From positions 682,001 through 746,000 of the forward strand of contig NZ_LGIS01000012.1 in NCBI RefSeq assembly GCF_001187905.1: a stretch of 64,000 nt of DNA, given 5' to 3'. Origin of the DNA: Pantoea sp. RIT-PI-b (GTDB lineage Bacteria; Pseudomonadota; Gammaproteobacteria; Enterobacterales; Enterobacteriaceae). Positions 1-64,000 of this stretch are shown here, piece by piece. The notes beneath the pieces are model-generated. The model ran no database searches and had not been told where the DNA came from. It worked only from the letters and a program-made list of their open reading frames with translations. The position numbers and the translations under genes were made by a program. Positions within the stretch are counted from its first letter, which is position 1, and every line of letters begins with the position of its first letter.

Positions 1-284
1 CAGAGTCTTATTTCGGTATCTTATTTGAAGGAAAGACGACAAGGTGGATAGTACGCTTCTATGATAAAAAGAGTTCGTATGTGAACTTCCCAATAGAGCT
101 TAATGACCTTCAAAAAAATGAAATAAAAAGGGCCCGATTAGAATTTGATGGAAAAAGACTGACTATTAACGATCCCAGCGATATTTTACGTATATCCGGT
201 GTAATTATGGATTGCTATGAATTCGTGAAAGATGACGATAACTTCAAAAGAGCAAAATCAGAAAGCGAATTGATTCAGGAATAA
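1..284 (+). CDS. Type I restriction endonuclease-like protein, C-terminal fragment (cut by window edge)
   Basis: The reading frame is open from base 3 to the TAA at 282-284, so only the last ~93 residues are seen and the start lies left of the window. The GTG at 81 is an internal valine, not a start. The segment begins ESYFGILFEGKTTRW and runs into a lysine-rich C-terminus. From memory this matches the C-terminal DxxSYFGIL region of stand-alone proteins with an HsdR-type N-terminal nuclease domain, annotated as type I restriction endonucleases. The catalytic part is outside the window. No hsdM or hsdS is visible on this side, so a full restriction system cannot be claimed. Confidence 0.6.
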   Translation, partial: ESYFGILFEGKTTRWIVRFYDKKSSYVNFPIELNDLQKNEIKRARLEFDGKRLTINDPSDILRISGVIMDCYEFVKDDDNFKRAKSESELIQE

Positions 285-368
285 TTGAAGCGCTAACTCG
301 TCAGAAATGGGATGGGTTTTTTTTGTATTAGCGTAAATTCGTGGCGAGATATCTGCACACTGGCTCAA

Positions 369-396
369 GCGGAGAGTGGAGTGAAACACTCTCCGC
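369..396. other. Perfect 10-bp inverted repeat (hairpin)
   Basis: GCGGAGAGTG (369-378) pairs perfectly with CACTCTCCGC (387-396) around an 8-nt loop. It lies 85 bp after the stop of the restriction-like gene. There is no T-tract on either side, so it is a structured transcript end or repeat remnant, not a clear intrinsic terminator. The T8 run at 318-325 lies further upstream. Confidence 0.5.
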
Positions 397-489
397 CACA
401 TTCTTCTTCCTTCATCAGAGCTTAATACGGCACGAGCCAAAATTTACGCAATAAGAGTTCAGTTCATCAGCGCAGATTAAGTGGAATAC

Positions 490-507
490 CCCGGCGGCGA
501 AGCCGGG
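490..507 (-). terminator. GC-rich hairpin after the small lipoprotein gene
   Basis: CCCGGC (490-495) pairs with GCCGGG (502-507) around a 6-nt loop, starting 8 bp after the stop of the minus-strand lipoprotein gene. The following T-run is short, so termination may be weak. Confidence 0.45.
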
Positions 508-514
508 CATATCA

Positions 515-685
515 TCAAGACTGAGGTTGTCCTACTGGACCCGCGCCTTCGCTGGCGCCCGGCACCGGTTGGTTACTTGGAGCATGTGGGCGTCCATCAC
601 CGCCTACAGCTTCACTTTTATGCATACAGCCGGCAAGCGATACCAACGTCAACGTCACTATTACTGCTTTTGTTAAAACCTGCAT
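515..685 (-). CDS. Small lipoprotein, 56 aa
   Basis: A short minus-strand frame encodes a 56-residue protein with a clear type II signal peptide: MQVLTK, a hydrophobic stretch (residues 7-16) and the lipobox LAGC, with the lipid-modified Cys at position 20. The mature part is only ~36 residues, rich in Gly, Pro and Ala, with no recognisable fold. The start ATG has a GGGGAG ribosome-binding site about 8 nt upstream, and the gene is followed by a GC-rich hairpin. Residue 21 is Met, which does not suggest inner-membrane retention, so outer-membrane placement is inferred. I do not recognise the family. It stands alone between the restriction remnant and sulP. Confidence 0.7.
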   Translation of the reverse strand: MQVLTKAVIVTLTLVSLAGCMHKSEAVGGDGRPHAPSNQPVPGASEGAGPVGQPQS

Positions 686-801
686 CTGCTACTCCCCATT
701 ATTAAGCGATTACGTAATCAATCTCAAAGAGATCAAGGCATTGACCTAGAGGTAAGCAAAGACAGCAGCAGCCTATTACGCAAGCGAAGCGGCAGTGCAT
801 A

Positions 802-835
802 GATGAAAAACACCCCCTTTTCGGCGTTTTTCATC
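802..835 (-). terminator. Rho-independent terminator of the SulP gene
   Basis: GATGAAAAAC (802-811) pairs with GTTTTTCATC (826-835), with extra CC/GG pairs inside. Because the stem arms carry A5/T5, the element could act in both directions. It lies 22 bp after the minus-strand SulP stop codon. Confidence 0.6.
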
Positions 836-856
836 TCAATCCTAAGCGAAGTCGAC

Positions 857-2389
857 TTAACCTAAATTCCCGCTCAGCCGATCGCGGAAATCGCTGCTGC
901 GGTTATCCAAACCAATAAAGGTTACGGTCGCGCCGTGGCGTTGATAGCGGTACTCGATAGCATCGAGGGCCGCGACGCTGGATGCATCCCAAATTTGCGC
1001 GTGTGTCAGATCGATGGTGACAGCTTTAGGATCGTGGCCGTAATCAAAGTGTTCAAACAAATCATTGCTGCTGCCGAAGAATAGCGGGCCACGCACGGTG
1101 TAATTAACCTGCTCGCCATCGTCGCTCAACTGACGCTCTGCGTGAATCACATGGGCGATACGGCGGGCAAACAGCATCATCGCCAGAATCACACCGATCA
1201 GTACGCCAATTGCCAGGTTGCCGGTCCATACGGTAACAGCGACGGTAATCACCATCACACAGGTTTCCGACCACGGCATACGCTTCAGCGTTGCCGGTTG
1301 CAGGCTGTGCCAGTTCACGGTTTTTACCGCCACCACCATCATAATGCCTGCCAGCACCACCATAGGAATCTGCGCCATAATTTGGCTCAGTCCGGTCACC
1401 AGCAGCAGTAAAACAATACCTGCCGCTACAGTGGAAACGCGCGTACGCGCTTTGCCCAGCTCAACGTTAACGATGGTTTGCCCAATCATCGCGCAACCAG
1501 TAATGCCGCCATAAAAGCCCGCCAGAATATTGCCGATGCCCAGCGCCCAGGATTCGCGACGTTTGCCGGACGGCGTATCAGTGATGTCATCCACCAATTT
1601 TGCCGTCAGCAATGACTCCATCAGACCAACAAAGGCGATACTCAGCGCGGTTGGCCAGATAATTTGCAGCGTCTGTAGATTGATCGGCACCAGCAGCGTA
1701 GTGAAACCTGGCAGACCGGCCGTCATTGGGCCTTCATCGCCCACGTTCGGCACGCGATAACCCAGCAGCAGTGCCACGGCGGTCACCACCACAATCGCGA
1801 CCAGCGGAGATGGCACACTTTTCAACACTTTCGGCAACAGCAGAACAATCGCCAGCGTCACGGCAAACAGCACCCACACCAGGCTGGATTGCCCCCACAC
1901 GTGTGGAACCTGCGCGAAGAAAATCAAAATGCCGAGAGCATTAACAAAACCGATCATCACCGAGCGCGGGATATAGCGCATCATGCGCGATAAGCCAGCG
2001 AAGCCAAAAATGATCTGGATGATGCCGCCCATGATCACCGCCGGCAGGATGTATTCGACGCCGTGCGCGTGCACCATTGGGCCAATCACCAGCGCCACGG
2101 AACCGGCAGCGGCGGTCACCATCGCCGGACGACCGCCCAGAATCGACAGCGTCAGACACAGCACCACCGAGGCAACAAGACTGACTTTGGGATCAACCCC
2201 CGCAATCACCGAGAAGGAGATAACTTCAGGAATCAGCGCCAGGGCGGTAATGATCCCCGCCAGACATTCGCGCGTGAGCAGGGCAGGCGAGCGGAGTACG
2301 CGCCCCACGGTAATATCGCTCTCCACCGCAGTGGCGCGATCGGTTGGTTGGCTCATAGATTGTGCAGGCTCTTTTATTATTGTGCGCAT
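857..2389 (-). CDS. SulP-family inorganic anion transporter with C-terminal STAS domain
   Basis: A ~510-residue inner-membrane transporter. After a ~30-residue cytoplasmic N-terminus come about a dozen hydrophobic segments, including the SulP-typical start (LTRECLAGIITALALIPEVI) and the loop GRPAMVTAAAGSVALVI. The last ~100 residues form a soluble STAS domain (AVTIDLTHAQIWDASSVAAL), as in SLC26/SulP carriers of sulfate, bicarbonate or other anions. The substrate cannot be told from sequence. The start is uncertain: the first ATG has a weak ribosome-binding site, and a second ATG 11 codons in (MSQPTD, at 2356) may be the real one. The gene is monocistronic and ends at its own terminator. It is distinct from the longer E. 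coli DauA/YchM. Confidence 0.88.
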   Translation of the reverse strand: MRTIIKEPAQSMSQPTDRATAVESDITVGRVLRSPALLTRECLAGIITALALIPEVISFSVIAGVDPKVSLVASVVLCLTLSILGGRPAMVTAAAGSVALVIGPMVHAHGVEYILPAVIMGGIIQIIFGFAGLSRMMRYIPRSVMIGFVNALGILIFFAQVPHVWGQSSLVWVLFAVTLAIVLLLPKVLKSVPSPLVAIVVVTAVALLLGYRVPNVGDEGPMTAGLPGFTTLLVPINLQTLQIIWPTALSIAFVGLMESLLTAKLVDDITDTPSGKRRESWALGIGNILAGFYGGITGCAMIGQTIVNVELGKARTRVSTVAAGIVLLLLVTGLSQIMAQIPMVVLAGIMMVVAVKTVNWHSLQPATLKRMPWSETCVMVITVAVTVWTGNLAIGVLIGVILAMMLFARRIAHVIHAERQLSDDGEQVNYTVRGPLFFGSSNDLFEHFDYGHDPKAVTIDLTHAQIWDASSVAALDAIEYRYQRHGATVTFIGLDNRSSDFRDRLSGNLG

Positions 2390-2508
2390 ACCGTCACGGT
2401 ACGGCAGTAACCAGTTGGAATAGTGCGAGGGAGGATGTTACCGGGCAATAAGCGAAGACGCTAGCGTGATGGGGGAGGTGAGAGTGATTCCATCCCTGGA
2501 ATCCGGCT

Positions 2509-2766
2509 TTAGACCGCGAGATCGTCAGGTGTTTTATTCACGACCAATTCAAGCAGGTGGCGATAAATGTCCAGCTGAATCACATCGCTTTCCATTTCAA
2601 GGCGGTTAATCAGAGAGGAAATAATCGCTTTATTAGAAACCGGCATACCGGCTTGCAGGATTTCGGCAATGATCTGCCCGAAAACTTCCATCTCAGCGCT
2701 ATCGCTGTTACCTGCCAGTTTGAAGTAGTCAGCAATGGCGTTGTTACTGGTTGCGGCGTTTTGCAT
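2509..2766 (-). CDS. ariR: AriR/YmgB-family biofilm and acid-resistance regulator
   Basis: An 85-residue protein matching the AriR (YmgB)/YcgZ family. The central block VSNKAIISSLINRLEMESDV and the ending TPDDL line up with E. coli AriR (NNKNIILSLIHSLETTSDI, YTADD). In E. coli these small helical dimeric proteins link the BluR/blue-light and Rcs phosphorelay circuits to colanic acid, biofilm and acid resistance. Here a single family member is present, not the E. coli ycgZ-ymgA-ariR set. The ATG follows AAGGG at ~9 nt, and that sequence overlaps the stop codon of a possible 40-residue leader peptide. The long upstream region carries TTGTACAA motifs, suggesting MerR-type (BluR/MlrA-like) control. 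Confidence 0.8.
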   Translation of the reverse strand: MQNAATSNNAIADYFKLAGNSDSAEMEVFGQIIAEILQAGMPVSNKAIISSLINRLEMESDVIQLDIYRHLLELVVNKTPDDLAV

Positions 2767-2777
2767 ATGTGAAGCCC

Positions 2778-2900
2778 TTAAGATCGGCCTGAGGGCGATG
2801 TGCCTTCAGCTCCATGATGAAAAAACTCACGCGCGGACAGGCGCGCTAGACCCAACTCATCAACCAACGCAAAAAGACACCTCTGAAGGTGGAAATCCAT
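2778..2900 (-). CDS. Possible 40-aa leader peptide upstream of ariR
   Basis: An ATG at 2898-2900 opens a 40-codon frame (MDFHLQRCLFALVDEL...) ending in TAA at 2778-2780, 11 nt before the ariR ATG, so that its stop overlaps the ariR ribosome-binding site. Its own GAAGG ribosome-binding site lies in the first arm of the 2880-2914 hairpin and its ATG in the loop. This arrangement fits a translated leader coupling hairpin folding to ariR expression. No homolog is recognised; existence as a protein is inference from position only. Confidence 0.3.
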   Translation of the reverse strand: MDFHLQRCLFALVDELGLARLSAREFFHHGAEGTSPSGRS

Positions 2901-2914
2901 AACACCTTCAGAGG
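2872..2914 (-). terminator. Terminator-like hairpin in the ariR leader (attenuator or sRNA end)
   Basis: CCTCTGAAGGTG (2880-2891) pairs perfectly with CACCTTCAGAGG (2903-2914): a 12-bp stem with an 11-nt loop. On the minus strand it is followed by TGTC and T5 (2871-2875), the layout of an intrinsic terminator. It lies 105 bp upstream of ariR, between its operator-like repeats and its start codon, so transcripts would be stopped early or released as a short RNA unless the stem is disrupted. Confidence 0.5.
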
Positions 2915-2970
2915 CGACGCAAAGTGCATCATTCGTTACGGAGCCATCAGCTGGCTCACGGGACGTAAAC

Positions 2971-3115
2971 TTATACAATCCAGCTCAACTTGTACAACAA
3001 GGTTTTTAAGCAATTAGTGCTAATCCTCATTTAACAATGATTTGTGATTTGTAATGTTTTCTAAAAGCTATACAAGAAAGTGAATTCCTGGCAAAATTTG
3101 CCCCAGGTTGTACAA
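2971..3115. promoter_or_regulatory. Cluster of four TTGTACAA-type motifs upstream of ariR
   Basis: TTATACAA (2971-2978), TTGTACAA (2990-2997), CTATACAA (3068-3075) and TTGTACAA (3108-3115) lie in the AT-rich stretch upstream of ariR. The first two have centres 19 bp apart, the spacing of MerR-family operators. The TTGTACA core matches the E. coli MlrA site and the related BluR target of the ycgZ operon, as I recall them. This suggests MerR-type control of ariR. No such regulator gene is in the window. Confidence 0.4.
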
Positions 3116-3175
3116 CTGATAAAGAAAATTGGTGAGTGTTAATCGCGTCAACTACGTTTGTTGGTATCAGCAAAC

Positions 3176-3233
3176 TTTTCATTGCTATGCGGCTTCGCAT
3201 ATAATAACGCCCCCATTTAGTTAGATACCTAAC
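3176..3233 (+). promoter_or_regulatory. Promoter and probable MarR operator of the efflux operon
   Basis: TTTTCA (3176-3181), an 18-bp spacer and a perfect TATAAT (3200-3205) form a sigma-70 promoter. Just downstream, around the expected start of transcription, lies the perfect dyad GTTAG-ATAC-CTAAC (3220-3233), typical of MarR-family operators. It precedes the marR-type gene by 17 bp, so autorepression of the whole efflux operon is the likely use. Confidence 0.6.
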
Positions 3234-3250
3234 CATTAGGCCACTACGTT

Positions 3251-3682
3251 TTGAGCGACTATCCGCAACCCTTTTCTCGTTTACTGCATCTCACCGCGCA
3301 CGCATGGCGGCTGGCGGTTGATCGTCGTTTAAAAGAGAGCGGACTGAGTATGAGCAGCTGGATGGCAATTGCCAGCGTTGCCACCGCAGCCGAGCCGCCG
3401 ACGCAGAAAGCGCTGGCACAGCTACTCGGCCTGGAGGAGGCGAGCGTGGTGCCGCTGGTCGATCGATTAGTGAAGCAGCAGCTATTAGCGCGCGTCCAGC
3501 CACCGGAAGATCGCCGCAAGCGTCTGTTGATGCTGACCGAGCAAGGCCGCGTAGCGTTTGCTGAAGTGAAAACGCAAGCCGATGCGCTGCGTGCGCAGTT
3601 GCTGGCAGATATTGATGCGGAATCGTTAGCCATCACTGAAAAAGTCTTACAACAGTTGCTCACCCGACTAGGAAGCGTCTGA
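3251..3682 (+). CDS. MarR-family transcriptional regulator of efflux operon
   Basis: A 143-residue MarR-type repressor. The winged-helix core is visible: recognition-helix region TQKALAQLLGLEEASVVPLVDRL (about residues 56-78) and wing VQPPEDRRKRLLMLTEQG with the conserved DxR. The apparent start is TTG at 3251 with a weak ribosome-binding site; the next in-frame ATG would remove the first helix, so TTG is preferred. It is followed 2 bp later by the MFS pump gene, then by adaptor and outer-membrane channel genes. By analogy to EmrR/MprA it probably represses this operon through the dyad at 3220-3233 and is released by phenolic or drug ligands. The ligand is unknown. Confidence 0.85.
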   Translation: MSDYPQPFSRLLHLTAHAWRLAVDRRLKESGLSMSSWMAIASVATAAEPPTQKALAQLLGLEEASVVPLVDRLVKQQLLARVQPPEDRRKRLLMLTEQGRVAFAEVKTQADALRAQLLADIDAESLAITEKVLQQLLTRLGSV

Positions 3683-3684
3683 TC

Positions 3685-5355
3685 GTGGCCAAACGTAATC
3701 CCTACGCCCAACGCGAATGGCTGCCGCATGAAAAACCGATGCTGCCGGGCTCGCCCTCTACGCCGCTGCATTCGCCCTCTAAACGCATCGCCTTTGGCAT
3801 TATCGGCCTGTTGATCTCGATTACCGGCGCGCTGAGTAACGCGCTGGTCTCCGCCAATCTTACCAATCTGCAAGGCACCTTTGCCGCCTATAGCAATGAG
3901 ATCGCCTGGCTGCCCGCGGTGTATGTGATGGGCAACATCTCCATCAACCTGTTGTTGGTGAAGTTTCGCCAGCAGTTTGGTCTGCGACTCTTTACCGAAG
4001 CCTTTCTGGTGCTGTACGTCATCGTGGCGTTTTTCCATATTCTCGCCAACGATCTCAGCTCGGCGATTATTGTGCGCACCGCGCACGGCATGGTGGGCGC
4101 CGCGCTCAGCTCGCTCGGCATCTATTACCAGATTCAGGCATGGCCGGCGAAGCATCGTCTTAAGGCGTTAGTGATTGGCATTACCGCTTCGCAGCTGGCG
4201 ATCCCGCTGGCGCGTCTCTTTTCTACCGAACTGCTGCAGCTGGAAGCATGGCGCGGCCTGTACCTGTTTGAACTCGGTCTGGCGCTGATCTCGTTGGGTT
4301 GCGTGCTGTTAGTGAAGCTGCCGCCCGGCGATCGTATCAAAGCGTTCGAGAAGATGGATTTCCTCACCTTTATGCTGATGGCGCCGGGCATGGCGCTGCT
4401 GTGCGCGGTACTGTCGCTTGGCCGTATCGAGTGGTGGTTCAGCACGCCGTGGCTCGGTGTGGCATTGGCGCTGGCGCTGGTGTTGATCGTGGCGGCGATT
4501 GTGGTTGAACATAATCGTAAAAACCCGTTGCTCAATACGCGCTGGCTCAGCAACGGCACGATTGTGCGGTTAGGCATTGTGATGATCATGATGCGTATTC
4601 TGCTGGCCGAACAGAACACCGGCGCGGTGGGGTTCCTGCAGCAGCTTGGCTTGCTTAACGATCAGATGCGCGGCCTGGCGTTTGCCATCATTGCTGGGGT
4701 GATTTGCGGCATCATTGCCAGCGCCTTAACCATTAAACCAACGCATCTGAGCTGGCCGATTGTGGCCTCGCTGGTGGTGATGATCGTCGCCTCGCTGATG
4801 GATGCGCAATCCAACCCGTTGACGCGCGCTCACAATCTCTATTTCAGCCAGTTTTTACTCGGATTCGGCAGCGCCTTCTTCCTCGCGCCAGCCATGCTGT
4901 TGGGGATTGGTGGCGTGGTCACGCAGCCGAAGAACCTGGTCAGCTTCTCGGTGCTGTTTGGCATGAGCCAGAACTTAGGCGGATTGATTGGCGCGGCGAT
5001 TCTCGGCACCTTCCAGACGTGGCGCGAAAAGTATCACTCCAGCCTGCTGGGCGATCAGCTGTCACAGCTCGATCCCAACGTCACTGAACGACTGAGCCAG
5101 TACAGTTCATTATTCAGCAGCCAGCTGCCCGATAACGTGTTGCTCAGTGCGCAAAGTAGCGCTCAGCTGCAAGCGGTAGCCACGCTGCAGGCCAACGTGC
5201 TGGCCTATAACGACACCTATCTTCTTACCGCTGCGCTGGCGTTCGTCACCTTAATTTGGGTGCTGTATCGCCTGACGCGTTTACGCTATCTCAACTGGCG
5301 TCAGACAAAAATGAATGCGGCACAACCCGCAGTAAACCCGACGGAGAATTCATGA
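3685..5355 (+). CDS. MFS drug efflux transporter (EmrB/DHA2-like) of a tripartite pump
   Basis: A 556-residue inner-membrane protein with about 14 hydrophobic segments, as in the DHA2 (EmrB) branch of the major facilitator superfamily. The N-terminal ~30 residues are hydrophilic and Pro-rich. A large hydrophilic loop near residues 445-490 (YHSSLLGDQLSQLDPNVTERL) precedes the last helix, as in EmrB-type pumps. It starts at a GTG 2 bp after the MarR gene and overlaps the next gene by 4 bp (ATGA), so it is translationally coupled to its HlyD partner. Predicted role: proton-driven export of a toxic hydrophobic compound through the adaptor and outer-membrane channel encoded next. The substrate is unknown. 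Confidence 0.85.
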   Translation: MAKRNPYAQREWLPHEKPMLPGSPSTPLHSPSKRIAFGIIGLLISITGALSNALVSANLTNLQGTFAAYSNEIAWLPAVYVMGNISINLLLVKFRQQFGLRLFTEAFLVLYVIVAFFHILANDLSSAIIVRTAHGMVGAALSSLGIYYQIQAWPAKHRLKALVIGITASQLAIPLARLFSTELLQLEAWRGLYLFELGLALISLGCVLLVKLPPGDRIKAFEKMDFLTFMLMAPGMALLCAVLSLGRIEWWFSTPWLGVALALALVLIVAAIVVEHNRKNPLLNTRWLSNGTIVRLGIVMIMMRILLAEQNTGAVGFLQQLGLLNDQMRGLAFAIIAGVICGIIASALTIKPTHLSWPIVASLVVMIVASLMDAQSNPLTRAHNLYFSQFLLGFGSAFFLAPAMLLGIGGVVTQPKNLVSFSVLFGMSQNLGGLIGAAILGTFQTWREKYHSSLLGDQLSQLDPNVTERLSQYSSLFSSQLPDNVLLSAQSSAQLQAVATLQANVLAYNDTYLLTAALAFVTLIWVLYRLTRLRYLNWRQTKMNAAQPAVNPTENS

Positions 5356-6443
5356 GCCAACAGGACGACATTCAGGCTGCGGAGCGCGAGCGCACCAACC
5401 GCCGACGCATTCTTTCCATCGCTGCCGGTAGCGGTATTGTCATCGTCGGCGTGCTGGTGATTTTATATGCCTGGCAGCTGTGGCCGTTTACCAGCACCAT
5501 CCAATCCACGGAAAACGCCTACGTGCGTGGTCAGGTGACCTTTATCAGCCCGCAGGTCAGTGGCTATCTCACCGAAGTCAAGGTCGTGGATTTGCAGCCG
5601 GTGACCAAAGGCCAGCTGCTGATGACCATTGACGATCGTATTTATCGTCAGCGGGTGCATCAGGCGCAGGCGCAGCTGGATATGAAAATCGCCGCGCAGA
5701 ACAATAACCAGCAGCAGCGCAAAAGTGCTGAAGCCACGATTCTCAGCAATAAAGCGGCGCTGGAAAATGCTAAAGCTCAGGCGCTGAAAAGCAGCCTCGA
5801 TCTCAAGCGCGTGGAGAATCTGGCAGCCGACGGTTCGCTGTCGGTGCGTGAACGCGACGCGGCGCGTGCGGCCAACGCCCAGGCTCAGGCGCAGCTGCGT
5901 CAGGCGGATGCGCAGGTTGCGGTAGCGCAGCAAAATCTGCAAACCGTGGTGGTTAACCGCGGATCTCTGCAAGGCGATGTCGCCAGCGCCCAGGCGGCGT
6001 TGGAGCTGGCGAATATCGATCTGGCAAATACCCGTATTATCGCGCCAGATAGCGGCCAGCTCGGTCAGCTTTCGGTGCGCAAAGGGACCTACGTCACCGC
6101 CGGCACGCGTTTAACGTCGGTGGTGCCAGAGAACAAATGGATCATCGCCAACCTGAAAGAGACCCAGCTGGCACGCGTGCGTCCCGGCTTGCCGGTGAGC
6201 ATTCGCGTCGATGCGCTGGATGGCAAGCATTATGACGGTCGGGTCGAGTTTATTTCCCCTGCTGCCGGCTCCGAATTCAGTGCCATCTCGCCAGATAATG
6301 CCACCGGCAACTTTGTGAAAATTGCCCAGCGCATTCCGGTGCGGATTAAGATTCTCAACGACGATCTGCACGCGCTACGTCCAGGTATGTCGGTAGAAGT
6401 ACACATTGATACCGCCGCTGAGCCACACAAGGATGCGCCATGA
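5352..6443 (+). CDS. HlyD/EmrA-family periplasmic adaptor protein
   Basis: A 363-residue membrane fusion protein. A short cytoplasmic N-terminus is followed by one membrane anchor (about residues 20-40) and the split lipoyl domain (STENAYVRGQVTFISPQVSG near residue 50; ANTRIIAPDSGQLGQLSVRKG near 225). Between them is a long Ala/Gln-rich coiled-coil hairpin (about 90-205), then a beta-barrel end. The start at 5352 is chosen because ATGA overlaps the MFS stop and an ACGGAG ribosome-binding site lies just upstream; a longer in-frame extension lies inside the MFS gene. It should bridge the MFS pump to the outer-membrane channel encoded by the next gene. Confidence 0.9.
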   Translation: MSQQDDIQAAERERTNRRRILSIAAGSGIVIVGVLVILYAWQLWPFTSTIQSTENAYVRGQVTFISPQVSGYLTEVKVVDLQPVTKGQLLMTIDDRIYRQRVHQAQAQLDMKIAAQNNNQQQRKSAEATILSNKAALENAKAQALKSSLDLKRVENLAADGSLSVRERDAARAANAQAQAQLRQADAQVAVAQQNLQTVVVNRGSLQGDVASAQAALELANIDLANTRIIAPDSGQLGQLSVRKGTYVTAGTRLTSVVPENKWIIANLKETQLARVRPGLPVSIRVDALDGKHYDGRVEFISPAAGSEFSAISPDNATGNFVKIAQRIPVRIKILNDDLHALRPGMSVEVHIDTAAEPHKDAP

Positions 6444-7810
6444 AGCGCTTACTGTTAGCCACGGTTGTGGCGTTGATGGTGAGCGGCTGTGCGACAGAAG
6501 TCGAAAAGGCGCCGTCATCGTTGCCGATCCCCGATAGCTGGCGTCAGCAGGTGGGGCCGCAGGCCGCACCAGAGGCGCAGTGGTGGCAAAACTTTGGTGA
6601 TGCCAACCTCAATCGCCTGGTTAATCAGGCGCTACAGCACAACAGCGATATCCTCACCGCACGTTCGCGCGTCGACCAATACCGCGCCGAGTTGCGCGCC
6701 GCGCAGGGCGATAATTTCCCGACCTTGTCAGCCGGCGTCGCGGCGACGCATCAGCGCGCGCTGTCGGCGGCAACCGGTCAGCCGTATGAAAGCGCGGTGT
6801 TTCAGGGGCTGTTGCAGGCCAACTATGACGTGGATTTATGGGGCAGCCGCAGCAACAGCATTCGCGCAGCCGAAGCCACGCTGGATGCGCAGCGTGCCGC
6901 CGCCTCGGCTGCCGAGTTAACCGTTGCCAGTTCGGTAGCATCGGGCTATCTCAGCCTGTGCGCGCTGGACGAACAGCTGCGCGTCACCGAAGCCACGCTG
7001 GCTACGCGGGAAAACTCACTTAATCTGGCACAGCGTCAGTTTGAAACCGGCTATACCTCACGCCTTGAGTGGATGCAGGCGGCATCGGAATACCAAACGG
7101 CCAAAGCCCAGATTCCCCAGCTGCAGCATCAGATCGAGCAGCAGGAGAATGCGCTCAGCGTGCTGGTGGGCATGAATCCGCGTGAAATTGCGCGCAGCAG
7201 CCAGTTCGATCATATCAAGCCGCAAACCTTGCCCTCACTGCTGCCTTCGCAGTTGCTCAATCGTCGGCCAGATATTGTGCAGGCGCAGCGCCAGCTGCTG
7301 GCAGCGGATGCTTCACTGGCGTCAACGCAGGCGAACCTGCTGCCGTCACTCAATCTCACCGCCAGCGGCACGTTACAAAGTAGCGAGCTGCATCAACTGC
7401 TGGATAACCCGTTCCGCTTGTGGAGTATTGGCGGCAGCATTCTGGCACCGCTGCTGAATCGCGAAGCGCTCACCGCACAGGTGGATGTGGCGATGGCGAC
7501 GCGCAATCAGGCACTCTACGGCTATGAGAAAGTGGTACGCAACGCGTTCTCCGAGGTGGATAATGCGCTGGACGCGATTCGCCGCAGCCAGCAGCAGCTG
7601 ACGGAGTTGCAGAAGCAGGAAGAGTATGTGACAGAAGCCTATCGTATTGCGCATAACCGATATCAGAACGGTTACGCCTCCTATCTTGACGAGCTGGATG
7701 CCCAGCGCACGCTGTTCAGCACCCAGCTGAATATCGTGTCGGTGAAAAACACCTTACTGCTGGCGCAGATCGATCTTTATCGATCCCTCGGCGGCGGCTG
7801 GCAGGGTTAA
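6440..7810 (+). CDS. Outer-membrane efflux lipoprotein (NodT/OprM family)
   Basis: A 456-residue TolC-type channel protein. The N-terminus is a lipoprotein signal with lipobox VSGC (Cys17). It is followed by the NodT-family start (IPDSWRQQVGP...WWQNFGD) and two repeated helical halves with short beta strands (ARSRVDQYRAELRAAQGDNFPTL and RRPDIVQAQRQLLAADASL, the hallmark second-repeat motif). It overlaps the adaptor gene by 4 bp and completes the three-part pump, so this pump need not depend on TolC. It is the last gene of the operon and is followed by a structured region at 7825-7861. Confidence 0.92.
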   Translation: MKRLLLATVVALMVSGCATEVEKAPSSLPIPDSWRQQVGPQAAPEAQWWQNFGDANLNRLVNQALQHNSDILTARSRVDQYRAELRAAQGDNFPTLSAGVAATHQRALSAATGQPYESAVFQGLLQANYDVDLWGSRSNSIRAAEATLDAQRAAASAAELTVASSVASGYLSLCALDEQLRVTEATLATRENSLNLAQRQFETGYTSRLEWMQAASEYQTAKAQIPQLQHQIEQQENALSVLVGMNPREIARSSQFDHIKPQTLPSLLPSQLLNRRPDIVQAQRQLLAADASLASTQANLLPSLNLTASGTLQSSELHQLLDNPFRLWSIGGSILAPLLNREALTAQVDVAMATRNQALYGYEKVVRNAFSEVDNALDAIRRSQQQLTELQKQEEYVTEAYRIAHNRYQNGYASYLDELDAQRTLFSTQLNIVSVKNTLLLAQIDLYRSLGGGWQG

Positions 7811-7824
7811 ACATCATGCCGCAA

Positions 7825-7861
7825 GGCCATTTTTCGGTAGAAATTCCGCTGTAAAATGGCC
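7825..7861. other. Hairpin after the efflux operon
   Basis: GGCCATTTT (7825-7833) pairs perfectly with AAAATGGCC (7853-7861), with a smaller CGG/CCG pairing inside. It lies 14 bp after the channel gene stop. The arms are A/T-rich at the loop side and no clean T-tract follows, so it may be a weak terminator or a 3'-end stabiliser. Confidence 0.45.
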
Positions 7862-8040
7862 GGCGTCTGGTTTTAAATCGGCCTTAAACCCTTCTTAAGT
7901 GATTCATGCTTCTTTTTACTTGTCTTTACAAATAATGTTATTATCCGCCCGCTTTACACAGTCTGAACGGAACAGTGCTGGTACCTATAACAGCGCAGTC
8001 GCCAACCTGGGCGGCTGATAAGACAGGGGAAGAAAAGGAA

Positions 8041-8433
8041 ATGATGAATAAAAAAATCGGCTTAATGTTGTTGGTTACGGCGGCACTGTTAAGCGGTTGC
8101 GCATCGCGTACCGCGCCGATTAAAAATGTTAGCCAAACCGTTGCTCAAAGCTACTCTGATGAACAGATGAAGCAGGCGATTATTCAGGCTGGCACGACCA
8201 ATAAATGGACCATGACGCCAGTAGGCCCCGGCGCTATTGATGGCTACCTGGCCGCGCGCGGCTACAGTGCAGATATTCGCGTTAACTACACCGCGAACAG
8301 CTATCAAATCCTCTATGTCAGCAGCCAGAATTTAAAAGCGGGTAGTGGTCAGATTCACCGCAATTATAATGTCTGGATTGATCGGTTGGATCGCAGCATC
8401 CAAACACGTTTAAAGGCTAATGCCTACAAATAA
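8041..8433 (+). CDS. Small lipoprotein of unknown function
   Basis: A 130-residue protein with a type II signal peptide (MMNKKIGLMLLVTAALLSGC, Cys20). The mature part contains a repeated SYSDEQMKQAIIQAG / IDRLDRSIQTRLKANAY pattern and an alternating beta-rich centre (DIRVNYTANSYQILYVSS), suggesting a compact periplasmic alpha/beta domain. The start is placed at ATGATG (8041 or 8044), just after AAAAGGAA; an in-frame extension to 7975 lacks a ribosome-binding site and would bury the signal peptide. It stands alone, with its own AT-rich upstream region and a hairpin at 8498-8518. I recognise it only as the kind of uncharacterised enterobacterial lipoprotein found next to APE clusters. Confidence 0.8.
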   Translation: MMNKKIGLMLLVTAALLSGCASRTAPIKNVSQTVAQSYSDEQMKQAIIQAGTTNKWTMTPVGPGAIDGYLAARGYSADIRVNYTANSYQILYVSSQNLKAGSGQIHRNYNVWIDRLDRSIQTRLKANAYK

Positions 8434-8497
8434 GCGCGAAGCGTGCTGACGGACATAATGTTGTAAAGTTAGCCGCAACGCTGCCGAAATAGAAAAC

Positions 8498-8518
8498 AGG
8501 CGGGCCATGTGCCCGCCT
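8498..8518 (+). terminator. Hairpin terminator after the lipoprotein gene
   Basis: AGGCGGGC (498-505 within this kb) pairs with GCCCGCCT around CATGT, followed by TGTTAAT. It separates the lipoprotein gene from the aryl polyene cluster. The T-run is poor. Confidence 0.5.
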
Positions 8519-8623
8519 TGTTAATCGGCGACATCCGCATGGGATGACGGGTATAGAGAGCAAGGAAGGGATGCCGGACAGTGGAAATCTGACCCGCCCT
8601 GAGGCTGAAGAAAGAATACAGGT

Positions 8624-9355
8624 ATGAAACTCGCTTACTCCCTTGTTGACTGGCATGCCATTGCGCCGGGTCACAGCACCTTAGAAGAGTGGCAGCGCTG
8701 GGCGCAACAGGCGCCAGTGCTGGACGCCACACAACCCATCGCGAAACCCCAATTTTTGCCGATGATGACCGCGCGTCGTCTCAGCGCGGGCAGCCGAGCG
8801 GCTGTAGAGTGCGGGCTGGCGCTATTGGCGCGACAAACGGTCGATGCCATCGTCTTTACCAGTCGCCACGGTGAGCTCGAGCGCAACCTGCGTATTCTTA
8901 GCGCGCTGGCCGAGCAGCAAGCGCTGTCGCCGACCGACTTCGCCATGTCGGTCCACAACTCTGCGGTGGGGAGCTTAACCATTGCCGCGCGTCAGCCGCT
9001 GGTGTCAACGTCGATCTCGGCGGGCAACGATAGCTTCCAGCAAGGTTTACTCGAAGTCGCGGCACTGCATCAGGCAGGCTATGCGCAGGTGTTACTGGTG
9101 GATTTTGACGGCAGCGTACCGCCGTACTATCGTCCGTGGCTGCCGGAGATCGATCATTTCAATGCGCCCTATGCGCTGGCGTTGCTGCTGCGCGCGGGCG
9201 ACGAGTGGCGCTGTACGGCGCAGGCCGCTCCACCCGCAGCGCACCCGCTGCCGCAAAGCCTGCAGGTACTCTCGGCGATATTGCGTGATGCGCCAGCGTT
9301 TAGCGTACCAGGCGAGCGCCACCATTGGATGTGGGAGCGTCAGCATGGTGGATAA
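8624..9355 (+). CDS. apeC: Aryl polyene chain-length factor (ketosynthase-like)
   Basis: A 243-residue protein of the short, N-terminal-only ketoacyl-synthase group seen in aryl polyene (APE) clusters. In place of the active-site Cys segment it has VSTSISAGNDSFQQG, with no Cys. This is expected for a chain-length factor that pairs with the true ketosynthase ApeO, encoded later in the cluster; the ApeO:ApeC heterodimer is known from Xenorhabdus. It is the first gene of a 16-gene plus-strand run matching apeC-apeR in order. The next gene begins inside it (11-bp overlap). The ribosome-binding site (CAGG) is modest. No promoter consensus is obvious upstream. Confidence 0.85.
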   Translation: MKLAYSLVDWHAIAPGHSTLEEWQRWAQQAPVLDATQPIAKPQFLPMMTARRLSAGSRAAVECGLALLARQTVDAIVFTSRHGELERNLRILSALAEQQALSPTDFAMSVHNSAVGSLTIAARQPLVSTSISAGNDSFQQGLLEVAALHQAGYAQVLLVDFDGSVPPYYRPWLPEIDHFNAPYALALLLRAGDEWRCTAQAAPPAAHPLPQSLQVLSAILRDAPAFSVPGERHHWMWERQHGG

Positions 9356-10142
9356 TTCGCTGGTGCAGTCGCGTCCCGGTTTTAACTATTACTGGCGACT
9401 GGCGATGACCGCCGTCAGCTTCACGCTGTTCAGCGTCGGCGGCCTATTACTGTCGCTCATCTGGTTTAATGTGCTGCTGCTGGTGCAGCGCGATGGCCTG
9501 CGTCGTCGGCAAATCGCGCGCAGCAGTATCGCCTGGAGCTTCCGCTGCTTCCTGCGCTTCTGCCGTTTTGTCGGTGTTTACGATTACCAGATTATCGGCG
9601 CAGAACAGCTGCGCCAGGATCGTGGCTGCCTGATCGTCGCGAATCATCCGTCGTTGATCGATTACGTGATGATTGCCTCGGTGTTGCCGGAGATGGATTG
9701 TCTGGTCAAAGCCGAGCTGCAGCACAACATCTTCTTCCGCGGCGTGATTCGTGCCGCCGATTATCTGATTAATAGCGAAGCCGATACGCTGCTGCCGGAT
9801 AGTCAGCAGCGGCTGGCGCGCGGCGATACCATCCTGATTTTTCCCGAAGGAACGCGCACGCGCTACGGCGAGCCACTGAAGCTGCAGCGCGGTGCCGCCA
9901 ATATTGCGGTGCGTGCCGGATGCGACCTGCGCGTGGTTCATATCACCTGCAGCGAACGCATGCTTGATAAGCAAAGCCGCTGGTATCAGATTCCGCTGGT
10001 TAAACCGCTTTTTACTGTACGCGTACAATCGCGTATCGCTAGCCAGGCCTTTAGTGAAGCCGAAGAGGATGCGCAGCCGCTGGCCGCCCGTCGCCTGACG
10101 CGACATCTGCAACAGGCGCTGGTGCCTGAAGAGACTAACTAA
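9345..10142 (+). CDS. apeD: Lysophospholipid acyltransferase-like protein of the APE cluster
   Basis: A 265-residue PlsC/LPLAT-type acyltransferase. One membrane segment (about residues 22-48) is followed by the HX4D motif NHPSLID (His101-Asp106) and FPEGTR (166-171), which bind the acyl donor and phosphate acceptor in this family. The start at 9345 (ATG GTG GAT) overlaps apeC by 11 bp; the longer frame upstream lies inside apeC and is not coding. In APE clusters this enzyme is thought to help attach the finished polyene to a membrane lipid. The acceptor is not established from sequence. Confidence 0.85.
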   Translation: MVDNSLVQSRPGFNYYWRLAMTAVSFTLFSVGGLLLSLIWFNVLLLVQRDGLRRRQIARSSIAWSFRCFLRFCRFVGVYDYQIIGAEQLRQDRGCLIVANHPSLIDYVMIASVLPEMDCLVKAELQHNIFFRGVIRAADYLINSEADTLLPDSQQRLARGDTILIFPEGTRTRYGEPLKLQRGAANIAVRAGCDLRVVHITCSERMLDKQSRWYQIPLVKPLFTVRVQSRIASQAFSEAEEDAQPLAARRLTRHLQQALVPEETN

Positions 10143-10145
10143 GTT

Positions 10146-10403
10146 ATGCAAGTACTGATCAACGACATCAAACAGATGATTATCGACACGCTGAATCTGG
10201 AAGATATCAGCCCTGACGACATTGAAACCGATGCGCCGCTGTTTGGCGAAGGGCTGGGACTCGATTCTATCGATGCGCTGGAGCTGGGACTGGCGGTCAA
10301 AAATCGCTTTGGCGTACAGCTCTCCGCCGAGAGTGAAACGCTGCGTGCGCACTTTTTTTCCGTGGCTACACTGGCCGCGTTTGTTGAACAACAGCAAGCC
10401 TGA
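10146..10403 (+). CDS. apeE: Acyl carrier protein 1 of the APE cluster
   Basis: An 85-residue acyl carrier protein: four-helix pattern with the phosphopantetheine motif GLDSIDALEL, Ser41 being the attachment site. It follows apeD after 3 bp and is followed at 11 bp by a second carrier protein. In APE synthesis two ACPs carry the aryl starter and the growing polyene between ligase, ketosynthases, reductase and dehydratases. Confidence 0.9.
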   Translation: MQVLINDIKQMIIDTLNLEDISPDDIETDAPLFGEGLGLDSIDALELGLAVKNRFGVQLSAESETLRAHFFSVATLAAFVEQQQA

Positions 10404-10414
10404 GAACAGTCAAC

Positions 10415-10669
10415 ATGATGAACAAAAACGAAATTTACCAGGAAGTGGCCACGCTACTCACTTCGCTGTTTGAAATTGAGCCGGATGCGATTCGACCAGA
10501 TGCCCGTCTGTATGAAGATCTCGAGCTGGATAGCATTGATGCGGTGGATATGGTGGTGCATTTGCAAAAGCGCACGGGCCGGAAGATCAAACCGGAAACC
10601 TTCCGTGCGGTGCGTACCGTGCAGGACGTGGTTGACGCCGTCGACCAGCTGATGCGCGACGAAGCCTGA
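10415..10669 (+). CDS. apeF: Acyl carrier protein 2 of the APE cluster
   Basis: An 84-residue acyl carrier protein with phosphopantetheine motif LELDSIDAVDM (Ser40). It is clearly different from ApeE outside this motif, so this is not a recent duplication. ATGATG offers two starts (10415 or 10418). Two dissimilar ACPs side by side are typical of APE clusters. Confidence 0.9.
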   Translation: MMNKNEIYQEVATLLTSLFEIEPDAIRPDARLYEDLELDSIDAVDMVVHLQKRTGRKIKPETFRAVRTVQDVVDAVDQLMRDEA

Positions 10670-10677
10670 TTTCTGTC

Positions 10678-11238
10678 ATGTGCACGCTTCTGCGGCTGCT
10701 GAATGGCGCGGCGCTGTTGGCCTGGCCTTTTCTGGTGTGGTTAACCCTCACCCAGCCGCAGTGGCGCGGCATCACCGGCCTGCTGGCGCTGCTGTTTGTA
10801 CTGCGCGTCTGGAGTTTACGCCGCGCGGCGGGCCCGATGGGCCGCGTGATGCTGCTGCTGGCGCTGGTTGGCACCGTGCTGTGTCTCACCAGCCTGCTGT
10901 TGCGCTCGCAACATCTGCTGCTGTGGTATCCGCTGGTGGTCAACGCTGTAATGCTGCTGCTGTTTGGCGCGTCGCTGTGGAGCCCGATGCCGCTGGTGGA
11001 ACGCCTGGCGCGACTGCGTGAAGCAGATTTACCCGCGCGCGCGGTGCGCTACACCCGCCGGGTAACGCAAGTGTGGTGCGGCTTTTTCATCTTCAACGGC
11101 AGCGTGGCGCTGGTCACCTGTCTGCTCAATGATGTCACGCTTTGGACACTCTGGAATGGGTGCATCAGCTACCTGCTGATGGGCACGCTGATGGGCGGCG
11201 AATGGCTGCTGCGTCAGCGCATAAGGAAACAGACATGA
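10678..11238 (+). CDS. apeG: Integral membrane protein of the APE cluster (COG4648-like)
   Basis: A 186-residue hydrophobic protein with about five membrane segments and a basic central loop (RLARLREADLPARAVRYTRR). It starts 8 bp after apeF and overlaps the ligase gene start by 4 bp. Proteins of this kind occur at the same place in other APE clusters; the biochemical role is unknown. A part in moving or anchoring the lipid-linked polyene is inference. Confidence 0.78.
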   Translation: MCTLLRLLNGAALLAWPFLVWLTLTQPQWRGITGLLALLFVLRVWSLRRAAGPMGRVMLLLALVGTVLCLTSLLLRSQHLLLWYPLVVNAVMLLLFGASLWSPMPLVERLARLREADLPARAVRYTRRVTQVWCGFFIFNGSVALVTCLLNDVTLWTLWNGCISYLLMGTLMGGEWLLRQRIRKQT

Positions 11239-12563
11239 AGCTACGCAGCATCCGCGACTGGCTCACTGCGCCGGATCGCACGGTTGCCTGGCACGGCACG
11301 CAGCACACTACGCTGCACACCCTGCGCCAGCAGGTACAGGCGCTGGTCGAGCGGCTGCTCCAGCATCCAGGCCAGCATTGGGCGCTGTGCTTTGACAACA
11401 GCTATGCATTCACCGCCGCGCTGCTGGCGCTGTGGTATGCGGGAAAAACGCCGGTGATCCCCGGACACTGCCGCGCGGCCCAGTTGGAAGAGATGGCCGA
11501 CAGCCTCGACGGCGTGCTTTGCGATATGCCGCTGGCGGTGTCATTACCGCAGCTGCGCTGGGACGGTAGGCTGGCCAGCGGCGAACTGCCGCCAATCGCC
11601 GATGATGCTCACCTCGTGCTGTTTACCTCCGGCTCGACCGGCACGCCGCGCCGGGTAACGAAATCACTGCGCGCGCTCGATCTCGAAGCCAGCTGGCTCC
11701 ACAGCTTGTGGGGCGATCGGTTGCGCGATTGCCATGTGATTGCCTCGGTGAGTCATCAACATCTGTATGGTCTGAGTTTCCGCATTATCTTGCCGATGGC
11801 GCTGGGTTTACCGTTTGCCGCGCAACAGATTTTTTACGGCGAACAACTGGCGGATCAACCCAGCGACCGTCGCTACGCTTTTATCAGCAGCCCGGCGTTT
11901 CTCCGTCGGCTGGATACGTCGCTTACTGCACCACGCTGTGAGCTGATTGTCTCTGCCGGCGGTGCGTTGCCGTGGACGGCGGCACAGCAGGCGCAACAGA
12001 CGCTGAGCTGTGCGGTGGATGAAATCTATGGCAGCACCGAAACCGGGGTAATTGGCTGGCGCTGCGCCACGGCGGAAAACGTGCTGTGGCACTGTTTCCC
12101 GCACATCACCCTGCGCGAGCAGGAAGCCGGTCGCTGGCGGGTGTTCTCCGCCTTACTGGACACCGAAGAGGGTTGCGCGCTCGACGATCGCATTGTGCAG
12201 CAGCCGTCCGGCCAGTTTCAGCTGGCGGGCCGCCAGGATCGCGTGGTGAAGATTGAAGATAAACGCGTGTCGCTGAGTGAAATTGAACGGCGCTTGCTGG
12301 CACTGCCGGGCGTAGAAGATGCCGCCGCGCTGGCGATTCAGCGCCATGGACGTCACGCCATCGGCGTGGTGCTGGCGCTAGCCGAGCAGAGGGATGCGGC
12401 GACGCTGCATCAGCTAAAAATCGCGTGGAAGCGCGCGTTGCAACCCTGGCTGGAGCCGGTGGCGATGCCGCGCTATTGGCGCGTGGTGACGTCGATTCCT
12501 GTCACGGCGCAAAGCAAGCGCGCGTGGCCGCAAATTGAGGAGTTGTTTGATGTTGCCGGTTGA
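11235..12563 (+). CDS. apeH: Aryl-ACP ligase (AMP-forming) of the APE cluster
   Basis: A 442-residue ANL-superfamily adenylating enzyme, shorter than typical acyl-CoA ligases. The ATP-binding P-loop FTSGSTGTPRRVTK is at 130-143, the adenylate motif EIYGSTETG near 265, and the hinge/C-terminal motif GRQDRVVKIEDKRVSLSEIE near 335. By analogy to ApeH of Xenorhabdus it should activate the aromatic starter acid (4-hydroxybenzoate-type) and load it on an ACP. The start at 11235 overlaps the apeG stop; an in-frame extension upstream lies inside apeG. Confidence 0.88.
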   Translation: MKLRSIRDWLTAPDRTVAWHGTQHTTLHTLRQQVQALVERLLQHPGQHWALCFDNSYAFTAALLALWYAGKTPVIPGHCRAAQLEEMADSLDGVLCDMPLAVSLPQLRWDGRLASGELPPIADDAHLVLFTSGSTGTPRRVTKSLRALDLEASWLHSLWGDRLRDCHVIASVSHQHLYGLSFRIILPMALGLPFAAQQIFYGEQLADQPSDRRYAFISSPAFLRRLDTSLTAPRCELIVSAGGALPWTAAQQAQQTLSCAVDEIYGSTETGVIGWRCATAENVLWHCFPHITLREQEAGRWRVFSALLDTEEGCALDDRIVQQPSGQFQLAGRQDRVVKIEDKRVSLSEIERRLLALPGVEDAAALAIQRHGRHAIGVVLALAEQRDAATLHQLKIAWKRALQPWLEPVAMPRYWRVVTSIPVTAQSKRAWPQIEELFDVAG

Positions 12564-12897
12564 ATTAGATGCCCAACAGCAGGGCGATGCGCTGACGTTG
12601 CGTTTGCACGCTGCCGCCGATCTGTTTTGGTTTCGTGGTCACTTTCCCACCTTGCCCATTCTGCCTGGCGTGGCGCAGCTCGACTGGGCGCTGCATTACG
12701 GTCTGAAGCGTTTAGCGCCGGGAAAAAGCTTCGCCTCGATTGATAATATTAAATTCCAGCAGCCGGTGCCGCCGGATGCCGAACTGGAGTTACGGCTACA
12801 GTGGCAAGCGGAAAAATCGCTGCTCAGTTTCAGCTACAGCCTGATCAACGGCGAGGTGGCGACGGTGGCCAGCAGCGGGAAGATCCGCCTGTGTTGA
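12550..12897 (+). CDS. apeI: Hot-dog-fold dehydratase subunit of the APE cluster
   Basis: A 115-residue FabZ-like protein with the dehydratase signature RGHFPTLPILPGVAQLDW (catalytic-type His in GHFP). In the APE pathway it forms a heterodimer with ApeP and removes water from the 3-hydroxyacyl-ACP to make each trans double bond. The start at 12550 follows AGGAG at a good distance and lies 14 bp inside apeH. Confidence 0.85.
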   Translation: MLPVELDAQQQGDALTLRLHAAADLFWFRGHFPTLPILPGVAQLDWALHYGLKRLAPGKSFASIDNIKFQQPVPPDAELELRLQWQAEKSLLSFSYSLINGEVATVASSGKIRLC

Positions 12898-14585
12898 GCC
12901 CTCACTTCACGCCCTGCGTATTGATTCCCTGCTATAACCACGGCGCGATGCTGGCCTCGGTGCTGGCGCGGTTGGCGCCGTTTAACTTGCCGGTGCTGCT
13001 GGTGGACGATGGCAGTAATGCCGAGACCAAACGGCAGATCGCCGCGCTGGCGGCGCCGCAATTGCAGGTGCTGACGTTGCCGCACAATCAGGGCAAAGGG
13101 GCGGCAGTCATTGCCGGCATGCGCGCGGCGGCGGCGGCGGGCTATACGCACGCGCTGCAGCTGGATGCCGATGGTCAGCATCAGGTGGAAGATGCGCCGC
13201 GCATGTTGGACGAAGCGCAACGCTATCCGCACTGTTTGATCTCCGGTCAGCCGATTTACGATGATTCGATCCCTAAATCGCGCCTGTATGGCCGCTACAT
13301 CACCCATTTCTGGGTGTGGGTGGAAACGCTGTCGCTGTCACTTAAAGACAGCATGTGCGGCTTCCGCGTCTATCCGCTTGCGCCGTCGCTCAGGCTTTGC
13401 GACCGCCGTCCCATTGGCCAGCGTATGGATTTCGATACCGAGATCATGGTGCGTCTCTATTGGCAGGGCACGCCGAGCCGTTTTCTCGCCACGCGCGTCA
13501 CCTATCCAGAGAGCGGCGTGTCGCATTTCGATGCGCTGCGTGACAACCTGCGTATTTCGTGGATGCACACGCGCCTGTTCTTCGGCATGTTGCCGCGGAT
13601 CCCGCAGTTGCTGCGCCAGCGTGGCGATGCGCAGCACTGGTCGGCCACGCCGGAACGCCGTGGGCAGAGCGGTATGCGCTTTATGCTGTGGCTCTATCGC
13701 CGTGCTGGACGCTTGCCCTTTGTGCTGCTGCTGTGGCCGGTAGTGGCGGGTTTCTGGCCAACCGGCCGCGCCGCGCGCGCCGCGTCGCAGCAGTGGCTGA
13801 CGCGTGTGCAAGCGGTGGCGCAGCAGCAGAACATCACGCTGCCTGCGCCGGTGAATAGCTATCGTCACTTTTTGCGTTTCGGCTACAGCATGCTGGACAA
13901 AGTGGCCAGCTGGCGCGGCGATCTGCAGTGGGGTCGCAATATCGATTTCGCGCCCGGCGCTGAAGCCACTATTCGTGCTGCCGAAGGCAAAGGCCATCTG
14001 ATTCTGGCATCCCATTTAGGTGATATCGAAGCCTGCCGCGCGATGGCCAAACAGGTAAGCGGGCTGGTGATTAACGCGCTGGTGTTTACCGACAACGCGC
14101 AGCGTTTTCGCGAGGTGCTGGAGAGCATTGCGCCGCAGGCGGGCGTGAATTTGATGCCGGTGACCGATATCGGTCCGGATACCGCCATTCTGCTGCAGCA
14201 AAAACTGGATGCCGGTGAATGGGTGGCGATTGTTGGCGATCGCACGGCGATCCATCGCCAGCGCGGCGGTGAGCGTCGCGTGGTGTGGAGCGAATTTATG
14301 GGACGTCCTGCGCCGTTTCCACAAGGGCCGTTTGTGCTGGCGGCCGCGTTGCGCTGTCCGGTGCTGCTGATGTTTGCCCTGCGCGAACAGGGCCGCCTGC
14401 GGGTGCATTGTGAAGCCTTTGCCGATCCGCTACTGCTGCCACGCGCCCAGCGCCAGCAGGCGTTGCAGGCCACGGTTGATCGCTATGCCGAGCGGCTGCA
14501 ACAGCATGCGCTGATGGCGCCGCTCGACTGGTTTAACTTTTACGATTTCTGGACGTTGCCCGAGGAGAAAAGCCGCGATGAGTGA
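12891..14585 (+). CDS. apeJ: Glycosyltransferase-acyltransferase fusion of the APE cluster
   Basis: A ~564-residue two-domain protein. Residues ~8-235 are a GT-A family 2 glycosyltransferase like dolichol-phosphate-type enzymes: IPCYNHG, VDDGSNAETK, LDADGQHQ (DXD-like) and MDFDTEIMVR. Residues ~270-560 resemble the HtrB/LpxL acyltransferases (SHLGDIEACRAM in place of HX4D/E, VGDRTA). The domains are joined through a hydrophobic segment (PFVLLLWPVVAGF). The fused pair could glycosylate or acylate the lipid anchor. The start is GTG 12891 or TTG 12894, overlapping the apeI stop; the longer frame lies within apeI. Confidence 0.82.
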   Translation: MLSPHFTPCVLIPCYNHGAMLASVLARLAPFNLPVLLVDDGSNAETKRQIAALAAPQLQVLTLPHNQGKGAAVIAGMRAAAAAGYTHALQLDADGQHQVEDAPRMLDEAQRYPHCLISGQPIYDDSIPKSRLYGRYITHFWVWVETLSLSLKDSMCGFRVYPLAPSLRLCDRRPIGQRMDFDTEIMVRLYWQGTPSRFLATRVTYPESGVSHFDALRDNLRISWMHTRLFFGMLPRIPQLLRQRGDAQHWSATPERRGQSGMRFMLWLYRRAGRLPFVLLLWPVVAGFWPTGRAARAASQQWLTRVQAVAQQQNITLPAPVNSYRHFLRFGYSMLDKVASWRGDLQWGRNIDFAPGAEATIRAAEGKGHLILASHLGDIEACRAMAKQVSGLVINALVFTDNAQRFREVLESIAPQAGVNLMPVTDIGPDTAILLQQKLDAGEWVAIVGDRTAIHRQRGGERRVVWSEFMGRPAPFPQGPFVLAAALRCPVLLMFALREQGRLRVHCEAFADPLLLPRAQRQQALQATVDRYAERLQQHALMAPLDWFNFYDFWTLPEEKSRDE

Positions 14586-14994
14586 AAGCAACTACCGCGC
14601 AGAGGTGGAGATAACCGTGTCGTTTCACGACTGCGATCCGATGGGCGTGGTGTGGCACGGCAACTACTTCCGCTATTTTGAGGTGGCGCGCGAAGCCCTG
14701 CTGCGCAGCATCAACTACAGCTACGGCGAAATGGCCGCCAGCGGCTTCGTCTGGCCGGTGGTCGATACCCACGTAAAATATCGCCAGCCGCTGCGCTGTG
14801 AAGAGGTGGTGCGCGTGGCCGCCAGTATCAGTGAATATGAAAACCGTCTGCGCATCGATTATGTGATTCGTAACGCGGTAGGGCAGGTGACCACCAAAGC
14901 CCACACGCTGCAGGTCGCCGTCAACGCCGCGACGCAGGAGATGTGTTTTGTCTCGCCTGACATTCTGTTTGCCCGCCTGGGAGTGAAGCCGTGA
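14578..14994 (+). CDS. apeK: YbgC-type thioesterase of the APE cluster
   Basis: A 138-residue 4-hydroxybenzoyl-CoA-thioesterase-fold protein. SFHDCDPMGVVWHGNYFRYFE (about residues 15-35) carries the catalytic Asp20 and the conserved His27. It should hydrolyse or edit acyl thioesters during polyene synthesis. It overlaps apeJ by 8 bp and apeL by 4 bp. Confidence 0.88.
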   Translation: MSESNYRAEVEITVSFHDCDPMGVVWHGNYFRYFEVAREALLRSINYSYGEMAASGFVWPVVDTHVKYRQPLRCEEVVRVAASISEYENRLRIDYVIRNAVGQVTTKAHTLQVAVNAATQEMCFVSPDILFARLGVKP

Positions 14995-15602
14995 TTCGAA
15001 CCTTTTGTCTGCTGTTGCTGATGGTGTGTGCCAACGCCAGCGCGGTAACGCTCGAGCAGCTGCAACAGCGCTTCGCCAGCCAGCCGGTGATTCGCGCCAA
15101 TTTTGTGCAGGTGCGCACCATTGCTGGCATGGCGCAGCCGCTGGTGTCGCGCGGTCAGCTGTTGATCGCCCAGCAGCAGGGCTTGTGGTGGCAGCAAGCG
15201 ACGCCGTTCCCGCTGATGCTGATCCTCGATGAAAAGCGCATGGTGCAGAGCATCAGCGGCCAGCCGCCGCAGGTGATCACCGCCGACAGCAATCCACAGA
15301 TGTTCCAGTTCAACCATCTGCTGCGCGCGCTGTTCCAGGCCGATGAAAAAGTGCTGCGCGAGAATTTTGTGCTCGATTTCCACGATCGTGGCAATGACCG
15401 CTGGCAGCTGGGTCTGACGCCGAAAGCCGCGCCGCTGAATAAGATCTTTAACCGCATCGATCTGCAGGGCGATAAATTCCTCAATCGCATTACGCTGGAT
15501 GATAAGCAGGGCGATAAGACCGACATCACCCTGAGCGATACCCGCACCGAACCGCAACAGTTGACCGATGAAGAGCGAGCGCGTTTTGCCCCAGCGCAGT
15601 GA
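14991..15602 (+). CDS. apeL: LolA-like periplasmic carrier of the APE cluster
   Basis: A 203-residue secreted protein: signal peptide of ~18 residues ending ANASA, then a LolA/LolB-like half-barrel (LQQRFASQPVIRANFVQVR, beta-rich repeats). Starts at GTG 14991 after GGGAG, overlapping the apeK stop. As LolA ferries lipoproteins across the periplasm, this paralogue is expected to carry the lipid-linked polyene to the outer membrane; that role is inferred from family and context. Confidence 0.82.
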   Translation: MIRTFCLLLLMVCANASAVTLEQLQQRFASQPVIRANFVQVRTIAGMAQPLVSRGQLLIAQQQGLWWQQATPFPLMLILDEKRMVQSISGQPPQVITADSNPQMFQFNHLLRALFQADEKVLRENFVLDFHDRGNDRWQLGLTPKAAPLNKIFNRIDLQGDKFLNRITLDDKQGDKTDITLSDTRTEPQQLTDEERARFAPAQ

Positions 15603-17889
15603 GAAAACCGTCGCGCTGCTGTGGCTGGCGGTGTGCCTGACGTTAGCGGTAGCGCTGGCGATCCTGTTGCCGCGCAGTCAGCTCAATAGCAGCGTGCTGG
15701 CGCTGTTGCCGCAGCAGAACCTCGGTCAGGCACCGGTGGAGATTCAGCAGGGCTTTATGCAGCGCCTCGATCGTCAACTGGTGTGGCTGGTGAGCGCCAA
15801 CGATCAGGAGGGTGATGCGGTCGCAGCTTGGTGGCAAACGCAGTTACAAGCCCTGCCGATGCTGAAACAGGTAAGCGGCGAGCTGGATGACGATCAGCTG
15901 CAGCGCTGGGGCGCGTATGCGTTTCAGCATCGCAATGGCCTGATCGATCCCGCCACGCGCGGCCGGCTGCAAAACGGCGGCGATGCGCAGGCCGACTGGA
16001 TTCTGGCGCAGCTGTTCTCGGCGTTCGCCGGCGTCGGCAGCAAGGAGATCGGCAACGATCCGCTGCTGCTGGTGCGCGGTGCGCAGCTGGCGCTGCAGCA
16101 AAGCGCCAACAAGATGCTGCTGCATAACGGCTGGCTAACGGTGAAAGATGCGCAGCAGCGCCGCTGGTATTTCCTGCACGGTGAACTGGCGAGCAATGCC
16201 TTCAGCATTAAAGAGAGCCATCAGCTGGTGACGGCGCTCAATCAGCTGCAATCCCAGCTTAAAACGCGCTGGCCGGATGCGCAGCTGCTAACGCGCGGCA
16301 CGGTGTTATTCAGTGATGATGCCAGCCAGCGCGCGCAGCATGATGTGGAAACCCTCGGCAGCGCGACGCTGGCAGGATTGCTGCTGCTGGTGTGGCGGGT
16401 ATTTCGCTCACTGCGGCCGCTGGCGCTGTGTGCGCTGTCGGTGGCAATAGGCGCGATGGCGGGCACGGTGCTGACGCTACTCTGTTTTGGCGAACTGCAT
16501 CTCACCACCTTAGTGATGAGCCTAAGCATTGTCGGCATCTCGGCCGATTATACCCTCTACTATCTGACGGAGCGCATGGTGCACGGCGAGCAAGCCACGC
16601 CGTGGCAGAGTTTGCACAAGGTGCGCGGCACGCTGCTGCTGGCGCTTGGCACCACGGCGATTGCCTGGCTGCTGATGCTGCTGGCACCGTTCCCCGGCTT
16701 GCGCCAGCTGGCGGTGTTTGCCGCCAGCGGATTGAGCGCCTCCTGCCTGACGGTAATCTGCTTTTATCCGTGGCTGGTACGTGGCTTACCGGTGCGTCCC
16801 ATTCCGGCGATGGTATGGCTGGCACGCTGGCTGGCAGCCTGGCGGCGCAATAATTGGCTGAAGCGCGGATTGCCGGCGCTGGTGGCGATCTATGCGCTGA
16901 GCGGCATGCTGCAGCTGCACGTCGACGATGATATCGCCCATCTGCAGAGTGCACCGGCGCAGCTGCTGGCACAGGATCGTCAATTGGCGCAACTGACCGG
17001 CCAGCAGGCCGATCAAACCTGGTTTGTGGTGTGGGGCGATGATGAGCAGCAAGCGCTGCAGCGGCTTAGCGCGCTGGCACCGCAGCTGCAGCAGGCGCAG
17101 CAGCAAGGCTGGCTGGCCGGTTATCGCATCTTGCCGCTCAGTTCGCTGGCGCAGCAGCAGCAGGATGTGGTGCTGTTGCAGCAGGCGGCACCCAACATTC
17201 TGCAACGCTTGCAGCAAGCGGGCATTAGCGTGGCGAACGCCCATCTTAGCGCGATGCCGGTGAGCGCCGCCGACTGGCTGGCAAGCCCACTGAGTGAAGG
17301 CTGGCGGCTGTTATGGCTGTCGCTGCCGGACGGGCGCAGCAGCGTGTTGGTGCCGGTCAGCGGCGTGAAAAACAGCGCCGCGCTGCAACAGCTGGCAGCC
17401 CAGCAGGCAGGCGTGAGCTGGGTCGATCGCAAGGCCAGCTACGATGAACTGTTCCGCTTCTGGCGCACCTTGCTGAGCGGCTTACTGGCGCTGGCGCTGT
17501 TGCTGATTACTGCCAGCTACATGCTGCGGCTGGGGGTAAAAGCCGGCATGCGCAGCGCGCTGCCGTCGTGGTTGTCGCTGGCGGCGGCGCTGGCGACACT
17601 GGGCTGGATCGGCGCGAGCCTCAATCTGTTTGCTCTGCTGGCGCTGATTCTGGTGCTCGGCATCGGCATCAACTACACGCTGTTCTTCAGCAATCCGCGC
17701 GGTACGCCGTTAACCTCAATGCTGGCGGTAACGCTGGCAATGATGACCACGCTATTAACGCTTGGCATGCTGGTGTTCAGCAGCACCGCCGCCATCAGCG
17801 GCTTTGGTACCGTGCTGTGTAGCGGGATTTTTTGTGCATTCTTGCTGGCGCCACTGGCGCTGGCGCCGGGGAAAAGGAAGCAACGATGA
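15568..17889 (+). CDS. apeM: MMPL/RND-type exporter of the APE cluster
   Basis: A 773-residue inner-membrane protein with the duplicated MMPL layout: one membrane segment, a large periplasmic domain (about 40-255), five or six segments (about 258-440 including SLSIVGISADYTLYYLTERM), a second periplasmic domain (about 445-620) and a final bundle (about 630-765, GIGINYTLFFSNPRG). The paired D-Y-T / N-Y-T segments lie where RND proton-relay residues usually are; only the first keeps an Asp. It overlaps apeL by 35 bp and apeN by 4 bp. Likely role: extraction of the finished product from the inner membrane to ApeL. Confidence 0.85.
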   Translation: MKSERVLPQRSEKTVALLWLAVCLTLAVALAILLPRSQLNSSVLALLPQQNLGQAPVEIQQGFMQRLDRQLVWLVSANDQEGDAVAAWWQTQLQALPMLKQVSGELDDDQLQRWGAYAFQHRNGLIDPATRGRLQNGGDAQADWILAQLFSAFAGVGSKEIGNDPLLLVRGAQLALQQSANKMLLHNGWLTVKDAQQRRWYFLHGELASNAFSIKESHQLVTALNQLQSQLKTRWPDAQLLTRGTVLFSDDASQRAQHDVETLGSATLAGLLLLVWRVFRSLRPLALCALSVAIGAMAGTVLTLLCFGELHLTTLVMSLSIVGISADYTLYYLTERMVHGEQATPWQSLHKVRGTLLLALGTTAIAWLLMLLAPFPGLRQLAVFAASGLSASCLTVICFYPWLVRGLPVRPIPAMVWLARWLAAWRRNNWLKRGLPALVAIYALSGMLQLHVDDDIAHLQSAPAQLLAQDRQLAQLTGQQADQTWFVVWGDDEQQALQRLSALAPQLQQAQQQGWLAGYRILPLSSLAQQQQDVVLLQQAAPNILQRLQQAGISVANAHLSAMPVSAADWLASPLSEGWRLLWLSLPDGRSSVLVPVSGVKNSAALQQLAAQQAGVSWVDRKASYDELFRFWRTLLSGLLALALLLITASYMLRLGVKAGMRSALPSWLSLAAALATLGWIGASLNLFALLALILVLGIGINYTLFFSNPRGTPLTSMLAVTLAMMTTLLTLGMLVFSSTAAISGFGTVLCSGIFCAFLLAPLALAPGKRKQR

Positions 17890-18461
17890 AAATGGGTGCG
17901 CTTGTGCTGATGTTGAGCCTGCTGCTAAGCGGTTGTGCTGAGCATGCCAGCGAAATTAATCGGCCAACCGCCTGGCTGAAACCGGGCGTACGCGTGACGC
18001 TACCGCCGCCAGGAATTTCGCCCGCTTTTCAGCAGCAGCAACTGCTGACCGGGCACGCCAAAGGGAAAACCCAGTCGCTGCTGGTATTACTCAGCGCCGA
18101 TGCGCAGCAGCTGAGCCTGGCGGGATTGTCGTCGCTCGGCATTCGTTTGTTCCGCGTCACCTATGATAAAAACGGCATTCACACCCAGCAGATGATGGCG
18201 CTAACGGAAATGCCGCCCGCCAGTCAGGTGCTGGCCGACGTGATGCTGAGCCATTGGCCAATCAGCGCGTGGCAGCCGCAGTTGCCGCGCGGTTGGACGC
18301 TGATCGATATTGATGATCGCCGCGAGCTGCGCGATCCGGCCGGCAAGGTGGTGACGTTGATTCGTTATTTACAACGCGGTGCGCAGCGTGAGCCGATCAG
18401 CATCGATCAACGCGCCTTTGGTTATCAGATTCAAATCCAACAACTGGATGCGTCATCATGA
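17886..18461 (+). CDS. apeN: DUF3261-type lipoprotein of the APE cluster
   Basis: A 191-residue lipoprotein with lipobox LSGC (Cys17) and a beta-rich mature part. It is LolB-sized and occurs next to ApeL/ApeM in APE clusters, so an outer-membrane receptor role for the polyene is a reasonable inference. The start at 17886 (ATGA overlap with apeM) puts the signal peptide at the very N-terminus; a longer frame lies in apeM. Confidence 0.8.
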   Translation: MKMGALVLMLSLLLSGCAEHASEINRPTAWLKPGVRVTLPPPGISPAFQQQQLLTGHAKGKTQSLLVLLSADAQQLSLAGLSSLGIRLFRVTYDKNGIHTQQMMALTEMPPASQVLADVMLSHWPISAWQPQLPRGWTLIDIDDRRELRDPAGKVVTLIRYLQRGAQREPISIDQRAFGYQIQIQQLDASS

Positions 18462-19615
18462 TCTACATTTCCGCCTTTGGCATGGTCAATGCGCTGGGCA
18501 ATAACCTGGCGCAGATTGCTGTGCAGCTACAAGCGGGCCGCGCGCCGGGCATGCAGCCGCGTGACGGCTGGTTGCAGGCAGGCAAACGCTGCTGGCTGGG
18601 GCAGGTGCAGGGCGAGTTACCGGCAATCCCTGCCGCGTTAGCCGCACACAACACGCGTAACAATCAGCTGCTGCTGGCGGCGCTGGCGCAGCTGCGTCCA
18701 GCGCTGGAGGCGGCCATCGCGCAATATGGGCGCGATCGCGTGGCGATTGTGCTCGGCACCAGCACGTCCGGCGTGGATGAAGGCGATCGTCAGGTCGCTG
18801 GCGGCTTGCCGGGCTACGATTACCGCATGCAGGAGCTGGGCGATCCGTCGCGCTTCCTTGCCCACTTTTTAGCACTGGAGGGCCCGGCTTATACGATTTC
18901 TACCGCTTGCTCCTCCAGCGCGCGCGCAATGATCAGCGGCCAACGTTTGATTGATGCCGGGTTAGTGGATGTGGCGCTGGTGGGCGGCGCGGATTCGCTG
19001 AGCCGCATGCCGATCAACGGCTTCGCCAGTCTTGATTCGCTCTCGGATCGCCACTGCGCACCCTTTAGCGCCGACCGCGACGGCATTTCGATTGGCGAAG
19101 CCGCGGCGCTGCTGTTGCTGACGCGGGAGAAGCAGCCGCTGGCGCTGCTCGGCTGCGGTGAGTCATCGGATGCGTGGCACATGTCGGCACCGCATCCGGA
19201 AGGCGTCGGTGCGGAGCGCGCGATGCTGATGGCGCTGCAGCAGGCGGGATTACAGCCGCAGGATGTCGGTTACATCAACCTGCACGGCACCGCGACGCCG
19301 CTCAACGATCGGGTGGAATCTGCGGTTATTCATCGCCTGTTTGGCGAGCGCGTGCCGTGCAGCTCGACCAAACATCTCACCGGCCATACGCTAGGCGCGG
19401 CGGGTGCCACTGAAGCGGCGCTAGCGGCGCTGATTCTGCAGCAAAATTTGCCGCTGCCGCCGCAGGATTTCTCTGTGGCAGCACGTGATGCCTTACTGCC
19501 GGAATGCGGTTTGCTCACCACGCCACAACCTTTGCAGCGTCCAATCATCGCTTCAAACTCATTTGCTTTTGGCGGGAACAATACCTGCCTGATTGTAGGA
19601 AAGCCTCATGACTGA
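18458..19615 (+). CDS. apeO: Beta-ketoacyl-ACP synthase of the APE cluster (elongating, KS of KS:CLF)
   Basis: A 385-residue FabF/FabB-type condensing enzyme with an intact triad: Cys151 (TISTACSSSARAM), His276 (INLHGTATPLND) and His310 (STKHLTGHTLGAAGA). It should form the heterodimer with the Cys-less ApeC and extend the aryl chain with malonyl-ACP. Overlaps apeN by 4 bp and apeP by 8 bp. Confidence 0.9.
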   Translation: MIYISAFGMVNALGNNLAQIAVQLQAGRAPGMQPRDGWLQAGKRCWLGQVQGELPAIPAALAAHNTRNNQLLLAALAQLRPALEAAIAQYGRDRVAIVLGTSTSGVDEGDRQVAGGLPGYDYRMQELGDPSRFLAHFLALEGPAYTISTACSSSARAMISGQRLIDAGLVDVALVGGADSLSRMPINGFASLDSLSDRHCAPFSADRDGISIGEAAALLLLTREKQPLALLGCGESSDAWHMSAPHPEGVGAERAMLMALQQAGLQPQDVGYINLHGTATPLNDRVESAVIHRLFGERVPCSSTKHLTGHTLGAAGATEAALAALILQQNLPLPPQDFSVAARDALLPECGLLTTPQPLQRPIIASNSFAFGGNNTCLIVGKPHD

Positions 19616-20096
19616 TTTTCTGCCGGTCGCGGCTTATTTGCCGCACCGCGCGCCGATGCTGCTGCTCGACCGCGCTATCCTGGTCAGCGATGACAGCGTG
19701 ATCTGCGAAGTCAGCATCAACGCTGACGGCGTGCTGGCGCCGTTTCTTACGCCACAAGGTGATTTGCCGGCGTGGTACGGCGTGGAGATCATGGCGCAAA
19801 CCATTGGCGTCTGGTCTGGCTTTCATGCCCGCCAGCGCGGCGAGAGCGAGATTCATCCCGGCATGCTGCTCGGTGGACGTGGCTATCGCGCCAATAGCGC
19901 CACCTTTGCCGCCAATAGCACGCTGCGCGTTGAGATGCGTCTGCTGATGCGTGACGACCGGCTGGGCAGCTTCGAAGGGGAGATCCGCTGCAACGACGTA
20001 ATGATCGCCAGCGGGCGGCTGAACACCTATCAGCCTAATCAACAAGAGTTAATTCAATTGCAACAAACGCCGTTAAAACAAGGAGTTCAGCCATGA
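19608..20096 (+). CDS. apeP: Second dehydratase subunit of the APE cluster
   Basis: A 162-residue hot-dog-fold protein of the 3-hydroxy-fatty-acyl dehydratase type: start LPHRAPMLLLDRA, central helix WYGVEIMAQTIGVWSG with the catalytic-type Glu in VEIMAQ, and LLGGRGYR. It is the partner of ApeI in the heterodimeric dehydratase. Overlaps apeO by 8 bp and apeQ by 4 bp. Confidence 0.87.
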   Translation: MTDFLPVAAYLPHRAPMLLLDRAILVSDDSVICEVSINADGVLAPFLTPQGDLPAWYGVEIMAQTIGVWSGFHARQRGESEIHPGMLLGGRGYRANSATFAANSTLRVEMRLLMRDDRLGSFEGEIRCNDVMIASGRLNTYQPNQQELIQLQQTPLKQGVQP

Positions 20097-20824
20097 CACG
20101 CAGCGTATTAGTCACCGGCGCCAGTAAAGGGATTGGCCGCGCCATTGCGCAACGTCTGGCGCTGGACGGTTTTGAGATTGTGGTGCATTACCATCGCGAT
20201 GCCAGCGGTGCACAGCAAACGCTGGCCGGGATTGAACAGGCGGGCGGACGCGGACGCACCTTGCAGTTTGACGTGGCGCAGCGTGAAACCACGCGCAACG
20301 CGCTGGAGCAGGATATCGCCGCGCACGGCGCCTATTACGGCGTGGTGAGCAATGCGGGTATCACGCGCGATGCGGCGTTTCCGGCGTTGACCGACGATGA
20401 GTGGGACAGCGTAATCCACACCAATCTCGACAGCTTTTACAATGTGATTCATCCATGCGTGATGCCAATGATTGGCCTGCGCCAAGGCGGACGCATTATT
20501 ACGCTCTCCTCAGTATCGGGAATAATGGGCAATCGTGGTCAGGTCAACTACAGCGCGGCCAAAGCTGGCATTATCGGCGCCACCAAAGCGTTGGCGATTG
20601 AGCTGGCAAAACGCAAAATTACCGTTAACTGCATCGCACCGGGTTTAATTGATACCGGCATGACCGATCTCGAGCCGTTGGTGATTGATGAGGCGATGAA
20701 GCTGATCCCGATGAAGCGCATGGGCGCGGCGGAGGAAGTGGCCGGACTGGCCAGTTATCTGATGTCGGACATCGCCGGCTACGTCACGCGTCAGGTGATT
20801 TCAATCAATGGAGGTATGCTGTGA
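20093..20824 (+). CDS. apeQ: 3-ketoacyl-ACP reductase (FabG-like) of the APE cluster
   Basis: A 243-residue short-chain dehydrogenase/reductase. NADPH site TGASKGIGRA (residues 8-17), NAG motif at 87-89, catalytic Ser140, Tyr153 and Lys157 (NYSAAKAG), and the FabG-like C-terminal YVTRQVISINGGM. Reduces the 3-keto group after each condensation so that ApeI/ApeP can dehydrate it. Overlaps both neighbours by 4 bp. Confidence 0.92.
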   Translation: MTRSVLVTGASKGIGRAIAQRLALDGFEIVVHYHRDASGAQQTLAGIEQAGGRGRTLQFDVAQRETTRNALEQDIAAHGAYYGVVSNAGITRDAAFPALTDDEWDSVIHTNLDSFYNVIHPCVMPMIGLRQGGRIITLSSVSGIMGNRGQVNYSAAKAGIIGATKALAIELAKRKITVNCIAPGLIDTGMTDLEPLVIDEAMKLIPMKRMGAAEEVAGLASYLMSDIAGYVTRQVISINGGML

Positions 20825-22056
20825 TTCAGCGCGTCGTGGTAACCGGTATGGGTGGCGTAACCGCCTTTGGTGACAGCTGGAGCGCGGTGGCCGAGCGCAT
20901 TAAGCAGGGCAAAAATGCCGTGCGTCACATGCCGGAGTGGCAGGTTTACGATGGCTTGCACACGCTGCTGGGTGCGCCGGTGGACGACTTCACGCTGCCT
21001 GCCCATTACACGCGTAAGCGCATTCGCTCGATGGGGCGCGTCTCGCTGATGGCGACGCGCGCGACCGAACTGGCGCTGGAGCAGGCCGGCTTGATCGATC
21101 ATCCGGTGCTGACCAGCGGTGAAACCGGCATTGCCTACGGCTCCTCAACCGGCAGCACCGGCCCGGTGAGCGAGTTCGCCACCATGCTGACGGAAAAGCA
21201 CACCAATAACATTACCGGCACCACCTATGTGCAGATGATGCCGCACACCACCGCCGTTAATGCCGGTCTATTCTTTGGCCTGCGCGGCCGGGTGATACCG
21301 ACGTCCAGCGCCTGCACATCGGGCAGCCAGGCGATTGGCTACGCATGGGAAGCGATCCGCCACGGCTATCAAACCGTGATGGTCGCCGGTGGTGCGGAAG
21401 AGTTGTGTCCTTCCGAAGCGGCGGTGTTCGACACGCTGTTCGCCACCAGCCAACGCAACGATGCGCCACACAGCTCGCCTGCGCCGTTTGATCAGCAGCG
21501 CGATGGTTTAGTGATTGGCGAAGGCGCGGGCACCTTGATCCTCGAGTCGCTGGATCATGCACAGGCGCGCGGTGCCACCATTTACGCCGAGCTGGTGGGT
21601 TTCCACACTAACTGCGATGCCGCGCATATCACCCAGCCGCAGCGCGAAACTATGCAGATTTGTATTGAGCGCGCGCTAAAAACGGCCGGTGTCACGGCGG
21701 ATCAGATTGGCTATATCAACGCCCACGGCACCGCTACCGATCGCGGCGATATCGCCGAGAGCCAGGCAACGGCGGCGATCTTTGGCCGCAGCACGCCAAT
21801 CTCCTCACTGAAGAGCTATTTTGGCCATACGCTGGGTGCCTGCGGAGCGCTGGAAGCGTGGATGAGCATTGAGATGATGCGTGAAGGCTGGTTCGCGCCG
21901 ACGCTGAATCTGACGCAACCGGCAGCGGAGTGCGGTGAGCTGGATTACATCATCGGCGCGGCGCGGCAGGTGGAGACCGATTACATCCAATCCAATAACT
22001 TCGCGTTTGGCGGTATCAACACCTCGCTGGTGTTTAAACGCTGGCGCGGTGCCTGA
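20821..22056 (+). CDS. apeR: Second beta-ketoacyl-ACP synthase of the APE cluster
   Basis: A 411-residue FabF-type condensing enzyme with Cys165 (PTSSACTSGSQAIG), His302 (INAHGTATDRGD), Lys331 and His336 (LKSYFGHTLGACGA). It is longer than ApeO and is the last gene of the run. In the Xenorhabdus pathway the ApeR-type enzyme acts as a separate ketosynthase beside the ApeO:ApeC pair, possibly for the first condensation. Start is GTG 20821 overlapping the apeQ stop. It ends just before a pair of palindromic repeats. Confidence 0.9.
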   Translation: MIQRVVVTGMGGVTAFGDSWSAVAERIKQGKNAVRHMPEWQVYDGLHTLLGAPVDDFTLPAHYTRKRIRSMGRVSLMATRATELALEQAGLIDHPVLTSGETGIAYGSSTGSTGPVSEFATMLTEKHTNNITGTTYVQMMPHTTAVNAGLFFGLRGRVIPTSSACTSGSQAIGYAWEAIRHGYQTVMVAGGAEELCPSEAAVFDTLFATSQRNDAPHSSPAPFDQQRDGLVIGEGAGTLILESLDHAQARGATIYAELVGFHTNCDAAHITQPQRETMQICIERALKTAGVTADQIGYINAHGTATDRGDIAESQATAAIFGRSTPISSLKSYFGHTLGACGALEAWMSIEMMREGWFAPTLNLTQPAAECGELDYIIGAARQVETDYIQSNNFAFGGINTSLVFKRWRGA

Positions 22057-22062
22057 TAGCAG

Positions 22063-22128
22063 GTCGCCATCAATGGCGACTCTACAAAACCGCTCAAGAT
22101 CATCGTAGGGTCGCCATTCATGGCGACC
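22063..22128. repeat. Pair of REP-like palindromes (GTCGCCAT type)
   Basis: Two related hairpins lie head to tail: GTCGCCAT-CA-ATGGCGAC (22063-22080) and GGTCGCCAT-TC-ATGGCGACC (22109-22128, preceded by CGTAG). Short palindromes of this sequence are, from memory, dispersed in Pantoea and Erwinia intergenic regions. Placed directly after apeR, they may also end or stabilise the long ape transcript. Confidence 0.7.
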
Positions 22129-22175
22129 GAATGCCTTTCCCCTCCATAAAGTGAATGCAGAAAGTGGGATTTTTC

Positions 22176-22230
22176 TTGCTTTCGCGCAACGACTGCGCAT
22201 AATCGCAAACCGAAATAATAATGATTATCA
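22176..22230 (+). promoter_or_regulatory. Fur-box promoter of the siderophore receptor gene
   Basis: TTGCTT (22176-22181), a 16-bp spacer and CATAAT (22198-22203) make a plausible sigma-70 promoter. TAATAATGATTATCA (22216-22230) differs from the 7-1-7 Fur consensus TGATAATNATTATCA at one base and covers the early transcribed region. Iron repression of the downstream receptor is expected. Confidence 0.75.
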
Positions 22231-22253
22231 CTTCTTTTGCATTAGGGGATCCC

Positions 22254-24455
22254 ATGCGCGCTATGCCTTTCAATCCCGGACTGAAACCGACGCTGTTGGC
22301 CGTAATGGTCAGCGCCGGTTGTTTGCCAGTGATGGCTGCTACTACCAACACCACAACCTCAACTAACGCGAAAAACGAACAGCAGACGCTGACCGTGACC
22401 GCAGCACCACCAACCGATTTCAAGCCAGGCGGCAATGATTTAGTGCCTGCGTTTCTGGATGGTCAAATCGCCCACGGCGGCCGCCTGGGCATGCTGGGTG
22501 AGCAAAACGCGATGGACGTGCCGTTCAACGTGATTGGCTTCACCTCGAAAATGATTCAGGACCAGCAGGCGCAAACCATCGGTGACGTCATGCGCAACGA
22601 TGCTGGCGTGCAGAATCTGAAAGGCTACGGCAACTTCGCTGAAAGCTATCGCATTCGAGGCTTCAAGCTGGATGGCGATGCTATGACCTATGGCGGTCTG
22701 GCCGGTATCGTGCCGCGCCAGGTGATGGATGCTTCGCTGATTGACCGGGTGGAAATTTTCAAAGGTGCCAACGCGCTGCTGAACGGTTCAGCTGAGAGCG
22801 GCGTTGGCGGCATGATTAACCTTGAGCCAAAGCACGCTGATGACACGCCACTGACGCGTATCGGTGTGGATTACACCTCCGGTTCACAGGTGGGCGGCAG
22901 CGCCGATATTGGTCGTCGTTTTGGCGACAATAACCAGTTTGGCGTGCGTCTGAATGCGGTCAACCGCGAAGGCGGCACTGAAGTCGACGGCGAGAAAAAA
23001 CGTACCACCGCCGCCTCGCTGGGGTTGGATTACCGTGGCGATCGTCTGCGCACCTCGCTCGACGTCGGTTACCAGAAGAAGACCTTCCACGATGCGCGCA
23101 ACGGCATCAATATCAGCGGCATCGATTTCATTCCTGATGTGCCCTCTAACTCGAAAAACTACAGCCAGAATTGGGTGTTCAGCGATATCGAGTCGGAATT
23201 TGGTCTGGCGAAAGCCGAGTACGATCTGAACGATCAGTGGACTGCCTATGCCGGCCTGGGTGCGCAGCATACCCATGAAGTGGGCAACTACGGCACGCCG
23301 AAGATTCTAGATAGCGCTGGTAATGCCACCATCGGCCGTTTCCGTACCAATCGCGTGCAGGACAACATGAGCGGCATGGTTGGCCTGCGTGGTGATTTCA
23401 CCACCGGCCCGGTGACGCACAAAGTGAACTTTGGCTATTCGGCGATGACGGCAAATGCGAAAAACAGCTATCGCATGTCATCAGGTAACGATGCTGACAT
23501 CAATATCTACCATCCGCAGGATGTGGCCGAGCCAGACAGCGTGTTTGCCGGTGGCGACAAATTCAGCGACCCGCTGACCACTTACCGTTCGCGCTCGCAG
23601 GGTTATCTGCTGAGCGATACGCTGGGCTTCTTTGATGACACCTTGCTGGCAACGGTGGGCGCGCGTCACCAGAAAGTGGTGGTGCGTAACTACGGTTATG
23701 ACGGCGCGGAAGATACAGCGACACGTTTTGACAGCAGCCGTTGGTTACCGGCGTATGGCTTGCTGTATAAAGCGACGCAAAATATCTCGCTGTATGCCAA
23801 CCATACCGAGTCACTGACGCCGGGCACCGCCGCGCCGTTTACCGCCAGCAACTACGGTAGCGTCACCGGCATTGTGCACGCTAAGCAGAACGAAGTCGGG
23901 GTGAAAGCGGACTTTGGTCGTGTTGGCGGATCGCTGGCGTTGTTTGAAATTAAACAGCCGGTCGGTGTGCTGAATAATACGGTCTACAAGTTGAATGGCG
24001 AGCAGCGTAACCGCGGTGTTGAGCTGAATGTGTTCGGTGAGCCGGTGTTGGGTTTGCGTCTGAACAGCAGCGCCACCTGGATCGATCCGGATATGACCAA
24101 AACCGGCGATAGCGGTCAGGATGGCAAGAACGCCATTGGCGTGCCGCGCTTTACGGCGGCGCTGGGTGCTGAGTATGACATCAAGCCGGTTGAGGGTTTG
24201 ACCGCCACGGCATTGCTGAACTACACCGGTTCTCAGTATGCCAACCTGGCAAACACCACCAAGCTGGATGACTACACCACATTGGATTTAGGTCTGCGTT
24301 ACCGCATGAAGGTTAACCAGAATGATATGGTGTGGCGCGTGGGCGTTGAAAACGTCACCAATGAGAAATATTGGGCCAACGTGGATGACAGCGGCACCTA
24401 TTTGTCGCAGGGTGAACCGCGTACGGTGAAAGTCTCGCTGAGCTACGATTTCTAA
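22254..24455 (+). CDS. TonB-dependent siderophore receptor (hydroxamate/ferrichrome-type)
   Basis: A 733-residue outer-membrane receptor. Signal peptide ~30 residues (ending PVMAA), a TonB-box-like segment (QTLTVTAAP), a plug domain (DVPFNVIGFTSKMIQ... SYRIRGFKLDG... VEIFKGANALLNG) and a 22-strand barrel ending in VKVSLSYDF, with the typical terminal Phe. It resembles FcuA/FhuE-like receptors; the ligand is not certain. The start at 22254 follows AGGGG at 5 nt; the earlier in-frame ATG at 22221 lies inside the Fur box and is rejected. It stands alone, without permease or siderophore-synthesis genes nearby. Confidence 0.88.
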   Translation: MRAMPFNPGLKPTLLAVMVSAGCLPVMAATTNTTTSTNAKNEQQTLTVTAAPPTDFKPGGNDLVPAFLDGQIAHGGRLGMLGEQNAMDVPFNVIGFTSKMIQDQQAQTIGDVMRNDAGVQNLKGYGNFAESYRIRGFKLDGDAMTYGGLAGIVPRQVMDASLIDRVEIFKGANALLNGSAESGVGGMINLEPKHADDTPLTRIGVDYTSGSQVGGSADIGRRFGDNNQFGVRLNAVNREGGTEVDGEKKRTTAASLGLDYRGDRLRTSLDVGYQKKTFHDARNGINISGIDFIPDVPSNSKNYSQNWVFSDIESEFGLAKAEYDLNDQWTAYAGLGAQHTHEVGNYGTPKILDSAGNATIGRFRTNRVQDNMSGMVGLRGDFTTGPVTHKVNFGYSAMTANAKNSYRMSSGNDADINIYHPQDVAEPDSVFAGGDKFSDPLTTYRSRSQGYLLSDTLGFFDDTLLATVGARHQKVVVRNYGYDGAEDTATRFDSSRWLPAYGLLYKATQNISLYANHTESLTPGTAAPFTASNYGSVTGIVHAKQNEVGVKADFGRVGGSLALFEIKQPVGVLNNTVYKLNGEQRNRGVELNVFGEPVLGLRLNSSATWIDPDMTKTGDSGQDGKNAIGVPRFTAALGAEYDIKPVEGLTATALLNYTGSQYANLANTTKLDDYTTLDLGLRYRMKVNQNDMVWRVGVENVTNEKYWANVDDSGTYLSQGEPRTVKVSLSYDF

Positions 24456-24466
24456 CCTCCTCCAGG

Positions 24467-24486
24467 CGGGGCGTGCACGCGCCCCG
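24467..24486 (+). terminator. Terminator of the siderophore receptor gene
   Basis: CGGGGCG (24467-24473) pairs with CGCCCCG (24480-24486) around TGCACG and is followed by TTATTTCT. It begins 11 bp after the receptor stop codon. Confidence 0.6.
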
Positions 24487-24585
24487 TTATTTCTCTGGCA
24501 GAAATATTCCTGTAACTTACGGCGCGTTGCATTACACTCTGTGCGGCAATCCTGCTCGAAAACTCGCCTTTATGTTTGAGTCATC

Positions 24586-24729
24586 ATGAGTTCACCTGCA
24601 CCACCAGACGATCACGACGAACCCTATCGACAGCCGCTCGACGACGCGCTCTTCGCCATTGTGGTACTTGCAGTGACGTCGGTTACGCTTATAATCTTCG
24701 TCCTGATGATTACGCTGTGGATGAGTTAA
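24586..24729 (+). CDS. Small membrane protein, 47 aa
   Basis: An ATG at 24586 opens a 47-codon frame: a hydrophilic, Pro/Asp-rich N-terminus (MSSPAPPDDHDEPYRQPL) followed by one strongly hydrophobic helix (about residues 22-45, LFAIVVLAVTSVTLIIFVLM) and a two-residue tail. This is the shape of a single-pass inner-membrane small protein, probably N-in. The ribosome-binding site is weak. It is followed 39 bp later by a second small membrane protein in the same direction. No family recognised. Confidence 0.6.
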   Translation: MSSPAPPDDHDEPYRQPLDDALFAIVVLAVTSVTLIIFVLMITLWMS

Positions 24730-24768
24730 CGTCAGCAACGGGAAACGGAAGCCGGTAAGGAGATGTCG

Positions 24769-24942
24769 ATGGAAGCCAGAGATGACAAACTGATCGCCAT
24801 AATTGGCCTGTTATCCGCCTGCCTGATTGGTGTGGTGTTTCTCTTCACCATGACCTGGCTTACCGATGTGCGGCATCCCGCCGATCCCTCGCTTGATGTA
24901 CAAACCTGCCCGCAACAAAGCGTCACCACCCAACACTCTTAA
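24769..24942 (+). CDS. Small membrane protein, 57 aa
   Basis: A 57-residue frame starting at ATG 24769, which has TAAGGAG at a good distance; an ATG 6 bp earlier (24763) is too close to it. A charged N-terminus (MEARDDK) precedes one membrane helix (about residues 8-31, LIAIIGLLSACLIGVVFLFTM) and a ~25-residue polar tail with one Cys. Same direction as, and probably co-transcribed with, the 47-aa protein. It overlaps the end of the convergent hydrolase gene by 4 bp. No family recognised. Confidence 0.62.
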   Translation: MEARDDKLIAIIGLLSACLIGVVFLFTMTWLTDVRHPADPSLDVQTCPQQSVTTQHS

Positions 24943-26087
24943 TCTTTTGTCTGCCGGTTCTGCCACTTAATCTGTTGACTGCGCAACTCCAGCGCCAGCG
25001 CCTCATGTAAGGTGCGATTACCGTTGGGATCGCCGAGGCCAAACAGCGCGCCTGGGGAACGCCGATCGTCGGCCCATGCCGGATACTCCACCACCGGATA
25101 GAGCGAAATCCCTTCCAGCGCCACACCTTGCTCTAGCGCCAATCGCGCTTCTTCACTCACCTGACGCAGCCAGGGCGCGCGCGCATCGCCTTCGGCGCCG
25201 GTTTCCGCCAGGATCATCGGCCGCTGGTAGCGCTGCCAGCACTGCAGCAATAAACGGTGCAACGGTTGCCGCGTGGGATGATCGAGCGGAATAGTGTCGC
25301 CGGAGAAGAACCAGTGATTATCCGGATAGTAGTTCAGGCCGAGAACATCGAGAAAATCTTCGCGTCCACCCAGTTCAGGCGCATCGCGTCCGGCAAGCCA
25401 GTCCCAGGCTTCAAACTGGGCCTGATGCTGGGCATCAGCATAAGGTTTGCTGTCGGGATTATCGGGATGGGTGGCAACTTGCACCAGCGGATCGGTCAGC
25501 ACAAAGCGTGCATCGGGATAGACCTCACGAATCGCATGCATCGCCGCCAGCGAGGCGCGCACCAGTTGGCGCTTTAGCTCACGCCCGCGATCGCTGGCGT
25601 AGGGATCGAGCCAGGAGACATCGGCACCCGCCCATGACCAGAATGAAATTTGATTGATCGGTGTGAAAAAGGGTTTTTCGATACCTTCATCGCGCATCAG
25701 CTGCGCCATGGCGCGTGCGAAACGTTCGAAATGGTCAACAAAACTGGCTTTCCAGATATCAAGGTGATCGGGATAGCCAAAGTGCGCCAGCTCCCAGATA
25801 ATCTGCATATCATGGCGCGCAGCGGCGTGCACCATCGGTAGAAAGGTGCGCCAGTCATATTCGTTGGGCACGGCTTCGATCAGGTGCCAGCGTGCGCCAT
25901 CGCGCGCGGTGTGCAAACCCTCTCGCGCCAGGGCGGCATAATCTTTCTCCAGCAGCATATCGTGGCCGCTGCTGATCACCATATCCAGCCGACGTCCGCC
26001 CGCGCGACATGCGGTGGAACAGGGAAAACTGCCTTGAAAAAAGCTTCGGAACAGCTGAGGGTGATGGCGCAGGGATTGCTGAGTCAT
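24939..26087 (-). CDS. GH1-like glycoside hydrolase (beta-glucosidase-related) with altered acid/base residue
   Basis: A 382-residue cytoplasmic TIM-barrel protein of the clan-A glycosidase type. Recognisable are the FRSFFQGSFPCST start, DGARWHLIE, WELAHFGYPD, TPINQISFWSWAG (where GH1 relatives have Asn-Glu, the acid/base) and ILAETGAEGD (nucleophile-type Glu). The acid/base position reads Gln (codon CAA) instead of Glu, as in plant myrosinases. Start at 26087 follows GAGGAGAGGA; 34 further in-frame codons upstream have no such site. Substrate unknown. It diverges from clsC. Confidence 0.65.
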   Translation of the reverse strand: MTQQSLRHHPQLFRSFFQGSFPCSTACRAGGRRLDMVISSGHDMLLEKDYAALAREGLHTARDGARWHLIEAVPNEYDWRTFLPMVHAAARHDMQIIWELAHFGYPDHLDIWKASFVDHFERFARAMAQLMRDEGIEKPFFTPINQISFWSWAGADVSWLDPYASDRGRELKRQLVRASLAAMHAIREVYPDARFVLTDPLVQVATHPDNPDSKPYADAQHQAQFEAWDWLAGRDAPELGGREDFLDVLGLNYYPDNHWFFSGDTIPLDHPTRQPLHRLLLQCWQRYQRPMILAETGAEGDARAPWLRQVSEEARLALEQGVALEGISLYPVVEYPAWADDRRSPGALFGLGDPNGNRTLHEALALELRSQQIKWQNRQTKD

Positions 26088-26240
26088 AATCCTCTCCTCA
26101 CGGTGAACGCCGGATGCAGAACGCTTGGCTAAGTCTAGACTAAATTGACGACGCGCCATTTGGCAGATGAGGAAGGCTCCGATTGCCATTTATCGCGCCG
26201 ATACTAACAATAATAGGTCCACAGCTTTCAGGGATTCACT

Positions 26241-27704
26241 ATGAGTGAAGCAGCACAATCTTTGCCGCCCGAGGAGCATCCGGGCAAAGGGCTGAAACCG
26301 AATGTTGATGCGCGCTGCGCACAGCATCCTGGCATGAGCGGTATTCATCCGCTCAACGATGGCTTAGACGCTTTTGCTGCGCGCTATCAGATGATGAGCA
26401 GGGCGCAGCACAGCATTGATGTGCAGTACTACATCTGGCACAACGACATGTCCGGCCGCTTGCTGTTTAGCGCGCTGCTGGATGCCGCCGAGCGCGGGGT
26501 GAAAGTGCGTTTGCTGCTCGATGACAACAACACGCCGGGTTTGGATGAGACGCTGGCCCAACTCGATCGCCATCCCAACATTGCCGTGCGCTTGTTCAAT
26601 CCCTTTTCGTTTCGCACATTGCGCGCGCTGGGTTATCTCACCGATTTCTCGCGTCTTAATCGACGCATGCACAATAAAAGTCTGACGGTCGATGGTGCGG
26701 CCACGCTGGTGGGCGGACGCAATATCGGCGATGAATATTTTGGCACGGGCGATGAACCGCTGTTTACCGATCTTGATGTGCTGGCGATCGGTCCGGTGGT
26801 GGACGAGGTGACGCAGGATTTCGAGCGCTACTGGCGCAGTAAAGCGGTATCAACGCTGCGTAAGGTGGTTGACGTCAGCGGCGAGGCGCATCAGGCGGTG
26901 CGCTTGCCGGTGGAGTGGCAGCAGAGTGAAGCGGTGGAACGCTATCTGGCGCGGCTGGAGCACTCCTCATTCATCAACCAGATGGAGCAGGGCGAGCTGG
27001 AGATGACGTGGGCGGAGTCGCGCTTACTGAGCGATGACCCGCGCAAAGGCCTCGGCAAGGCGAAGCGGCGTAATTTGTTGCCGCAGCGCATGCTGGAGGT
27101 GATCGGGATGCCGCAGCAGCAGTTCGATATTATCTCCGCCTATTTTGTTCCTACGCGTTCTGGCGTGGCGCAGCTGCTGGCGCTGAAGCGGCGCGGGGTT
27201 AAAATCGCCATACTCACCAACTCGCTGGCGGCTAATGACGTTACGGTGGTGCACGCCGGTTATGCGCGCTGGCGTAAAAAACTGCTGCGTCATGGCATCG
27301 CGCTGTATGAGCTGAAGCCACAGGATAATCCGCAAAGCGCGCCGCACGACCGCGGTTTAACCGGTAACTCAGGCTCCAGTTTGCATGCCAAAACCTTTAC
27401 CGTGGACAACCGTAAAGTGTTTATCGGCTCGTTTAATTTCGATCCGCGCTCGGCGATGTTGAATACCGAAATGGGTTTGGTGATTGAGAGCGAAGCGTTG
27501 GCACAGCAAACCCACCAACGTTTTATTGCCGGCATGCGCGATCGCGCCTGGACTCTGCGTCTCGATAAGTGGGGGCGCGTCAACTGGGTGGAGTATGCTC
27601 ATGAGCAGGGCGAAGTGGTGCACAAGCATGAACCGCAGTGCACGCTGCTGCAGCGCTTGCTGGTGCGCCTGGTGTGGCGTCTGCCGGTGGAGTGGTTGCT
27701 CTAA
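26241..27704 (+). CDS. clsC: Cardiolipin synthase C (phospholipase D family)
   Basis: A 487-residue phospholipase-D-superfamily enzyme very similar to E. coli ClsC (YmdC), e.g. VQYYIWHNDMSGRLLFSALL and LNRRMHNKSLTVDG. Both HKD motifs are intact: His144-Lys146-Asp151 and His382-Lys384-Asp389. ClsC makes cardiolipin from phosphatidylglycerol and phosphatidylethanolamine; in E. coli it works best with its neighbour YmdB, which is not found here. It is convergent with opgC across a shared terminator, as in E. coli. Confidence 0.94.
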   Translation: MSEAAQSLPPEEHPGKGLKPNVDARCAQHPGMSGIHPLNDGLDAFAARYQMMSRAQHSIDVQYYIWHNDMSGRLLFSALLDAAERGVKVRLLLDDNNTPGLDETLAQLDRHPNIAVRLFNPFSFRTLRALGYLTDFSRLNRRMHNKSLTVDGAATLVGGRNIGDEYFGTGDEPLFTDLDVLAIGPVVDEVTQDFERYWRSKAVSTLRKVVDVSGEAHQAVRLPVEWQQSEAVERYLARLEHSSFINQMEQGELEMTWAESRLLSDDPRKGLGKAKRRNLLPQRMLEVIGMPQQQFDIISAYFVPTRSGVAQLLALKRRGVKIAILTNSLAANDVTVVHAGYARWRKKLLRHGIALYELKPQDNPQSAPHDRGLTGNSGSSLHAKTFTVDNRKVFIGSFNFDPRSAMLNTEMGLVIESEALAQQTHQRFIAGMRDRAWTLRLDKWGRVNWVEYAHEQGEVVHKHEPQCTLLQRLLVRLVWRLPVEWLL

Positions 27705-27707
27705 AAA

Positions 27708-27734
27708 AACGGGCCAGCTTTTAGCTGGCCCGTT
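27708..27734. terminator. Bidirectional terminator between clsC and opgC
   Basis: AACGGGCCAGCT (27708-27719) pairs perfectly with AGCTGGCCCGTT (27723-27734). On the minus strand it is followed by a T-run (A7 at 27703-27709 on plus), and on plus by GTTTATTT. It serves the two convergent genes. Confidence 0.85.
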
Positions 27735-27736
27735 GT

Positions 27737-28861
27737 TTATTTGCGCTGTGGCTTCCCGGAGAACAGGAAACGCAGCAGTGGAATGCGCAGATGAATTTCG
27801 TACAGCGTAAAGGCCACGCCAAACACCATCAATAAACCGAGGAAGAAGCCGAGCGTGTTATTACCAATGTGCGGCGTGATGTAGATGCCATACAAAATGG
27901 TCAGCGGATGGTGCACCAGATAGATAAACAGCGAGGCATTAACCAGATACATGATGCGCGGTGAATGGCTGTTCAGCAGCTTGTGACCGAAGCTAAAGCA
28001 GACGTTGAGCATGCACAAACCCATGAGCGTGGTGATGATCATATCAATCTCATACAGCCAACCTTCGCCACTGCTGTAACGCTGATTCAGACTGTAGGCG
28101 ATAAACACTGCAATGGCGCCAAAGCACATCACCGGATTAAAGCGCACAAACAGCGCTTTCAGCTCCTGATGCTTCCAGCTCAACGCGCCCAACATAAAGA
28201 ACGGCAGGAACGTCAACATTTGCATCACGGCAATGCTGAACAGGCCATCGGCAAAAACCGCCGGGACGAAATAAAACAGCACGCGGCGGAACGCACACCA
28301 TATCAAGGCATAAATCAGCAGCGCCAGCGTCAGTTTCCCCCAGCCGATTTGCTGATAATTGATAACGCGCTGCTGTTTATTCAGCCAGCGAAACGTCAAC
28401 ATGCCGAGCGTGGTGAGAATGACCAGGACCAGTAAAAACCACAGATGCGAAATCAGCTCCCACATCAGCGTATTGTACTTGTCGTACAGTGAGAAACTGT
28501 TCCAGTCGCCGATTTTATCGGTGAGATTTTTGGTGATGAAAAACTGCGGCAACGTAATCAGCGGAACGGCTGTCAACATGGGAATGCCGACGCGCTCCAG
28601 ACGCACTTTCAGCCAGCGCTGGGGCTGATAGCGTAAGTAGAGCATGTAGGAAAAATAGCCAGAAATAACAAAGAATACCTGCATGCGGAAGGCATGAATA
28701 AAGTCATTAAGTACCGTCAACCACATCGAGGCGTCATGGCTGTTCACCGCCCACTTTTGCGTGGAGTAAATCAGTGAGACGTGAAAAGGCACGCCTAATA
28801 ACATTAAATACGCTCGAATCGAATCGAGGAAATATTCACGTTCGGGTTTAGCTGAACTCAT
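27737..28861 (-). CDS. opgC: Glucans biosynthesis protein C (OPG succinyl modification)
   Basis: A 374-residue membrane protein of the acyltransferase-3 family with about ten membrane segments: start REYFLDSIRAYLMLLGVPFH, FFVISGYFSYML, and LVHHPLTILYGIYI near the C-terminus. It matches E. coli OpgC (MdoC), which adds succinyl groups to osmoregulated periplasmic glucans. It is divergent from opgGH, the E. coli arrangement, with a ~250-bp shared promoter region. Confidence 0.94.
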   Translation of the reverse strand: MSSAKPEREYFLDSIRAYLMLLGVPFHVSLIYSTQKWAVNSHDASMWLTVLNDFIHAFRMQVFFVISGYFSYMLYLRYQPQRWLKVRLERVGIPMLTAVPLITLPQFFITKNLTDKIGDWNSFSLYDKYNTLMWELISHLWFLLVLVILTTLGMLTFRWLNKQQRVINYQQIGWGKLTLALLIYALIWCAFRRVLFYFVPAVFADGLFSIAVMQMLTFLPFFMLGALSWKHQELKALFVRFNPVMCFGAIAVFIAYSLNQRYSSGEGWLYEIDMIITTLMGLCMLNVCFSFGHKLLNSHSPRIMYLVNASLFIYLVHHPLTILYGIYITPHIGNNTLGFFLGLLMVFGVAFTLYEIHLRIPLLRFLFSGKPQRK

Positions 28862-29109
28862 AATCTTCCAATAGTCAGTTTACTTGCCGGTTTCGCCCTG
28901 AAACCAGATTATGCCGAAGGAAAATTCTACCGGCTGTAAACAGGGTATACTATCAGGTGAATCTGTATGTGATTTTGCAGGGTTTAATTATCCGAAAAGC
29001 ACACTTTCAGCTTACAAATCAGCGGAACAATCTATTACATACGCTGTCGGAAAACCGAATAATCCTTTAAGATAATCGGGTTTGATCTAAGCACACGAAA
29101 GGGGGGGAT

Positions 29110-30675
29110 GTGCTGAATAATGTGAATAATAAAGTGGGACTGGTAAAGATGCGCTGGGTAGGCGCGGCAGTTCTGCTGGCTTTGTATGCCAACAATAGTT
29201 GGGCGTTTAACATCGATGATGTAGCAAAACAAGCCAAGGCGTTGGCAGGGAAAAGTTTCGAAGCGCCAAAGAGCAATTTACCCTCTCAGTTTCGTGAAAT
29301 GAAGTTTGCTGACTATCAGCAGATCCAGTTTAACCACGACAAAGCTTATTGGGGCAAACTGCGTACGCCGTTTAAGCTTGAGTTCTACCATCAGGGTATG
29401 TATTTCGATACGCCGGTGAAAATTAACGAAGTCACGGCGTCTTCAGTACGTGAAATTAAATATGACCCTGACTATTTCAATTTTGGCAACGTTAAGCACG
29501 ATGCTGATTCAGTCAAAAACCTCGGCTTTGCTGGGTTTAAGGTGTTGTATCCTTTAAATAAAAAGGGCAAAGACGACGAGATCACCAGCTTCCTTGGTGC
29601 CAGCTATTTCCGTGTAATTGGCGAAGGCCAGGTTTACGGACTTTCGGCGCGCGGTCTGGCGATTGATACTGCATTACCGTCAGGTGAAGAGTTCCCGCGC
29701 TTTAAAGAGTTCTGGATTGAACGTCCAAAACCGCAGGACAAACAGCTGGTGATTTATGCGCTGCTGGATTCGCCACGCGCGTCCGGTGCGTATCGCTTCA
29801 CCATTCGTCCGGGCAAAGAATCAACGGTTGACGTGCAGTCCAAAGTTTATCTGCGTGATAACGTCGGCAAATTGGGCGTTGCGCCGTTAACCAGCATGTT
29901 CCTGTTTGGGGCTAACCAGCCTTCGCCGGTAACTAACTTCCGTTCAGAGCTGCACGATTCAAACGGTCTTTCGATTCACGCCGGTAACGGTGAGTGGATT
30001 TGGCGTCCGCTGAATAACCCGAAACATCTGGCGGTAAGCACCTTTACCGTTGAGAACCCGAAAGGGTTTGGTCTGCTGCAGCGCACGCGTGATTTCAGCC
30101 GTTTCCAGGATCTCGACGATCGCTACGATCTGCGCCCAAGTGGCTGGGTTGAGCCGCAGGGCGACTGGGGCAAAGGCCGCGTTGAGCTGGTAGAGATTCC
30201 GACTGCCGATGAAACCAACGATAATATCGTCGCGTTCTGGACGCCGGAAAAACTGCCAGAGCCAGGCAAAGAGATGAACTTCCAGTATCGCCTGCACTTC
30301 ACACGTGATGAAAATCAGCTGCATTCAGATGACATCGCCTGGGTGAAAGATACGCTGCGTTCAGCGGGTGATGTGAAACAGTCGAACCTGGTGCGTCAGC
30401 CGGATGGTTCTATCGCCTTCACCGTGGATTTTGTCGGCAAAGCGATGAGCAAGCTGCCGGAAGATACGCAAGTGGCGCCGCAGGTTAGCGTGGGTGACAA
30501 CGCTGACGTGGTTGAGCAGAGTGTACGCTACAACCCGGTAACCAAAGGCTGGCGTTTAGTGCTGCGTCTGCGTGTGAAAGATAACAAGCAGCCGACCGAA
30601 ATGCGTGCGGCGCTGGTAAGCGGCGACAAGACATTGACGGAAACCTGGAGCTATCAGCTACCTGCCAATGAATAA
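29110..30675 (+). CDS. opgG: Periplasmic glucans biosynthesis protein G
   Basis: A 521-residue secreted protein aligning over its length with E. coli OpgG ([11 protein letters not shown]-type start, [38 protein letters not shown], ending SYQLPANE). The signal peptide ends at NSWA. OpgG shapes or branches the periplasmic beta-glucan made by OpgH. The GTG at 29110 sits just after a G7 run (29101-29107); the E. coli protein would correspond to a start near 29149, whose ribosome-binding site is poorer. It overlaps opgH by 8 bp. Confidence 0.95.
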
Positions 30676-33217
30676 ATCGATATTTTTACCTCAATCTTAC
30701 GTGGAGGCTCTGCCGCTTGATGCGGCAGGGCGCGCCCGTCTGAGCGATTCGCTACAGAATGCGCAGGCGTTCCACGCTATTCATACGTCGCTGGGGCAAG
30801 ATATTGCCGCCAGCGAGCGCCCGGATGATGCGCCGCTGAAATCGGTGTCATCCCGTGTGCAAATGGCCTGGCCAGACTCATTGGCGGATGGTCAGCAGCT
30901 GAGCAAGGATTATCTCGACCGCACCACGCTGAAGGCGATGCCGAAGGTGAAGCGTTCGCTGATGTTCCCGGAGATCTGGCGCACCAACCCCATTGCGCGC
31001 GCCTGGGATTCTGTCCGTGGTAAGAAATCCACGCCGCGCTATGCCTCGGTGGAAGAGCAAAAAACCGAGGACAAGTGGCGTCACGTGGGTTCAATGCGTC
31101 GTTACGTGTTGCTGATTCTGACGATTCTGCAAACCGTGGTGGCCACCTGGTACATGAAAACCATTCTGCCGTATCAGGGCTGGACGCTGATCGATCCGAT
31201 CGAGATGTTTAACCAGAACTGGTTGCAGTCGGTTGAATTGATTCTGCCTTATATCTTGCAGACCGGGATTCTGTTCCTGTTTGCCATTCTGTTCTGTTGG
31301 GTTTCAGCCGGTTTCTGGACCGCGCTGATGGGCTTCCTACAGCTGCTGATTGGCCGCGATAAGTACAGTATTTCGTACTCGACCACCGGTGATGAACCGC
31401 TGAATCCGGAACATCGTACTGCGTTAATCATGCCGATCTGTAATGAAGACGTTGAGCGCGTGTTCGCGGGCCTGCGTGCGACCTGGGAATCGGTCAAACG
31501 TACGGGTAATGCCGAGCATTTCGACGTTTACATTCTGAGTGACAGCTACGATGCGGACATCGCTATCGCCGAGCAGAAAGCCTGGATGGAGCTGGTGCGC
31601 GATGTCGGTGGTGCGGGCAAGATTTTCTATCGTCGTCGTCGTCGTCGTGTGAAGCGTAAAAGCGGCAATATTGATGACTTCTGCCGTCGCTGGGGCGTCA
31701 ACTACAGTTACATGGTGGTGCTGGACGCCGACAGCGTGATGAGCGGTGAGTGTCTTACCGGTCTGGTGCGCATGATGGATGCTAACCCGAACGCCGGTAT
31801 TATCCAGTCTTCGCCAAAAGCGTCTGGCATGGATACGCTGTATGCGCGTTGTCAGCAGTTTGCCACGCGTGTTTACGGTCCGCTGTTTACCGCCGGTCTG
31901 CACTTCTGGCAATTGGGTGAATCGCACTATTGGGGCCATAACGCCATCATTCGTGTGAAACCGTTCATTGAACATTGTGCGCTGGCTCCGCTGCCGGGAG
32001 AAGGTTCCTTCGCCGGTTCGATCCTGTCGCATGACTTCGTTGAAGCGGCGCTGATGCGTCGTGCGGGTTGGGGCGTGTGGATTGCCTACGATCTGCCGGG
32101 TTCTTATGAAGAGCTGCCACCGAACCTGCTGGATGAACTGAAGCGTGACCGTCGCTGGTGCCACGGTAACCTGATGAACTTCCGCCTGTTTCTGGTAAAA
32201 GGTATGCACCCGGTACACCGTGCGGTGTTCCTGACGGGCGTGATGTCGTATCTCTCTGCGCCGTTGTGGTTTATGTTCCTTGCGCTCTCCACCGCCTTGC
32301 AGGTGGTGCACACGCTGATGGAACCGACCTACTTCCTGCAGCCGCGCCAGCTGTTCCCGGTGTGGCCGCAGTGGCGTCCTGATCTGGCGATTGCGCTGTT
32401 CTCAACCACGCTGGTGCTGCTGTTCCTGCCGAAACTGTTGAGCGTGGTGTTGATTTGGTTCAAGGGAGCGAAACCTTACGGTGGCGCCATCCGCTTGTTC
32501 TGCTCGCTGATTCTGGAGATGCTGTTCTCGGTGCTGTTAGCACCGGTGCGCATGCTGTTCCACACCGTCTTCGTGGTCAGCGCGTTCCTTGGCTGGGAAG
32601 TGGTATGGAATTCACCGCAGCGTGACGATGATGCGACGCCGTGGAGCGAAGCCTTCCGTCGTCACGGTTCACAGATGCTGTTGGGTATCGTGTGGGCGGG
32701 CGGCATGGGCTTGCTGGATCTGAACTTCCTGTGGTGGCTGTCGCCGATTGTCTTCTCGCTGATCCTGTCGCCATTTGTGTCGGTGATGTCGAGCCGTGCG
32801 ACGGTAGGGCAGAAGAGCAAGAACGCTAAGCTGTTCCTGATTCCCGAAGAGTACGAGCAGCCAAAAGAGCTGGTCGATACCGATCACTATCTGCAGATCA
32901 ACCGTCAACGTGCGCTGAAAAATGGCTTTATGCACGCGCTGTTTAACCCTGCGTTTAACGCGCTGGCGACGGCGATGGCCACATCGCGTCACAAACAGAG
33001 TGATTTGCTGGACCATGCGCGCGATCGTCGCGTTGATCAGGCATTGAGTGATGCGCCAGAGAAACTTAACCGCGAGCAGCGTTTGCAGCTGATTAGCGAT
33101 CCGGTGGTGCTGGCACGTGTTCACTCACGCTTGTGGGAAAGTGCGGACAAATATCATCAGTGGGTGGAAAGCTATCAAAAGCTGAAGCTCAACCCTGAGG
33201 CGCTGCCACAGCGCTAA
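30668..33217 (+). CDS. opgH: Glucans biosynthesis glucosyltransferase H
   Basis: An 849-residue inner-membrane processive family 2 glucosyltransferase. About eight membrane segments surround a cytoplasmic catalytic domain with [24 protein letters not shown] (DXD), [14 protein letters not shown] (TED-like region) and the QxxRW-type sequence [11 protein letters not shown]. It polymerises UDP-glucose into the osmoregulated periplasmic glucan backbone; in E. coli it also delays division when UDP-glucose is high. Co-translated with opgG (overlap) and followed by a strong terminator. Confidence 0.96.
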
Positions 33218-33230
33218 GGGTAATAAAGTA

Positions 33231-33257
33231 AAAAGCGGCAGAGATGCCGCTTTTTTT
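33231..33257 (+). terminator. Terminator of opgGH
   Basis: AAAAGCGGCA (33231-33240), loop GAGA and TGCCGCTTTT (33245-33254), with seven T from 33251. It begins 13 bp after the opgH stop. Confidence 0.9.
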
Positions 33258-33360
33258 ATGCCGTTAATCTGCTAGGAATAACGCAACCTTTACACCTGAA
33301 GAAGTAGTCACTCCTCTGAGAGAGGGTTAAACTGGCGCCAGTTCATTGTGAGTACACGTT

Positions 33361-33600
33361 GTGAATGCTTTTCTGAAAATAACTGCGCTTAGCGCCACCA
33401 TTCTGCTGCTTACCGGCTGTGGCAGTATTATTAGCCGCACCTTTCCCGGACAGGGGCATGGCAACCAATATTATCCTGGCGTGCAGTGGGACGTTCGTGA
33501 CGGACCGTGGCGTGTGCTGACCATTCTCGATTTACCGCTATCGCTGGTCATGGACACGCTATTATTGCCGGTTGATGCCAATCACGGCCCGTACGAATAA
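33361..33600 (+). CDS. yceK: YceK-family lipoprotein
   Basis: A 79-residue lipoprotein of the DUF1375 family: lipobox LTGC (Cys20) followed by GSIISRTFPGQGHGNQYYPGVQWD and the ending DANHGPYE, nearly identical to E. coli YceK. Start is GTG 33361. Function unknown; the gene sits between opgH and mysB as in E. coli, and ends 3 bp before the convergent mysB stop. Confidence 0.92.
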   Translation: MNAFLKITALSATILLLTGCGSIISRTFPGQGHGNQYYPGVQWDVRDGPWRVLTILDLPLSLVMDTLLLPVDANHGPYE

Positions 33601-33603
33601 CGC

Positions 33604-34002
33604 TTAAGGCAAGTTGTCGGAAGGGCTGTTGTCGTCTTCCCACTCCTGCGCCGCCGCTTCACCTTCTTCAAGGTCGCGCGGTGGCTCTAACTGAAATTCG
33701 CCCTCATCCCATTCGTGCAGGGTATTTTCAGCTTGCCACTCCTGACGTAACTCGACTTCATCGAAATCACCGTCGAATATCGCCTGTGCGGCTTCACCGC
33801 TGGAGATGGGCAGGCATTCGCCCTGGCCATCCTCTTCAGCGAAAAATTCGGCCTGCCACATAATGTCGCCGTCCTGCATCACGTACTTTTGCAGGGCGAA
33901 CTGGCTGACATTGGCATCTTCTTGTGCAATCTCGGGTTGGCTGGCGAGAAACTCCTCGCGTGCCGCTTCAATGGCTTCTTCCAGGGTGCTAAACAGGCTC
34001 AT
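33604..34002 (-). CDS. mysB: Acidic protein MysB
   Basis: A ~132-residue very acidic protein matching E. coli MysB/MsyB (SLFSTLEEAIEAAREEFLA, ALQKYVMQDGDIMWQAEFFAEE, ENTLHEWDEGEFQLEPP). MsyB was found as a multicopy suppressor of sec export defects; its physiological role is unclear. The start is set at 34002 (MSLF) by alignment and by GGAG upstream; four in-frame codons precede it. Confidence 0.92.
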   Translation of the reverse strand: MSLFSTLEEAIEAAREEFLASQPEIAQEDANVSQFALQKYVMQDGDIMWQAEFFAEEDGQGECLPISSGEAAQAIFDGDFDEVELRQEWQAENTLHEWDEGEFQLEPPRDLEEGEAAAQEWEDDNSPSDNLP

Positions 34003-34121
34003 CATCAACTCCATGTCTGTAAAAAAGGGATTTCACAGAAGGATAGACGAAAAAACAGCAAGTGAAGGGAAGAGAGTGAATATCGGTTGGGCGGTTGAGT
34101 GAAATTCAACCGCCCAACCCT

Positions 34122-34388
34122 TCAGGCTAATTTCTGGGGAAAGTGTAATACCGGGCGTACAGACTCATGAATAATGGGAGCAGAGTAACGAATGCAACAT
34201 TTAATACAGGGCTTAACTTTTTTGAAATTAATACGAGCGGTTGTAAGTGCCTGATTTAAATTATACAGCGTGCCGATAAAAACCATATCCTCCTTCACAG
34301 GTAAACGTTTGCACTCTTTCCGATGCAGCAGATGATAACCTTCTTGATCGGTACTGACCGTCACGTAGTAGTAGATGCCTTTATTCAT
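34122..34388 (-). CDS. Hypothetical protein with His/Cys motifs, 88 aa
   Basis: An 88-residue protein I do not recognise. It contains LLHRKECKRLP (His-x3-Cys) and, about 40 residues later, KPCIKCC (Cys-x2-Cys), spaced like a one-domain zinc-binding fold; this is inference. The N-terminus (GIYYYVTVSTDQEGYHLLH) predicts beta strands. The gene and the ~250 bp upstream are clearly richer in A+T than the neighbours, and it interrupts the mysB-lpxL backbone, suggesting acquisition by transfer. The start ATG has no strong ribosome-binding site. It is monocistronic. Confidence 0.6.
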   Translation of the reverse strand: MNKGIYYYVTVSTDQEGYHLLHRKECKRLPVKEDMVFIGTLYNLNQALTTARINFKKVKPCIKCCIRYSAPIIHESVRPVLHFPQKLA

Positions 34389-34947
34389 ATAATATGTATC
34401 CTGAGATATATTTGCTGTGTGAAATCTTTTTATATTTTTTAAAATTTGTACTTATTATGCTAACTGTCATCACCGAAATTAACTGCATTCGATTTTGGCG
34501 ACAAATTCCATAATGATATAAGAAGGCTGATTATTTTACCTGGATGGAATATGGCGTTTTTTGTTCAGACAATGCCTTGTTTATTAAGTTAATTTTACTG
34601 CATTGATAAGTGAAGTCGAAGGGTTTAGCAATATTAAATAGGAATAGCCCTGGAAATGATCGGAATCAGGTCCGTGGCGGCACAATTTGGTGAGTAAATA
34701 TTAATGAGGCGCAAATCAATAATCAGCTCGAAGCGCAGATTTTCGCGCTGGTTAACTCACTTAATCCTCACTTTAAGCAAGATTGTCGCAGGATATCCGC
34801 ATGCTGTCTGACTTTATCTGGCGCTAAGTTAACTATCAGCCTAAGTTCAGGCTGGTCCGACTCGCTTATTAATAACCGGCGAAAATCGCGGGATAAGGCA
34901 AATTAGAATGGAGATGTGTGGGGCACCAGCAGTACCCCGAAAAGATT
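34389..34947. other. AT-rich intergenic region without a convincing gene
   Basis: This 559-bp gap is very A+T-rich from 34389 to about 34640, presumably including the promoter of the 88-aa gene. A stop-free frame on plus, 34694-34906 (70 codons), lacks an ATG/GTG/TTG start and a ribosome-binding site and could be a gene remnant. I see no RNA gene, repeat or insertion sequence in it. Confidence 0.5.
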
Positions 34948-35871
34948 TTAATAAACGGAAGGTTGTCCTTCAGGACGGGTTTTAAAGCGGCGGTGCAACC
35001 ACATATATTGCTCTGGAGCCAACAGGACCGTTTCTTCAACCACTTTATTCATCACTACCGCGGTATCAAGCTCAGTTTCAAGTGTGAACTTATCGCGGAT
35101 GTCCGGCATCATTTTAAGTTCATAGCCGCGCGCATTCGGCAGGCGTCGTGCAAGGAACGGCACTACGCTCGGATTGGCGAGACGGATCAGCATATGTGTC
35201 CCGGTGGTGGTCGCCGCATCCGGCACCGCAAAGAAAGGGGCGAACACACTACTGCGCGGGCCGTAATCATGATCCGGTGCATACCAGATAATGTCGTTGT
35301 TCTTCATCGCGCGAATCATGCCTTTGAGATCTTTACGGTCGAGCATGCTTTTGTTGGAGCGCATGCGGCCCCAGGTTTGCAGCCAATCGATCAGCTTGTT
35401 GTCGTTGGGGCGATACACGCCAATGCCTGGATTATGCATGCCAAACACGCGGGCACCCAGTTCCAACGTCAGGAAGTGCATACCAATTAATAAGATGCCA
35501 CGCTTCTGTTCCAGCGCATGGGTAACATGCTCAAGTCCGCTGGTGGCCACCCATTTACGAATACGCCAGTCCGGCCAAAACCACGCCATCCCCGTTTCAA
35601 TCAGTCCCATACCCACCGATTCAAAATTGTGTTTCACCATCGCTTCACGTTCATTAGTCGGCATAGTCGGGAAGCACACCTCCAGATTGCGTTGTGCCAC
35701 CTCGACGCGCCGCTTCATAAAGCGCATCGCGATGCGCCCCAGTCCGCAGCCAATCGCGTGTAGCACTGGATAAGGTAAGAGCACCAATAAATAAAGAAAA
35801 CCAATGCCGATCCAGGTCGGCCAATAGCGTGGATGAAGCAGTTCGCGGGTGAGTTGGGGAAGTTGAGTCAT
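34948..35871 (-). CDS. lpxL: Lipid A lauroyl acyltransferase
   Basis: A 307-residue inner-membrane enzyme matching E. coli LpxL (HtrB): start [21 protein letters not shown], catalytic HX4E in [26 protein letters not shown] and the ending [14 protein letters not shown]. It adds a secondary laurate to Kdo2-lipid IVA. The start at 35871 is set by alignment; 20 upstream in-frame codons are not conserved. It is divergent from trhO. mdtG, its E. coli neighbour, is absent here. Confidence 0.95.
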
Positions 35872-36069
35872 GAAAATGTCAGTATCCTGCGTCTTATGCC
35901 AGAGAGTCCGGTTTCTGTAATTTTTTAGCATTATGCCATTTTTTCACTCTGGCTGAAATCAAGCATAGACGGTGGACTGTCATCCGGCAGCAGCTATGCG
36001 CACGAAAATGCAATTGTGACGCAGAATTACGCCGGTTATGTCTCGCGTTAGGCTTAACACACCAAAAAT

Positions 36070-36097
36070 TTTGCATCCGGCAGAATTCGGGTATCAT
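36070..36097 (+). promoter_or_regulatory. Probable sigma-70 promoter of trhO
   Basis: TTTGCA (36070-36075), a 16-bp spacer and TATCAT (36092-36097), 41 bp before the trhO start codon. Assigned by consensus match only. Confidence 0.35.
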
Positions 36098-36138
36098 ACG
36101 CGCGCTTAATTTCTCTGATTGCTAACAGGACGAACACC

Positions 36139-37194
36139 ATGCCAGTGTTACATAACCTTGTTTCCAATAAAGAGCTGAAGGAACGTATGTTGGCGGAAAC
36201 CGAACCACGTACCACAGTCTCTTTTTATAAATACTTCCAGATTGCCGATCCCAAAGCGTTCCGTGATGCCCTCTACGTTGAGTTAACTAAGCTCAAGGTG
36301 TTTGGCCGCGTCTATGTGGCGCATGAAGGCATCAACGCGCAGATCAGCGTGCCCGCCAGCCGTTATGAAAAAATGAAGGCGACCTTGTACGCCTTCGATG
36401 CGGCGCTGAATAATCTGCGCATGAATATCGCGCTGGACGATGACGGCAAATCCTTTTGGGTTCTGCGTTTGAAAGTGCGTGAGCGCATTGTTGCTGATGG
36501 AATTGAAGACAACAGCTTTGATGCCAGCGATGTAGGCGCTTACCTGAAAGCCGCCGACGTTAATGCGCTGCTCGACGATCCTGATGCGTTATTTGTCGAT
36601 ATGCGCAATCACTACGAATATGAAGTAGGGCGCTTCGATAATGCGCTGGAAGTCCCCGCAGATACCTTCCGCGATCAGCTGCCGATGGCAGTGGATATGC
36701 TGCAGGATAAGAAAGACAAAAAGATTGTTATGTACTGCACCGGCGGCATTCGTTGTGAAAAAGCCAGCGCGTGGATGAAACATAACGGCTTCAATGATGT
36801 TTACCACATTGAAGGCGGCATTATTGAGTACACCCGTCGTGCGCGTGAGCAGGGTTTACCGGTGCGTTTTAAGGGCAAGAACTTTGTCTTTGATGAGCGC
36901 ATGGGCGAACGCATCTCCGACGATATTCTTTCCAGCTGTCATCAGTGTGGTACGCCTTGTGATAGCCATACCAACTGCATTAATGATGGCTGTCATTTGT
37001 TGTTCATTCAGTGCCCAAGCTGCGCTGAAAAGTATCACAACTGCTGTAGCCCCATCTGCATGGAAGAGTCAACGCTGTCGCCAGAAGAGCAGCGCGCACG
37101 CCGTGCGGGCCGTGAGAATGGCAATAAGGTGTTCAATAAATCGCGTGGTTTACTGAACATGACGATGGCGATTCCGGCACCGGATAAAAAGTAA
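36139..37194 (+). CDS. trhO: tRNA uridine(34) hydroxylase, rhodanese family
   Basis: A 351-residue protein matching E. coli YceA/TrhO. An N-terminal ferredoxin-like domain (about 25-115) precedes a rhodanese domain with the active loop [15 protein letters not shown] (Cys200) and a Cys-rich C-terminal segment ([27 protein letters not shown]). TrhO makes 5-hydroxyuridine at the wobble base of tRNAs, the oxygen-dependent route to cmo5U/mcmo5U. Monocistronic with its own terminator. Confidence 0.95.
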
Positions 37195-37200
37195 TTTCAG

Positions 37201-37230
37201 TGCAGCCTGAAGCGTTCAGGCTGCATTTTA
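37201..37230 (+). terminator. Terminator of trhO
   Basis: TGCAGCCTGAA (37201-37211), loop GCG and TTCAGGCTGCA (37215-37225), followed by TTTTATTA. It separates trhO from the convergent yceI. Confidence 0.85.
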
Positions 37231-37806
37231 TTACTTGCGCACGCCTTCAACCGAAATAATCAGTTCTGCTTTTTGTGATGCCGGGCCAAGGTCTTTGCTG
37301 ATATTGAACTCTTTCAGCACAATCTCTCCGCTGGCTTCAAATCCGGCACGATAACCGCCCCACGGATCTTTGCCTTCACCCATCAATTTTGCATCCAGGG
37401 TGATCGGTTTGGTCACGCCGTTCAGCGTCAAATCGCCGGTGATTTTGTAATCCTTACCCTCTTTCTTCACCGCGGTTGAAGCAAAAGTTGCCTGCGGGAA
37501 TTTGCCGGTGTTAAGAAAATCTGCGCTACGCAGATGCTTATCGCGTTCGGCATGGTTGGTATCGAGACTATTCGTGTTAATGGTGACATTCACTTTGTCC
37601 GCCGACGGATTGGTTTCATCGAAGGTAAAGCCGCCATCGAAATCTTTGAACGTGCCGTACAACCAGCTGTAGCCCAGATGCTGAATACGGAACTGAACAA
37701 ACGCATGCTGACCTTCCTTATCAAACTTATAATCCGCTGCGCTGGCAGTCAGGCTGGCGCTCAATAATCCGGCCGTGGCTACTGCCAGTAATGTTTTCTT
37801 TAACAT
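37231..37806 (-). CDS. yceI: YceI-family periplasmic lipid-binding protein
   Basis: A 191-residue secreted protein: signal peptide ending at SLTASA, then a YceI/lipocalin-like barrel ([51 protein letters not shown]). The family binds polyprenoid-type lipids; the E. coli protein is induced by alkaline pH. It lies 1 bp after yceJ and is its operon partner. Confidence 0.93.
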
Positions 37807-37807
37807 G

Positions 37808-38380
37808 TTACTTTTCCTTTTCAGAGGTTAACGGGATGCGGTAGCCCAACATCCTTTTCAGAGTCACATCACGGTCGATGAAATGGTGTTTCAAGGCAGC
37901 CAGCGCGTGCAGTGCTGAAAGCAGCACTAAACCCCAGGCCAGCCAAAGATGAATGTCTCCAGCCAAATCGGCTTGTTGGCCGGCGCCGCTGAACAGGGCT
38001 GGCACGTCGAACCAGCCAAATACGGAGATGGCTTTGCCATCGGCGGTGGAGATGAGGTAGCCGCTGATCAGCAATACGATCAGCAGACTGTATAGCATCC
38101 AGTGTGCCGCAGTGGCTGAACGGCGCACTGCAGGTGAATAGCCTGGCAACGGTTTAGGTGGTGGCGAGATAAATCGCCAGCCGACACGCAACAGCAGAGC
38201 GGCAAAAAGCAGAATGCCGATGCCTTTATGAATCTCAGGTGCATCGTGATACCAGCCGTCATAATAACCTAATCCAACCATCCATAATCCCAACGCAAAC
38301 ATGCCGTAAATAACCAGCGCCATGAGCCAGTGCATGAAAATTGAGACGATGCCGAAGTGCTGTGTGGAATTGCGCCACAT
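37808..38380 (-). CDS. yceJ: Cytochrome b561 family protein
   Basis: A 190-residue four-helix membrane cytochrome b561 matching E. coli YceJ. Haem-ligand histidines are visible in [18 protein letters not shown] (helix 1), [16 protein letters not shown] (helix 2), and [26 protein letters not shown] (helices 3-4). It probably passes electrons across the inner membrane. First gene of the yceJ-yceI pair. Confidence 0.93.
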
Positions 38381-38424
38381 ATTAAATGTCCAGCAAAATG
38401 AAATAAGTGGTAATGAGCATCTAC

Positions 38425-38441
38425 ATTTTGTAATACAAAAT
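38425..38441. promoter_or_regulatory. Perfect 17-bp palindrome upstream of yceJ
   Basis: ATTTTGTA-A-TACAAAAT is a perfect 8-1-8 dyad, 44 bp upstream of the yceJ start in an AT-rich region. Its size and place fit an operator for the yceJ-yceI operon. The cognate regulator is unknown to me. The rest of the 38381-38675 gap shows no gene. Confidence 0.45.
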
Positions 38442-38643
38442 CAATTCACCTTACTTTTCTATAAAGTTGAAAATGATCTTCGGATTAAATGAGTAATTAA
38501 CGGTAACTCCTTCAGGATAATTGAAAGGGTTAAGTCACAGTGAAAGGCAATCGTGCAAGCGAGGGGGAATACTTCACTAAATGCGCTGAATGAGGGAATT
38601 AAGCGTCATGAAAGGTAATTTATTGTCAGGTTGCGTCAATTGA

Positions 38644-38666
38644 GTCGGCGCACTTTATGCGCCGAC
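38644..38666. other. Hairpin after solA
   Basis: GTCGGCGCA (38644-38652) and TGCGCCGAC (38658-38666) pair perfectly around CTTTA, 9 bp after the solA stop. No T-tract follows on the minus strand, so it may be a 3'-end stabiliser or weak terminator. Confidence 0.5.
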
Positions 38667-38675
38667 CAGAAAATA

Positions 38676-39791
38676 TTAGTAAAAACGGCTCAGCGAGAAG
38701 GGCTTAATATCGAAAGAGAAGGGTTTATTTTGCGCAAATTCGCTGGCAAGCTCACCCAGCACGCTGGCGAATTTAAAACCATGCCCGCTCAGGCCGGTAA
38801 TAATCAGGCGATTGGGCTCACCCGGCAGCGTATCAATAATGAAATCTTCATCCGGCGTGTTGTCATAACTGCACGCTTCGCCGTGCAAACAGACACCGAC
38901 GCCCGGCAAAAACTTGCGCAGGAAGTTAAACGACTCGTTACCGTCGACTGCGATACTGCCAAAAGGTTTACGATCTGCAGGTGCATGCATTAACTGCCCA
39001 CCATCATGACGTCCCACTTTCAGAGCATTGTTATCCGCCGGGAAGCCGTAAAAATGGCTGCCATCACTCATCTCCACGGTAAAACCTGGGAACTTGTTAT
39101 TCTCGCTATAGCGGCCATCGGCCTGATACCAGGCGAACACTTTGCGCACCGGCGCCACCGGCAAACCATCAACTAAATGACTGACCCAGGTTCCGGCGCT
39201 GATCAATAATTTGCGAGCGCGGAAAATACCGTCGCTGGTGGTGACCTGCTGTAAATCACCGTCGCGGCCGATTTCCGTCACCGGACAGTTAAACAGTTGC
39301 GCGCAGCCCGCCTGCTCAGCCAGCTGCACCCAGCTGCGCACCGCCTGCTCGCATTTGAGGAAGCCGGAGTTGGGTTCGAACACGCCGATATAACCATCCG
39401 GCACGGTAAATTGCGGCCAGCGTGCCCGCACTTCGTCAGCCTGCAGCAGGGTGACATCCAACTGCCACGCTTTTGCGCTGTCGATGACATTTTGAATAAA
39501 CGGGGAGGTGATCGGCGCTAAATTGAGAATGCCGCTACGATGCATAATGCGCTCCCCGCTCTGACGCTCCAGTTCATCCCATAACGTTTGGGCGCGCAGC
39601 ACTAGCGGGACATAGCGTTCGCCTTCGCCGTAAGCATGGCGAATCAGGCGGGTTTCACCATGATGGGTGCCCTGATTGTGCGGTGGATGGGCGCTGTCAA
39701 TCATCAGCACGGATAAGCCGGCCTGAGTCGCGTAAAAGCCAGCGGCTGCACCTACCGAACCGCTTCCTACCACAATCAGATCATAAACCAT
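38676..39791 (-). CDS. solA: N-methyl-L-tryptophan oxidase
   Basis: A 371-residue flavoprotein of the monomeric sarcosine oxidase family, matching E. coli SolA: FAD-binding [22 protein letters not shown] at the N-terminus, [51 protein letters not shown] with the Cys of ACSYD that carries covalent FAD in this family, and [16 protein letters not shown]. Oxidatively demethylates N-methyl amino acids. Confidence 0.94.
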
Positions 39792-39859
39792 AACGACATC
39801 ACTCCAGCAAAACGGCGAAATTTTTCAATAGCATATCAAAAGAGAGCGCCCATGAAAAA

Positions 39860-39880
39860 GGCACCCTGTTGGGTGCCCTT
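39860..39880 (-). terminator. Terminator of bssS
   Basis: GGCACCC (39860-39866), loop TGTT and GGGTGCC (39871-39877); on the minus strand it is followed by T5 (A5 at 39855-39859 on plus). It lies just past the bssS stop. Confidence 0.75.
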
Positions 39881-39897
39881 TCACGCGATAGTGGAAA

Positions 39898-40152
39898 TTA
39901 ATGCTTTTGATTGTCGCGTAGATACTGCTCGGTCGACTCTATTTTTGCAATGCCAGCTTCGAGTAGGGAGATAAACTGTCTGGCGACATCGGTAGTCAGC
40001 CAGTAGGTCGGACCCACGTCAGCTTCTTCTTCTTTCTGATCCTGCGAGGAGAGCGAGTGCAGGCGAATCATCATGGCGTCATAACTGTCTACGGTGCTGA
40101 TGTCCCATCCCACCAACGGATGAGTCTGGATGACGTCTTTATTTCTGTCCAT
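39898..40152 (-). CDS. bssS: Biofilm formation regulator BssS
   Basis: An 84-residue protein matching E. coli BssS (YceP): DVIQTHPLVGWDISTVDSYDAMMIRLHSLSS and TYWLTTDVARQFISLLEAGI. It influences biofilm formation through indole/AI-2-related signalling in E. coli; the mechanism is not settled. Monocistronic, with the same solA-bssS-dinI context as E. coli. Confidence 0.94.
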   Translation of the reverse strand: MDRNKDVIQTHPLVGWDISTVDSYDAMMIRLHSLSSQDQKEEEADVGPTYWLTTDVARQFISLLEAGIAKIESTEQYLRDNQKH

Positions 40153-40324
40153 TATAACCTCCGTATTACTCGTTAAACGAAGTGCTTCTTGAGGTTCAAT
40201 GCGGCTGTATCGTGCACTAGCGAAACAATTATAACATGGATCAGCGGGTACAATAGTTAAAAGGTATGACGAAAGTTAACGGCGTTGAAATAAACGCGTT
40301 TATAAAACCCTTTTTACCGAATAA

Positions 40325-40352
40325 TAAAATGCCCGAAGCGTCAGGCATTTTA
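40325..40352 (-). terminator. Terminator of the 89-aa hypothetical gene
   Basis: TAAAATGCC (40325-40333) pairs with GGCATTTTA (40344-40352); T-rich on both outer sides. It lies ~80 bp after the minus-strand 89-aa gene. The rest of 40153-40430 holds the bssS promoter region and no gene. Confidence 0.6.
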
Positions 40353-40430
40353 TTGGCAATATTACTGCCGGGACGTAAGAGATTATCGGCATTTTTACCG
40401 CGAAACTTTAACGCAAAAAGGGTGGTGCTG

Positions 40431-40700
40431 TTACGGTTGTGACTCTGCCGGCAGCAGGCCGTGACGCTTCTGAATCTCTTCGGCCAACCGGGTAAAATGC
40501 TGCTGTAACTGCTCGTCATGGTTCTGATTTTGCGCTTCAAGCGTCAAATTGTGTACCAGCAGCTGGTTGGCACGATCGTCGAGACAGAAGGTCAGCGTGG
40601 CAAAAGCATTTTCTAATACGGTTAAGCGGCGCTGTTGGTCAGCAATAAATGCCAGCAATTCCCCAAAGGTCATCGCCTCTTCTGGTTTTTCAGTAGTCAT
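40431..40700 (-). CDS. Hypothetical coiled-coil protein, 89 aa
   Basis: An 89-residue, mostly helical protein with no membrane segment: MTTEKPEEAMTFGELLAFIADQQRRLTVLENAFATLTF, then a Gln/Asn/His-rich helix ending in HGLLPAESQP. Heptad-like spacing suggests a short coiled coil. The start at 40700 has a near-perfect AGGAGG 8 nt upstream, indicating strong translation; the 3 codons before it would place the start on the ribosome-binding site. It replaces E. coli yceO-type content between bssS and dinI. I do not recognise the family; a soluble regulator or anti-adapter is only a guess. Confidence 0.7.
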   Translation of the reverse strand: MTTEKPEEAMTFGELLAFIADQQRRLTVLENAFATLTFCLDDRANQLLVHNLTLEAQNQNHDEQLQQHFTRLAEEIQKRHGLLPAESQP

Positions 40701-40804
40701 GTAAAACACCTCCTGTAAGCATGACGAGGCAAGAATAGGGGATCGTTTAACATGAGTCTAGATGCAGGAAGTTTTTCTGGCGAGAGCGAAATAAAAACAA
40801 AAAA

Positions 40805-40824
40805 GCCGGGTGGCGAAACCCGGC
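40805..40824 (-). terminator. Terminator of dinI
   Basis: GCCGGGT (40805-40811) pairs with ACCCGGC (40818-40824) around GGCGAA; the minus strand continues with T6. It begins 20 bp after the dinI stop. Confidence 0.85.
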
Positions 40825-40843
40825 AAAAACGGCACAGTGGCAG

Positions 40844-41089
40844 TTAATCGTTATTAAACCAGTCGTCAGCGCTTTCCCAGGTTTCTTGTAATAGTTCGCT
40901 GATGCGCTCACGTGACGCTTTACAGCCACCAAAGACGCTGAGCTGATTGCCGCCGGCATAACGGACTTTGACGTGATGATCGTCGTCAGGAAAATCCTGC
41001 GTAATGCGACGGACCAGTTCGATGCTCAGTGCGTCCAGTGCACCTGCGGGCAGGGGCGAAGTTTTTGCTACGGTAATTTCAACACGCAT
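40844..41089 (-). CDS. dinI: DNA-damage-inducible protein I
   Basis: An 81-residue protein matching E. coli DinI (start MRVEITVAKTSPLPAGALDALS, end ISELLQETWESADDWF). DinI binds and stabilises or modulates RecA filaments during the SOS response, through its acidic C-terminal helix. A perfect LexA box lies 22 bp upstream of the start. Confidence 0.96.
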   Translation of the reverse strand: MRVEITVAKTSPLPAGALDALSIELVRRITQDFPDDDHHVKVRYAGGNQLSVFGGCKASRERISELLQETWESADDWFNND

Positions 41090-41110
41090 AGAAGCCTCCG
41101 GAATAATATA

Positions 41111-41126
41111 CTGTTTATTTGTACAG
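41111..41126 (-). promoter_or_regulatory. LexA box (SOS operator) of dinI
   Basis: CTGTTTATTTGTACAG matches the LexA consensus CTGT-N8-ACAG exactly. It lies between dinI and pyrC, 22 bp upstream of dinI, and overlaps TATACTGT/TACAGTATA sequences usable as a promoter. Confidence 0.9.
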
Positions 41127-41157
41127 TATAGTTATCCCGAAGGCAAGCAGCATTGAA

Positions 41158-42204
41158 TTAATCTTTAATGCGCCAGTTCAGGGTTTCACCGGCAAGGAAC
41201 GGCACCAACGTATCGTCAGCCAGCGCAATACTCTCCTCAACCTTCCAGGACTCACGCACCAGCGTTATGGTGCCTTCGTTCAACGGCAGACCATAGAAAT
41301 TGGCGCCGTTCTCAGAGCAGAAAGCTTCGAAATGTTCTAACGCATGCAACTCTTCAAATACCGTGGCGTAAGCCGGCAGCGAGGTGGGGGCATTAAACAC
41401 GCCTGCACAACCGCAGCTGGCCTCTTTCAGGTGGCGCAGATGCGGTGCGGTATCGGTACCGAGAAATACACGACGATTACCGCTGGCGACCAGCTTGCGC
41501 AGCGCTTCCTGATGGATATTGCGCTTCAGAATCGGCAAGCAATAGAGATGGGGACGTACGCCGCCCACCAGCATGTGGTTTCGGTTAAACATCAGGTGCT
41601 GCGGCGTAATTGTTGCGCCCAGCAGATCGTTACCTGCAGCCAGATACTCGGCGGCTTCTTGAGTGGTGATATGTTCCATCACCACTTTCAACGCCGGGAA
41701 CTGTTTGCGCAGCGGTTCCAGCACGGTTTCGATAAAGCGGGCTTCACGGTCAAAAATATCGATATGCGCATCGGTCACTTCGCCGTGCACCAGCATTGGC
41801 ATTCCGATTTGCTGCATGCGATCCAGCACCTTAGCAATGGAAGCGATGTTGGTGACACCATGGCTGGAGTTGGTGGTGGCGTGTGCAGGATAGAGTTTGG
41901 CTGCGGTAAAGGTCCCGTCACGGAAACCGCGTTCGATCTCATCAGGATCGAGCGAATCGGTGAGGTAGCAGGTCATCAGCGGAGTAAAAGCATGCTCAGC
42001 AGGCAACGCGGCCAGAATACGTTCGCGATAGGCTACGGCAGCCGCCACGCTAATGACCGGTGGCACCAGATTTGGCATGACAATCGCACGACCATTCACG
42101 GCGCTGGTATAAGGCAGCACGGCGTTAAGCATCGCGCCATCGCGCAGATGGATGTGCCAGTCGTCAGGGCGGCGAATAGTGATTTGCTGAGGTTGGGCTG
42201 TCAT
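41158..42204 (-). CDS. pyrC: Dihydroorotase
   Basis: A 348-residue type II dihydroorotase like E. coli PyrC: metal-binding [10 protein letters not shown] (His17, His19), the carbamylated Lys103 in [20 protein letters not shown], and FLGTDTAPH with the catalytic Asp. It converts N-carbamoyl-aspartate to dihydroorotate in pyrimidine synthesis. Monocistronic. Its upstream region holds a PurR-type site and a hairpin that can hide the ribosome-binding site. Confidence 0.97.
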
Positions 42205-42212
42205 TCAAAAAG

Positions 42213-42257
42213 ACTCCGGCTGAGAAGAAAACGAGAGGCGCGTTTAGGCCGGGGAGT
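42213..42257 (-). promoter_or_regulatory. pyrC leader hairpin sequestering the ribosome-binding site
   Basis: On the minus strand ACTCCCCGGC (42257-42248) can pair with GCCGGAGT (42220-42213), one C bulged; GGAG in the second arm is the pyrC ribosome-binding site. TATGAT lies ~6 nt before CTCCCC. This is the layout of E. coli pyrC, where transcripts begun at C in high CTP form the hairpin and are not translated, while G-started ones escape. Confidence 0.7.
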
Positions 42258-42271
42258 AATCATAAGGATGT

Positions 42272-42287
42272 GGGCAACCGTTTGCAC
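42272..42287 (-). promoter_or_regulatory. PurR-type operator upstream of pyrC
   Basis: GGGCAACCGTTTGCAC matches the PurR pattern ANGCAANCGNTTNCNT at all but the two outermost defined positions. It overlaps the expected -35 region. E. coli pyrC is also PurR-repressed. Confidence 0.65.
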
Positions 42288-42310
42288 GGGATTTTATCGT
42301 GACATACAAA

Positions 42311-42332
42311 AACCGCACCCGAAGGTGCGGTT
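42311..42332 (-). terminator. Terminator of yceB
   Basis: AACCGCACC (42311-42319) pairs with GGTGCGGTT (42324-42332) around CGAA; the minus strand continues with T-rich sequence. It lies 7 bp after the yceB stop. Confidence 0.85.
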
Positions 42333-42339
42333 GCGCGGA

Positions 42340-42903
42340 TTATTCGGTAAACGGAATCACTAACTGTCCCGGTTTTACTTCAATCCCTTTAGCGAGTTTC
42401 TTCGCCAGCGCTTCGCCTTTACTGCGGTCTGCACTCAGCACATAGGCCGGCTTCTCATTGAAGTAGCGTTTCAGCGACTCATTGAGATAAGGCGTCAGCG
42501 TTTTCATGATGGAAGCCATTTTCTCTGGCTGCACCTGCGCATCAACAATTTCCATATCATGCAAATAAATCGCGCCTTCCTGGGCGTTATACACCGGCTG
42601 CGCCTTCATCTTCAGCAGCATTTCTGCCTGCTGCGGACCAAAGAGCGAGCTGACATTGATATTGGCTTTACCGGAAAGCGTGATTTTGCCCGGCTCTTCG
42701 CGGCCAATTTGGCTATTGAGTTCACTCAGCACGATATGCGCATTTACCAGCCCGGAAACGCCGATGTCTTTTTCAAAGTTATTGCGCTTTTGCAGCGCCT
42801 GATTCACTTCCTGCTCGCTGATAGTGTATTGCGTTAATTGGTTACAGCCGCTGAGTAGCACGGCTAAAAACAGGGCCAGCAGCCCGGAAAACGCCTTTTT
42901 CAT
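42340..42903 (-). CDS. yceB: YceB-family lipoprotein
   Basis: A 187-residue lipoprotein (DUF1439) matching E. coli YceB: lipobox LSGC (Cys20), then NQLTQYTISEQEVNQALQKR. The fold resembles tubular lipid-binding proteins, suggesting binding of a hydrophobic ligand; the function is not established. The start at 42903 is chosen because it begins the signal peptide; the longer in-frame extension is not coding. Confidence 0.93.
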   Translation of the reverse strand: MKKAFSGLLALFLAVLLSGCNQLTQYTISEQEVNQALQKRNNFEKDIGVSGLVNAHIVLSELNSQIGREEPGKITLSGKANINVSSLFGPQQAEMLLKMKAQPVYNAQEGAIYLHDMEIVDAQVQPEKMASIMKTLTPYLNESLKRYFNEKPAYVLSADRSKGEALAKKLAKGIEVKPGQLVIPFTE

Positions 42904-43015
42904 AGTGTCCTCATCCTGATCGAAACGGCAAAACAGCGATAGCCTGCCTGAATATGGACAAGGTGTCACCAGGCCAGAGCTGAGAAGCGCAACTGCGCTT
43001 CTCATTGCAGGATGA

Positions 43016-43663
43016 TTAAGCGGCGATAGAGGAGAGGAGATTAACCTGGGTTTGTTTCGCCATATTGTCGCGATAATCGGCCACACGGCTCGGCCATTCA
43101 ATGCCGCTAACCAGCGTCAGGGAGCGCAGCAGCGGGAACAGATGAATGTCATCTTCGGAAAGCTCGCCGTTAACGGCGTTAGGTTTGACAATCAACTTAT
43201 CGAGCTGGCGAAGATCATCGCTGATGTTTTTGATCAGACCCGGCGCGTGTTTACGCAACTCACTGAAGTCACCGATGCTGGCCTGTTTTTTCTCGCTAAA
43301 GTAGCGGCGTGCTTCCGGCGTGGCGAATTCGGCAAAGGACGCATCGGCGATGCGCGGTATCAGCAGCTTATTGACATAGCCGTTCACGCGGCGCAGCCAG
43401 TCGCTAATCGCGGGATTACTTTTGCCATTCAGCAGCGGTTCATGATCGGATTTATCCACCAGACGTACAATATCCATGCTTTCCGGCACGGCACTGCCAT
43501 CGGCTTTTTGCAGAATCGGCGCCATTTTCTGGCCAATCAACCTTTTCGGTGTTTGCTCATCGTCATTGAGCATCACGATCAGTTCTAACGGCAGATTTTT
43601 CAACCCGAAAATCATGCGTGCCTTCACGCAGAAAGGGCAGTGATCGTAGATGTAAAGTTTCAT
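43016..43663 (-). CDS. grxB: Glutaredoxin 2
   Basis: A 215-residue GST-like glutaredoxin matching E. coli GrxB: N-terminal thioredoxin fold with the redox motif DHCPFC (Cys9, Cys12), then an all-helical GST C-terminal domain. Reduces protein disulfides with glutathione. The start at 43663 is set by the MKLYIYDHCPF N-terminus; 69 in-frame codons upstream are not conserved. Confidence 0.96.
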   Translation of the reverse strand: MKLYIYDHCPFCVKARMIFGLKNLPLELIVMLNDDEQTPKRLIGQKMAPILQKADGSAVPESMDIVRLVDKSDHEPLLNGKSNPAISDWLRRVNGYVNKLLIPRIADASFAEFATPEARRYFSEKKQASIGDFSELRKHAPGLIKNISDDLRQLDKLIVKPNAVNGELSEDDIHLFPLLRSLTLVSGIEWPSRVADYRDNMAKQTQVNLLSSIAA

Positions 43664-43685
43664 CCCGTTTCTCCTGTGGTTCTCA

Positions 43686-43709
43686 GGGTGACGGAGGTCA
43701 CCCTTTTTT
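43686..43709 (+). terminator. Plus-strand-oriented terminator between mdtH and grxB
   Basis: GGGTGAC (43686-43692), loop GGAG, GTCACCC (43697-43703) and T6 (43704-43709). The T-tract faces the plus strand, although both neighbouring genes run on the minus strand. Confidence 0.65.
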
Positions 43710-43752
43710 CGGACGTGCGGGAAGTATGGAAGAGATCTTTGGCCGGAGCAAA

Positions 43753-44955
43753 CTAGCTGCTGAAAATCGCCGGAGCCACCGGGCGCGGCTGGAACTGCCA
43801 CCACAGAGCGAAAAGCGTGACCATGCCCACGCTGCTGAGCAGCATCCACGGCAGTTCGGGTAGCGCCCATTGCTGGCCCATATCGAACATCCAGCCGCCG
43901 CCGGAATAGCCGATTAAGCCGCCAATGGCGAGGCCGAGACGACTAAAGCCCATATAGCTGCCACGCGCGCGCGAACTGGCCAGCGACGCGCTGAGCGTTT
44001 CACGCGCCGGTTCGGCAATAATCGAACCGAGGTAAAATATCGCGATCAGCATAAACAGCGACGGCAGCGAATCGGTCATGCCAACCGGTAGCAGACTGAA
44101 GGTCATCAGGAACAACCCTGCCATCAGGCGCGTTTCCAGGCGGAAGCGTTTTTCGCTCCAGCGCGCCAGCGGATAGAGCAGACTTAGCGACAGCAGCGCT
44201 TCAATGGCGTACATCCACTTCACGGCAGCCGGTGCCCCAGCCACCTGATTCACCATCACCGGCAGCATCAACATCACCTGTACGGCGAGAATGTAGTAGC
44301 CGGTCAACGTCAGCACATACAGGCGGAAGCGCTTGTCCTGCCAGACGCGCTGCATGCCCGCACGCATCGCGATGCGTTCGGTCGAGATGCGCCATGCCGG
44401 TAGCCAAATCGCGTTAAACAGTGCTGCACTAACAAACACCGCTGCGCCAACCCAGCACACCAGACGAAAATCCCACGCCAGCAACCAACTACCTATTAGC
44501 GCACCCAGTACCGCGCCGGCGCTGTCCTGCATCATCAACAGCGAGAAGAAGCGACCGCGTTCACGCGCGCGCACCAGTTTCATCACCAGCGCACTGCGTG
44601 GTGGATCAAACAGCGTGCCGCCCAGACCAGAGAGCAAACAGGCGAGCCATAACAGCCAGGGCTCATGCGCCAGCGCCATGCAGGCAAAACCCGCCGCACG
44701 CATCAGCATGCCGGTCACAATCAGCGGACGCGCACCGAAGCGATCGGCGATAGCACCGCCGAAAATGCCAAATCCCTGCTGAACGAATTGACGCAAGCCG
44801 AGCGCGATGCCAACCATCAGCGCGGCCCAACCCAGCTGTTCAACAAAATGGATGGAGATGAGGGGAAATACCACGAAAAATCCCAACACCACCAGCATGT
44901 TATCGACTAAAAGAAAAGTTTTACCGAGGCGTCGTGCCCGCGCAACCCGAGACAT
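43753..44955 (-). CDS. mdtH: Multidrug efflux MFS transporter MdtH
   Basis: A 400-residue DHA1-type MFS protein with about 12 membrane segments, matching E. coli MdtH (402 aa): [21 protein letters not shown], the motif-A region [15 protein letters not shown] and [15 protein letters not shown]. In E. coli overexpression raises quinolone resistance. The start at 44955 is set by alignment; 18 upstream codons are not conserved. Divergent from rimJ. Confidence 0.94.
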
Positions 44956-45197
44956 GCTAATTCCTGAGCAAGTGAGAGGAGATAAGAGACCAGTTGGTCT
45001 ATTTTCCACCTGCAGCAGGGCGAAAAACAGCTTTCTCAGGATGATATTTTTTCATCGAATCCGCAGAAATATTAATCCTAATTCAGGATCAATCACCTGG
45101 AACGCGTTGCAGGGTTTTACCGCAAGCAGGGTGACGGTTATAGTGAGAAGTATCGCCGCTGGCGTACATCTTTCTTAAGTTATGGATTTCAGGAGTC

Positions 45198-45794
45198 ATG
45201 ATGTTTGGCTATCGTTCTGCTGGCCCACGCGTGCGCCTCACTACCGATCGCTTAGTGGTCCGTTTAGTACATGAACGCGATGCCTGGCGGTTGGCCGATT
45301 ATTATGCGGAGAATCGTGCATTTCTTAAGCCCTGGGAGCCGGTTCGCGACGAAAGCCATTGTTATCCTTCGGGCTGGCAAGCGCGCCTCGGACTGATCGC
45401 CGACATGCACAAACAGGGCTCTGCCTACTATTTTGTGCTGATGGACCCGGAAGAGCATGAAGTGCGTGGCGTTGCTAACTACAGCAACGTGCTGCGCGGA
45501 TCGTTCCACGCTTGCTACCTCGGCTATTCGCTCGGGGAGAAGTGGCAAGGTCAGGGGCTGATGTTTGAAGCGCTCAGCACCACGATTCGTTATATGCAAC
45601 GGCAGCAGCGCATTCACCGCATTATGGCCAATTACATGCCGCACAATCAGCGCAGTGGCGACTTGCTGGCGCGCCTCGGATTTGAAAAAGAGGGCTACGC
45701 CAAAGATTACTTATTGATTGATGGGCGCTGGCAGGATCACGTGCTGACTGCGCTCACTTACCGGGAGTGGACCCCGGATCGCCGTGGACAATAA
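45198..45794 (+). CDS. rimJ: Ribosomal protein S5 alanine N-acetyltransferase
   Basis: A 198-residue GNAT acetyltransferase matching E. coli Rim[40 protein letters not shown] (acetyl-CoA site) and [34 protein letters not shown]. Acetylates the N-terminal Ala of S5 and helps 30S assembly. Followed 14 bp later by yceH, with mviM next; the E. coli rimJ-yceH-mviM-murJ order is kept. Confidence 0.96.
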
Positions 45795-45808
45795 AAAAGG
45801 ATATCCCA

Positions 45809-46450
45809 ATGAAAATGGCCCTATCCGCGCAGGCGTTGCGCGTGATTGGTTGCCTGCTGGAGAAGCAGGTCACCACACCGGATCAATATCCGCTCTCACT
45901 CAATGGCGTAGTGACCGCCTGTAATCAAAAATCCAACCGTGAACCGGTGCTGAATCTCAGCGAAATGGAGGTGCAAGCGCAGCTCGATGAGCTGGTGAAA
46001 AAGCATCTGGTGACGGCCAATAACGGTTTTGGCCAGCGCGTTAGTAAATATGAGCAACGTTTCTGTAACTCGGCTTTCGGCAATCTGCAATTGAGTAGCG
46101 CCGAAGTGGCGGTGTTGACGCTGTTATTCCTGCGCGGTGCGCAGACGCCCGGCGAGCTGCGTACGCGCAGCGGCCGCCTGCATGAATTCAGCGATATGAA
46201 TGAAGTGGAGCAGACACTCAACGGATTATCCACGCGCGATGATGGTCCGATGGTGGTGCGGCTGGCGCGTGAGCCGGGCAAACGTGAGAGCCGCTATATG
46301 CACTTGTTCGGTGGCGAGGTGGTGGAAGAGGCGTCCAACGGCGAAACCGCAGCGGATAATGACACGCTTGCGGCGCGCGTGGCGCAGCTGGAAGAAACGG
46401 TTGCACAGTTGCAGTCGCAGTTGGAACAGCTGCTGGCAAAGGAGAACTGA
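45809..46450 (+). CDS. yceH: YceH-family (DUF480) protein
   Basis: A 213-residue protein with two winged-helix-like halves, matching E. coli Yce[73 protein letters not shown], and a C-terminal coiled coil ([21 protein letters not shown]). Function unknown. The start at 45809 is set by alignment. Confidence 0.94.
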
Positions 46451-46451
46451 G

Positions 46452-47372
46452 ATGACGCTACGTATTGGCATTGTGGGTTTAGGCGGTATCGCGCAAAAAG
46501 CGTGGCTGCCGGTGCTATCTCAGGCCAGCAGCTGGCAGCTGGCGGGGGCATTTTCTCCCAACCAGGCAAAGGCACAACCGATTTGCGACAGCTATCGCAT
46601 GCCGTACTTTGGCCAGCTGGATGCCCTGGCGGCGGCCAGCGATGCGGTGTTCGTGCACAGTAGCACCGCCAGCCATTACGAAGTCGTCAAGGCGCTATTG
46701 CTGGCGGGCAAGGATGTGTGCGTCGATAAGCCATTAGCCGAAACCCTGCAGCAGGCCGAGGCGCTGGTGGCGCTGGCTGACAAGCATAAGCGTAAGCTGA
46801 TGGTGGCGTTCAATCGCCGTTTTGCGCCGCGTTATCAGCAGCTGAAAAATGAAATGCCGCGTGCCGCATCCTTGCGCATTGAGAAGCACCGTGCAGATAG
46901 CGTCGGCCCGCACGATCTGCGTTTTACCTTACTGGACGATTATCTGCACGTGGTTGATACCGCGCTGTGGCTGGCTGGCGGTAGTCTAAAGCGCGTGTTG
47001 GGACACATCGAAACCAATGATGATGGCGCGATGCTTTTCGCCGAGCACCACTTCTCCGCCGGATCGCTACAAATCACCACTAGCATGCACCGTCGTGCGG
47101 GTACGCAGCGCGAGGTGGTGAGCGCCATCTGTGACGGCGATTACATTGAAATTAATGAGATGCGCGACTGGCAGCAGGAGAACCGCAGCGGAATCGTGCG
47201 TGATGTGCCGCCCGCGTGGCAAAGTCATCTTACCCAGCGCGGTTTCAGCGGCGCAGCGCAGCATTTCATCCAGTGTGTAGAAAATCAGACGATGCCTGAA
47301 ACCAGTGGCGAGCAAGCACTGGCGGCGCAGCGTCTGGTGGAAAAACTGTGGCGCGATGCCGAACAGGAATAA
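46452..47372 (+). CDS. mviM: Gfo/Idh/MocA-family oxidoreductase MviM
   Basis: A 306-residue NAD(P)-dependent dehydrogenase-like protein matching E. coli MviM: Rossmann start LRIGIVGLGGIAQKAWLPVL, catalytic-type DKPLAE (EKP position), and HVVDTALWLAGG. Its substrate is unknown. It starts 1 bp after yceH ends; an in-frame extension upstream lies in yceH. Confidence 0.93.
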   Translation: MTLRIGIVGLGGIAQKAWLPVLSQASSWQLAGAFSPNQAKAQPICDSYRMPYFGQLDALAAASDAVFVHSSTASHYEVVKALLLAGKDVCVDKPLAETLQQAEALVALADKHKRKLMVAFNRRFAPRYQQLKNEMPRAASLRIEKHRADSVGPHDLRFTLLDDYLHVVDTALWLAGGSLKRVLGHIETNDDGAMLFAEHHFSAGSLQITTSMHRRAGTQREVVSAICDGDYIEINEMRDWQQENRSGIVRDVPPAWQSHLTQRGFSGAAQHFIQCVENQTMPETSGEQALAAQRLVEKLWRDAEQE

Positions 47373-47493
47373 CCCCTTGTAACACTCAATGCTGGTCATT
47401 TCCCGCCGTGTCAGTAGACTATCGCCGGACATCAAGGGATGTCCGCGCTAAGTCGCTCATTTCTCCGACACTTTTCAGGATGCGCCACTCAAT

Positions 47494-49032
47494 ATGAATT
47501 TGTTGAAATCGCTGGCTGCGGTCAGTTCGATGACCCTGTTTTCCCGCGTGCTGGGCTTTGCCCGCGATGCCATTGTGGCGCGTGTGTTTGGTGCTGGCAT
47601 GGCAACCGATGCCTTTTTTGTTGCCTTCAAACTGCCCAACCTGCTGCGTCGTATTTTCGCTGAGGGCGCGTTCTCTCAGGCCTTTGTGCCGATTCTCGCG
47701 GAATATAAAAGTAAGCAGGGCGAAGATGCCACCCGTGTATTTGTCGCCTACGTCTCCGGTTTATTAACGCTGGTACTGGCGGTGGTGACCGTATTGGGGA
47801 TGATTGCGGCGCCCTGGGTGATTGTGGTGACCGCGCCAGGCTTCGCCGATACGCCCGATAAATTCGCCTTAACCAGCGCACTGCTGCGCGTCACCTTTCC
47901 CTATATTCTGCTGATCTCGCTGGCCTCGCTGGCGGGGGCCATTCTTAATACCTGGAACCGTTTTTCGGTGCCGGCGTTTGCGCCAACGCTGCTAAACATC
48001 AGCATGATTGGGTTTGCGGTGTTTGCCGCGCCACATTTCCATCCGCCGGTGATGGCGCTGGCCTGGGCGGTGGTGATGGGCGGCGTGCTGCAGCTGTTCT
48101 ATCAACTGCCGCACCTGAAGAAGATTGGCATGCTGGTCTTGCCGCGCCTGAATTTGCGCGATGCGGGCGTGTGGCGCGTGATGCGTCAAATGGGGCCGGC
48201 GATTCTCGGCGTCTCGGTCAGCCAGATTTCACTGATCATCAACACCATCTTCGCCTCGTTTCTGGTGTCCGGTTCGGTTTCGTGGATGTACTACGCCGAT
48301 CGTTTGATGGAGTTTCCTTCTGGCGTGCTCGGTGTGGCGCTGGGGACCATTTTGCTGCCATCGCTGGCGAAAAGCTTTGCCAGCGGTAACCAGGATGAGT
48401 ATTCACGCTTGATGGATTGGGGCCTGCGCCTCTGTTTCCTGCTGGCGTTGCCGAGCGCGGTGGCGTTGGGCATTTTGTCCGGCCCGCTGACGGTAGCGCT
48501 GTTCCAGTACGGTAAATTTACCGCCTTTGATGCGTTAATGACGCAGCGCGCGCTGATTGCCTATTCGGTAGGTTTGATGGGGCTGATCGTGGTGAAAGTG
48601 CTGGCACCGGGCTTTTATTCACGTCAGGACATCAAAACGCCGGTGAAAATTGCCATCGTGACGCTGATTGTCACGCAGTTGATGAACCTGGTGTTTATTG
48701 GTCCGTTGAAGCATGCCGGCTTGTCACTGTCGATCGGTTTGGCAGCTTGCCTGAATGCCGCGCTGCTCTACTGGCAGTTACGTAAACAGGATATCTTTCA
48801 GCCGCAGCCAGGCTGGTTCAGTTTCCTGTCGCGCTTGCTAATTGCGGTGGTGGTGATGGCTGCGGCGCTGCTGGGTATTTTGCAGGTGATGCCGGCCTGG
48901 GAAGAGGGGCAGATGTGGTGGCGCCTGATTCGTCTGGCGGCAGTCTGCGCCATCGGCGGCGGGGCTTATTTTGTGATGCTCGGCCTGCTTGGCTTCCGTC
49001 CCCGCGATTTTGCGCGCCGTACGCTGGCGTAA
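47494..49032 (+). CDS. murJ: Lipid II flippase MurJ
   Basis: A 512-residue inner-membrane protein with 14 hydrophobic segments of the MOP superfamily, matching E. coli MurJ (MviN): [53 protein letters not shown] (with functionally important Arg residues), [20 protein letters not shown]. It flips the peptidoglycan precursor lipid II. Essential in E. coli. Followed by a structured repeat. Confidence 0.97.
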
Positions 49033-49048
49033 TAATTATGCACTCACG

Positions 49049-49244
49049 CAGACGGGATTTTATTTTGGCCCGGCGGTCCTCGCGCCGCTGCGCGGTACCT
49101 TCACGTCGTACGTCAGCCTGACGGACCGGCTCAGACGGGACCTCCTTGTCCCGGCTGAGCCTTTTGCCCGCGTCCTGCGGGCAAATGCTGGCTTCCTTTC
49201 TCCTTCAGCGCTGTGGATGCCTGCCCAAAATAATCGCCCGACTG
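49049..49244. repeat. Nested inverted-repeat element between murJ and flgN
   Basis: Outer arms: CAGACGGGATTTTATTTTGG (49049-49068, continuing to 49070) and its imperfect complement (49223-49244, CCCAAAATAATCGCCCGACTG). Inside lie CGCGC/GCGCG (49081-49094), CGTCAG-C-CTGACG (49111-49123), a 14-bp stem with one mismatch (49128-49141 with 49148-49161) and a perfect 9-bp stem TTTGCCCGC/GCGGGCAAA (49163-49185). The ~196-bp unit looks like a MITE or compound palindromic repeat; no coding frame is convincing. Confidence 0.65.
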
Positions 49245-49284
49245 CTATTTATCTCTCATGCGTTCTGTCTAAAAGCAAAACAAA

Positions 49285-49314
49285 AAGGCCGCCATCCCGC
49301 AAGATGGCAGCCTT
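49285..49314 (-). terminator. Terminator of flgMN
   Basis: AAGGC-C-GCCATC pairs with GATGGC-A-GCCTT (one internal mismatch) around CCGCAA; the minus strand continues into T-rich sequence (GGCCTTTTTGTTTTGC). It lies 37 bp after the flgN stop. Confidence 0.8.
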
Positions 49315-49350
49315 AATCAAACCCGCAATATTACGCCACGAACAGCGTTT

Positions 49351-49782
49351 TTACCCTTTACGACTTAAGGTCGCCTGACCTTTACCTAAACCATCCGGGC
49401 CGTAAAATGCCTGAGTTTGATGGGGTCGCAACACCGCCAGGGCTTCATTGGTGAAGCCAATCTGATGCTGCAGCAGAATCCCGTTATGCGTGTTGGTATC
49501 ACGCAGGCGGCGCGTATGCTGCTGAATGCGTGTCCAGCGGATCTCGCGTTCACTGTGATCACCATAGGGCGCCTGCGTACCAAGGGTTTTCTCGGTATTA
49601 CGGCGCATTTCGTCCAGATAATTCAACGTCGTCAGCAGCGCGCTTTTATCTTCGGAAATACGCTGCAGCATGTTGCCATTAACCTGGCCGGCAGAAAGTT
49701 GCTGCTGCTCCTCATCCATTATCACGGTAAGGGAAGCCAGCACGTCCTGCATTTTATCTAAGGTGATCAGCAGATTGTCCAT
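49351..49782 (-). CDS. flgN: Flagellar chaperone FlgN
   Basis: A 143-residue helical protein: LLITLDKMQDVLASLTVIMDEEQQQLSAGQVNGNMLQRISEDKSALL, the usual FlgN pattern, with a C-terminal part where the FlgK/FlgL-binding helix lies in relatives. It escorts the hook-filament junction proteins to the export gate. It lies 5 bp after flgM in a minus-strand pair. Confidence 0.93.
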   Translation of the reverse strand: MDNLLITLDKMQDVLASLTVIMDEEQQQLSAGQVNGNMLQRISEDKSALLTTLNYLDEMRRNTEKTLGTQAPYGDHSEREIRWTRIQQHTRRLRDTNTHNGILLQHQIGFTNEALAVLRPHQTQAFYGPDGLGKGQATLSRKG

Positions 49783-49787
49783 TGGGA

Positions 49788-50093
49788 TTAGTTACCCTCT
49801 AAATACGCCTTGGTATCGGCGATCAGCGCATCGGCGATCTTACCGGTATCCATTTTCAGTTCGCCATTACGAATGGCCGTTTTCAGCTGCTCAACGCGCG
49901 CTGTATTAATATCTTTGCTGCCAGGCTGCATCAGCTGCGCCTGCGCAGTGCTCAACTTCACTTCCGCACCGCTTTCGCTGGTAGTGCTGGCTGCTGGCGT
50001 GGCGCTCTGGCGCACTTTGCCGCTGTTATCGTTGTTGTCGCGTGTTTGAACAGTGCTAACCGGGTTAGTAGGCTGCGTTCTGTCGATGCTCAT
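49788..50093 (-). CDS. flgM: Anti-sigma-28 factor FlgM
   Basis: A 101-residue protein with a polar, disordered N-terminal half ([20 protein letters not shown]) and the helical sigma-binding C-terminal half ([47 protein letters not shown]), typical of FlgM. It holds FliA inactive until exported through the finished hook. It has its own sigma-28 promoter at 50167-50193, besides possible readthrough from flgA. Confidence 0.95.
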
Positions 50094-50166
50094 GGTAAGG
50101 CTCCTGTAAGGTCAGTTGGGGGTCAGCCAACTGAGTCAGCATAGGGTAATGTCTTTGTTGATATCT

Positions 50167-50193
50167 CTATCGGCAGAACAACAGGGTTCTTTA
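50167..50193 (-). promoter_or_regulatory. Sigma-28 (FliA) promoter of flgMN
   Basis: On the minus strand TAAAGAAC - 11 bp - GCCGATAG, against the consensus TAAAGTTT-N11-GCCGATAA. It lies just past the end of flgA and 74 bp upstream of flgM, giving class 3 expression of flgMN as in Salmonella. Confidence 0.8.
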
Positions 50194-50198
50194 ACGCT

Positions 50199-50858
50199 TT
50201 ATAGCGATATCAGAATATTCCCATCCGCGTCGACGCGACCACTGACAACCTGACCATTTCCCATCCTCACGCGCACCATTTGGGCCGCGCTGGCGTTGTT
50301 CAGCGCACGTCCTTCGCTGCTGGCATTAAACCCGTTTCCGCTCGCCACCACCATCACATTTTGACCGGCTTTCACCCGCCACGGCTGACGCACCATGGTC
50401 GCGGTCACGGGTTGTCCTGGCGGGATATCGCGCAGCGCTACCGCATCAATGACGCCGCTGCTATCCATCAATGCGCGTGCCGGCAATTCATCCAGGCGGC
50501 CGGTTTCCAGACGCACGTCCGCCGGGCTGAGATTGCTGCCGCGCGCTACCTGACGGCTCGCCACCAGATATTGGCCGGTGACCTGCACCTGCACCTGCAA
50601 GAAACGCCGATTTTGATCGCAGTTGGCGGCGATGCTGATGTTGCCCCACTGGCGGCTGTTGCCCGGCAGCTGCAACTCCGGGGTTTCACAGCTTGGCCAT
50701 TGCGCCTGCGGTGTACGCACCACCACCGTCATACCGGCGGCATGTTGCGGGTCGCGCGCTTTAAAAAATTGCGTCAACTGTGCGGTGAGATCCGCAGCAT
50801 GACTGGGTAGCGCCAGTGCCAGCCAAAGTGTGGTTAGCAAGGTGGAATATCTGCGCAT
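50199..50858 (-). CDS. flgA: Flagellar P-ring assembly chaperone FlgA
   Basis: A 219-residue secreted protein: signal peptide ending at PSHA, then a SAF-like domain with NSRQWGNISIAANCDQNRRFLQVQVQVTGQYLVASRQVARGSNLSPADV and a C-terminal ASSEGRALNNASAAQMVRVRMGNGQVVSGRVD, the FlgA hallmark. It assists FlgI assembly in the periplasm. Divergent from flgB across a FlhDC box. Confidence 0.95.
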   Translation of the reverse strand: MRRYSTLLTTLWLALALPSHAADLTAQLTQFFKARDPQHAAGMTVVVRTPQAQWPSCETPELQLPGNSRQWGNISIAANCDQNRRFLQVQVQVTGQYLVASRQVARGSNLSPADVRLETGRLDELPARALMDSSGVIDAVALRDIPPGQPVTATMVRQPWRVKAGQNVMVVASGNGFNASSEGRALNNASAAQMVRVRMGNGQVVSGRVDADGNILISL

Positions 50859-50911
50859 AACGCCTCCTGACGAGAAGATGGCACTGAGTCTACGCCTTGC
50901 GCAAAAAAATC

Positions 50912-50950
50912 AATGTCAAAAATAGCCGTCATTTTTGCTGCTATTCAGAC
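50912..50950. promoter_or_regulatory. FlhDC-binding box between flgA and flgB
   Basis: AATGTC-AA-AAATAGC (50913-50926) and GCTATTCAGAC (50940-50950) form the inverted AATAGC (50921-50926)/GCTATT (50940-50945) arrangement of FlhD4C2 sites. It is in the 153-bp divergent flgA-flgB region, so both class 2 promoters can be activated from it. Confidence 0.7.
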
Positions 50951-51011
50951 GATCACCCTTGCTTTTGTCCACTTAAGCTGTCAGCTCGAAATTCTCATTC
51001 GCGGAGGAAGC

Positions 51012-51425
51012 ATGCTCGACAAACTCGATGCCGCGCTGCGATTTGGTACTGAAGCGTTAAACCTACGTGCTCAGCGTCAGGAAATTCTGGCGTCAAACAT
51101 TGCCAACGCCGATACCCCGGGTTACCAGGCCCGGGATATCGACTTTGCCAGCCAACTGAGCAAGGTGATGCAAAACGGTCGCGCCGAAGGCAGCAGCCTG
51201 GCGCTGAATGTGACGTCCTCACGCCACATTGAAGCGCAAACCAACTCTCAGCCGTCACTGGATCTGATGTACCGCATTCCCGATCAACCCGCCGCGGATG
51301 GCAACACCGTGGATATGGATCGCGAGCGTACGCAGTTTGCTGATAACAGCCTGAAATACCAAACCGATCTCACCCTCATCAGTAGCCAGATCAAAGGCAT
51401 GATGAGCGTACTGCAGGGGCAATAA
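51012..51425 (+). CDS. flgB: Flagellar basal-body rod protein FlgB
   Basis: A 137-residue proximal rod protein: [45 protein letters not shown] is the conserved N-terminal rod/hook signature (NIANADTPG). Start at 51012 follows GCGGAGG; in-frame codons upstream are in the promoter region. First gene of flgBCDEFGHIJ. Confidence 0.96.
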
Positions 51426-51427
51426 GC

Positions 51428-51832
51428 ATGGCATTGCTGAATATCTTTGATATCGCCGGTTCTGCGATGACAGCGCAATCTCAGCGCCTCAACGTCAGCG
51501 CCAGTAACCTGGCGAACGCCGACAGCGTAACCGGGCCCGATGGCCAGCCGTACGTGGCAAAGCAGGTGATTTTCCAGACCGATGCGGCGCAGGGCGCAGC
51601 TACCGGCGGCGTGAAAGTCGCCGGCGTGGTTGACGATCCGACACCGGCAAAACTGGTGTATGACCCAGGCAATCCGATGGCGGATCAGAAAGGCTACGTC
51701 AAGATGCCGAACGTTGACGTCGTGTCTGAGACCGTTAACACCATGTCAGCGTCGCGCAGCTATCAAGCCAACGTGGAAGTGCTGAACACGGTGAAGTCAA
51801 TGATGATGAAAACCCTCACCATGGGTCAATAA
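51428..51832 (+). CDS. flgC: Flagellar basal-body rod protein FlgC
   Basis: A 134-residue rod protein: [42 protein letters not shown] and the C-terminal [36 protein letters not shown]. It starts 2 bp after flgB; the C-terminal helix pairs with the N-terminal one in the assembled rod. Confidence 0.97.
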
Positions 51833-51841
51833 CGGAGAGAC

Positions 51842-52519
51842 ATGATGGGCATTGCAGTAGGTGTTAACGAGTCACTGGACCCCACGGTACTGAGCTCCTC
51901 CAGCAGTTCGAGCACGGGTAACAGCGCGCAAGATTTGCAGAATCAGTTTCTGACCATGCTGGTGACGCAGCTGAAAAACCAGGATCCCACCAATCCGATG
52001 GATAACAGCCAGCTGACAACACAGCTGGCACAGATCAATACCCTGAGTGGCATTGAAAAGCTGAATACCACGCTGGGTTCAATTTCCGGACAGATTAGCT
52101 CAAGCCAATCGTTGCAGAGTGCGACCCTGATTGGCCATGGCGTAATGGTCAAAGGAAGCCAGGTTCTGGTGGGCAGCGGCACTACCACGCCATTTGGTGT
52201 GGAGCTTGGCAGCGCATCCACCGCCACAACCGCCACCATTAAAGATGCCAGCGGCACCACGGTTCGTACCATCGATTTGGGCGCATTGACCGCGGGCGTG
52301 CATACCTTCTCTTGGGACGGCACCCTGACCGACGGCAGCACCGCGCCGGATGGCAAATATACCGTTTCACTGGCCGCCAGCAATGGCAGCACCCAACTGG
52401 TGGCACAACCGCTGAACTATGCCTACGTCAATGGCGTGAGCACCGTGGATGACACCGCAAAACTGGATCTCGGCACTATGGGCTCCGCAACCCTCGATGA
52501 AATTCGTCAGATTCTCTGA
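51842..52519 (+). CDS. flgD: Flagellar hook cap/assembly protein FlgD
   Basis: A 225-residue protein: Ser-rich start, then the conserved LQNQFLTMLVTQLKNQDPTNPMDNSQLTTQLAQINTLSGIEKLN, and a C-terminal Tudor/FnIII-like part (FSWDGTLTDGSTAPDGKYTVSL). FlgD caps the growing hook and is lost when the hook is complete. ATGATG gives two starts; GGAGAG precedes. Confidence 0.95.
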   Translation: MMGIAVGVNESLDPTVLSSSSSSSTGNSAQDLQNQFLTMLVTQLKNQDPTNPMDNSQLTTQLAQINTLSGIEKLNTTLGSISGQISSSQSLQSATLIGHGVMVKGSQVLVGSGTTTPFGVELGSASTATTATIKDASGTTVRTIDLGALTAGVHTFSWDGTLTDGSTAPDGKYTVSLAASNGSTQLVAQPLNYAYVNGVSTVDDTAKLDLGTMGSATLDEIRQIL

Positions 52520-52544
52520 TTAACCTTTTAGCAGGAGAAATACT

Positions 52545-53765
52545 ATGTCTTTTTCACAAGCGGTGAGTGGTCTGAGTGCTGCTTCCAGTAACCTCGACGT
52601 CATCGGTAACAACATCGCCAACTCCGCCACAGCCGGTTTCAAATCCAGCACCATCTCGTTTGCCGATATGTTTGCCGGTTCAAACGTCGGCATGGGTACT
52701 AAAGTTGCCGCGGTAATCCAGAACTTTAACGACGGTACCACCACCACCACCAGTCGTGGTCTGGACGTGGCACTGAGCGGTAACGGCTTCTTCCGTATGA
52801 CCGATACCAGCGGCGCGGTTTACTACTCGCGTAACGGCCAGTTCACGCTGGATGAAAACCGTAATCTGGTGAATACCCAAGGCTTATCCGTCACCGGTTA
52901 TCCGGCAACCGGCACGCCGCCAACCATTCAGACCGGTGCTAACCCGGTGGCGCTGAGCGTACCGACTACCCAGATGTCAGCCCGTGCCACTGGCACCGCG
53001 ACGCAGGTGGCTAACCTGAACTCCACCAGCACCGCGCTGGATGACACTAAATTCGATGCCTCTAACGTGGATACCTATAACGCTAAAAGCACCGTGACCG
53101 TGTATGACTCGCAGGGTAACGACCACGCGCTGGATTTGTATTACGTCAAAACCGCGGATAATACCTGGTCGGTGCATGCTATTGACTCCACCACCGGTAA
53201 AAGTGCGGGTGATTTTGCAGCGGGCTTCGACGCCAGCGGCAATATGACCAGCCTGGGCGGCACGGCTGGCGCAACCAGCGTAAATCTGACCATTGATGGT
53301 AGCAACGGCGCAGCTGCGGGGCAGGTTATCTCCCTGAGTATGGCCGGCAGCCTGCAGCAGAACACCGGCACCACCACCTTTGGTAACCCAACGCAAGATG
53401 GTTACGCACCGGGCGATCTCACCAGCTACGCCATCAATGATGACGGCACCATCACTGGTACCTATTCCAACCAGAAAACCCAACTGCTGGGTCAGGTTGT
53501 GCTGGCTAGCTTCTCCAACCCGGAAGGCCTGAAGTCAGAAGGCGACAACGTCTGGTCCGCTACCAGCTCTTCAGGTCAGGCTGCTATCGGTTTAGCCAAC
53601 ACCGGCACCTACGGTTCCCTGACGGCAGGCGCGCTGGAAGCATCCAACGTCGATATGAGCCAGGAACTGGTCAACATGATCGTGGCCCAGCGCAACTATC
53701 AGGCTAACGCCCAGACCATCAAAACTCAGGACCAGATTCTTAACACCCTGGTTAACTTACGTTAA
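52545..53765 (+). CDS. flgE: Flagellar hook protein FlgE
   Basis: A 406-residue hook subunit: N-terminal FSQAVSGLSAASSNLDVIGNNIANSATAGFKSS, GNGFFRMTDTSGAVYYSRNGQFTLDENRN, a variable Ala/Thr-rich middle, and the C-terminal EASNVDMSQELVNMIVAQRNYQANAQTIKTQDQ. Good AGGAG upstream. Class 2 operon gene. Confidence 0.97.
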   Translation: MSFSQAVSGLSAASSNLDVIGNNIANSATAGFKSSTISFADMFAGSNVGMGTKVAAVIQNFNDGTTTTTSRGLDVALSGNGFFRMTDTSGAVYYSRNGQFTLDENRNLVNTQGLSVTGYPATGTPPTIQTGANPVALSVPTTQMSARATGTATQVANLNSTSTALDDTKFDASNVDTYNAKSTVTVYDSQGNDHALDLYYVKTADNTWSVHAIDSTTGKSAGDFAAGFDASGNMTSLGGTAGATSVNLTIDGSNGAAAGQVISLSMAGSLQQNTGTTTFGNPTQDGYAPGDLTSYAINDDGTITGTYSNQKTQLLGQVVLASFSNPEGLKSEGDNVWSATSSSGQAAIGLANTGTYGSLTAGALEASNVDMSQELVNMIVAQRNYQANAQTIKTQDQILNTLVNLR

Positions 53766-53785
53766 TTCGCTAACGGGATTGCTTT

Positions 53786-54544
53786 ATGGATCACGCAATA
53801 TATACCGCGATGGGCGCGGCCAGTCAGACACTGGATCAGCAATCGGTTACCGCCAGCAACCTCGCCAACGCCTCAACGCCGGGCTTCCGTGCTCAGCTCA
53901 ATGCGTTGCGCGCCGTGCCGGTCAGTGGCTGGTCGCTGCCGACGCGTACCCTGGTTGCCGCTTCAACGCCGGGCGCTGATATGTCGCCCGGCGCGATGGA
54001 CAACACCGGCCGTGCGCTGGATGTGGGCGTACAGCAAGACGGCTGGCTGGCGGTGCGTACCGCTGACGGTTCTGAAGCTTATACCCGCAACGGCAACATG
54101 CAGATCAGCTCAACCGGTATTTTGACCATTCAGGGCAATCCCGTGATGGGCGATGGCGGTCCAATCGCCATACCGCAAGGCTCCGAACTGACGATTGCGG
54201 CAGACGGCACCATCACCTCGCGTAACGCCGGCGATGCGCCTAACGCCACGGTACAGATTGGCAAACTGAAGTTGGTACGTGCCACTGCCAAAGAGTTACA
54301 GCGCGGTGATGACGGCATGTTCCGCCCAACCCAGCAAGCGCAGGCCACGCGCGGTGCCGCATTGGCCAATGATGCCACGGTGAGCGTTATGCCTGGCGTG
54401 CTGGAGGGCAGTAACGTCAAGCCGGTGGAAACCATGGTCGATATGATCGCCAACGCCCGACGTTTTGAGATGCAGATGAAAGTGATCTCCAACGTCGATG
54501 AAAACGAACAAAAAGCTAACAGCTTGCTCAACATGAGCAGCTAA
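53786..54544 (+). CDS. flgF: Flagellar basal-body rod protein FlgF
   Basis: A 252-residue rod protein: [45 protein letters not shown] and the C-terminal [29 protein letters not shown]. The proximal part of the rod together with FlgB, FlgC and FlgG. Confidence 0.96.
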
Positions 54545-54561
54545 GGCGTAAGGAAAACACC

Positions 54562-55344
54562 ATGATTCGTTCTTTATGGATCGCCAAAACCGGTCTTGAC
54601 GCTCAGCAAACCAATATGGACGTCATCTCCAACAACCTCGCGAACGTGAGCACCAACGGCTTTAAACGTTCGCGCGCGGTATTCGAAGATTTGATGTACC
54701 AAACCCTGCGTCAGCCGGGCACGCAGTCGTCGGAGCAAACCACGCTGCCGTCAGGTCTGCAGATCGGTACCGGTGTGCGTCCCGTCACCACCGAACGTCT
54801 GCATCAGCAGGGTAACCTGTCGCAGACCAGCAACTCGAAAGACGTGGCGATCAACGGCCAGGGTTATTTCGAAGTGCAGATGCCGGATGGCACCTCAGCC
54901 TATACCCGTGATGGTTCGTTCCAGGTGGATCAGAACGGCCAGCTGGTCACCAACGCCGGTTATCCGGTGCAGCCGGGCATTACCATTCCGGCCAATGCCA
55001 CCAGCATCACCATCTCGCGTGATGGTGTGGTGAGCGTGACGCAGCAGGGCCAGACTAACCCGGCGCAGGTTGGTCAGCTGACGCTGAGCACCTTCATGAA
55101 CGATGCCGGCCTGAATAGCCAGGGTGAAAACCTCTATCAGGAAACCCAGGCATCGGGCGCAGCCACGCAGAGCACGCCGGGTCAGAACGGCGCGGGCTTG
55201 CTGTATCAGGGTTATGTGGAAACCTCGAACGTCAACGTGGCGGAAGAGCTAGTTACCATGATTCAAACGCAGCGCGCTTACGAGATTAACAGCAAGGCGA
55301 TCAGCACCTCCGATCAGATGCTGGCGAAGTTAACCCAGCTATAA
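54562..55344 (+). CDS. flgG: Flagellar distal rod protein FlgG
   Basis: A 260-residue distal rod protein: [47 protein letters not shown], and the C-terminal [40 protein letters not shown]. Followed by a 63-bp gap with a hairpin before flgH. Confidence 0.97.
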
Positions 55345-55358
55345 GGCTGGTGTCGTTG

Positions 55359-55375
55359 GGCCAGCTTAGCTGGCC
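55359..55375. other. Intra-operon hairpin between flgG and flgH
   Basis: GGCCAGC (55359-55365) pairs with GCTGGCC (55369-55375) around TTA, with no T-tract. It may stabilise the upstream mRNA or separate rod/hook from ring gene expression. Confidence 0.5.
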
Positions 55376-55407
55376 TGATTAAGCAACATGAATAAGGTCA
55401 GAACTCC

Positions 55408-56118
55408 GTGGCGAAGCAAGTGATTCTCAAGCCTGGTCATTGGTTGGTAGCCACGCTGCTACTCACTCTTAACGGTTGTGTGCTGGTACCGCGCACGCCA
55501 CTGGTACAAGGATCGACAACGGCTGAGCCGACGCCATCCGCACCGCCGGTGGTGAACGGTTCCATTTTTCAGGGCGTCGCACCGCTGAACTACGGCTATC
55601 AGCCGCTGTTTGAGGATCGCCGTCCACGCAATATTGGCGACACATTGACGATCACCTTGCAGGAAAACGTCAGCGCCAGCAAAAGCTCCTCCGCCAACGC
55701 CAGCCGCGATGGCAGCAACAGTTTAGGCGTCACGGGCGTGCCAACCGGTCTGAGTGGCCTGCTGGGTGCGAGTGGCGAAAAAGCCACGCTTGATGCCAAT
55801 GGCAAAAATGACTTCGCAGGTAAAGGCGGCGCGACCGCGAATAACACCTTTACCGGCACCATCACCGTCACCGTGAATCAGGTGTTGTCGAACGGCAACC
55901 TGCGCGTAGTGGGTGAGAAACAGATCGAAATTAACCAGGGCACCGAATTTATCCGGTTCTCCGGTGTGGTAAATCCGCGCACCATTAGCGCCAGCAACGC
56001 TGTGTTATCTACACAGGTGGCCGATGCACGTATTGAGTACGTCGGAAATGGTTATATCAATGAAGCGCAGACGATGGGCTGGTTCCAGCGTTTCTTCCTG
56101 AACGTCTCGCCGATGTAA
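55408..56118 (+). CDS. flgH: Flagellar L-ring protein FlgH
   Basis: A 236-residue outer-membrane lipoprotein: lipobox LNGC (Cys24), then [52 protein letters not shown], the FlgH hallmark, and a C-terminal [21 protein letters not shown]. Forms the L ring. Start is GTG 55408. Confidence 0.96.
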
Positions 56119-56130
56119 GAGGTAGTAAGA

Positions 56131-57237
56131 ATGACTATGACGACTCTGCTCCGCCTGAGCCTGGGCTTGCTGCTCGGTTTCAGCGTAATGGCACATGCTG
56201 ACCGCATCCGCGATCTCACCTCGGTGCAGGGCGTGCGCGATAACCAGCTGATTGGTTACGGTTTGGTGGTGGGCCTCGACGGCACCGGTGACCAGACTAC
56301 GCAAACCCCATTTACCACGCAAACCGTTAGCAACATGCTCTCGCAGCTCGGTATTACGGTACCTGCGGGTACCAACATGCAGCTGAAAAACGTGGCGGCG
56401 GTGATGGTCACCGCCAAGCTGCCGACGTTTGCGCGTCAGGGGCAAAACATCGACGTGGTGGTTTCCTCGCTGGGTAACGCCAAAAGTTTGCGCGGCGGTA
56501 CGCTACTGATGACGCCGATGAAAGGCGTCGATAACCAGGTGTATGCGCTGGCGCAGGGCAACATTTTGGTCGGTGGTGCCGGTGCATCGGCCGGCGGCAG
56601 CAGCGTGCAGGTTAACCAGCTCAACGGTGGCCGTATTACCGGCGGCGCTACGGTGGAGCGTGAACTGCAGAGCAACTTCGGTAGCCAGAACACCATTAAC
56701 CTGCAGCTGAATAATGAAGACTTCAGCATGGCGCAGCGTATCGCCGACGCGATCAACAGCCGTGGTATCGGCTCGGCGCAGCCGCTGGATGCGCGCACCG
56801 TGCAGATTCGCGTCTCACCAAATAACAGTTCGCAGGTACGACTGCTGGCAGAGATTCAGAACCTCGATGTTTCGGTACCGCTGGAAGATGCCAAGGTGAT
56901 TATCAACTCACGTACCGGTTCGGTGGTGATGAATCGCGAAGTGACGCTGAACACCTGTGCCGTAGCGCAGGGCAATCTGTCGGTTACCGTCAATCAGCAG
57001 CAGAACGTCAGTCAGCCTGATACGCCATTGGCCGGTGGTCAGACCGTGACGACCAACAATACCCAGATCGATCTGCGTCAGAGTGGTGGCGCGCTACAGC
57101 GTGTGAACTCCAGCGCCAACCTCAATAACGTGGTGCGTGCGCTTAATGCGCTCGGTGCATCGCCGATTGATCTGATGTCGATTCTGCAATCGATGGAAAG
57201 CGCAGGTTGCTTACGCGCCAAACTGGAAATTATCTGA
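56131..57237 (+). CDS. flgI: Flagellar P-ring protein FlgI
   Basis: A 368-residue secreted protein: signal peptide ending at MAHA, then [41 protein letters not shown] and the C-terminal [22 protein letters not shown]. Two Cys (in NTCAVA and AGCL) can form the stabilising disulfide. Overlaps flgJ by 1 bp. Confidence 0.97.
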
Positions 57238-58178
57238 TGACCGACACGCAATCGCTGATGAATGCGGCCTATGACAGCCGCTCACTGAACGACCTAAAAC
57301 GTGAAGCCGCCGCCGATCCGAAAGGGAAGGCGATGCAGGTGGCAAAGCAGGTTGAAGGGATGTTTGTGCAGATGATGATGAAGAGCATGCGCGCAGCGCT
57401 GCCGCAGGATGGCATGCTGAGCAATGACCAGACGCGGCTTTTCACCTCAATGTACGATCAGCAGATTGCGCAGGAGATCGGGAAACGCGGGCTGGGGATG
57501 GCGGATCTGATCGTTAAACAGATGCAGCCCGCGCAGGAGCCAGACGAAACGGCGGGCACGGTGCCGATGAAGCTGGATAACAGCTTCATTTATAGCAATC
57601 TGCCCTCCAGTCAGCTCGAGCAGATGGTGCGTAAAGCGGTGCCACGTCTGCCAGTTTCACCGAGCAGTTTGCCCAGTGACAGCAGCGACTTTATCGCGCA
57701 GCTGGCGCAGCCTGCTCAGGTTGCCAGCCAGAAGAGTGGTATTCCGCATCACCTGATTCTGGCGCAGGCCGCGCTGGAATCAGGCTGGGGCCAGCGTCAG
57801 ATTCTGACGCGCGATGGCAAACCGAGTTACAACGTGTTTGGCATCAAGGCGAGCGGCGACTGGAAGGGGCAAACCACCGATATTATGACCACGGAATATG
57901 AAGGCGGCGAAGCGAAAAAAGTGCGCGCCAGCTTCCGTGTCTATGGTTCGTATATGGAAGCGCTCAGCGACTACGTCAAACTGCTTTCCAGTAATCCGCG
58001 TTATGCCGCCGTGGCGAATGCGCCAAGCGCCGAGCAGGGCGCCCGTGCTCTGCAGGCCGCCGGTTACGCCACCGATCCTAAGTATGCGCAAAAATTGGTG
58101 GGAATGATCCAACAATTCAAAAACATGGGCGAAAAAGTGGTGAAGGCGTACAGCAACGATATCACCGATTTGTTCTGA
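57237..58178 (+). CDS. flgJ: Rod cap and peptidoglycan hydrolase FlgJ
   Basis: A 313-residue dual-domain protein. The N-terminal part (MAAYDSRSLNDLKREA-like, VEGMFVQMMMKSMRAALP, GMLSNDQTRLFTSMYDQQIAQ) caps the rod; the C-terminal glucosaminidase domain (SGIPHHLILAQAALESGWGQRQI, YNVFGIKASGDWKG, FRVYGSYMEALSDY) opens the peptidoglycan, with the catalytic-type Glu in AALESGWG. Start at 57237 overlaps the flgI stop (TGATG). Confidence 0.96.
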   Translation: MTDTQSLMNAAYDSRSLNDLKREAAADPKGKAMQVAKQVEGMFVQMMMKSMRAALPQDGMLSNDQTRLFTSMYDQQIAQEIGKRGLGMADLIVKQMQPAQEPDETAGTVPMKLDNSFIYSNLPSSQLEQMVRKAVPRLPVSPSSLPSDSSDFIAQLAQPAQVASQKSGIPHHLILAQAALESGWGQRQILTRDGKPSYNVFGIKASGDWKGQTTDIMTTEYEGGEAKKVRASFRVYGSYMEALSDYVKLLSSNPRYAAVANAPSAEQGARALQAAGYATDPKYAQKLVGMIQQFKNMGEKVVKAYSNDITDLF

Positions 58179-58187
58179 TTTTTGCCC

Positions 58188-58214
58188 TCAAGTTTCACTT
58201 AAGCACGCCGATAA
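58188..58214 (+). promoter_or_regulatory. Sigma-28 (FliA) promoter of flgKL
   Basis: TCAAGTTT (58188-58195), exactly 11 bp, and a perfect GCCGATAA (58207-58214) match the FliA consensus TAAAGTTT-N11-GCCGATAA with one mismatch. It lies 10 bp after flgJ and 83 bp before flgK, so flgKL is expressed as class 3 in addition to readthrough. Confidence 0.9.
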
Positions 58215-58297
58215 CAATCACATGCCGCGGGCGTTCTCCGCCCGCGCAATCGCACTGATGACTGCCAGCCCGGTTAACGGGAAATTAAGGAACCGAG

Positions 58298-59944
58298 ATG
58301 TCCAGCATAATTAACTCAGCGATGAGTGGGCTGAGCGCCGCACAGGCTGCATTAAGCACCACCAGTAATAACATCAGCAATTACACGGTAGCGGGCTATT
58401 CGCGTCAGACTATTTTGTTAAGCCAGGCCAACAGCACGCTCTCCGGCAGCAGTTACTACGGAAATGGTGTCAACGTGACCGGCGTCCAACGTGAATACGA
58501 TCAGTTCATTACTGCACAGCTGCGCGGCTCAAGCGCCAACTACAGCGCGGTAAACACCCAGTACTCGCAGATCTCCAATATTGATGATTTGCTGTCAACC
58601 TCGACCACCAGCCTGTCGACGTCGATCCAGAACTTTTTCACCAATGTGCAGAGCGTGGTGAGCAACGCGGACGATCCGTCGGCACGCCAGTCAATGCTGA
58701 GTTATGCGCAAGGCCTGGTTAACCAGTTCCAGACCACCGCGCAGTATCTCAACAATATGCAGAGCAGCGTCAATACCGACATCGGCTCCAGCGTTGACCA
58801 GATTAATACCTATACCAAACAGATCGCCGATCTTAATACGCAGATTGCGAAGCTGACCACCGGCGGTGGCGCGGCGCCTAACGATCTGCTCGATCAGCGC
58901 GATCAGTTAGTAAATAACCTGAATAACGTGGTTGGCGTCAGCGTGTCGCAGCAGGATGGGAGCTATGTGGTTTCCATGGGCAGCACCACGCTGGTTAACG
59001 GCAAAAACACCACGCAGCTGGTGGCAATGCCATCCAGCAGCGATCCTTCGCGCACCACTGTGGGCTATGTCGATAAGCTGGCGGGTAATGTCGAAATTCC
59101 GGAAAAAACCCTGACCACCGGATCGCTAGGCGGTTTACTGGCATTCCGTACTCAGGATTTGGATACCGCACAGAATCAGCTGGGCCAACTGGCTGCTGCA
59201 TTCACCACCAGCTTCAACGCGGTGCAGACTCAGGGCTACGACAGTAACGGCGACAAGGGTACCGATTTCTTCACCATCGGTAGTCCTACCGTGGTCAGCA
59301 ATAGCAAGAATACCGGCAGCGCAACCGTCAGCGCCGTCTGGTCTGACAGCAGTGCGTTAAAAGCCTCGAACTACACCGTGAGCTATGACGGCAGCAACTG
59401 GTCTGTGACGCGCATGTCGGACAACGTGAAAATTACCCCGACGCAGGGAACAGATGGCAGCGGCAATACCACATTGAGCTTTGATGGTCTCGATCTCACT
59501 GTGAGCGGTAGCGCGAGCGCAAAAGATAGTTTCCTGGTGAAACCGGTACAGAACGTGATCGGTGGCATGACGGTGGCGATTACCGATGAGTCGCAAATTG
59601 CAGCAGCCTCGTCAGCCACCAGCGGCGAAAGCGATAACACCAACGCGCAAAAAATGCTGGATCTGCAGGACGCTAACCTGGTCAACGGCAATGCCACCAT
59701 TGCTCAAGCCTACGCCAGTATCGTGAGCACCGTGGGTAACAAAACCAGCTCGCTGGAGACAGCCAGCACCACTCAGGAAAACGTGGTCAATCAGTTAACC
59801 GATCGTCAGCAATCCGTATCGGGCGTTAACCTTGATGAAGAGTACGCCAACCTGACCAAGTATCAGCAATTTTACATGGCAAATGCGCAGGTGCTGCAAA
59901 CAGCGAGCACCATTTTCAGCGCGCTGATGAACATCCGCGGCTAA
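58298..59944 (+). CDS. flgK: Flagellar hook-filament junction protein FlgK (HAP1)
   Basis: A 548-residue protein: SSIINSAMSGLSAAQAALSTTSNNISNYTVAGYSRQTILLSQANS, a variable middle, and the C-terminal VSGVNLDEEYANLTKYQQFYMANAQVLQTASTIFSALMNIRG. First junction protein on the hook; chaperoned by FlgN. Followed 19 bp later by flgL. Confidence 0.97.
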   Translation: MSSIINSAMSGLSAAQAALSTTSNNISNYTVAGYSRQTILLSQANSTLSGSSYYGNGVNVTGVQREYDQFITAQLRGSSANYSAVNTQYSQISNIDDLLSTSTTSLSTSIQNFFTNVQSVVSNADDPSARQSMLSYAQGLVNQFQTTAQYLNNMQSSVNTDIGSSVDQINTYTKQIADLNTQIAKLTTGGGAAPNDLLDQRDQLVNNLNNVVGVSVSQQDGSYVVSMGSTTLVNGKNTTQLVAMPSSSDPSRTTVGYVDKLAGNVEIPEKTLTTGSLGGLLAFRTQDLDTAQNQLGQLAAAFTTSFNAVQTQGYDSNGDKGTDFFTIGSPTVVSNSKNTGSATVSAVWSDSSALKASNYTVSYDGSNWSVTRMSDNVKITPTQGTDGSGNTTLSFDGLDLTVSGSASAKDSFLVKPVQNVIGGMTVAITDESQIAAASSATSGESDNTNAQKMLDLQDANLVNGNATIAQAYASIVSTVGNKTSSLETASTTQENVVNQLTDRQQSVSGVNLDEEYANLTKYQQFYMANAQVLQTASTIFSALMNIRG

Positions 59945-59963
59945 GCAGAGAGGATAAAAGTCC

Positions 59964-60926
59964 ATGCGTTTAAGTACTAATATGATTTTTAACCAGCAGG
60001 TACGCGGAATTACCGATTCCCAGGCTTCCTGGTTAAAAGTGGGTGAGCAGCTTTCGAGCGGCCTGCGCGTTAACAATCCCTCTGACGATCCGATTGCTGC
60101 TTCACGTTCGGTCGTGCTGTCGCAGTCACAGGCAAAAAGTAGCCAGTATGCCACCGCGCGCAGCTTCGCCGATCAGAGTCTATCGATGGAAGAGAATGCG
60201 CTCTCCAGTGTCACTGGCAGCATTCAGGATGCGCAGACGCTGATTGTTTATGGTTCTACCGGTACGCTGAGTGATGATGACCGCGCGTCGATTGCCACCC
60301 AGTTAGAAGGCATCCGTTCGCAGTTACTCAACCAGGCAAACAGCCAGGATGGCAACGGCCGCTACATTTTTGCCGGCTACAAAACCGATACGGCACCTTT
60401 CACGGATTCTGGCACCGGCGTGACCTATACCGGCGGCAACGAGGCCATTTCGCAGAAAGTGGATTCCAGCCGCACGATGACAGTGGGTGATACCGGCGAC
60501 TCGGTCTTTATGTCGATCACTGGCAACGCAAAAGCCGAGCCTAACGGCGATCCTAGCGAAACCAACCTGTTTAATATGCTGGATAGCGCAATTGCCGCTT
60601 TAAAAGTCCCGCAGGATAACGCTGATGATGCCACTAAACAGACCTTCCAGGATGCACTGGACAAGACTAACCGTGGCTTGAGCAACTCACTCAACAATGT
60701 GTTGACCGTGCGCTCTGCCGTGGGAACCAAGCTGGCTGAACTGGATACGCTGGATGCGCAGGGCGACGATCGTGACACCATTATGGCGTCGCAGATGAGT
60801 GACCTGGTTGAAGTGGACTACACCTCGGCGATCTCCAGCTACACCATGCAGCAGACGGCCTTGCAGGCGTCTTACAAGACCTTCACCGATATGTCGCAGA
60901 TGTCGCTGTTCCAGCTTAATTCGTAA
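59964..60926 (+). CDS. flgL: Flagellar hook-filament junction protein FlgL (HAP3)
   Basis: A 320-residue flagellin-like protein: MRLSTNMIFNQQVRGITDSQASWLKVGEQLSSGLRVNNPSDDPIAASRS and C-terminal VEVDYTSAISSYTMQQTALQASYKTFTDMSQMSLFQLN. Second junction protein. Last flg gene, followed by a strong terminator. Confidence 0.97.
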   Translation: MRLSTNMIFNQQVRGITDSQASWLKVGEQLSSGLRVNNPSDDPIAASRSVVLSQSQAKSSQYATARSFADQSLSMEENALSSVTGSIQDAQTLIVYGSTGTLSDDDRASIATQLEGIRSQLLNQANSQDGNGRYIFAGYKTDTAPFTDSGTGVTYTGGNEAISQKVDSSRTMTVGDTGDSVFMSITGNAKAEPNGDPSETNLFNMLDSAIAALKVPQDNADDATKQTFQDALDKTNRGLSNSLNNVLTVRSAVGTKLAELDTLDAQGDDRDTIMASQMSDLVEVDYTSAISSYTMQQTALQASYKTFTDMSQMSLFQLNS

Positions 60927-60972
60927 TTGATCTGAACCTTTGAGCGTACTTTAACCGGGTGCGCTTAGTTTC

Positions 60973-61006
60973 TCCCACCGCCTTTCGGGGCTGTGGGATT
61001 TTTTTT
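60973..61006 (+). terminator. Terminator of flgKL
   Basis: TCCCAC (60973-60978) pairs with GTGGGA (60993-60998), and inside GCC with GGC around TTTCGG; eight T follow (60999-61006). Confidence 0.9.
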
Positions 61007-61159
61007 GCCTGCTGCTCGGGTAGCCATAAAGGGCGTCATGCCGCTCACTCAGGCAATAATTGGGTGCGCATGAATGCTTACCCCACAAAAACCCAGCTAA
61101 ATAAACATAGGGTGTCTTTCATGGCATCAATCTAACGCCGTCAATCGCAGGCAATAAAA

Positions 61160-61180
61160 AACCCCGGACTGGCCGGGGTT
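61160..61180 (-). terminator. Terminator of rne
   Basis: AACCCCGG (61160-61167) pairs with CCGGGGTT (61173-61180) around ACTGG; the minus strand continues with T-rich sequence (A6 at 61156-61161 on plus). It lies 23 bp after the rne stop. Confidence 0.85.
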
Positions 61181-61203
61181 CGATTTTACTGACTTGCTAA
61201 CGC

Positions 61204-64000
61204 TTAGGCGCTTTCCGGACGGGTAGCCGGAGCGGTTGCCTGATGCGTTGCGCTGTGACCACCTGCAGAACCACGACCTTCGAAGCCAAACGCGGGACGA
61301 ACCCAATCGCTATGACGAGCCGGTTCAGGTTCCCATGCCGGTGCCGGTGCTTTGGTCATCGGGGCGGTAGCATGATGTTTGAAGCGCGTTTCAACGGTCG
61401 TTACCGCAGTGTCACGTGCCGCAACCGGCGCATGCGGTTCCGTTACCGGTGTGACATCAGCTTCTGCAGCCACTGGCGCAGCCAGTACTTCTTCAACCTG
61501 TGCTTCCACTGCTGGCGAAACATCAGCCGGCGCCTGCTCAACAACGTCAGCCACTGCGCTAACTTCAGGCTGCGCTTCTTCAACGCTGGCCGCCGGTTCC
61601 GCTTCAGCTGCGGTTTCCTGCGCAACTTGTTCATCAGCAGCAGAAATCACTGATGGTTCTTCGTTGACGGGCGCTGCAATCGGCGTGACGTCATCAGTAT
61701 TCACTACCGGCACCTCAGTGTGCGCCTGCGGTTCAACCTGATGCACGGCTTCTTCAGCGGCAACCTGCTCAACGGCCGGTTCAACAGCAGCGGGTTCAAC
61801 CGTAGCGGTTTCAACAGTAGCGGTTTCAGCCACGGCGGCGGCGGTTTGTTGATAGCCGTAATCCGACACTTCATGCATGGCATCTTGCGTGGTGTACTCT
61901 TCCTGCGCTTGCGCAACCGGGTAAGAAATCCACACTTTACCGGATGCCATTTCTGGCGAAGCTGCAGCAGACTCCAGCGGCATTGCAGACTGCGTTGGGT
62001 AACGCTCGTCACGATAACGACGACGACGCTGGCCGCTTACGCGCAGGTGACGCGGTGAACGACGTGAACGACGCGGCATATTGGCGCTGTCACGGTTCTC
62101 GCTATCATCTTGCTCGTCATTGCTGGCTTCCGGATGTTCGATGTACTGAGCACGTGGTGCAGTTTCAGCGGCGGCTTCATGCACAACTGGCGCAGGCGCT
62201 TCAGCGGTGACTTCACCGGTATCGCCCACACGTACGCGTTGTGACAGCTGACGCTGTTTACGACGCGGCATCACCTGTACACGCTCTTCTTCCTGCGCAA
62301 CATTTTCGTCTACGACGTCAGCCTGAACGACCGGTTCAGCGACTTTCTGATCCTGCTGCTGAGTGCGTTTTTCTTCCTGACGACGACGCTGGCGATCGGC
62401 ACGCTGTTCGCGGCGCTGTTGCTGCTGCTCATCACGTTGCTCAAGTGCTTCATCGCTCAGTACAGGACGCGCTTCACGCGGTTCGTTCTGACGCTTGTTG
62501 CGACGATTGTCCTGATTGTCACGCGGTTCGCGGGCTTCACGTGGCTCACGTGCTTCGCGCGGCTCGCGTGGTTCACGCGCTTCGCGACCTTCACGCCCCT
62601 GACCATTCTCGCCATTACGCGGTGTGCGCTCACGACGATTATTACGACGGTTGTTATTGTTGCGACGCTCGCCACGCTGTTGCGTATTTTCCGCTTCAAC
62701 AGCCGCTGGCGTCTCTTGCTGAGTTTCAGCCGGAGCCGCAGCAGGCGTATCGCTGGCAAACAGTTTCTTCAAGCCGTTCAGCAGGCGGGCAACGAAGCCG
62801 GTGCTGGTCACTGCAGGTGCGGCAACAGCAGGTTTGGCTTTCGCTTCAACGGCTGGCGCTGGCTGTGTCTCTTTAACCACTTCAACCGGTGCTGGCGGCG
62901 CATCTGGCATCGCGAAGGCGGCCAGGGCTGGCTGCTCCGGACGACGACGCTCCGCGTGCTCTTCTTCAGAAGGCAGCGCCATTTCCGCTTCGTGCAGTTT
63001 TGGCAGATGGTAGCTCAGGGTTTGCGTCTCTTCACCGGTGCGGACACGCAGTACAGAGTAATGTGGCGTTTCCATCTGATCGTTTGGCACGATGATGGCA
63101 CGCACGCCGCCCTGACGTTTCTCAATGGCGCTCACCGCATCACGTTTTTCGTTCAGCAGGTAAGAGGCCACCGGAACCGGCACGATCGCATGCACTTCTT
63201 TGGTGTTGTCTTTCAGCGCTTCTTCTTCAATCAGACGCAGAATAGATAGCGACAGCGATTCGTTATCACGGATGGTGCCGGTACCGCTACAGCGTGGGCA
63301 GACGTGATGACTGGATTCACCCAGTGACGGGCTGAGGCGCTGACGCGACATCTCCAGCAAACCGAAGCGTGAAATGTGGCTAATCTGGATGCGTGCACGA
63401 TCCTGACGCACGGCTTCACGCAGACGGTTCTCGACGGCACGCTGGTGACGCACTGGCGTCATATCGATAAAGTCGATAACAATCAGGCCGCCGAGATCGC
63501 GTAGACGCAGTTGGCGAGCGATTTCATCGGCCGCTTCCAGGTTGGTATTAAACGCGGTCTCTTCGATGTCACCGCCGCGCGTAGCACGTGCGGAGTTAAT
63601 ATCAATGGCGGTCAGCGCTTCGGTGCTATCGATAACAATCGAACCGCCTGACGGCAGGCGCACTTCACGCTGGAAGGCAGATTCAATCTGCGATTCAATT
63701 TGGTAATGGCTGAACAGCGGGATTTCACCGGTGTACAGTTTGATTTTGCTGCTAAAGTCGGGACGGCCTAGCGCAGCAATGTGCTGACGCGCCACTTCCA
63801 GAACTTTCGGGTTATCGATGAGGATTTCACCAATATCCTGACGCAGATAATCGCGGAAGGCGCGGACGATAACGTTGCTCTCCTGATGAATCAGGAAAGG
63901 TGCTGGGCGGCTGTCTGCCGCTTTCTTGATTGCTTCCCAGTGCTTCAGACGGAAGCTGAGATCCCACTGCAGCGATTCGGCAGATTTACCGACGCCCGCG
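61204..64000 (-). CDS. rne: Ribonuclease E, partial (5' end beyond the right edge)
   Basis: The frame is open from the TAA at 61204-61206 to base 64000, about 930 codons; the S1 domain and start lie outside. Catalytic core features: FSSKIKLYTGEIPLFSHYQIESQ, the DNase-I-like segment with DSTEALTAIDINSARAT (catalytic Asp) and VIDFIDM (second Asp), and the Zn-link CPRCSGTGT. After about residue 500 comes the disordered scaffold: a basic Arg-rich stretch of REPREAR-type repeats, an RRQEEKRTQQ segment, long Glu/Ala/Val-rich runs, and a C-terminal KHHATAPMTKAPAP...HSDWVRPAFGFEG motif that binds PNPase in E. coli. Same flgL-rne order as E. coli. Confidence 0.96.
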   Translation of the reverse strand, partial: AGVGKSAESLQWDLSFRLKHWEAIKKAADSRPAPFLIHQESNVIVRAFRDYLRQDIGEILIDNPKVLEVARQHIAALGRPDFSSKIKLYTGEIPLFSHYQIESQIESAFQREVRLPSGGSIVIDSTEALTAIDINSARATRGGDIEETAFNTNLEAADEIARQLRLRDLGGLIVIDFIDMTPVRHQRAVENRLREAVRQDRARIQISHISRFGLLEMSRQRLSPSLGESSHHVCPRCSGTGTIRDNESLSLSILRLIEEEALKDNTKEVHAIVPVPVASYLLNEKRDAVSAIEKRQGGVRAIIVPNDQMETPHYSVLRVRTGEETQTLSYHLPKLHEAEMALPSEEEHAERRRPEQPALAAFAMPDAPPAPVEVVKETQPAPAVEAKAKPAVAAPAVTSTGFVARLLNGLKKLFASDTPAAAPAETQQETPAAVEAENTQQRGERRNNNNRRNNRRERTPRNGENGQGREGREAREPREPREAREPREAREPRDNQDNRRNKRQNEPREARPVLSDEALEQRDEQQQQRREQRADRQRRRQEEKRTQQQDQKVAEPVVQADVVDENVAQEEERVQVMPRRKQRQLSQRVRVGDTGEVTAEAPAPVVHEAAAETAPRAQYIEHPEASNDEQDDSENRDSANMPRRSRRSPRHLRVSGQRRRRYRDERYPTQSAMPLESAAASPEMASGKVWISYPVAQAQEEYTTQDAMHEVSDYGYQQTAAAVAETATVETATVEPAAVEPAVEQVAAEEAVHQVEPQAHTEVPVVNTDDVTPIAAPVNEEPSVISAADEQVAQETAAEAEPAASVEEAQPEVSAVADVVEQAPADVSPAVEAQVEEVLAAPVAAEADVTPVTEPHAPVAARDTAVTTVETRFKHHATAPMTKAPAPAWEPEPARHSDWVRPAFGFEGRGSAGGHSATHQATAPATRPESA

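Follow-up and report, generated by a model that had tools for sequence, protein, structure and literature searches.

Organization of the ape locus

The window, the whole 64,000-nucleotide stretch of Pantoea DNA that was analysed, carries a gene cluster of the type that makes aryl polyene (APE), a yellow, membrane-bound antioxidant pigment. From apeC to apeR (8624-22056), 16 plus-strand open reading frames (ORFs) are arranged as in the cluster of E. coli CFT073, and an apeA-like gene precedes them:

8041-8433, +, apeA-like lipoprotein gene, 130 aa, lipobox LSGC; 43% identity to CFT073 apeA (tblastn); start chosen
8434-8623, no strand, apeA-apeC spacer, 190 bp, the apeB site in E. coli
8624-9355, +, apeC, chain length factor (CLF); PF13723, E 7e-66; 57% to CFT073
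9345-10142, +, apeD, lysophospholipid acyltransferase-like; PF01553; 62% to CFT073
10146-10403, +, apeE, acyl carrier protein (ACP); PF00550; LDSID motif
10415-10669, +, apeF, ACP; PF00550; LDSID motif
10678-11238, +, apeG, membrane protein; 58% to CFT073 apeG
11235-12563, +, apeH, aryl acyl-ACP synthetase (AMP ligase); PF00501; 49% to CFT073
12550-12897, +, apeI, dehydratase; PF22818 ApeI-like, E 1e-30
12891-14585, +, apeJ, glycosyltransferase/acyltransferase; PF00535; 63% to CFT073
14578-14994, +, apeK, thioesterase; PF13279
14991-15602, +, apeL, LolA-like; PF19574, PF03548
15568-17889, +, apeM, MMPL/RND transporter; PF03176
17886-18461, +, apeN, DUF3261 lipoprotein; PF11659
18458-19615, +, apeO, ketosynthase; 68% to CFT073; motifs TACSS, GTATP, KHLTGHTLGAAG
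19608-20096, +, apeP, dehydratase; PF22817 ApeP-like
20093-20824, +, apeQ, ketoreductase; PF13561; TIGR01831 above cut-off; YSAAK motif
20821-22056, +, apeR, ketosynthase; NF006587 above cut-off; motifs SACTSG, HGTATD, KSYFGHTLGACG

Pfam matches run, in gene order, through a ketosynthase N-domain (the CLF), an acyltransferase, two ACPs, an AMP ligase, ApeI, a glycosyltransferase and a thioesterase in the first half, and LolA, an MMPL transporter, DUF3261, a ketosynthase, ApeP, a ketoreductase and a second ketosynthase in the second. ApeG has no match in Pfam, and the apeA-like protein has none in Pfam or NCBIfam. The products of apeC to apeP correspond one-to-one and collinearly to those of CFT073 at 46.7-69.5% identity. 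ApeQ is 80% identical to a CFT073 apeQ that is partial, at the end of the compared stretch; the comparison spans A and C-Q, and apeR was assigned from family matches. ApeH is also 48-50% identical to three Xenorhabdus ApeH proteins. An apeA match lies upstream of apeC in 13 of 13 cluster-bearing Pantoea loci, the E. coli-type one counted in.

The complete apeC-apeR series reported in the earlier note, with both ACPs, both dehydratases, the CLF and two ketosynthases, is borne out by the ORFs, the Pfam and family assignments and the collinearity with CFT073. Its extent is too short at the upstream end, where apeA was overlooked. The genes had been described as mostly overlapping by 1-35 bp; with the chosen starts, neighbouring genes share 4-35 bp at 12 of 15 junctions, while gaps of 3-11 bp separate them at the remaining three (D-E, E-F and F-G).

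Comparison with known APE clusters

The locus contains the ketosynthase, CLF, ketoreductase and two dehydratases of an E. coli-type cluster (APE-Ec; ApeO/C/Q/I/P), a dedicated aryl acyl-ACP ligase with two ACPs (ApeH, E, F), the attachment and export genes (ApeD/J/K/G/L/M/N) and an initial lipoprotein gene, apeA. Seventeen of the 18 E. coli ape genes are found, the methyltransferase gene apeB being the sole absentee; since apeB is missing from many of the APE loci examined, it was not counted as defining the class. As the earlier note had also observed, neither a methyltransferase nor an aromatic ammonia-lyase, the latter a mark of the Vibrio/Shewanella-type cluster, was found among the cluster proteins.

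The CFT073 cluster (apeA-apeR, c1204-c1186; PMC8253772) carries the same genes in the same order across A and C-Q, with R placed by family matches, and differs in the 1059-bp apeB between apeA and apeC, where the Pantoea locus has the spacer. The same study also expressed the E. coli cluster in a laboratory E. coli strain that has no such cluster of its own. Shewanella, Moritella and their relatives have lyase-bearing clusters whose core is homologous to that of the window. Of 101 loci examined, with a few genomes counted twice, 34 have an ammonia-lyase gene close to apeJ, and the window has none. Clusters of this type are familiar and had been recorded for Pantoea before. The missing apeB is the only oddity. 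The antiSMASH class 'APE Ec' has been assigned to Pantoea stewartii ST25 (90%) and strain BAV2934 (78%); the accessible portions of these published entries name the cluster class, not missing genes.

Absence of apeB

No ApeB homologue was detected in the genome, either by a single-sequence search up to E 10 or with a 16-member profile at E 1e-10; the same single sequence recovered full-length relatives in six other genomes. The profile, at the same threshold, found full-length ApeB in none of 61 Pantoea genomes, this one included, of which 36 have an ApeJ match and 25 have none at 1e-30. A single Pantoea genome (G011) holds a 145-aa 3' apeB remnant, which the window does not. That remnant lies in a cluster (L051) likewise of E. 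coli type, which falls nearer in the tree to the clusters of E. coli and Citrobacter and has different neighbour genes. The apeA-apeC spacer shows no trace of a decayed apeB: across 14 Pantoea spacers, a profile search in all six frames produced no hit better than E 2.2. The titles and abstract openings searched contained no statement that Pantoea lacks apeB.

A 42-row tree of Enterobacterales requires at least eight changes between presence and absence of apeB, so that the absence is recurrent. E. coli-type clusters without apeB also occur in Buttiauxella, Lelliottia nimipressuralis 51, Enterobacter JUb54, Pseudocitrobacter faecalis and Rosenbergiella, and no ApeB was found elsewhere in their genomes. 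The examined loci of these five lineages lack apeA as well, unlike the window.

This absence has to be set against experiment. In the accessible text of PMC8253772, deletion of apeB in E. coli abolishes the main APE lipid and leaves immature APE carboxylic acids as the sole products. Pantoea must therefore tolerate the absence of ApeB or use an unrelated methyltransferase. By analogy to the mutant, a cluster that had simply lost apeB should be unable to mature its APE, which counts against a functional cluster without ApeB, and favours retention of methylation by an ApeB-unrelated enzyme encoded elsewhere in the genome. The genome does contain PF00891-like methyltransferases, of which one exceeds the family cut-off and another six match less strongly. 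A 341-351-aa protein with a weak match to ApeB (30-34% identity across some 100-120 residues, E 1.6e-7 to 5.9e-4) is encoded away from the cluster in seven other Pantoea genomes, and ApeJ is present in six of the seven; the protein could conceivably serve there as a substitute methyltransferase, and the present genome has no such match. Given that both ApeB searches of this genome were negative, that the scanned cluster and flanking proteins include no methyltransferase and that the sole above-cut-off PF00891 match scores 30 bits on a different contig, methylation by an unrelated enzyme is considered unlikely.

Tolerance of the loss is the other course. It is possible, and put forward tentatively, that Pantoea makes mature APE lipid without ApeB, its attachment machinery having been freed from the E. 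coli-type dependence. If so, methylation, or ApeB itself, would be a lipid-attachment checkpoint in E. coli that was lost independently in several lineages.

Selective constraint and integrity

All 16 genes from apeC to apeR are open and in register, and the catalytic motifs are intact in each gene checked (O, R, E, F, Q, D, H and J). In 64 of 64 gene-by-relative comparisons dN/dS was 0.00-0.23, and this strong purifying selection on all 16 genes makes the cluster look functional. A silent or decaying remnant that yields no mature APE lipid after the loss of apeB could be suspected from the congeners, as ApeJ is in pieces in three of them (G005, G051 and G078; decay or assembly error) and unmatched in the 25 genomes mentioned above. 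The constraint and the intact frames and motifs argue against decay, which is thus very unlikely here.

Starter unit and ammonia-lyases

Vibrio and flexirubin-like pathways start from 4-coumarate made by an ammonia-lyase, and such a starter could be provided from outside the cluster. Two PF00221 genes lie elsewhere in the genome (contig C12, positions 472468-484029). The first is the histidine ammonia-lyase gene hutH of a hut locus, scoring above the TIGR01225 hutH cut-off; by eye, its neighbours were identified as a urocanate hydratase-like ORF and regulator-like ORFs. The product of the second is HutH-like and keeps the SH and QEDH stretches; the Ala-Ser-Gly triad is absent. Seven in-cluster APE lyases differ from both proteins at these sites, and no APE-type lyase was found among the PF00221 matches in the genome.

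Compared with the ligases of all 34 lyase-bearing loci, ApeH shows 28-38% identity (median 34%), and compared with those of 24 lyase-free, apeB-bearing loci it shows 31-53% (median 48%); the ranges overlap, and on the whole ApeH appears nearer in sequence to the ligases of lyase-free clusters. A 4-coumarate starter is accordingly judged extremely improbable. The genome has a single match to UbiC, which can supply 4-hydroxybenzoate, and the accessible text of Johnston 2021 (PMC8253772) has E. coli APE begin from this acid (4-HBA) via ApeH.

Proposed pathway and head group

The gene content, the lack of ApeB homologues and the purifying selection together suggest that apeA and apeC-apeR probably constitute a functional Pantoea APE-Ec cluster that lacks apeB and yields an unmethylated 4-hydroxyphenyl head. 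Following the E. coli and Xenorhabdus literature, ApeH would charge an ACP with 4-hydroxybenzoate from UbiC, and the polyene would be extended by ApeO-ApeC, ApeQ and ApeI/ApeP. ApeK, ApeD and ApeJ may then join the product to lipid, and ApeM, ApeL, ApeN and ApeG, with ApeA, may transport it to the outer membrane. ApeB 'likely' methylates the head in E. coli, in the wording of the accessible text of PMC8253772; without it the head would remain unmethylated.

The earlier note had proposed this head on condition that neither missing gene exists elsewhere. The genome-wide searches found no ApeB homologue; two PF00221 genes do exist, neither of them APE-lyase-like at the compared sites. With no ApeB, no APE-type lyase, UbiC present and ApeH nearer to lyase-free ligases, a 4-hydroxyphenyl head from 4-hydroxybenzoate stands as the best prediction, to be read alongside the chance of an unrelated methyltransferase. 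With its cluster under constraint and no complete apeB detected, the genus offers a natural test of the purpose of head-group methylation, and bears on why E. coli apeB mutants make no lipid form.

The genome also encodes a PF00494 phytoene/squalene synthase-family gene. Pantoea are carotenoid producers, and yellow colour alone is therefore a weak indicator of APE.

Spacer and flanking genes

Around the apeA-apeC spacer, one terminator-like site was found versus 1.4 expected, and two promoter-like sites versus 1.2 expected. A GGGCC...GCCCGCC hairpin occurs in six of the 14 Pantoea spacers. The upstream MFS/HlyD/OEP efflux genes (3685-7810) and the downstream TonB receptor gene were left out of the pathway because adjacency can stem from a common chromosomal site; the efflux genes adjoin the cluster in 12 of 13 Pantoea loci and the receptor gene in nine of 13.

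Gene content of the APE cluster

Aryl polyene (APE) clusters are a known class, and cases from Pantoea have already been reported via antiSMASH. An earlier note described a complete apeC-apeR cluster lacking a methyltransferase and an ammonia-lyase. Sixteen plus-strand ORFs indeed lie within 8624-22056, with Pfam and NCBIfam matches in agreement with apeC-apeR and the gene order of the E. coli CFT073 reference cluster apeA-apeR (Johnston 2021, PMC8253772). Identity to CFT073 is 46.7-69.5% for apeC-apeP and 80% for apeQ, the latter against a partial CFT073 copy at which the comparison ends; apeR was assigned by family match and relatives. The closest relatives among the named-genome loci are Pantoea loci, which places the genome in Pantoea. 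The genes mostly overlap as described (12 of 15 junctions, by 4-35 bp), but with the chosen starts three junctions are gaps of 3-11 bp. The earlier observation is right yet slightly incomplete, as it overlooked one gene upstream of the sixteen:

8041-8433, plus strand: apeA, encoding a 130-residue lipoprotein with a lipobox, 43% identical to CFT073 ApeA

The cluster therefore comprises 17 genes against 18 in E. coli, and the methyltransferase gene apeB alone is missing.

Genes for an EmrB-like MFS transporter, an HlyD protein and an outer-membrane efflux protein lie directly upstream of apeA (3685-7810, plus strand). They are kept at 12 of 13 Pantoea APE loci; none were detected beside the E. 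coli-type cluster of Pantoea G011 (L051).

Search for ApeB

No apeB homologue was found in the rest of the genome either (5.27 Mb, estimated to be 100% complete). METHYLTRANSFERASE was looked for there with the CFT073 ApeB query, which gave no match at E values up to 10, and a 16-member ApeB profile gave none at a cut-off of 1e-10. The 190-bp spacer between apeA and apeC carries no apeB trace. One protein of the genome scores above the PF00891 family cut-off (30 bits) and six score below it; of these seven, the nearest is encoded on the window's contig, ~160 kb away.

As a control of query sensitivity, CFT073 ApeB matched 14 of 60 relatives, six of them at nearly full length with 50-59% identity; the remaining eight are all Pantoea. 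Pantoea G011 retains a 3' piece of apeB (72% to CFT073 ApeB) between apeA and apeC, in a cluster that groups with those of E. coli and Citrobacter, apart from other Pantoea clusters. Seven Pantoea genomes (G006, G017, G021, G022, G045, G049 and G050; loci L073-L079), six of which have ApeJ, gave weak matches (30-34% over ~100-120 residues, E 1.6e-7 to 5.9e-4) in frames of 341-351 residues away from the APE cluster. No such weak match was found in the RIT-PI-b genome at E values up to 10. At 1e-10, the profile matched one of 61 Pantoea genomes, G011, at profile positions 211-356 only; ApeJ is present in 36 of the 61.

The 17 genomes behind the named loci were also searched with the profile. All three positive controls matched, by construction, since the profile was built in part from their ApeB rows. 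Two ApeB fragments were found in Xenorhabdus griffiniae, which is outside the profile. The other 13 genomes (six Pantoea, at least one of them also counted among the 61; two Buttiauxella; Lelliottia nimipressuralis 51; Enterobacter JUb54; Pseudocitrobacter faecalis; Rosenbergiella; Serratia inhibens) gave no match. In the X. griffiniae VH1 locus (L098:832-1215) the fragmentary apeB lies between apeA and apeC.

Distribution of apeB

Typing for apeA, apeB, apeC and ammonia-lyase covered 101 loci, with some genomes counted twice. Forty-four lyase-free E. coli-type loci with a visible upstream side were chosen as tree candidates: 24 with full apeB, 18 without it and two in which a remnant is left. 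The 57 loci not chosen bore a lyase, were truncated (as was L104 of Serratia inhibens), were further Pantoea loci or were distant. Two apeB-bearing loci were dropped for missing apeO, leaving 42 rows. On a quick ApeJ+ApeO tree, with remnants coded absent, gain and loss not distinguished and six of 39 inner branches open, the apeB state requires a minimum of eight changes. All 12 rows from ordinary Pantoea clusters fall into a single starred clade, and none of them has apeB. Lack of the gene is therefore a recurring state, and the rule among the Pantoea sampled here. Pantoea retains apeA, whereas apeA was not found in any of the six apeB-less tree loci from outside the genus.

Signs of function

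All 16 genes gave dN/dS values of 0.00-0.23 against four Pantoea relatives (Nei-Gojobori, 64 comparisons; extra upstream codons omitted for D, H, J and N). Motifs are intact in each protein checked (ApeO, R, E, F, Q, D, H and J). The genome encodes three PPTase-family matches, which could serve as ACP activators. Counting against function, ApeJ is split in three Pantoea congeners, through either decay or assembly error.

Starter unit and ammonia-lyases

UbiC has a single match in the genome, adjoining an ORF that by eye is UbiA-like. Compared with the ligases of all 34 lyase-bearing loci, the window's ApeH shows 28-38% identity (median 34%); with those of all 24 lyase-free apeB-bearing loci it shows 31-53% (median 48%), and the two ranges overlap. 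Its identity to three Xenorhabdus ApeH is 48-50%. In vitro, 4-hydroxybenzoate is reported to be loaded by the ApeH of Xenorhabdus (APE-Xd) (Johnston 2021, PMC8253772).

Two PF00221 proteins are encoded in the genome. HutH1 scores above the hutH cut-off and adjoins a urocanate hydratase-like ORF (by eye). The second (L006:6632-8125, at ~482.6-484.1 kb of contig C12) scores as a histidine ammonia-lyase, above NF006871 and below TIGR01225, and has a three-residue deletion at the site of the Ala-Ser-Gly triad, which forms the MIO cofactor. Both keep SH and QEDH stretches, whereas the seven APE-cluster lyases compared have F/YH and NQDK at these sites, which bear on substrate choice. The second gene follows four ORFs resembling an amino-acid ABC transporter (by eye), with a HutG-like ORF near. 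The best solved relative of its product is 7tqr, a probable histidine ammonia-lyase; it also matches 6s7j (E 8e-63), an ergothionase, which is an MIO-independent lyase. The protein may act on another histidine derivative.

Head group and maturation

The predicted unmethylated 4-hydroxyphenyl head group made from 4-hydroxybenzoate, as the earlier note proposed, is the best reading of this gene content. Neither the weak ApeB matches in other Pantoea nor the overlap of the ApeH identity ranges shifts this assessment, as neither involves a match in the RIT-PI-b genome. Differences in head-group methylation between genera have already been described (PMC8253772). In E. coli, apeA, apeB and apeK deletions are reported to make immature APE carboxylic acids, the main APE lipid being recorded only for the parent and the apeR mutant (PMC8253772). 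If this result is general, apeB-less clusters would not mature. Yet in the window, apeD, apeJ, apeK, apeM, apeL and apeN show the same constraint as the remaining cluster genes (dN/dS). Either a head lacking the methyl group is tolerated by the enzymes of Pantoea, or a different methyltransferase supplies it; maturation without apeB is the single point meriting a chemist's effort.

Two further features of the window were observed. A 416-residue protein encoded at 24939-26189 (minus strand) has no Pfam or NCBIfam match; three Pantoea loci (L046, L048 and L049) carry a relative (76-77%) next to their APE cluster. An Rfam TwoAYGGAY match (49113-49190, minus strand; 55 bits, where the gathering score is 43) sits between murJ and flagellar genes.
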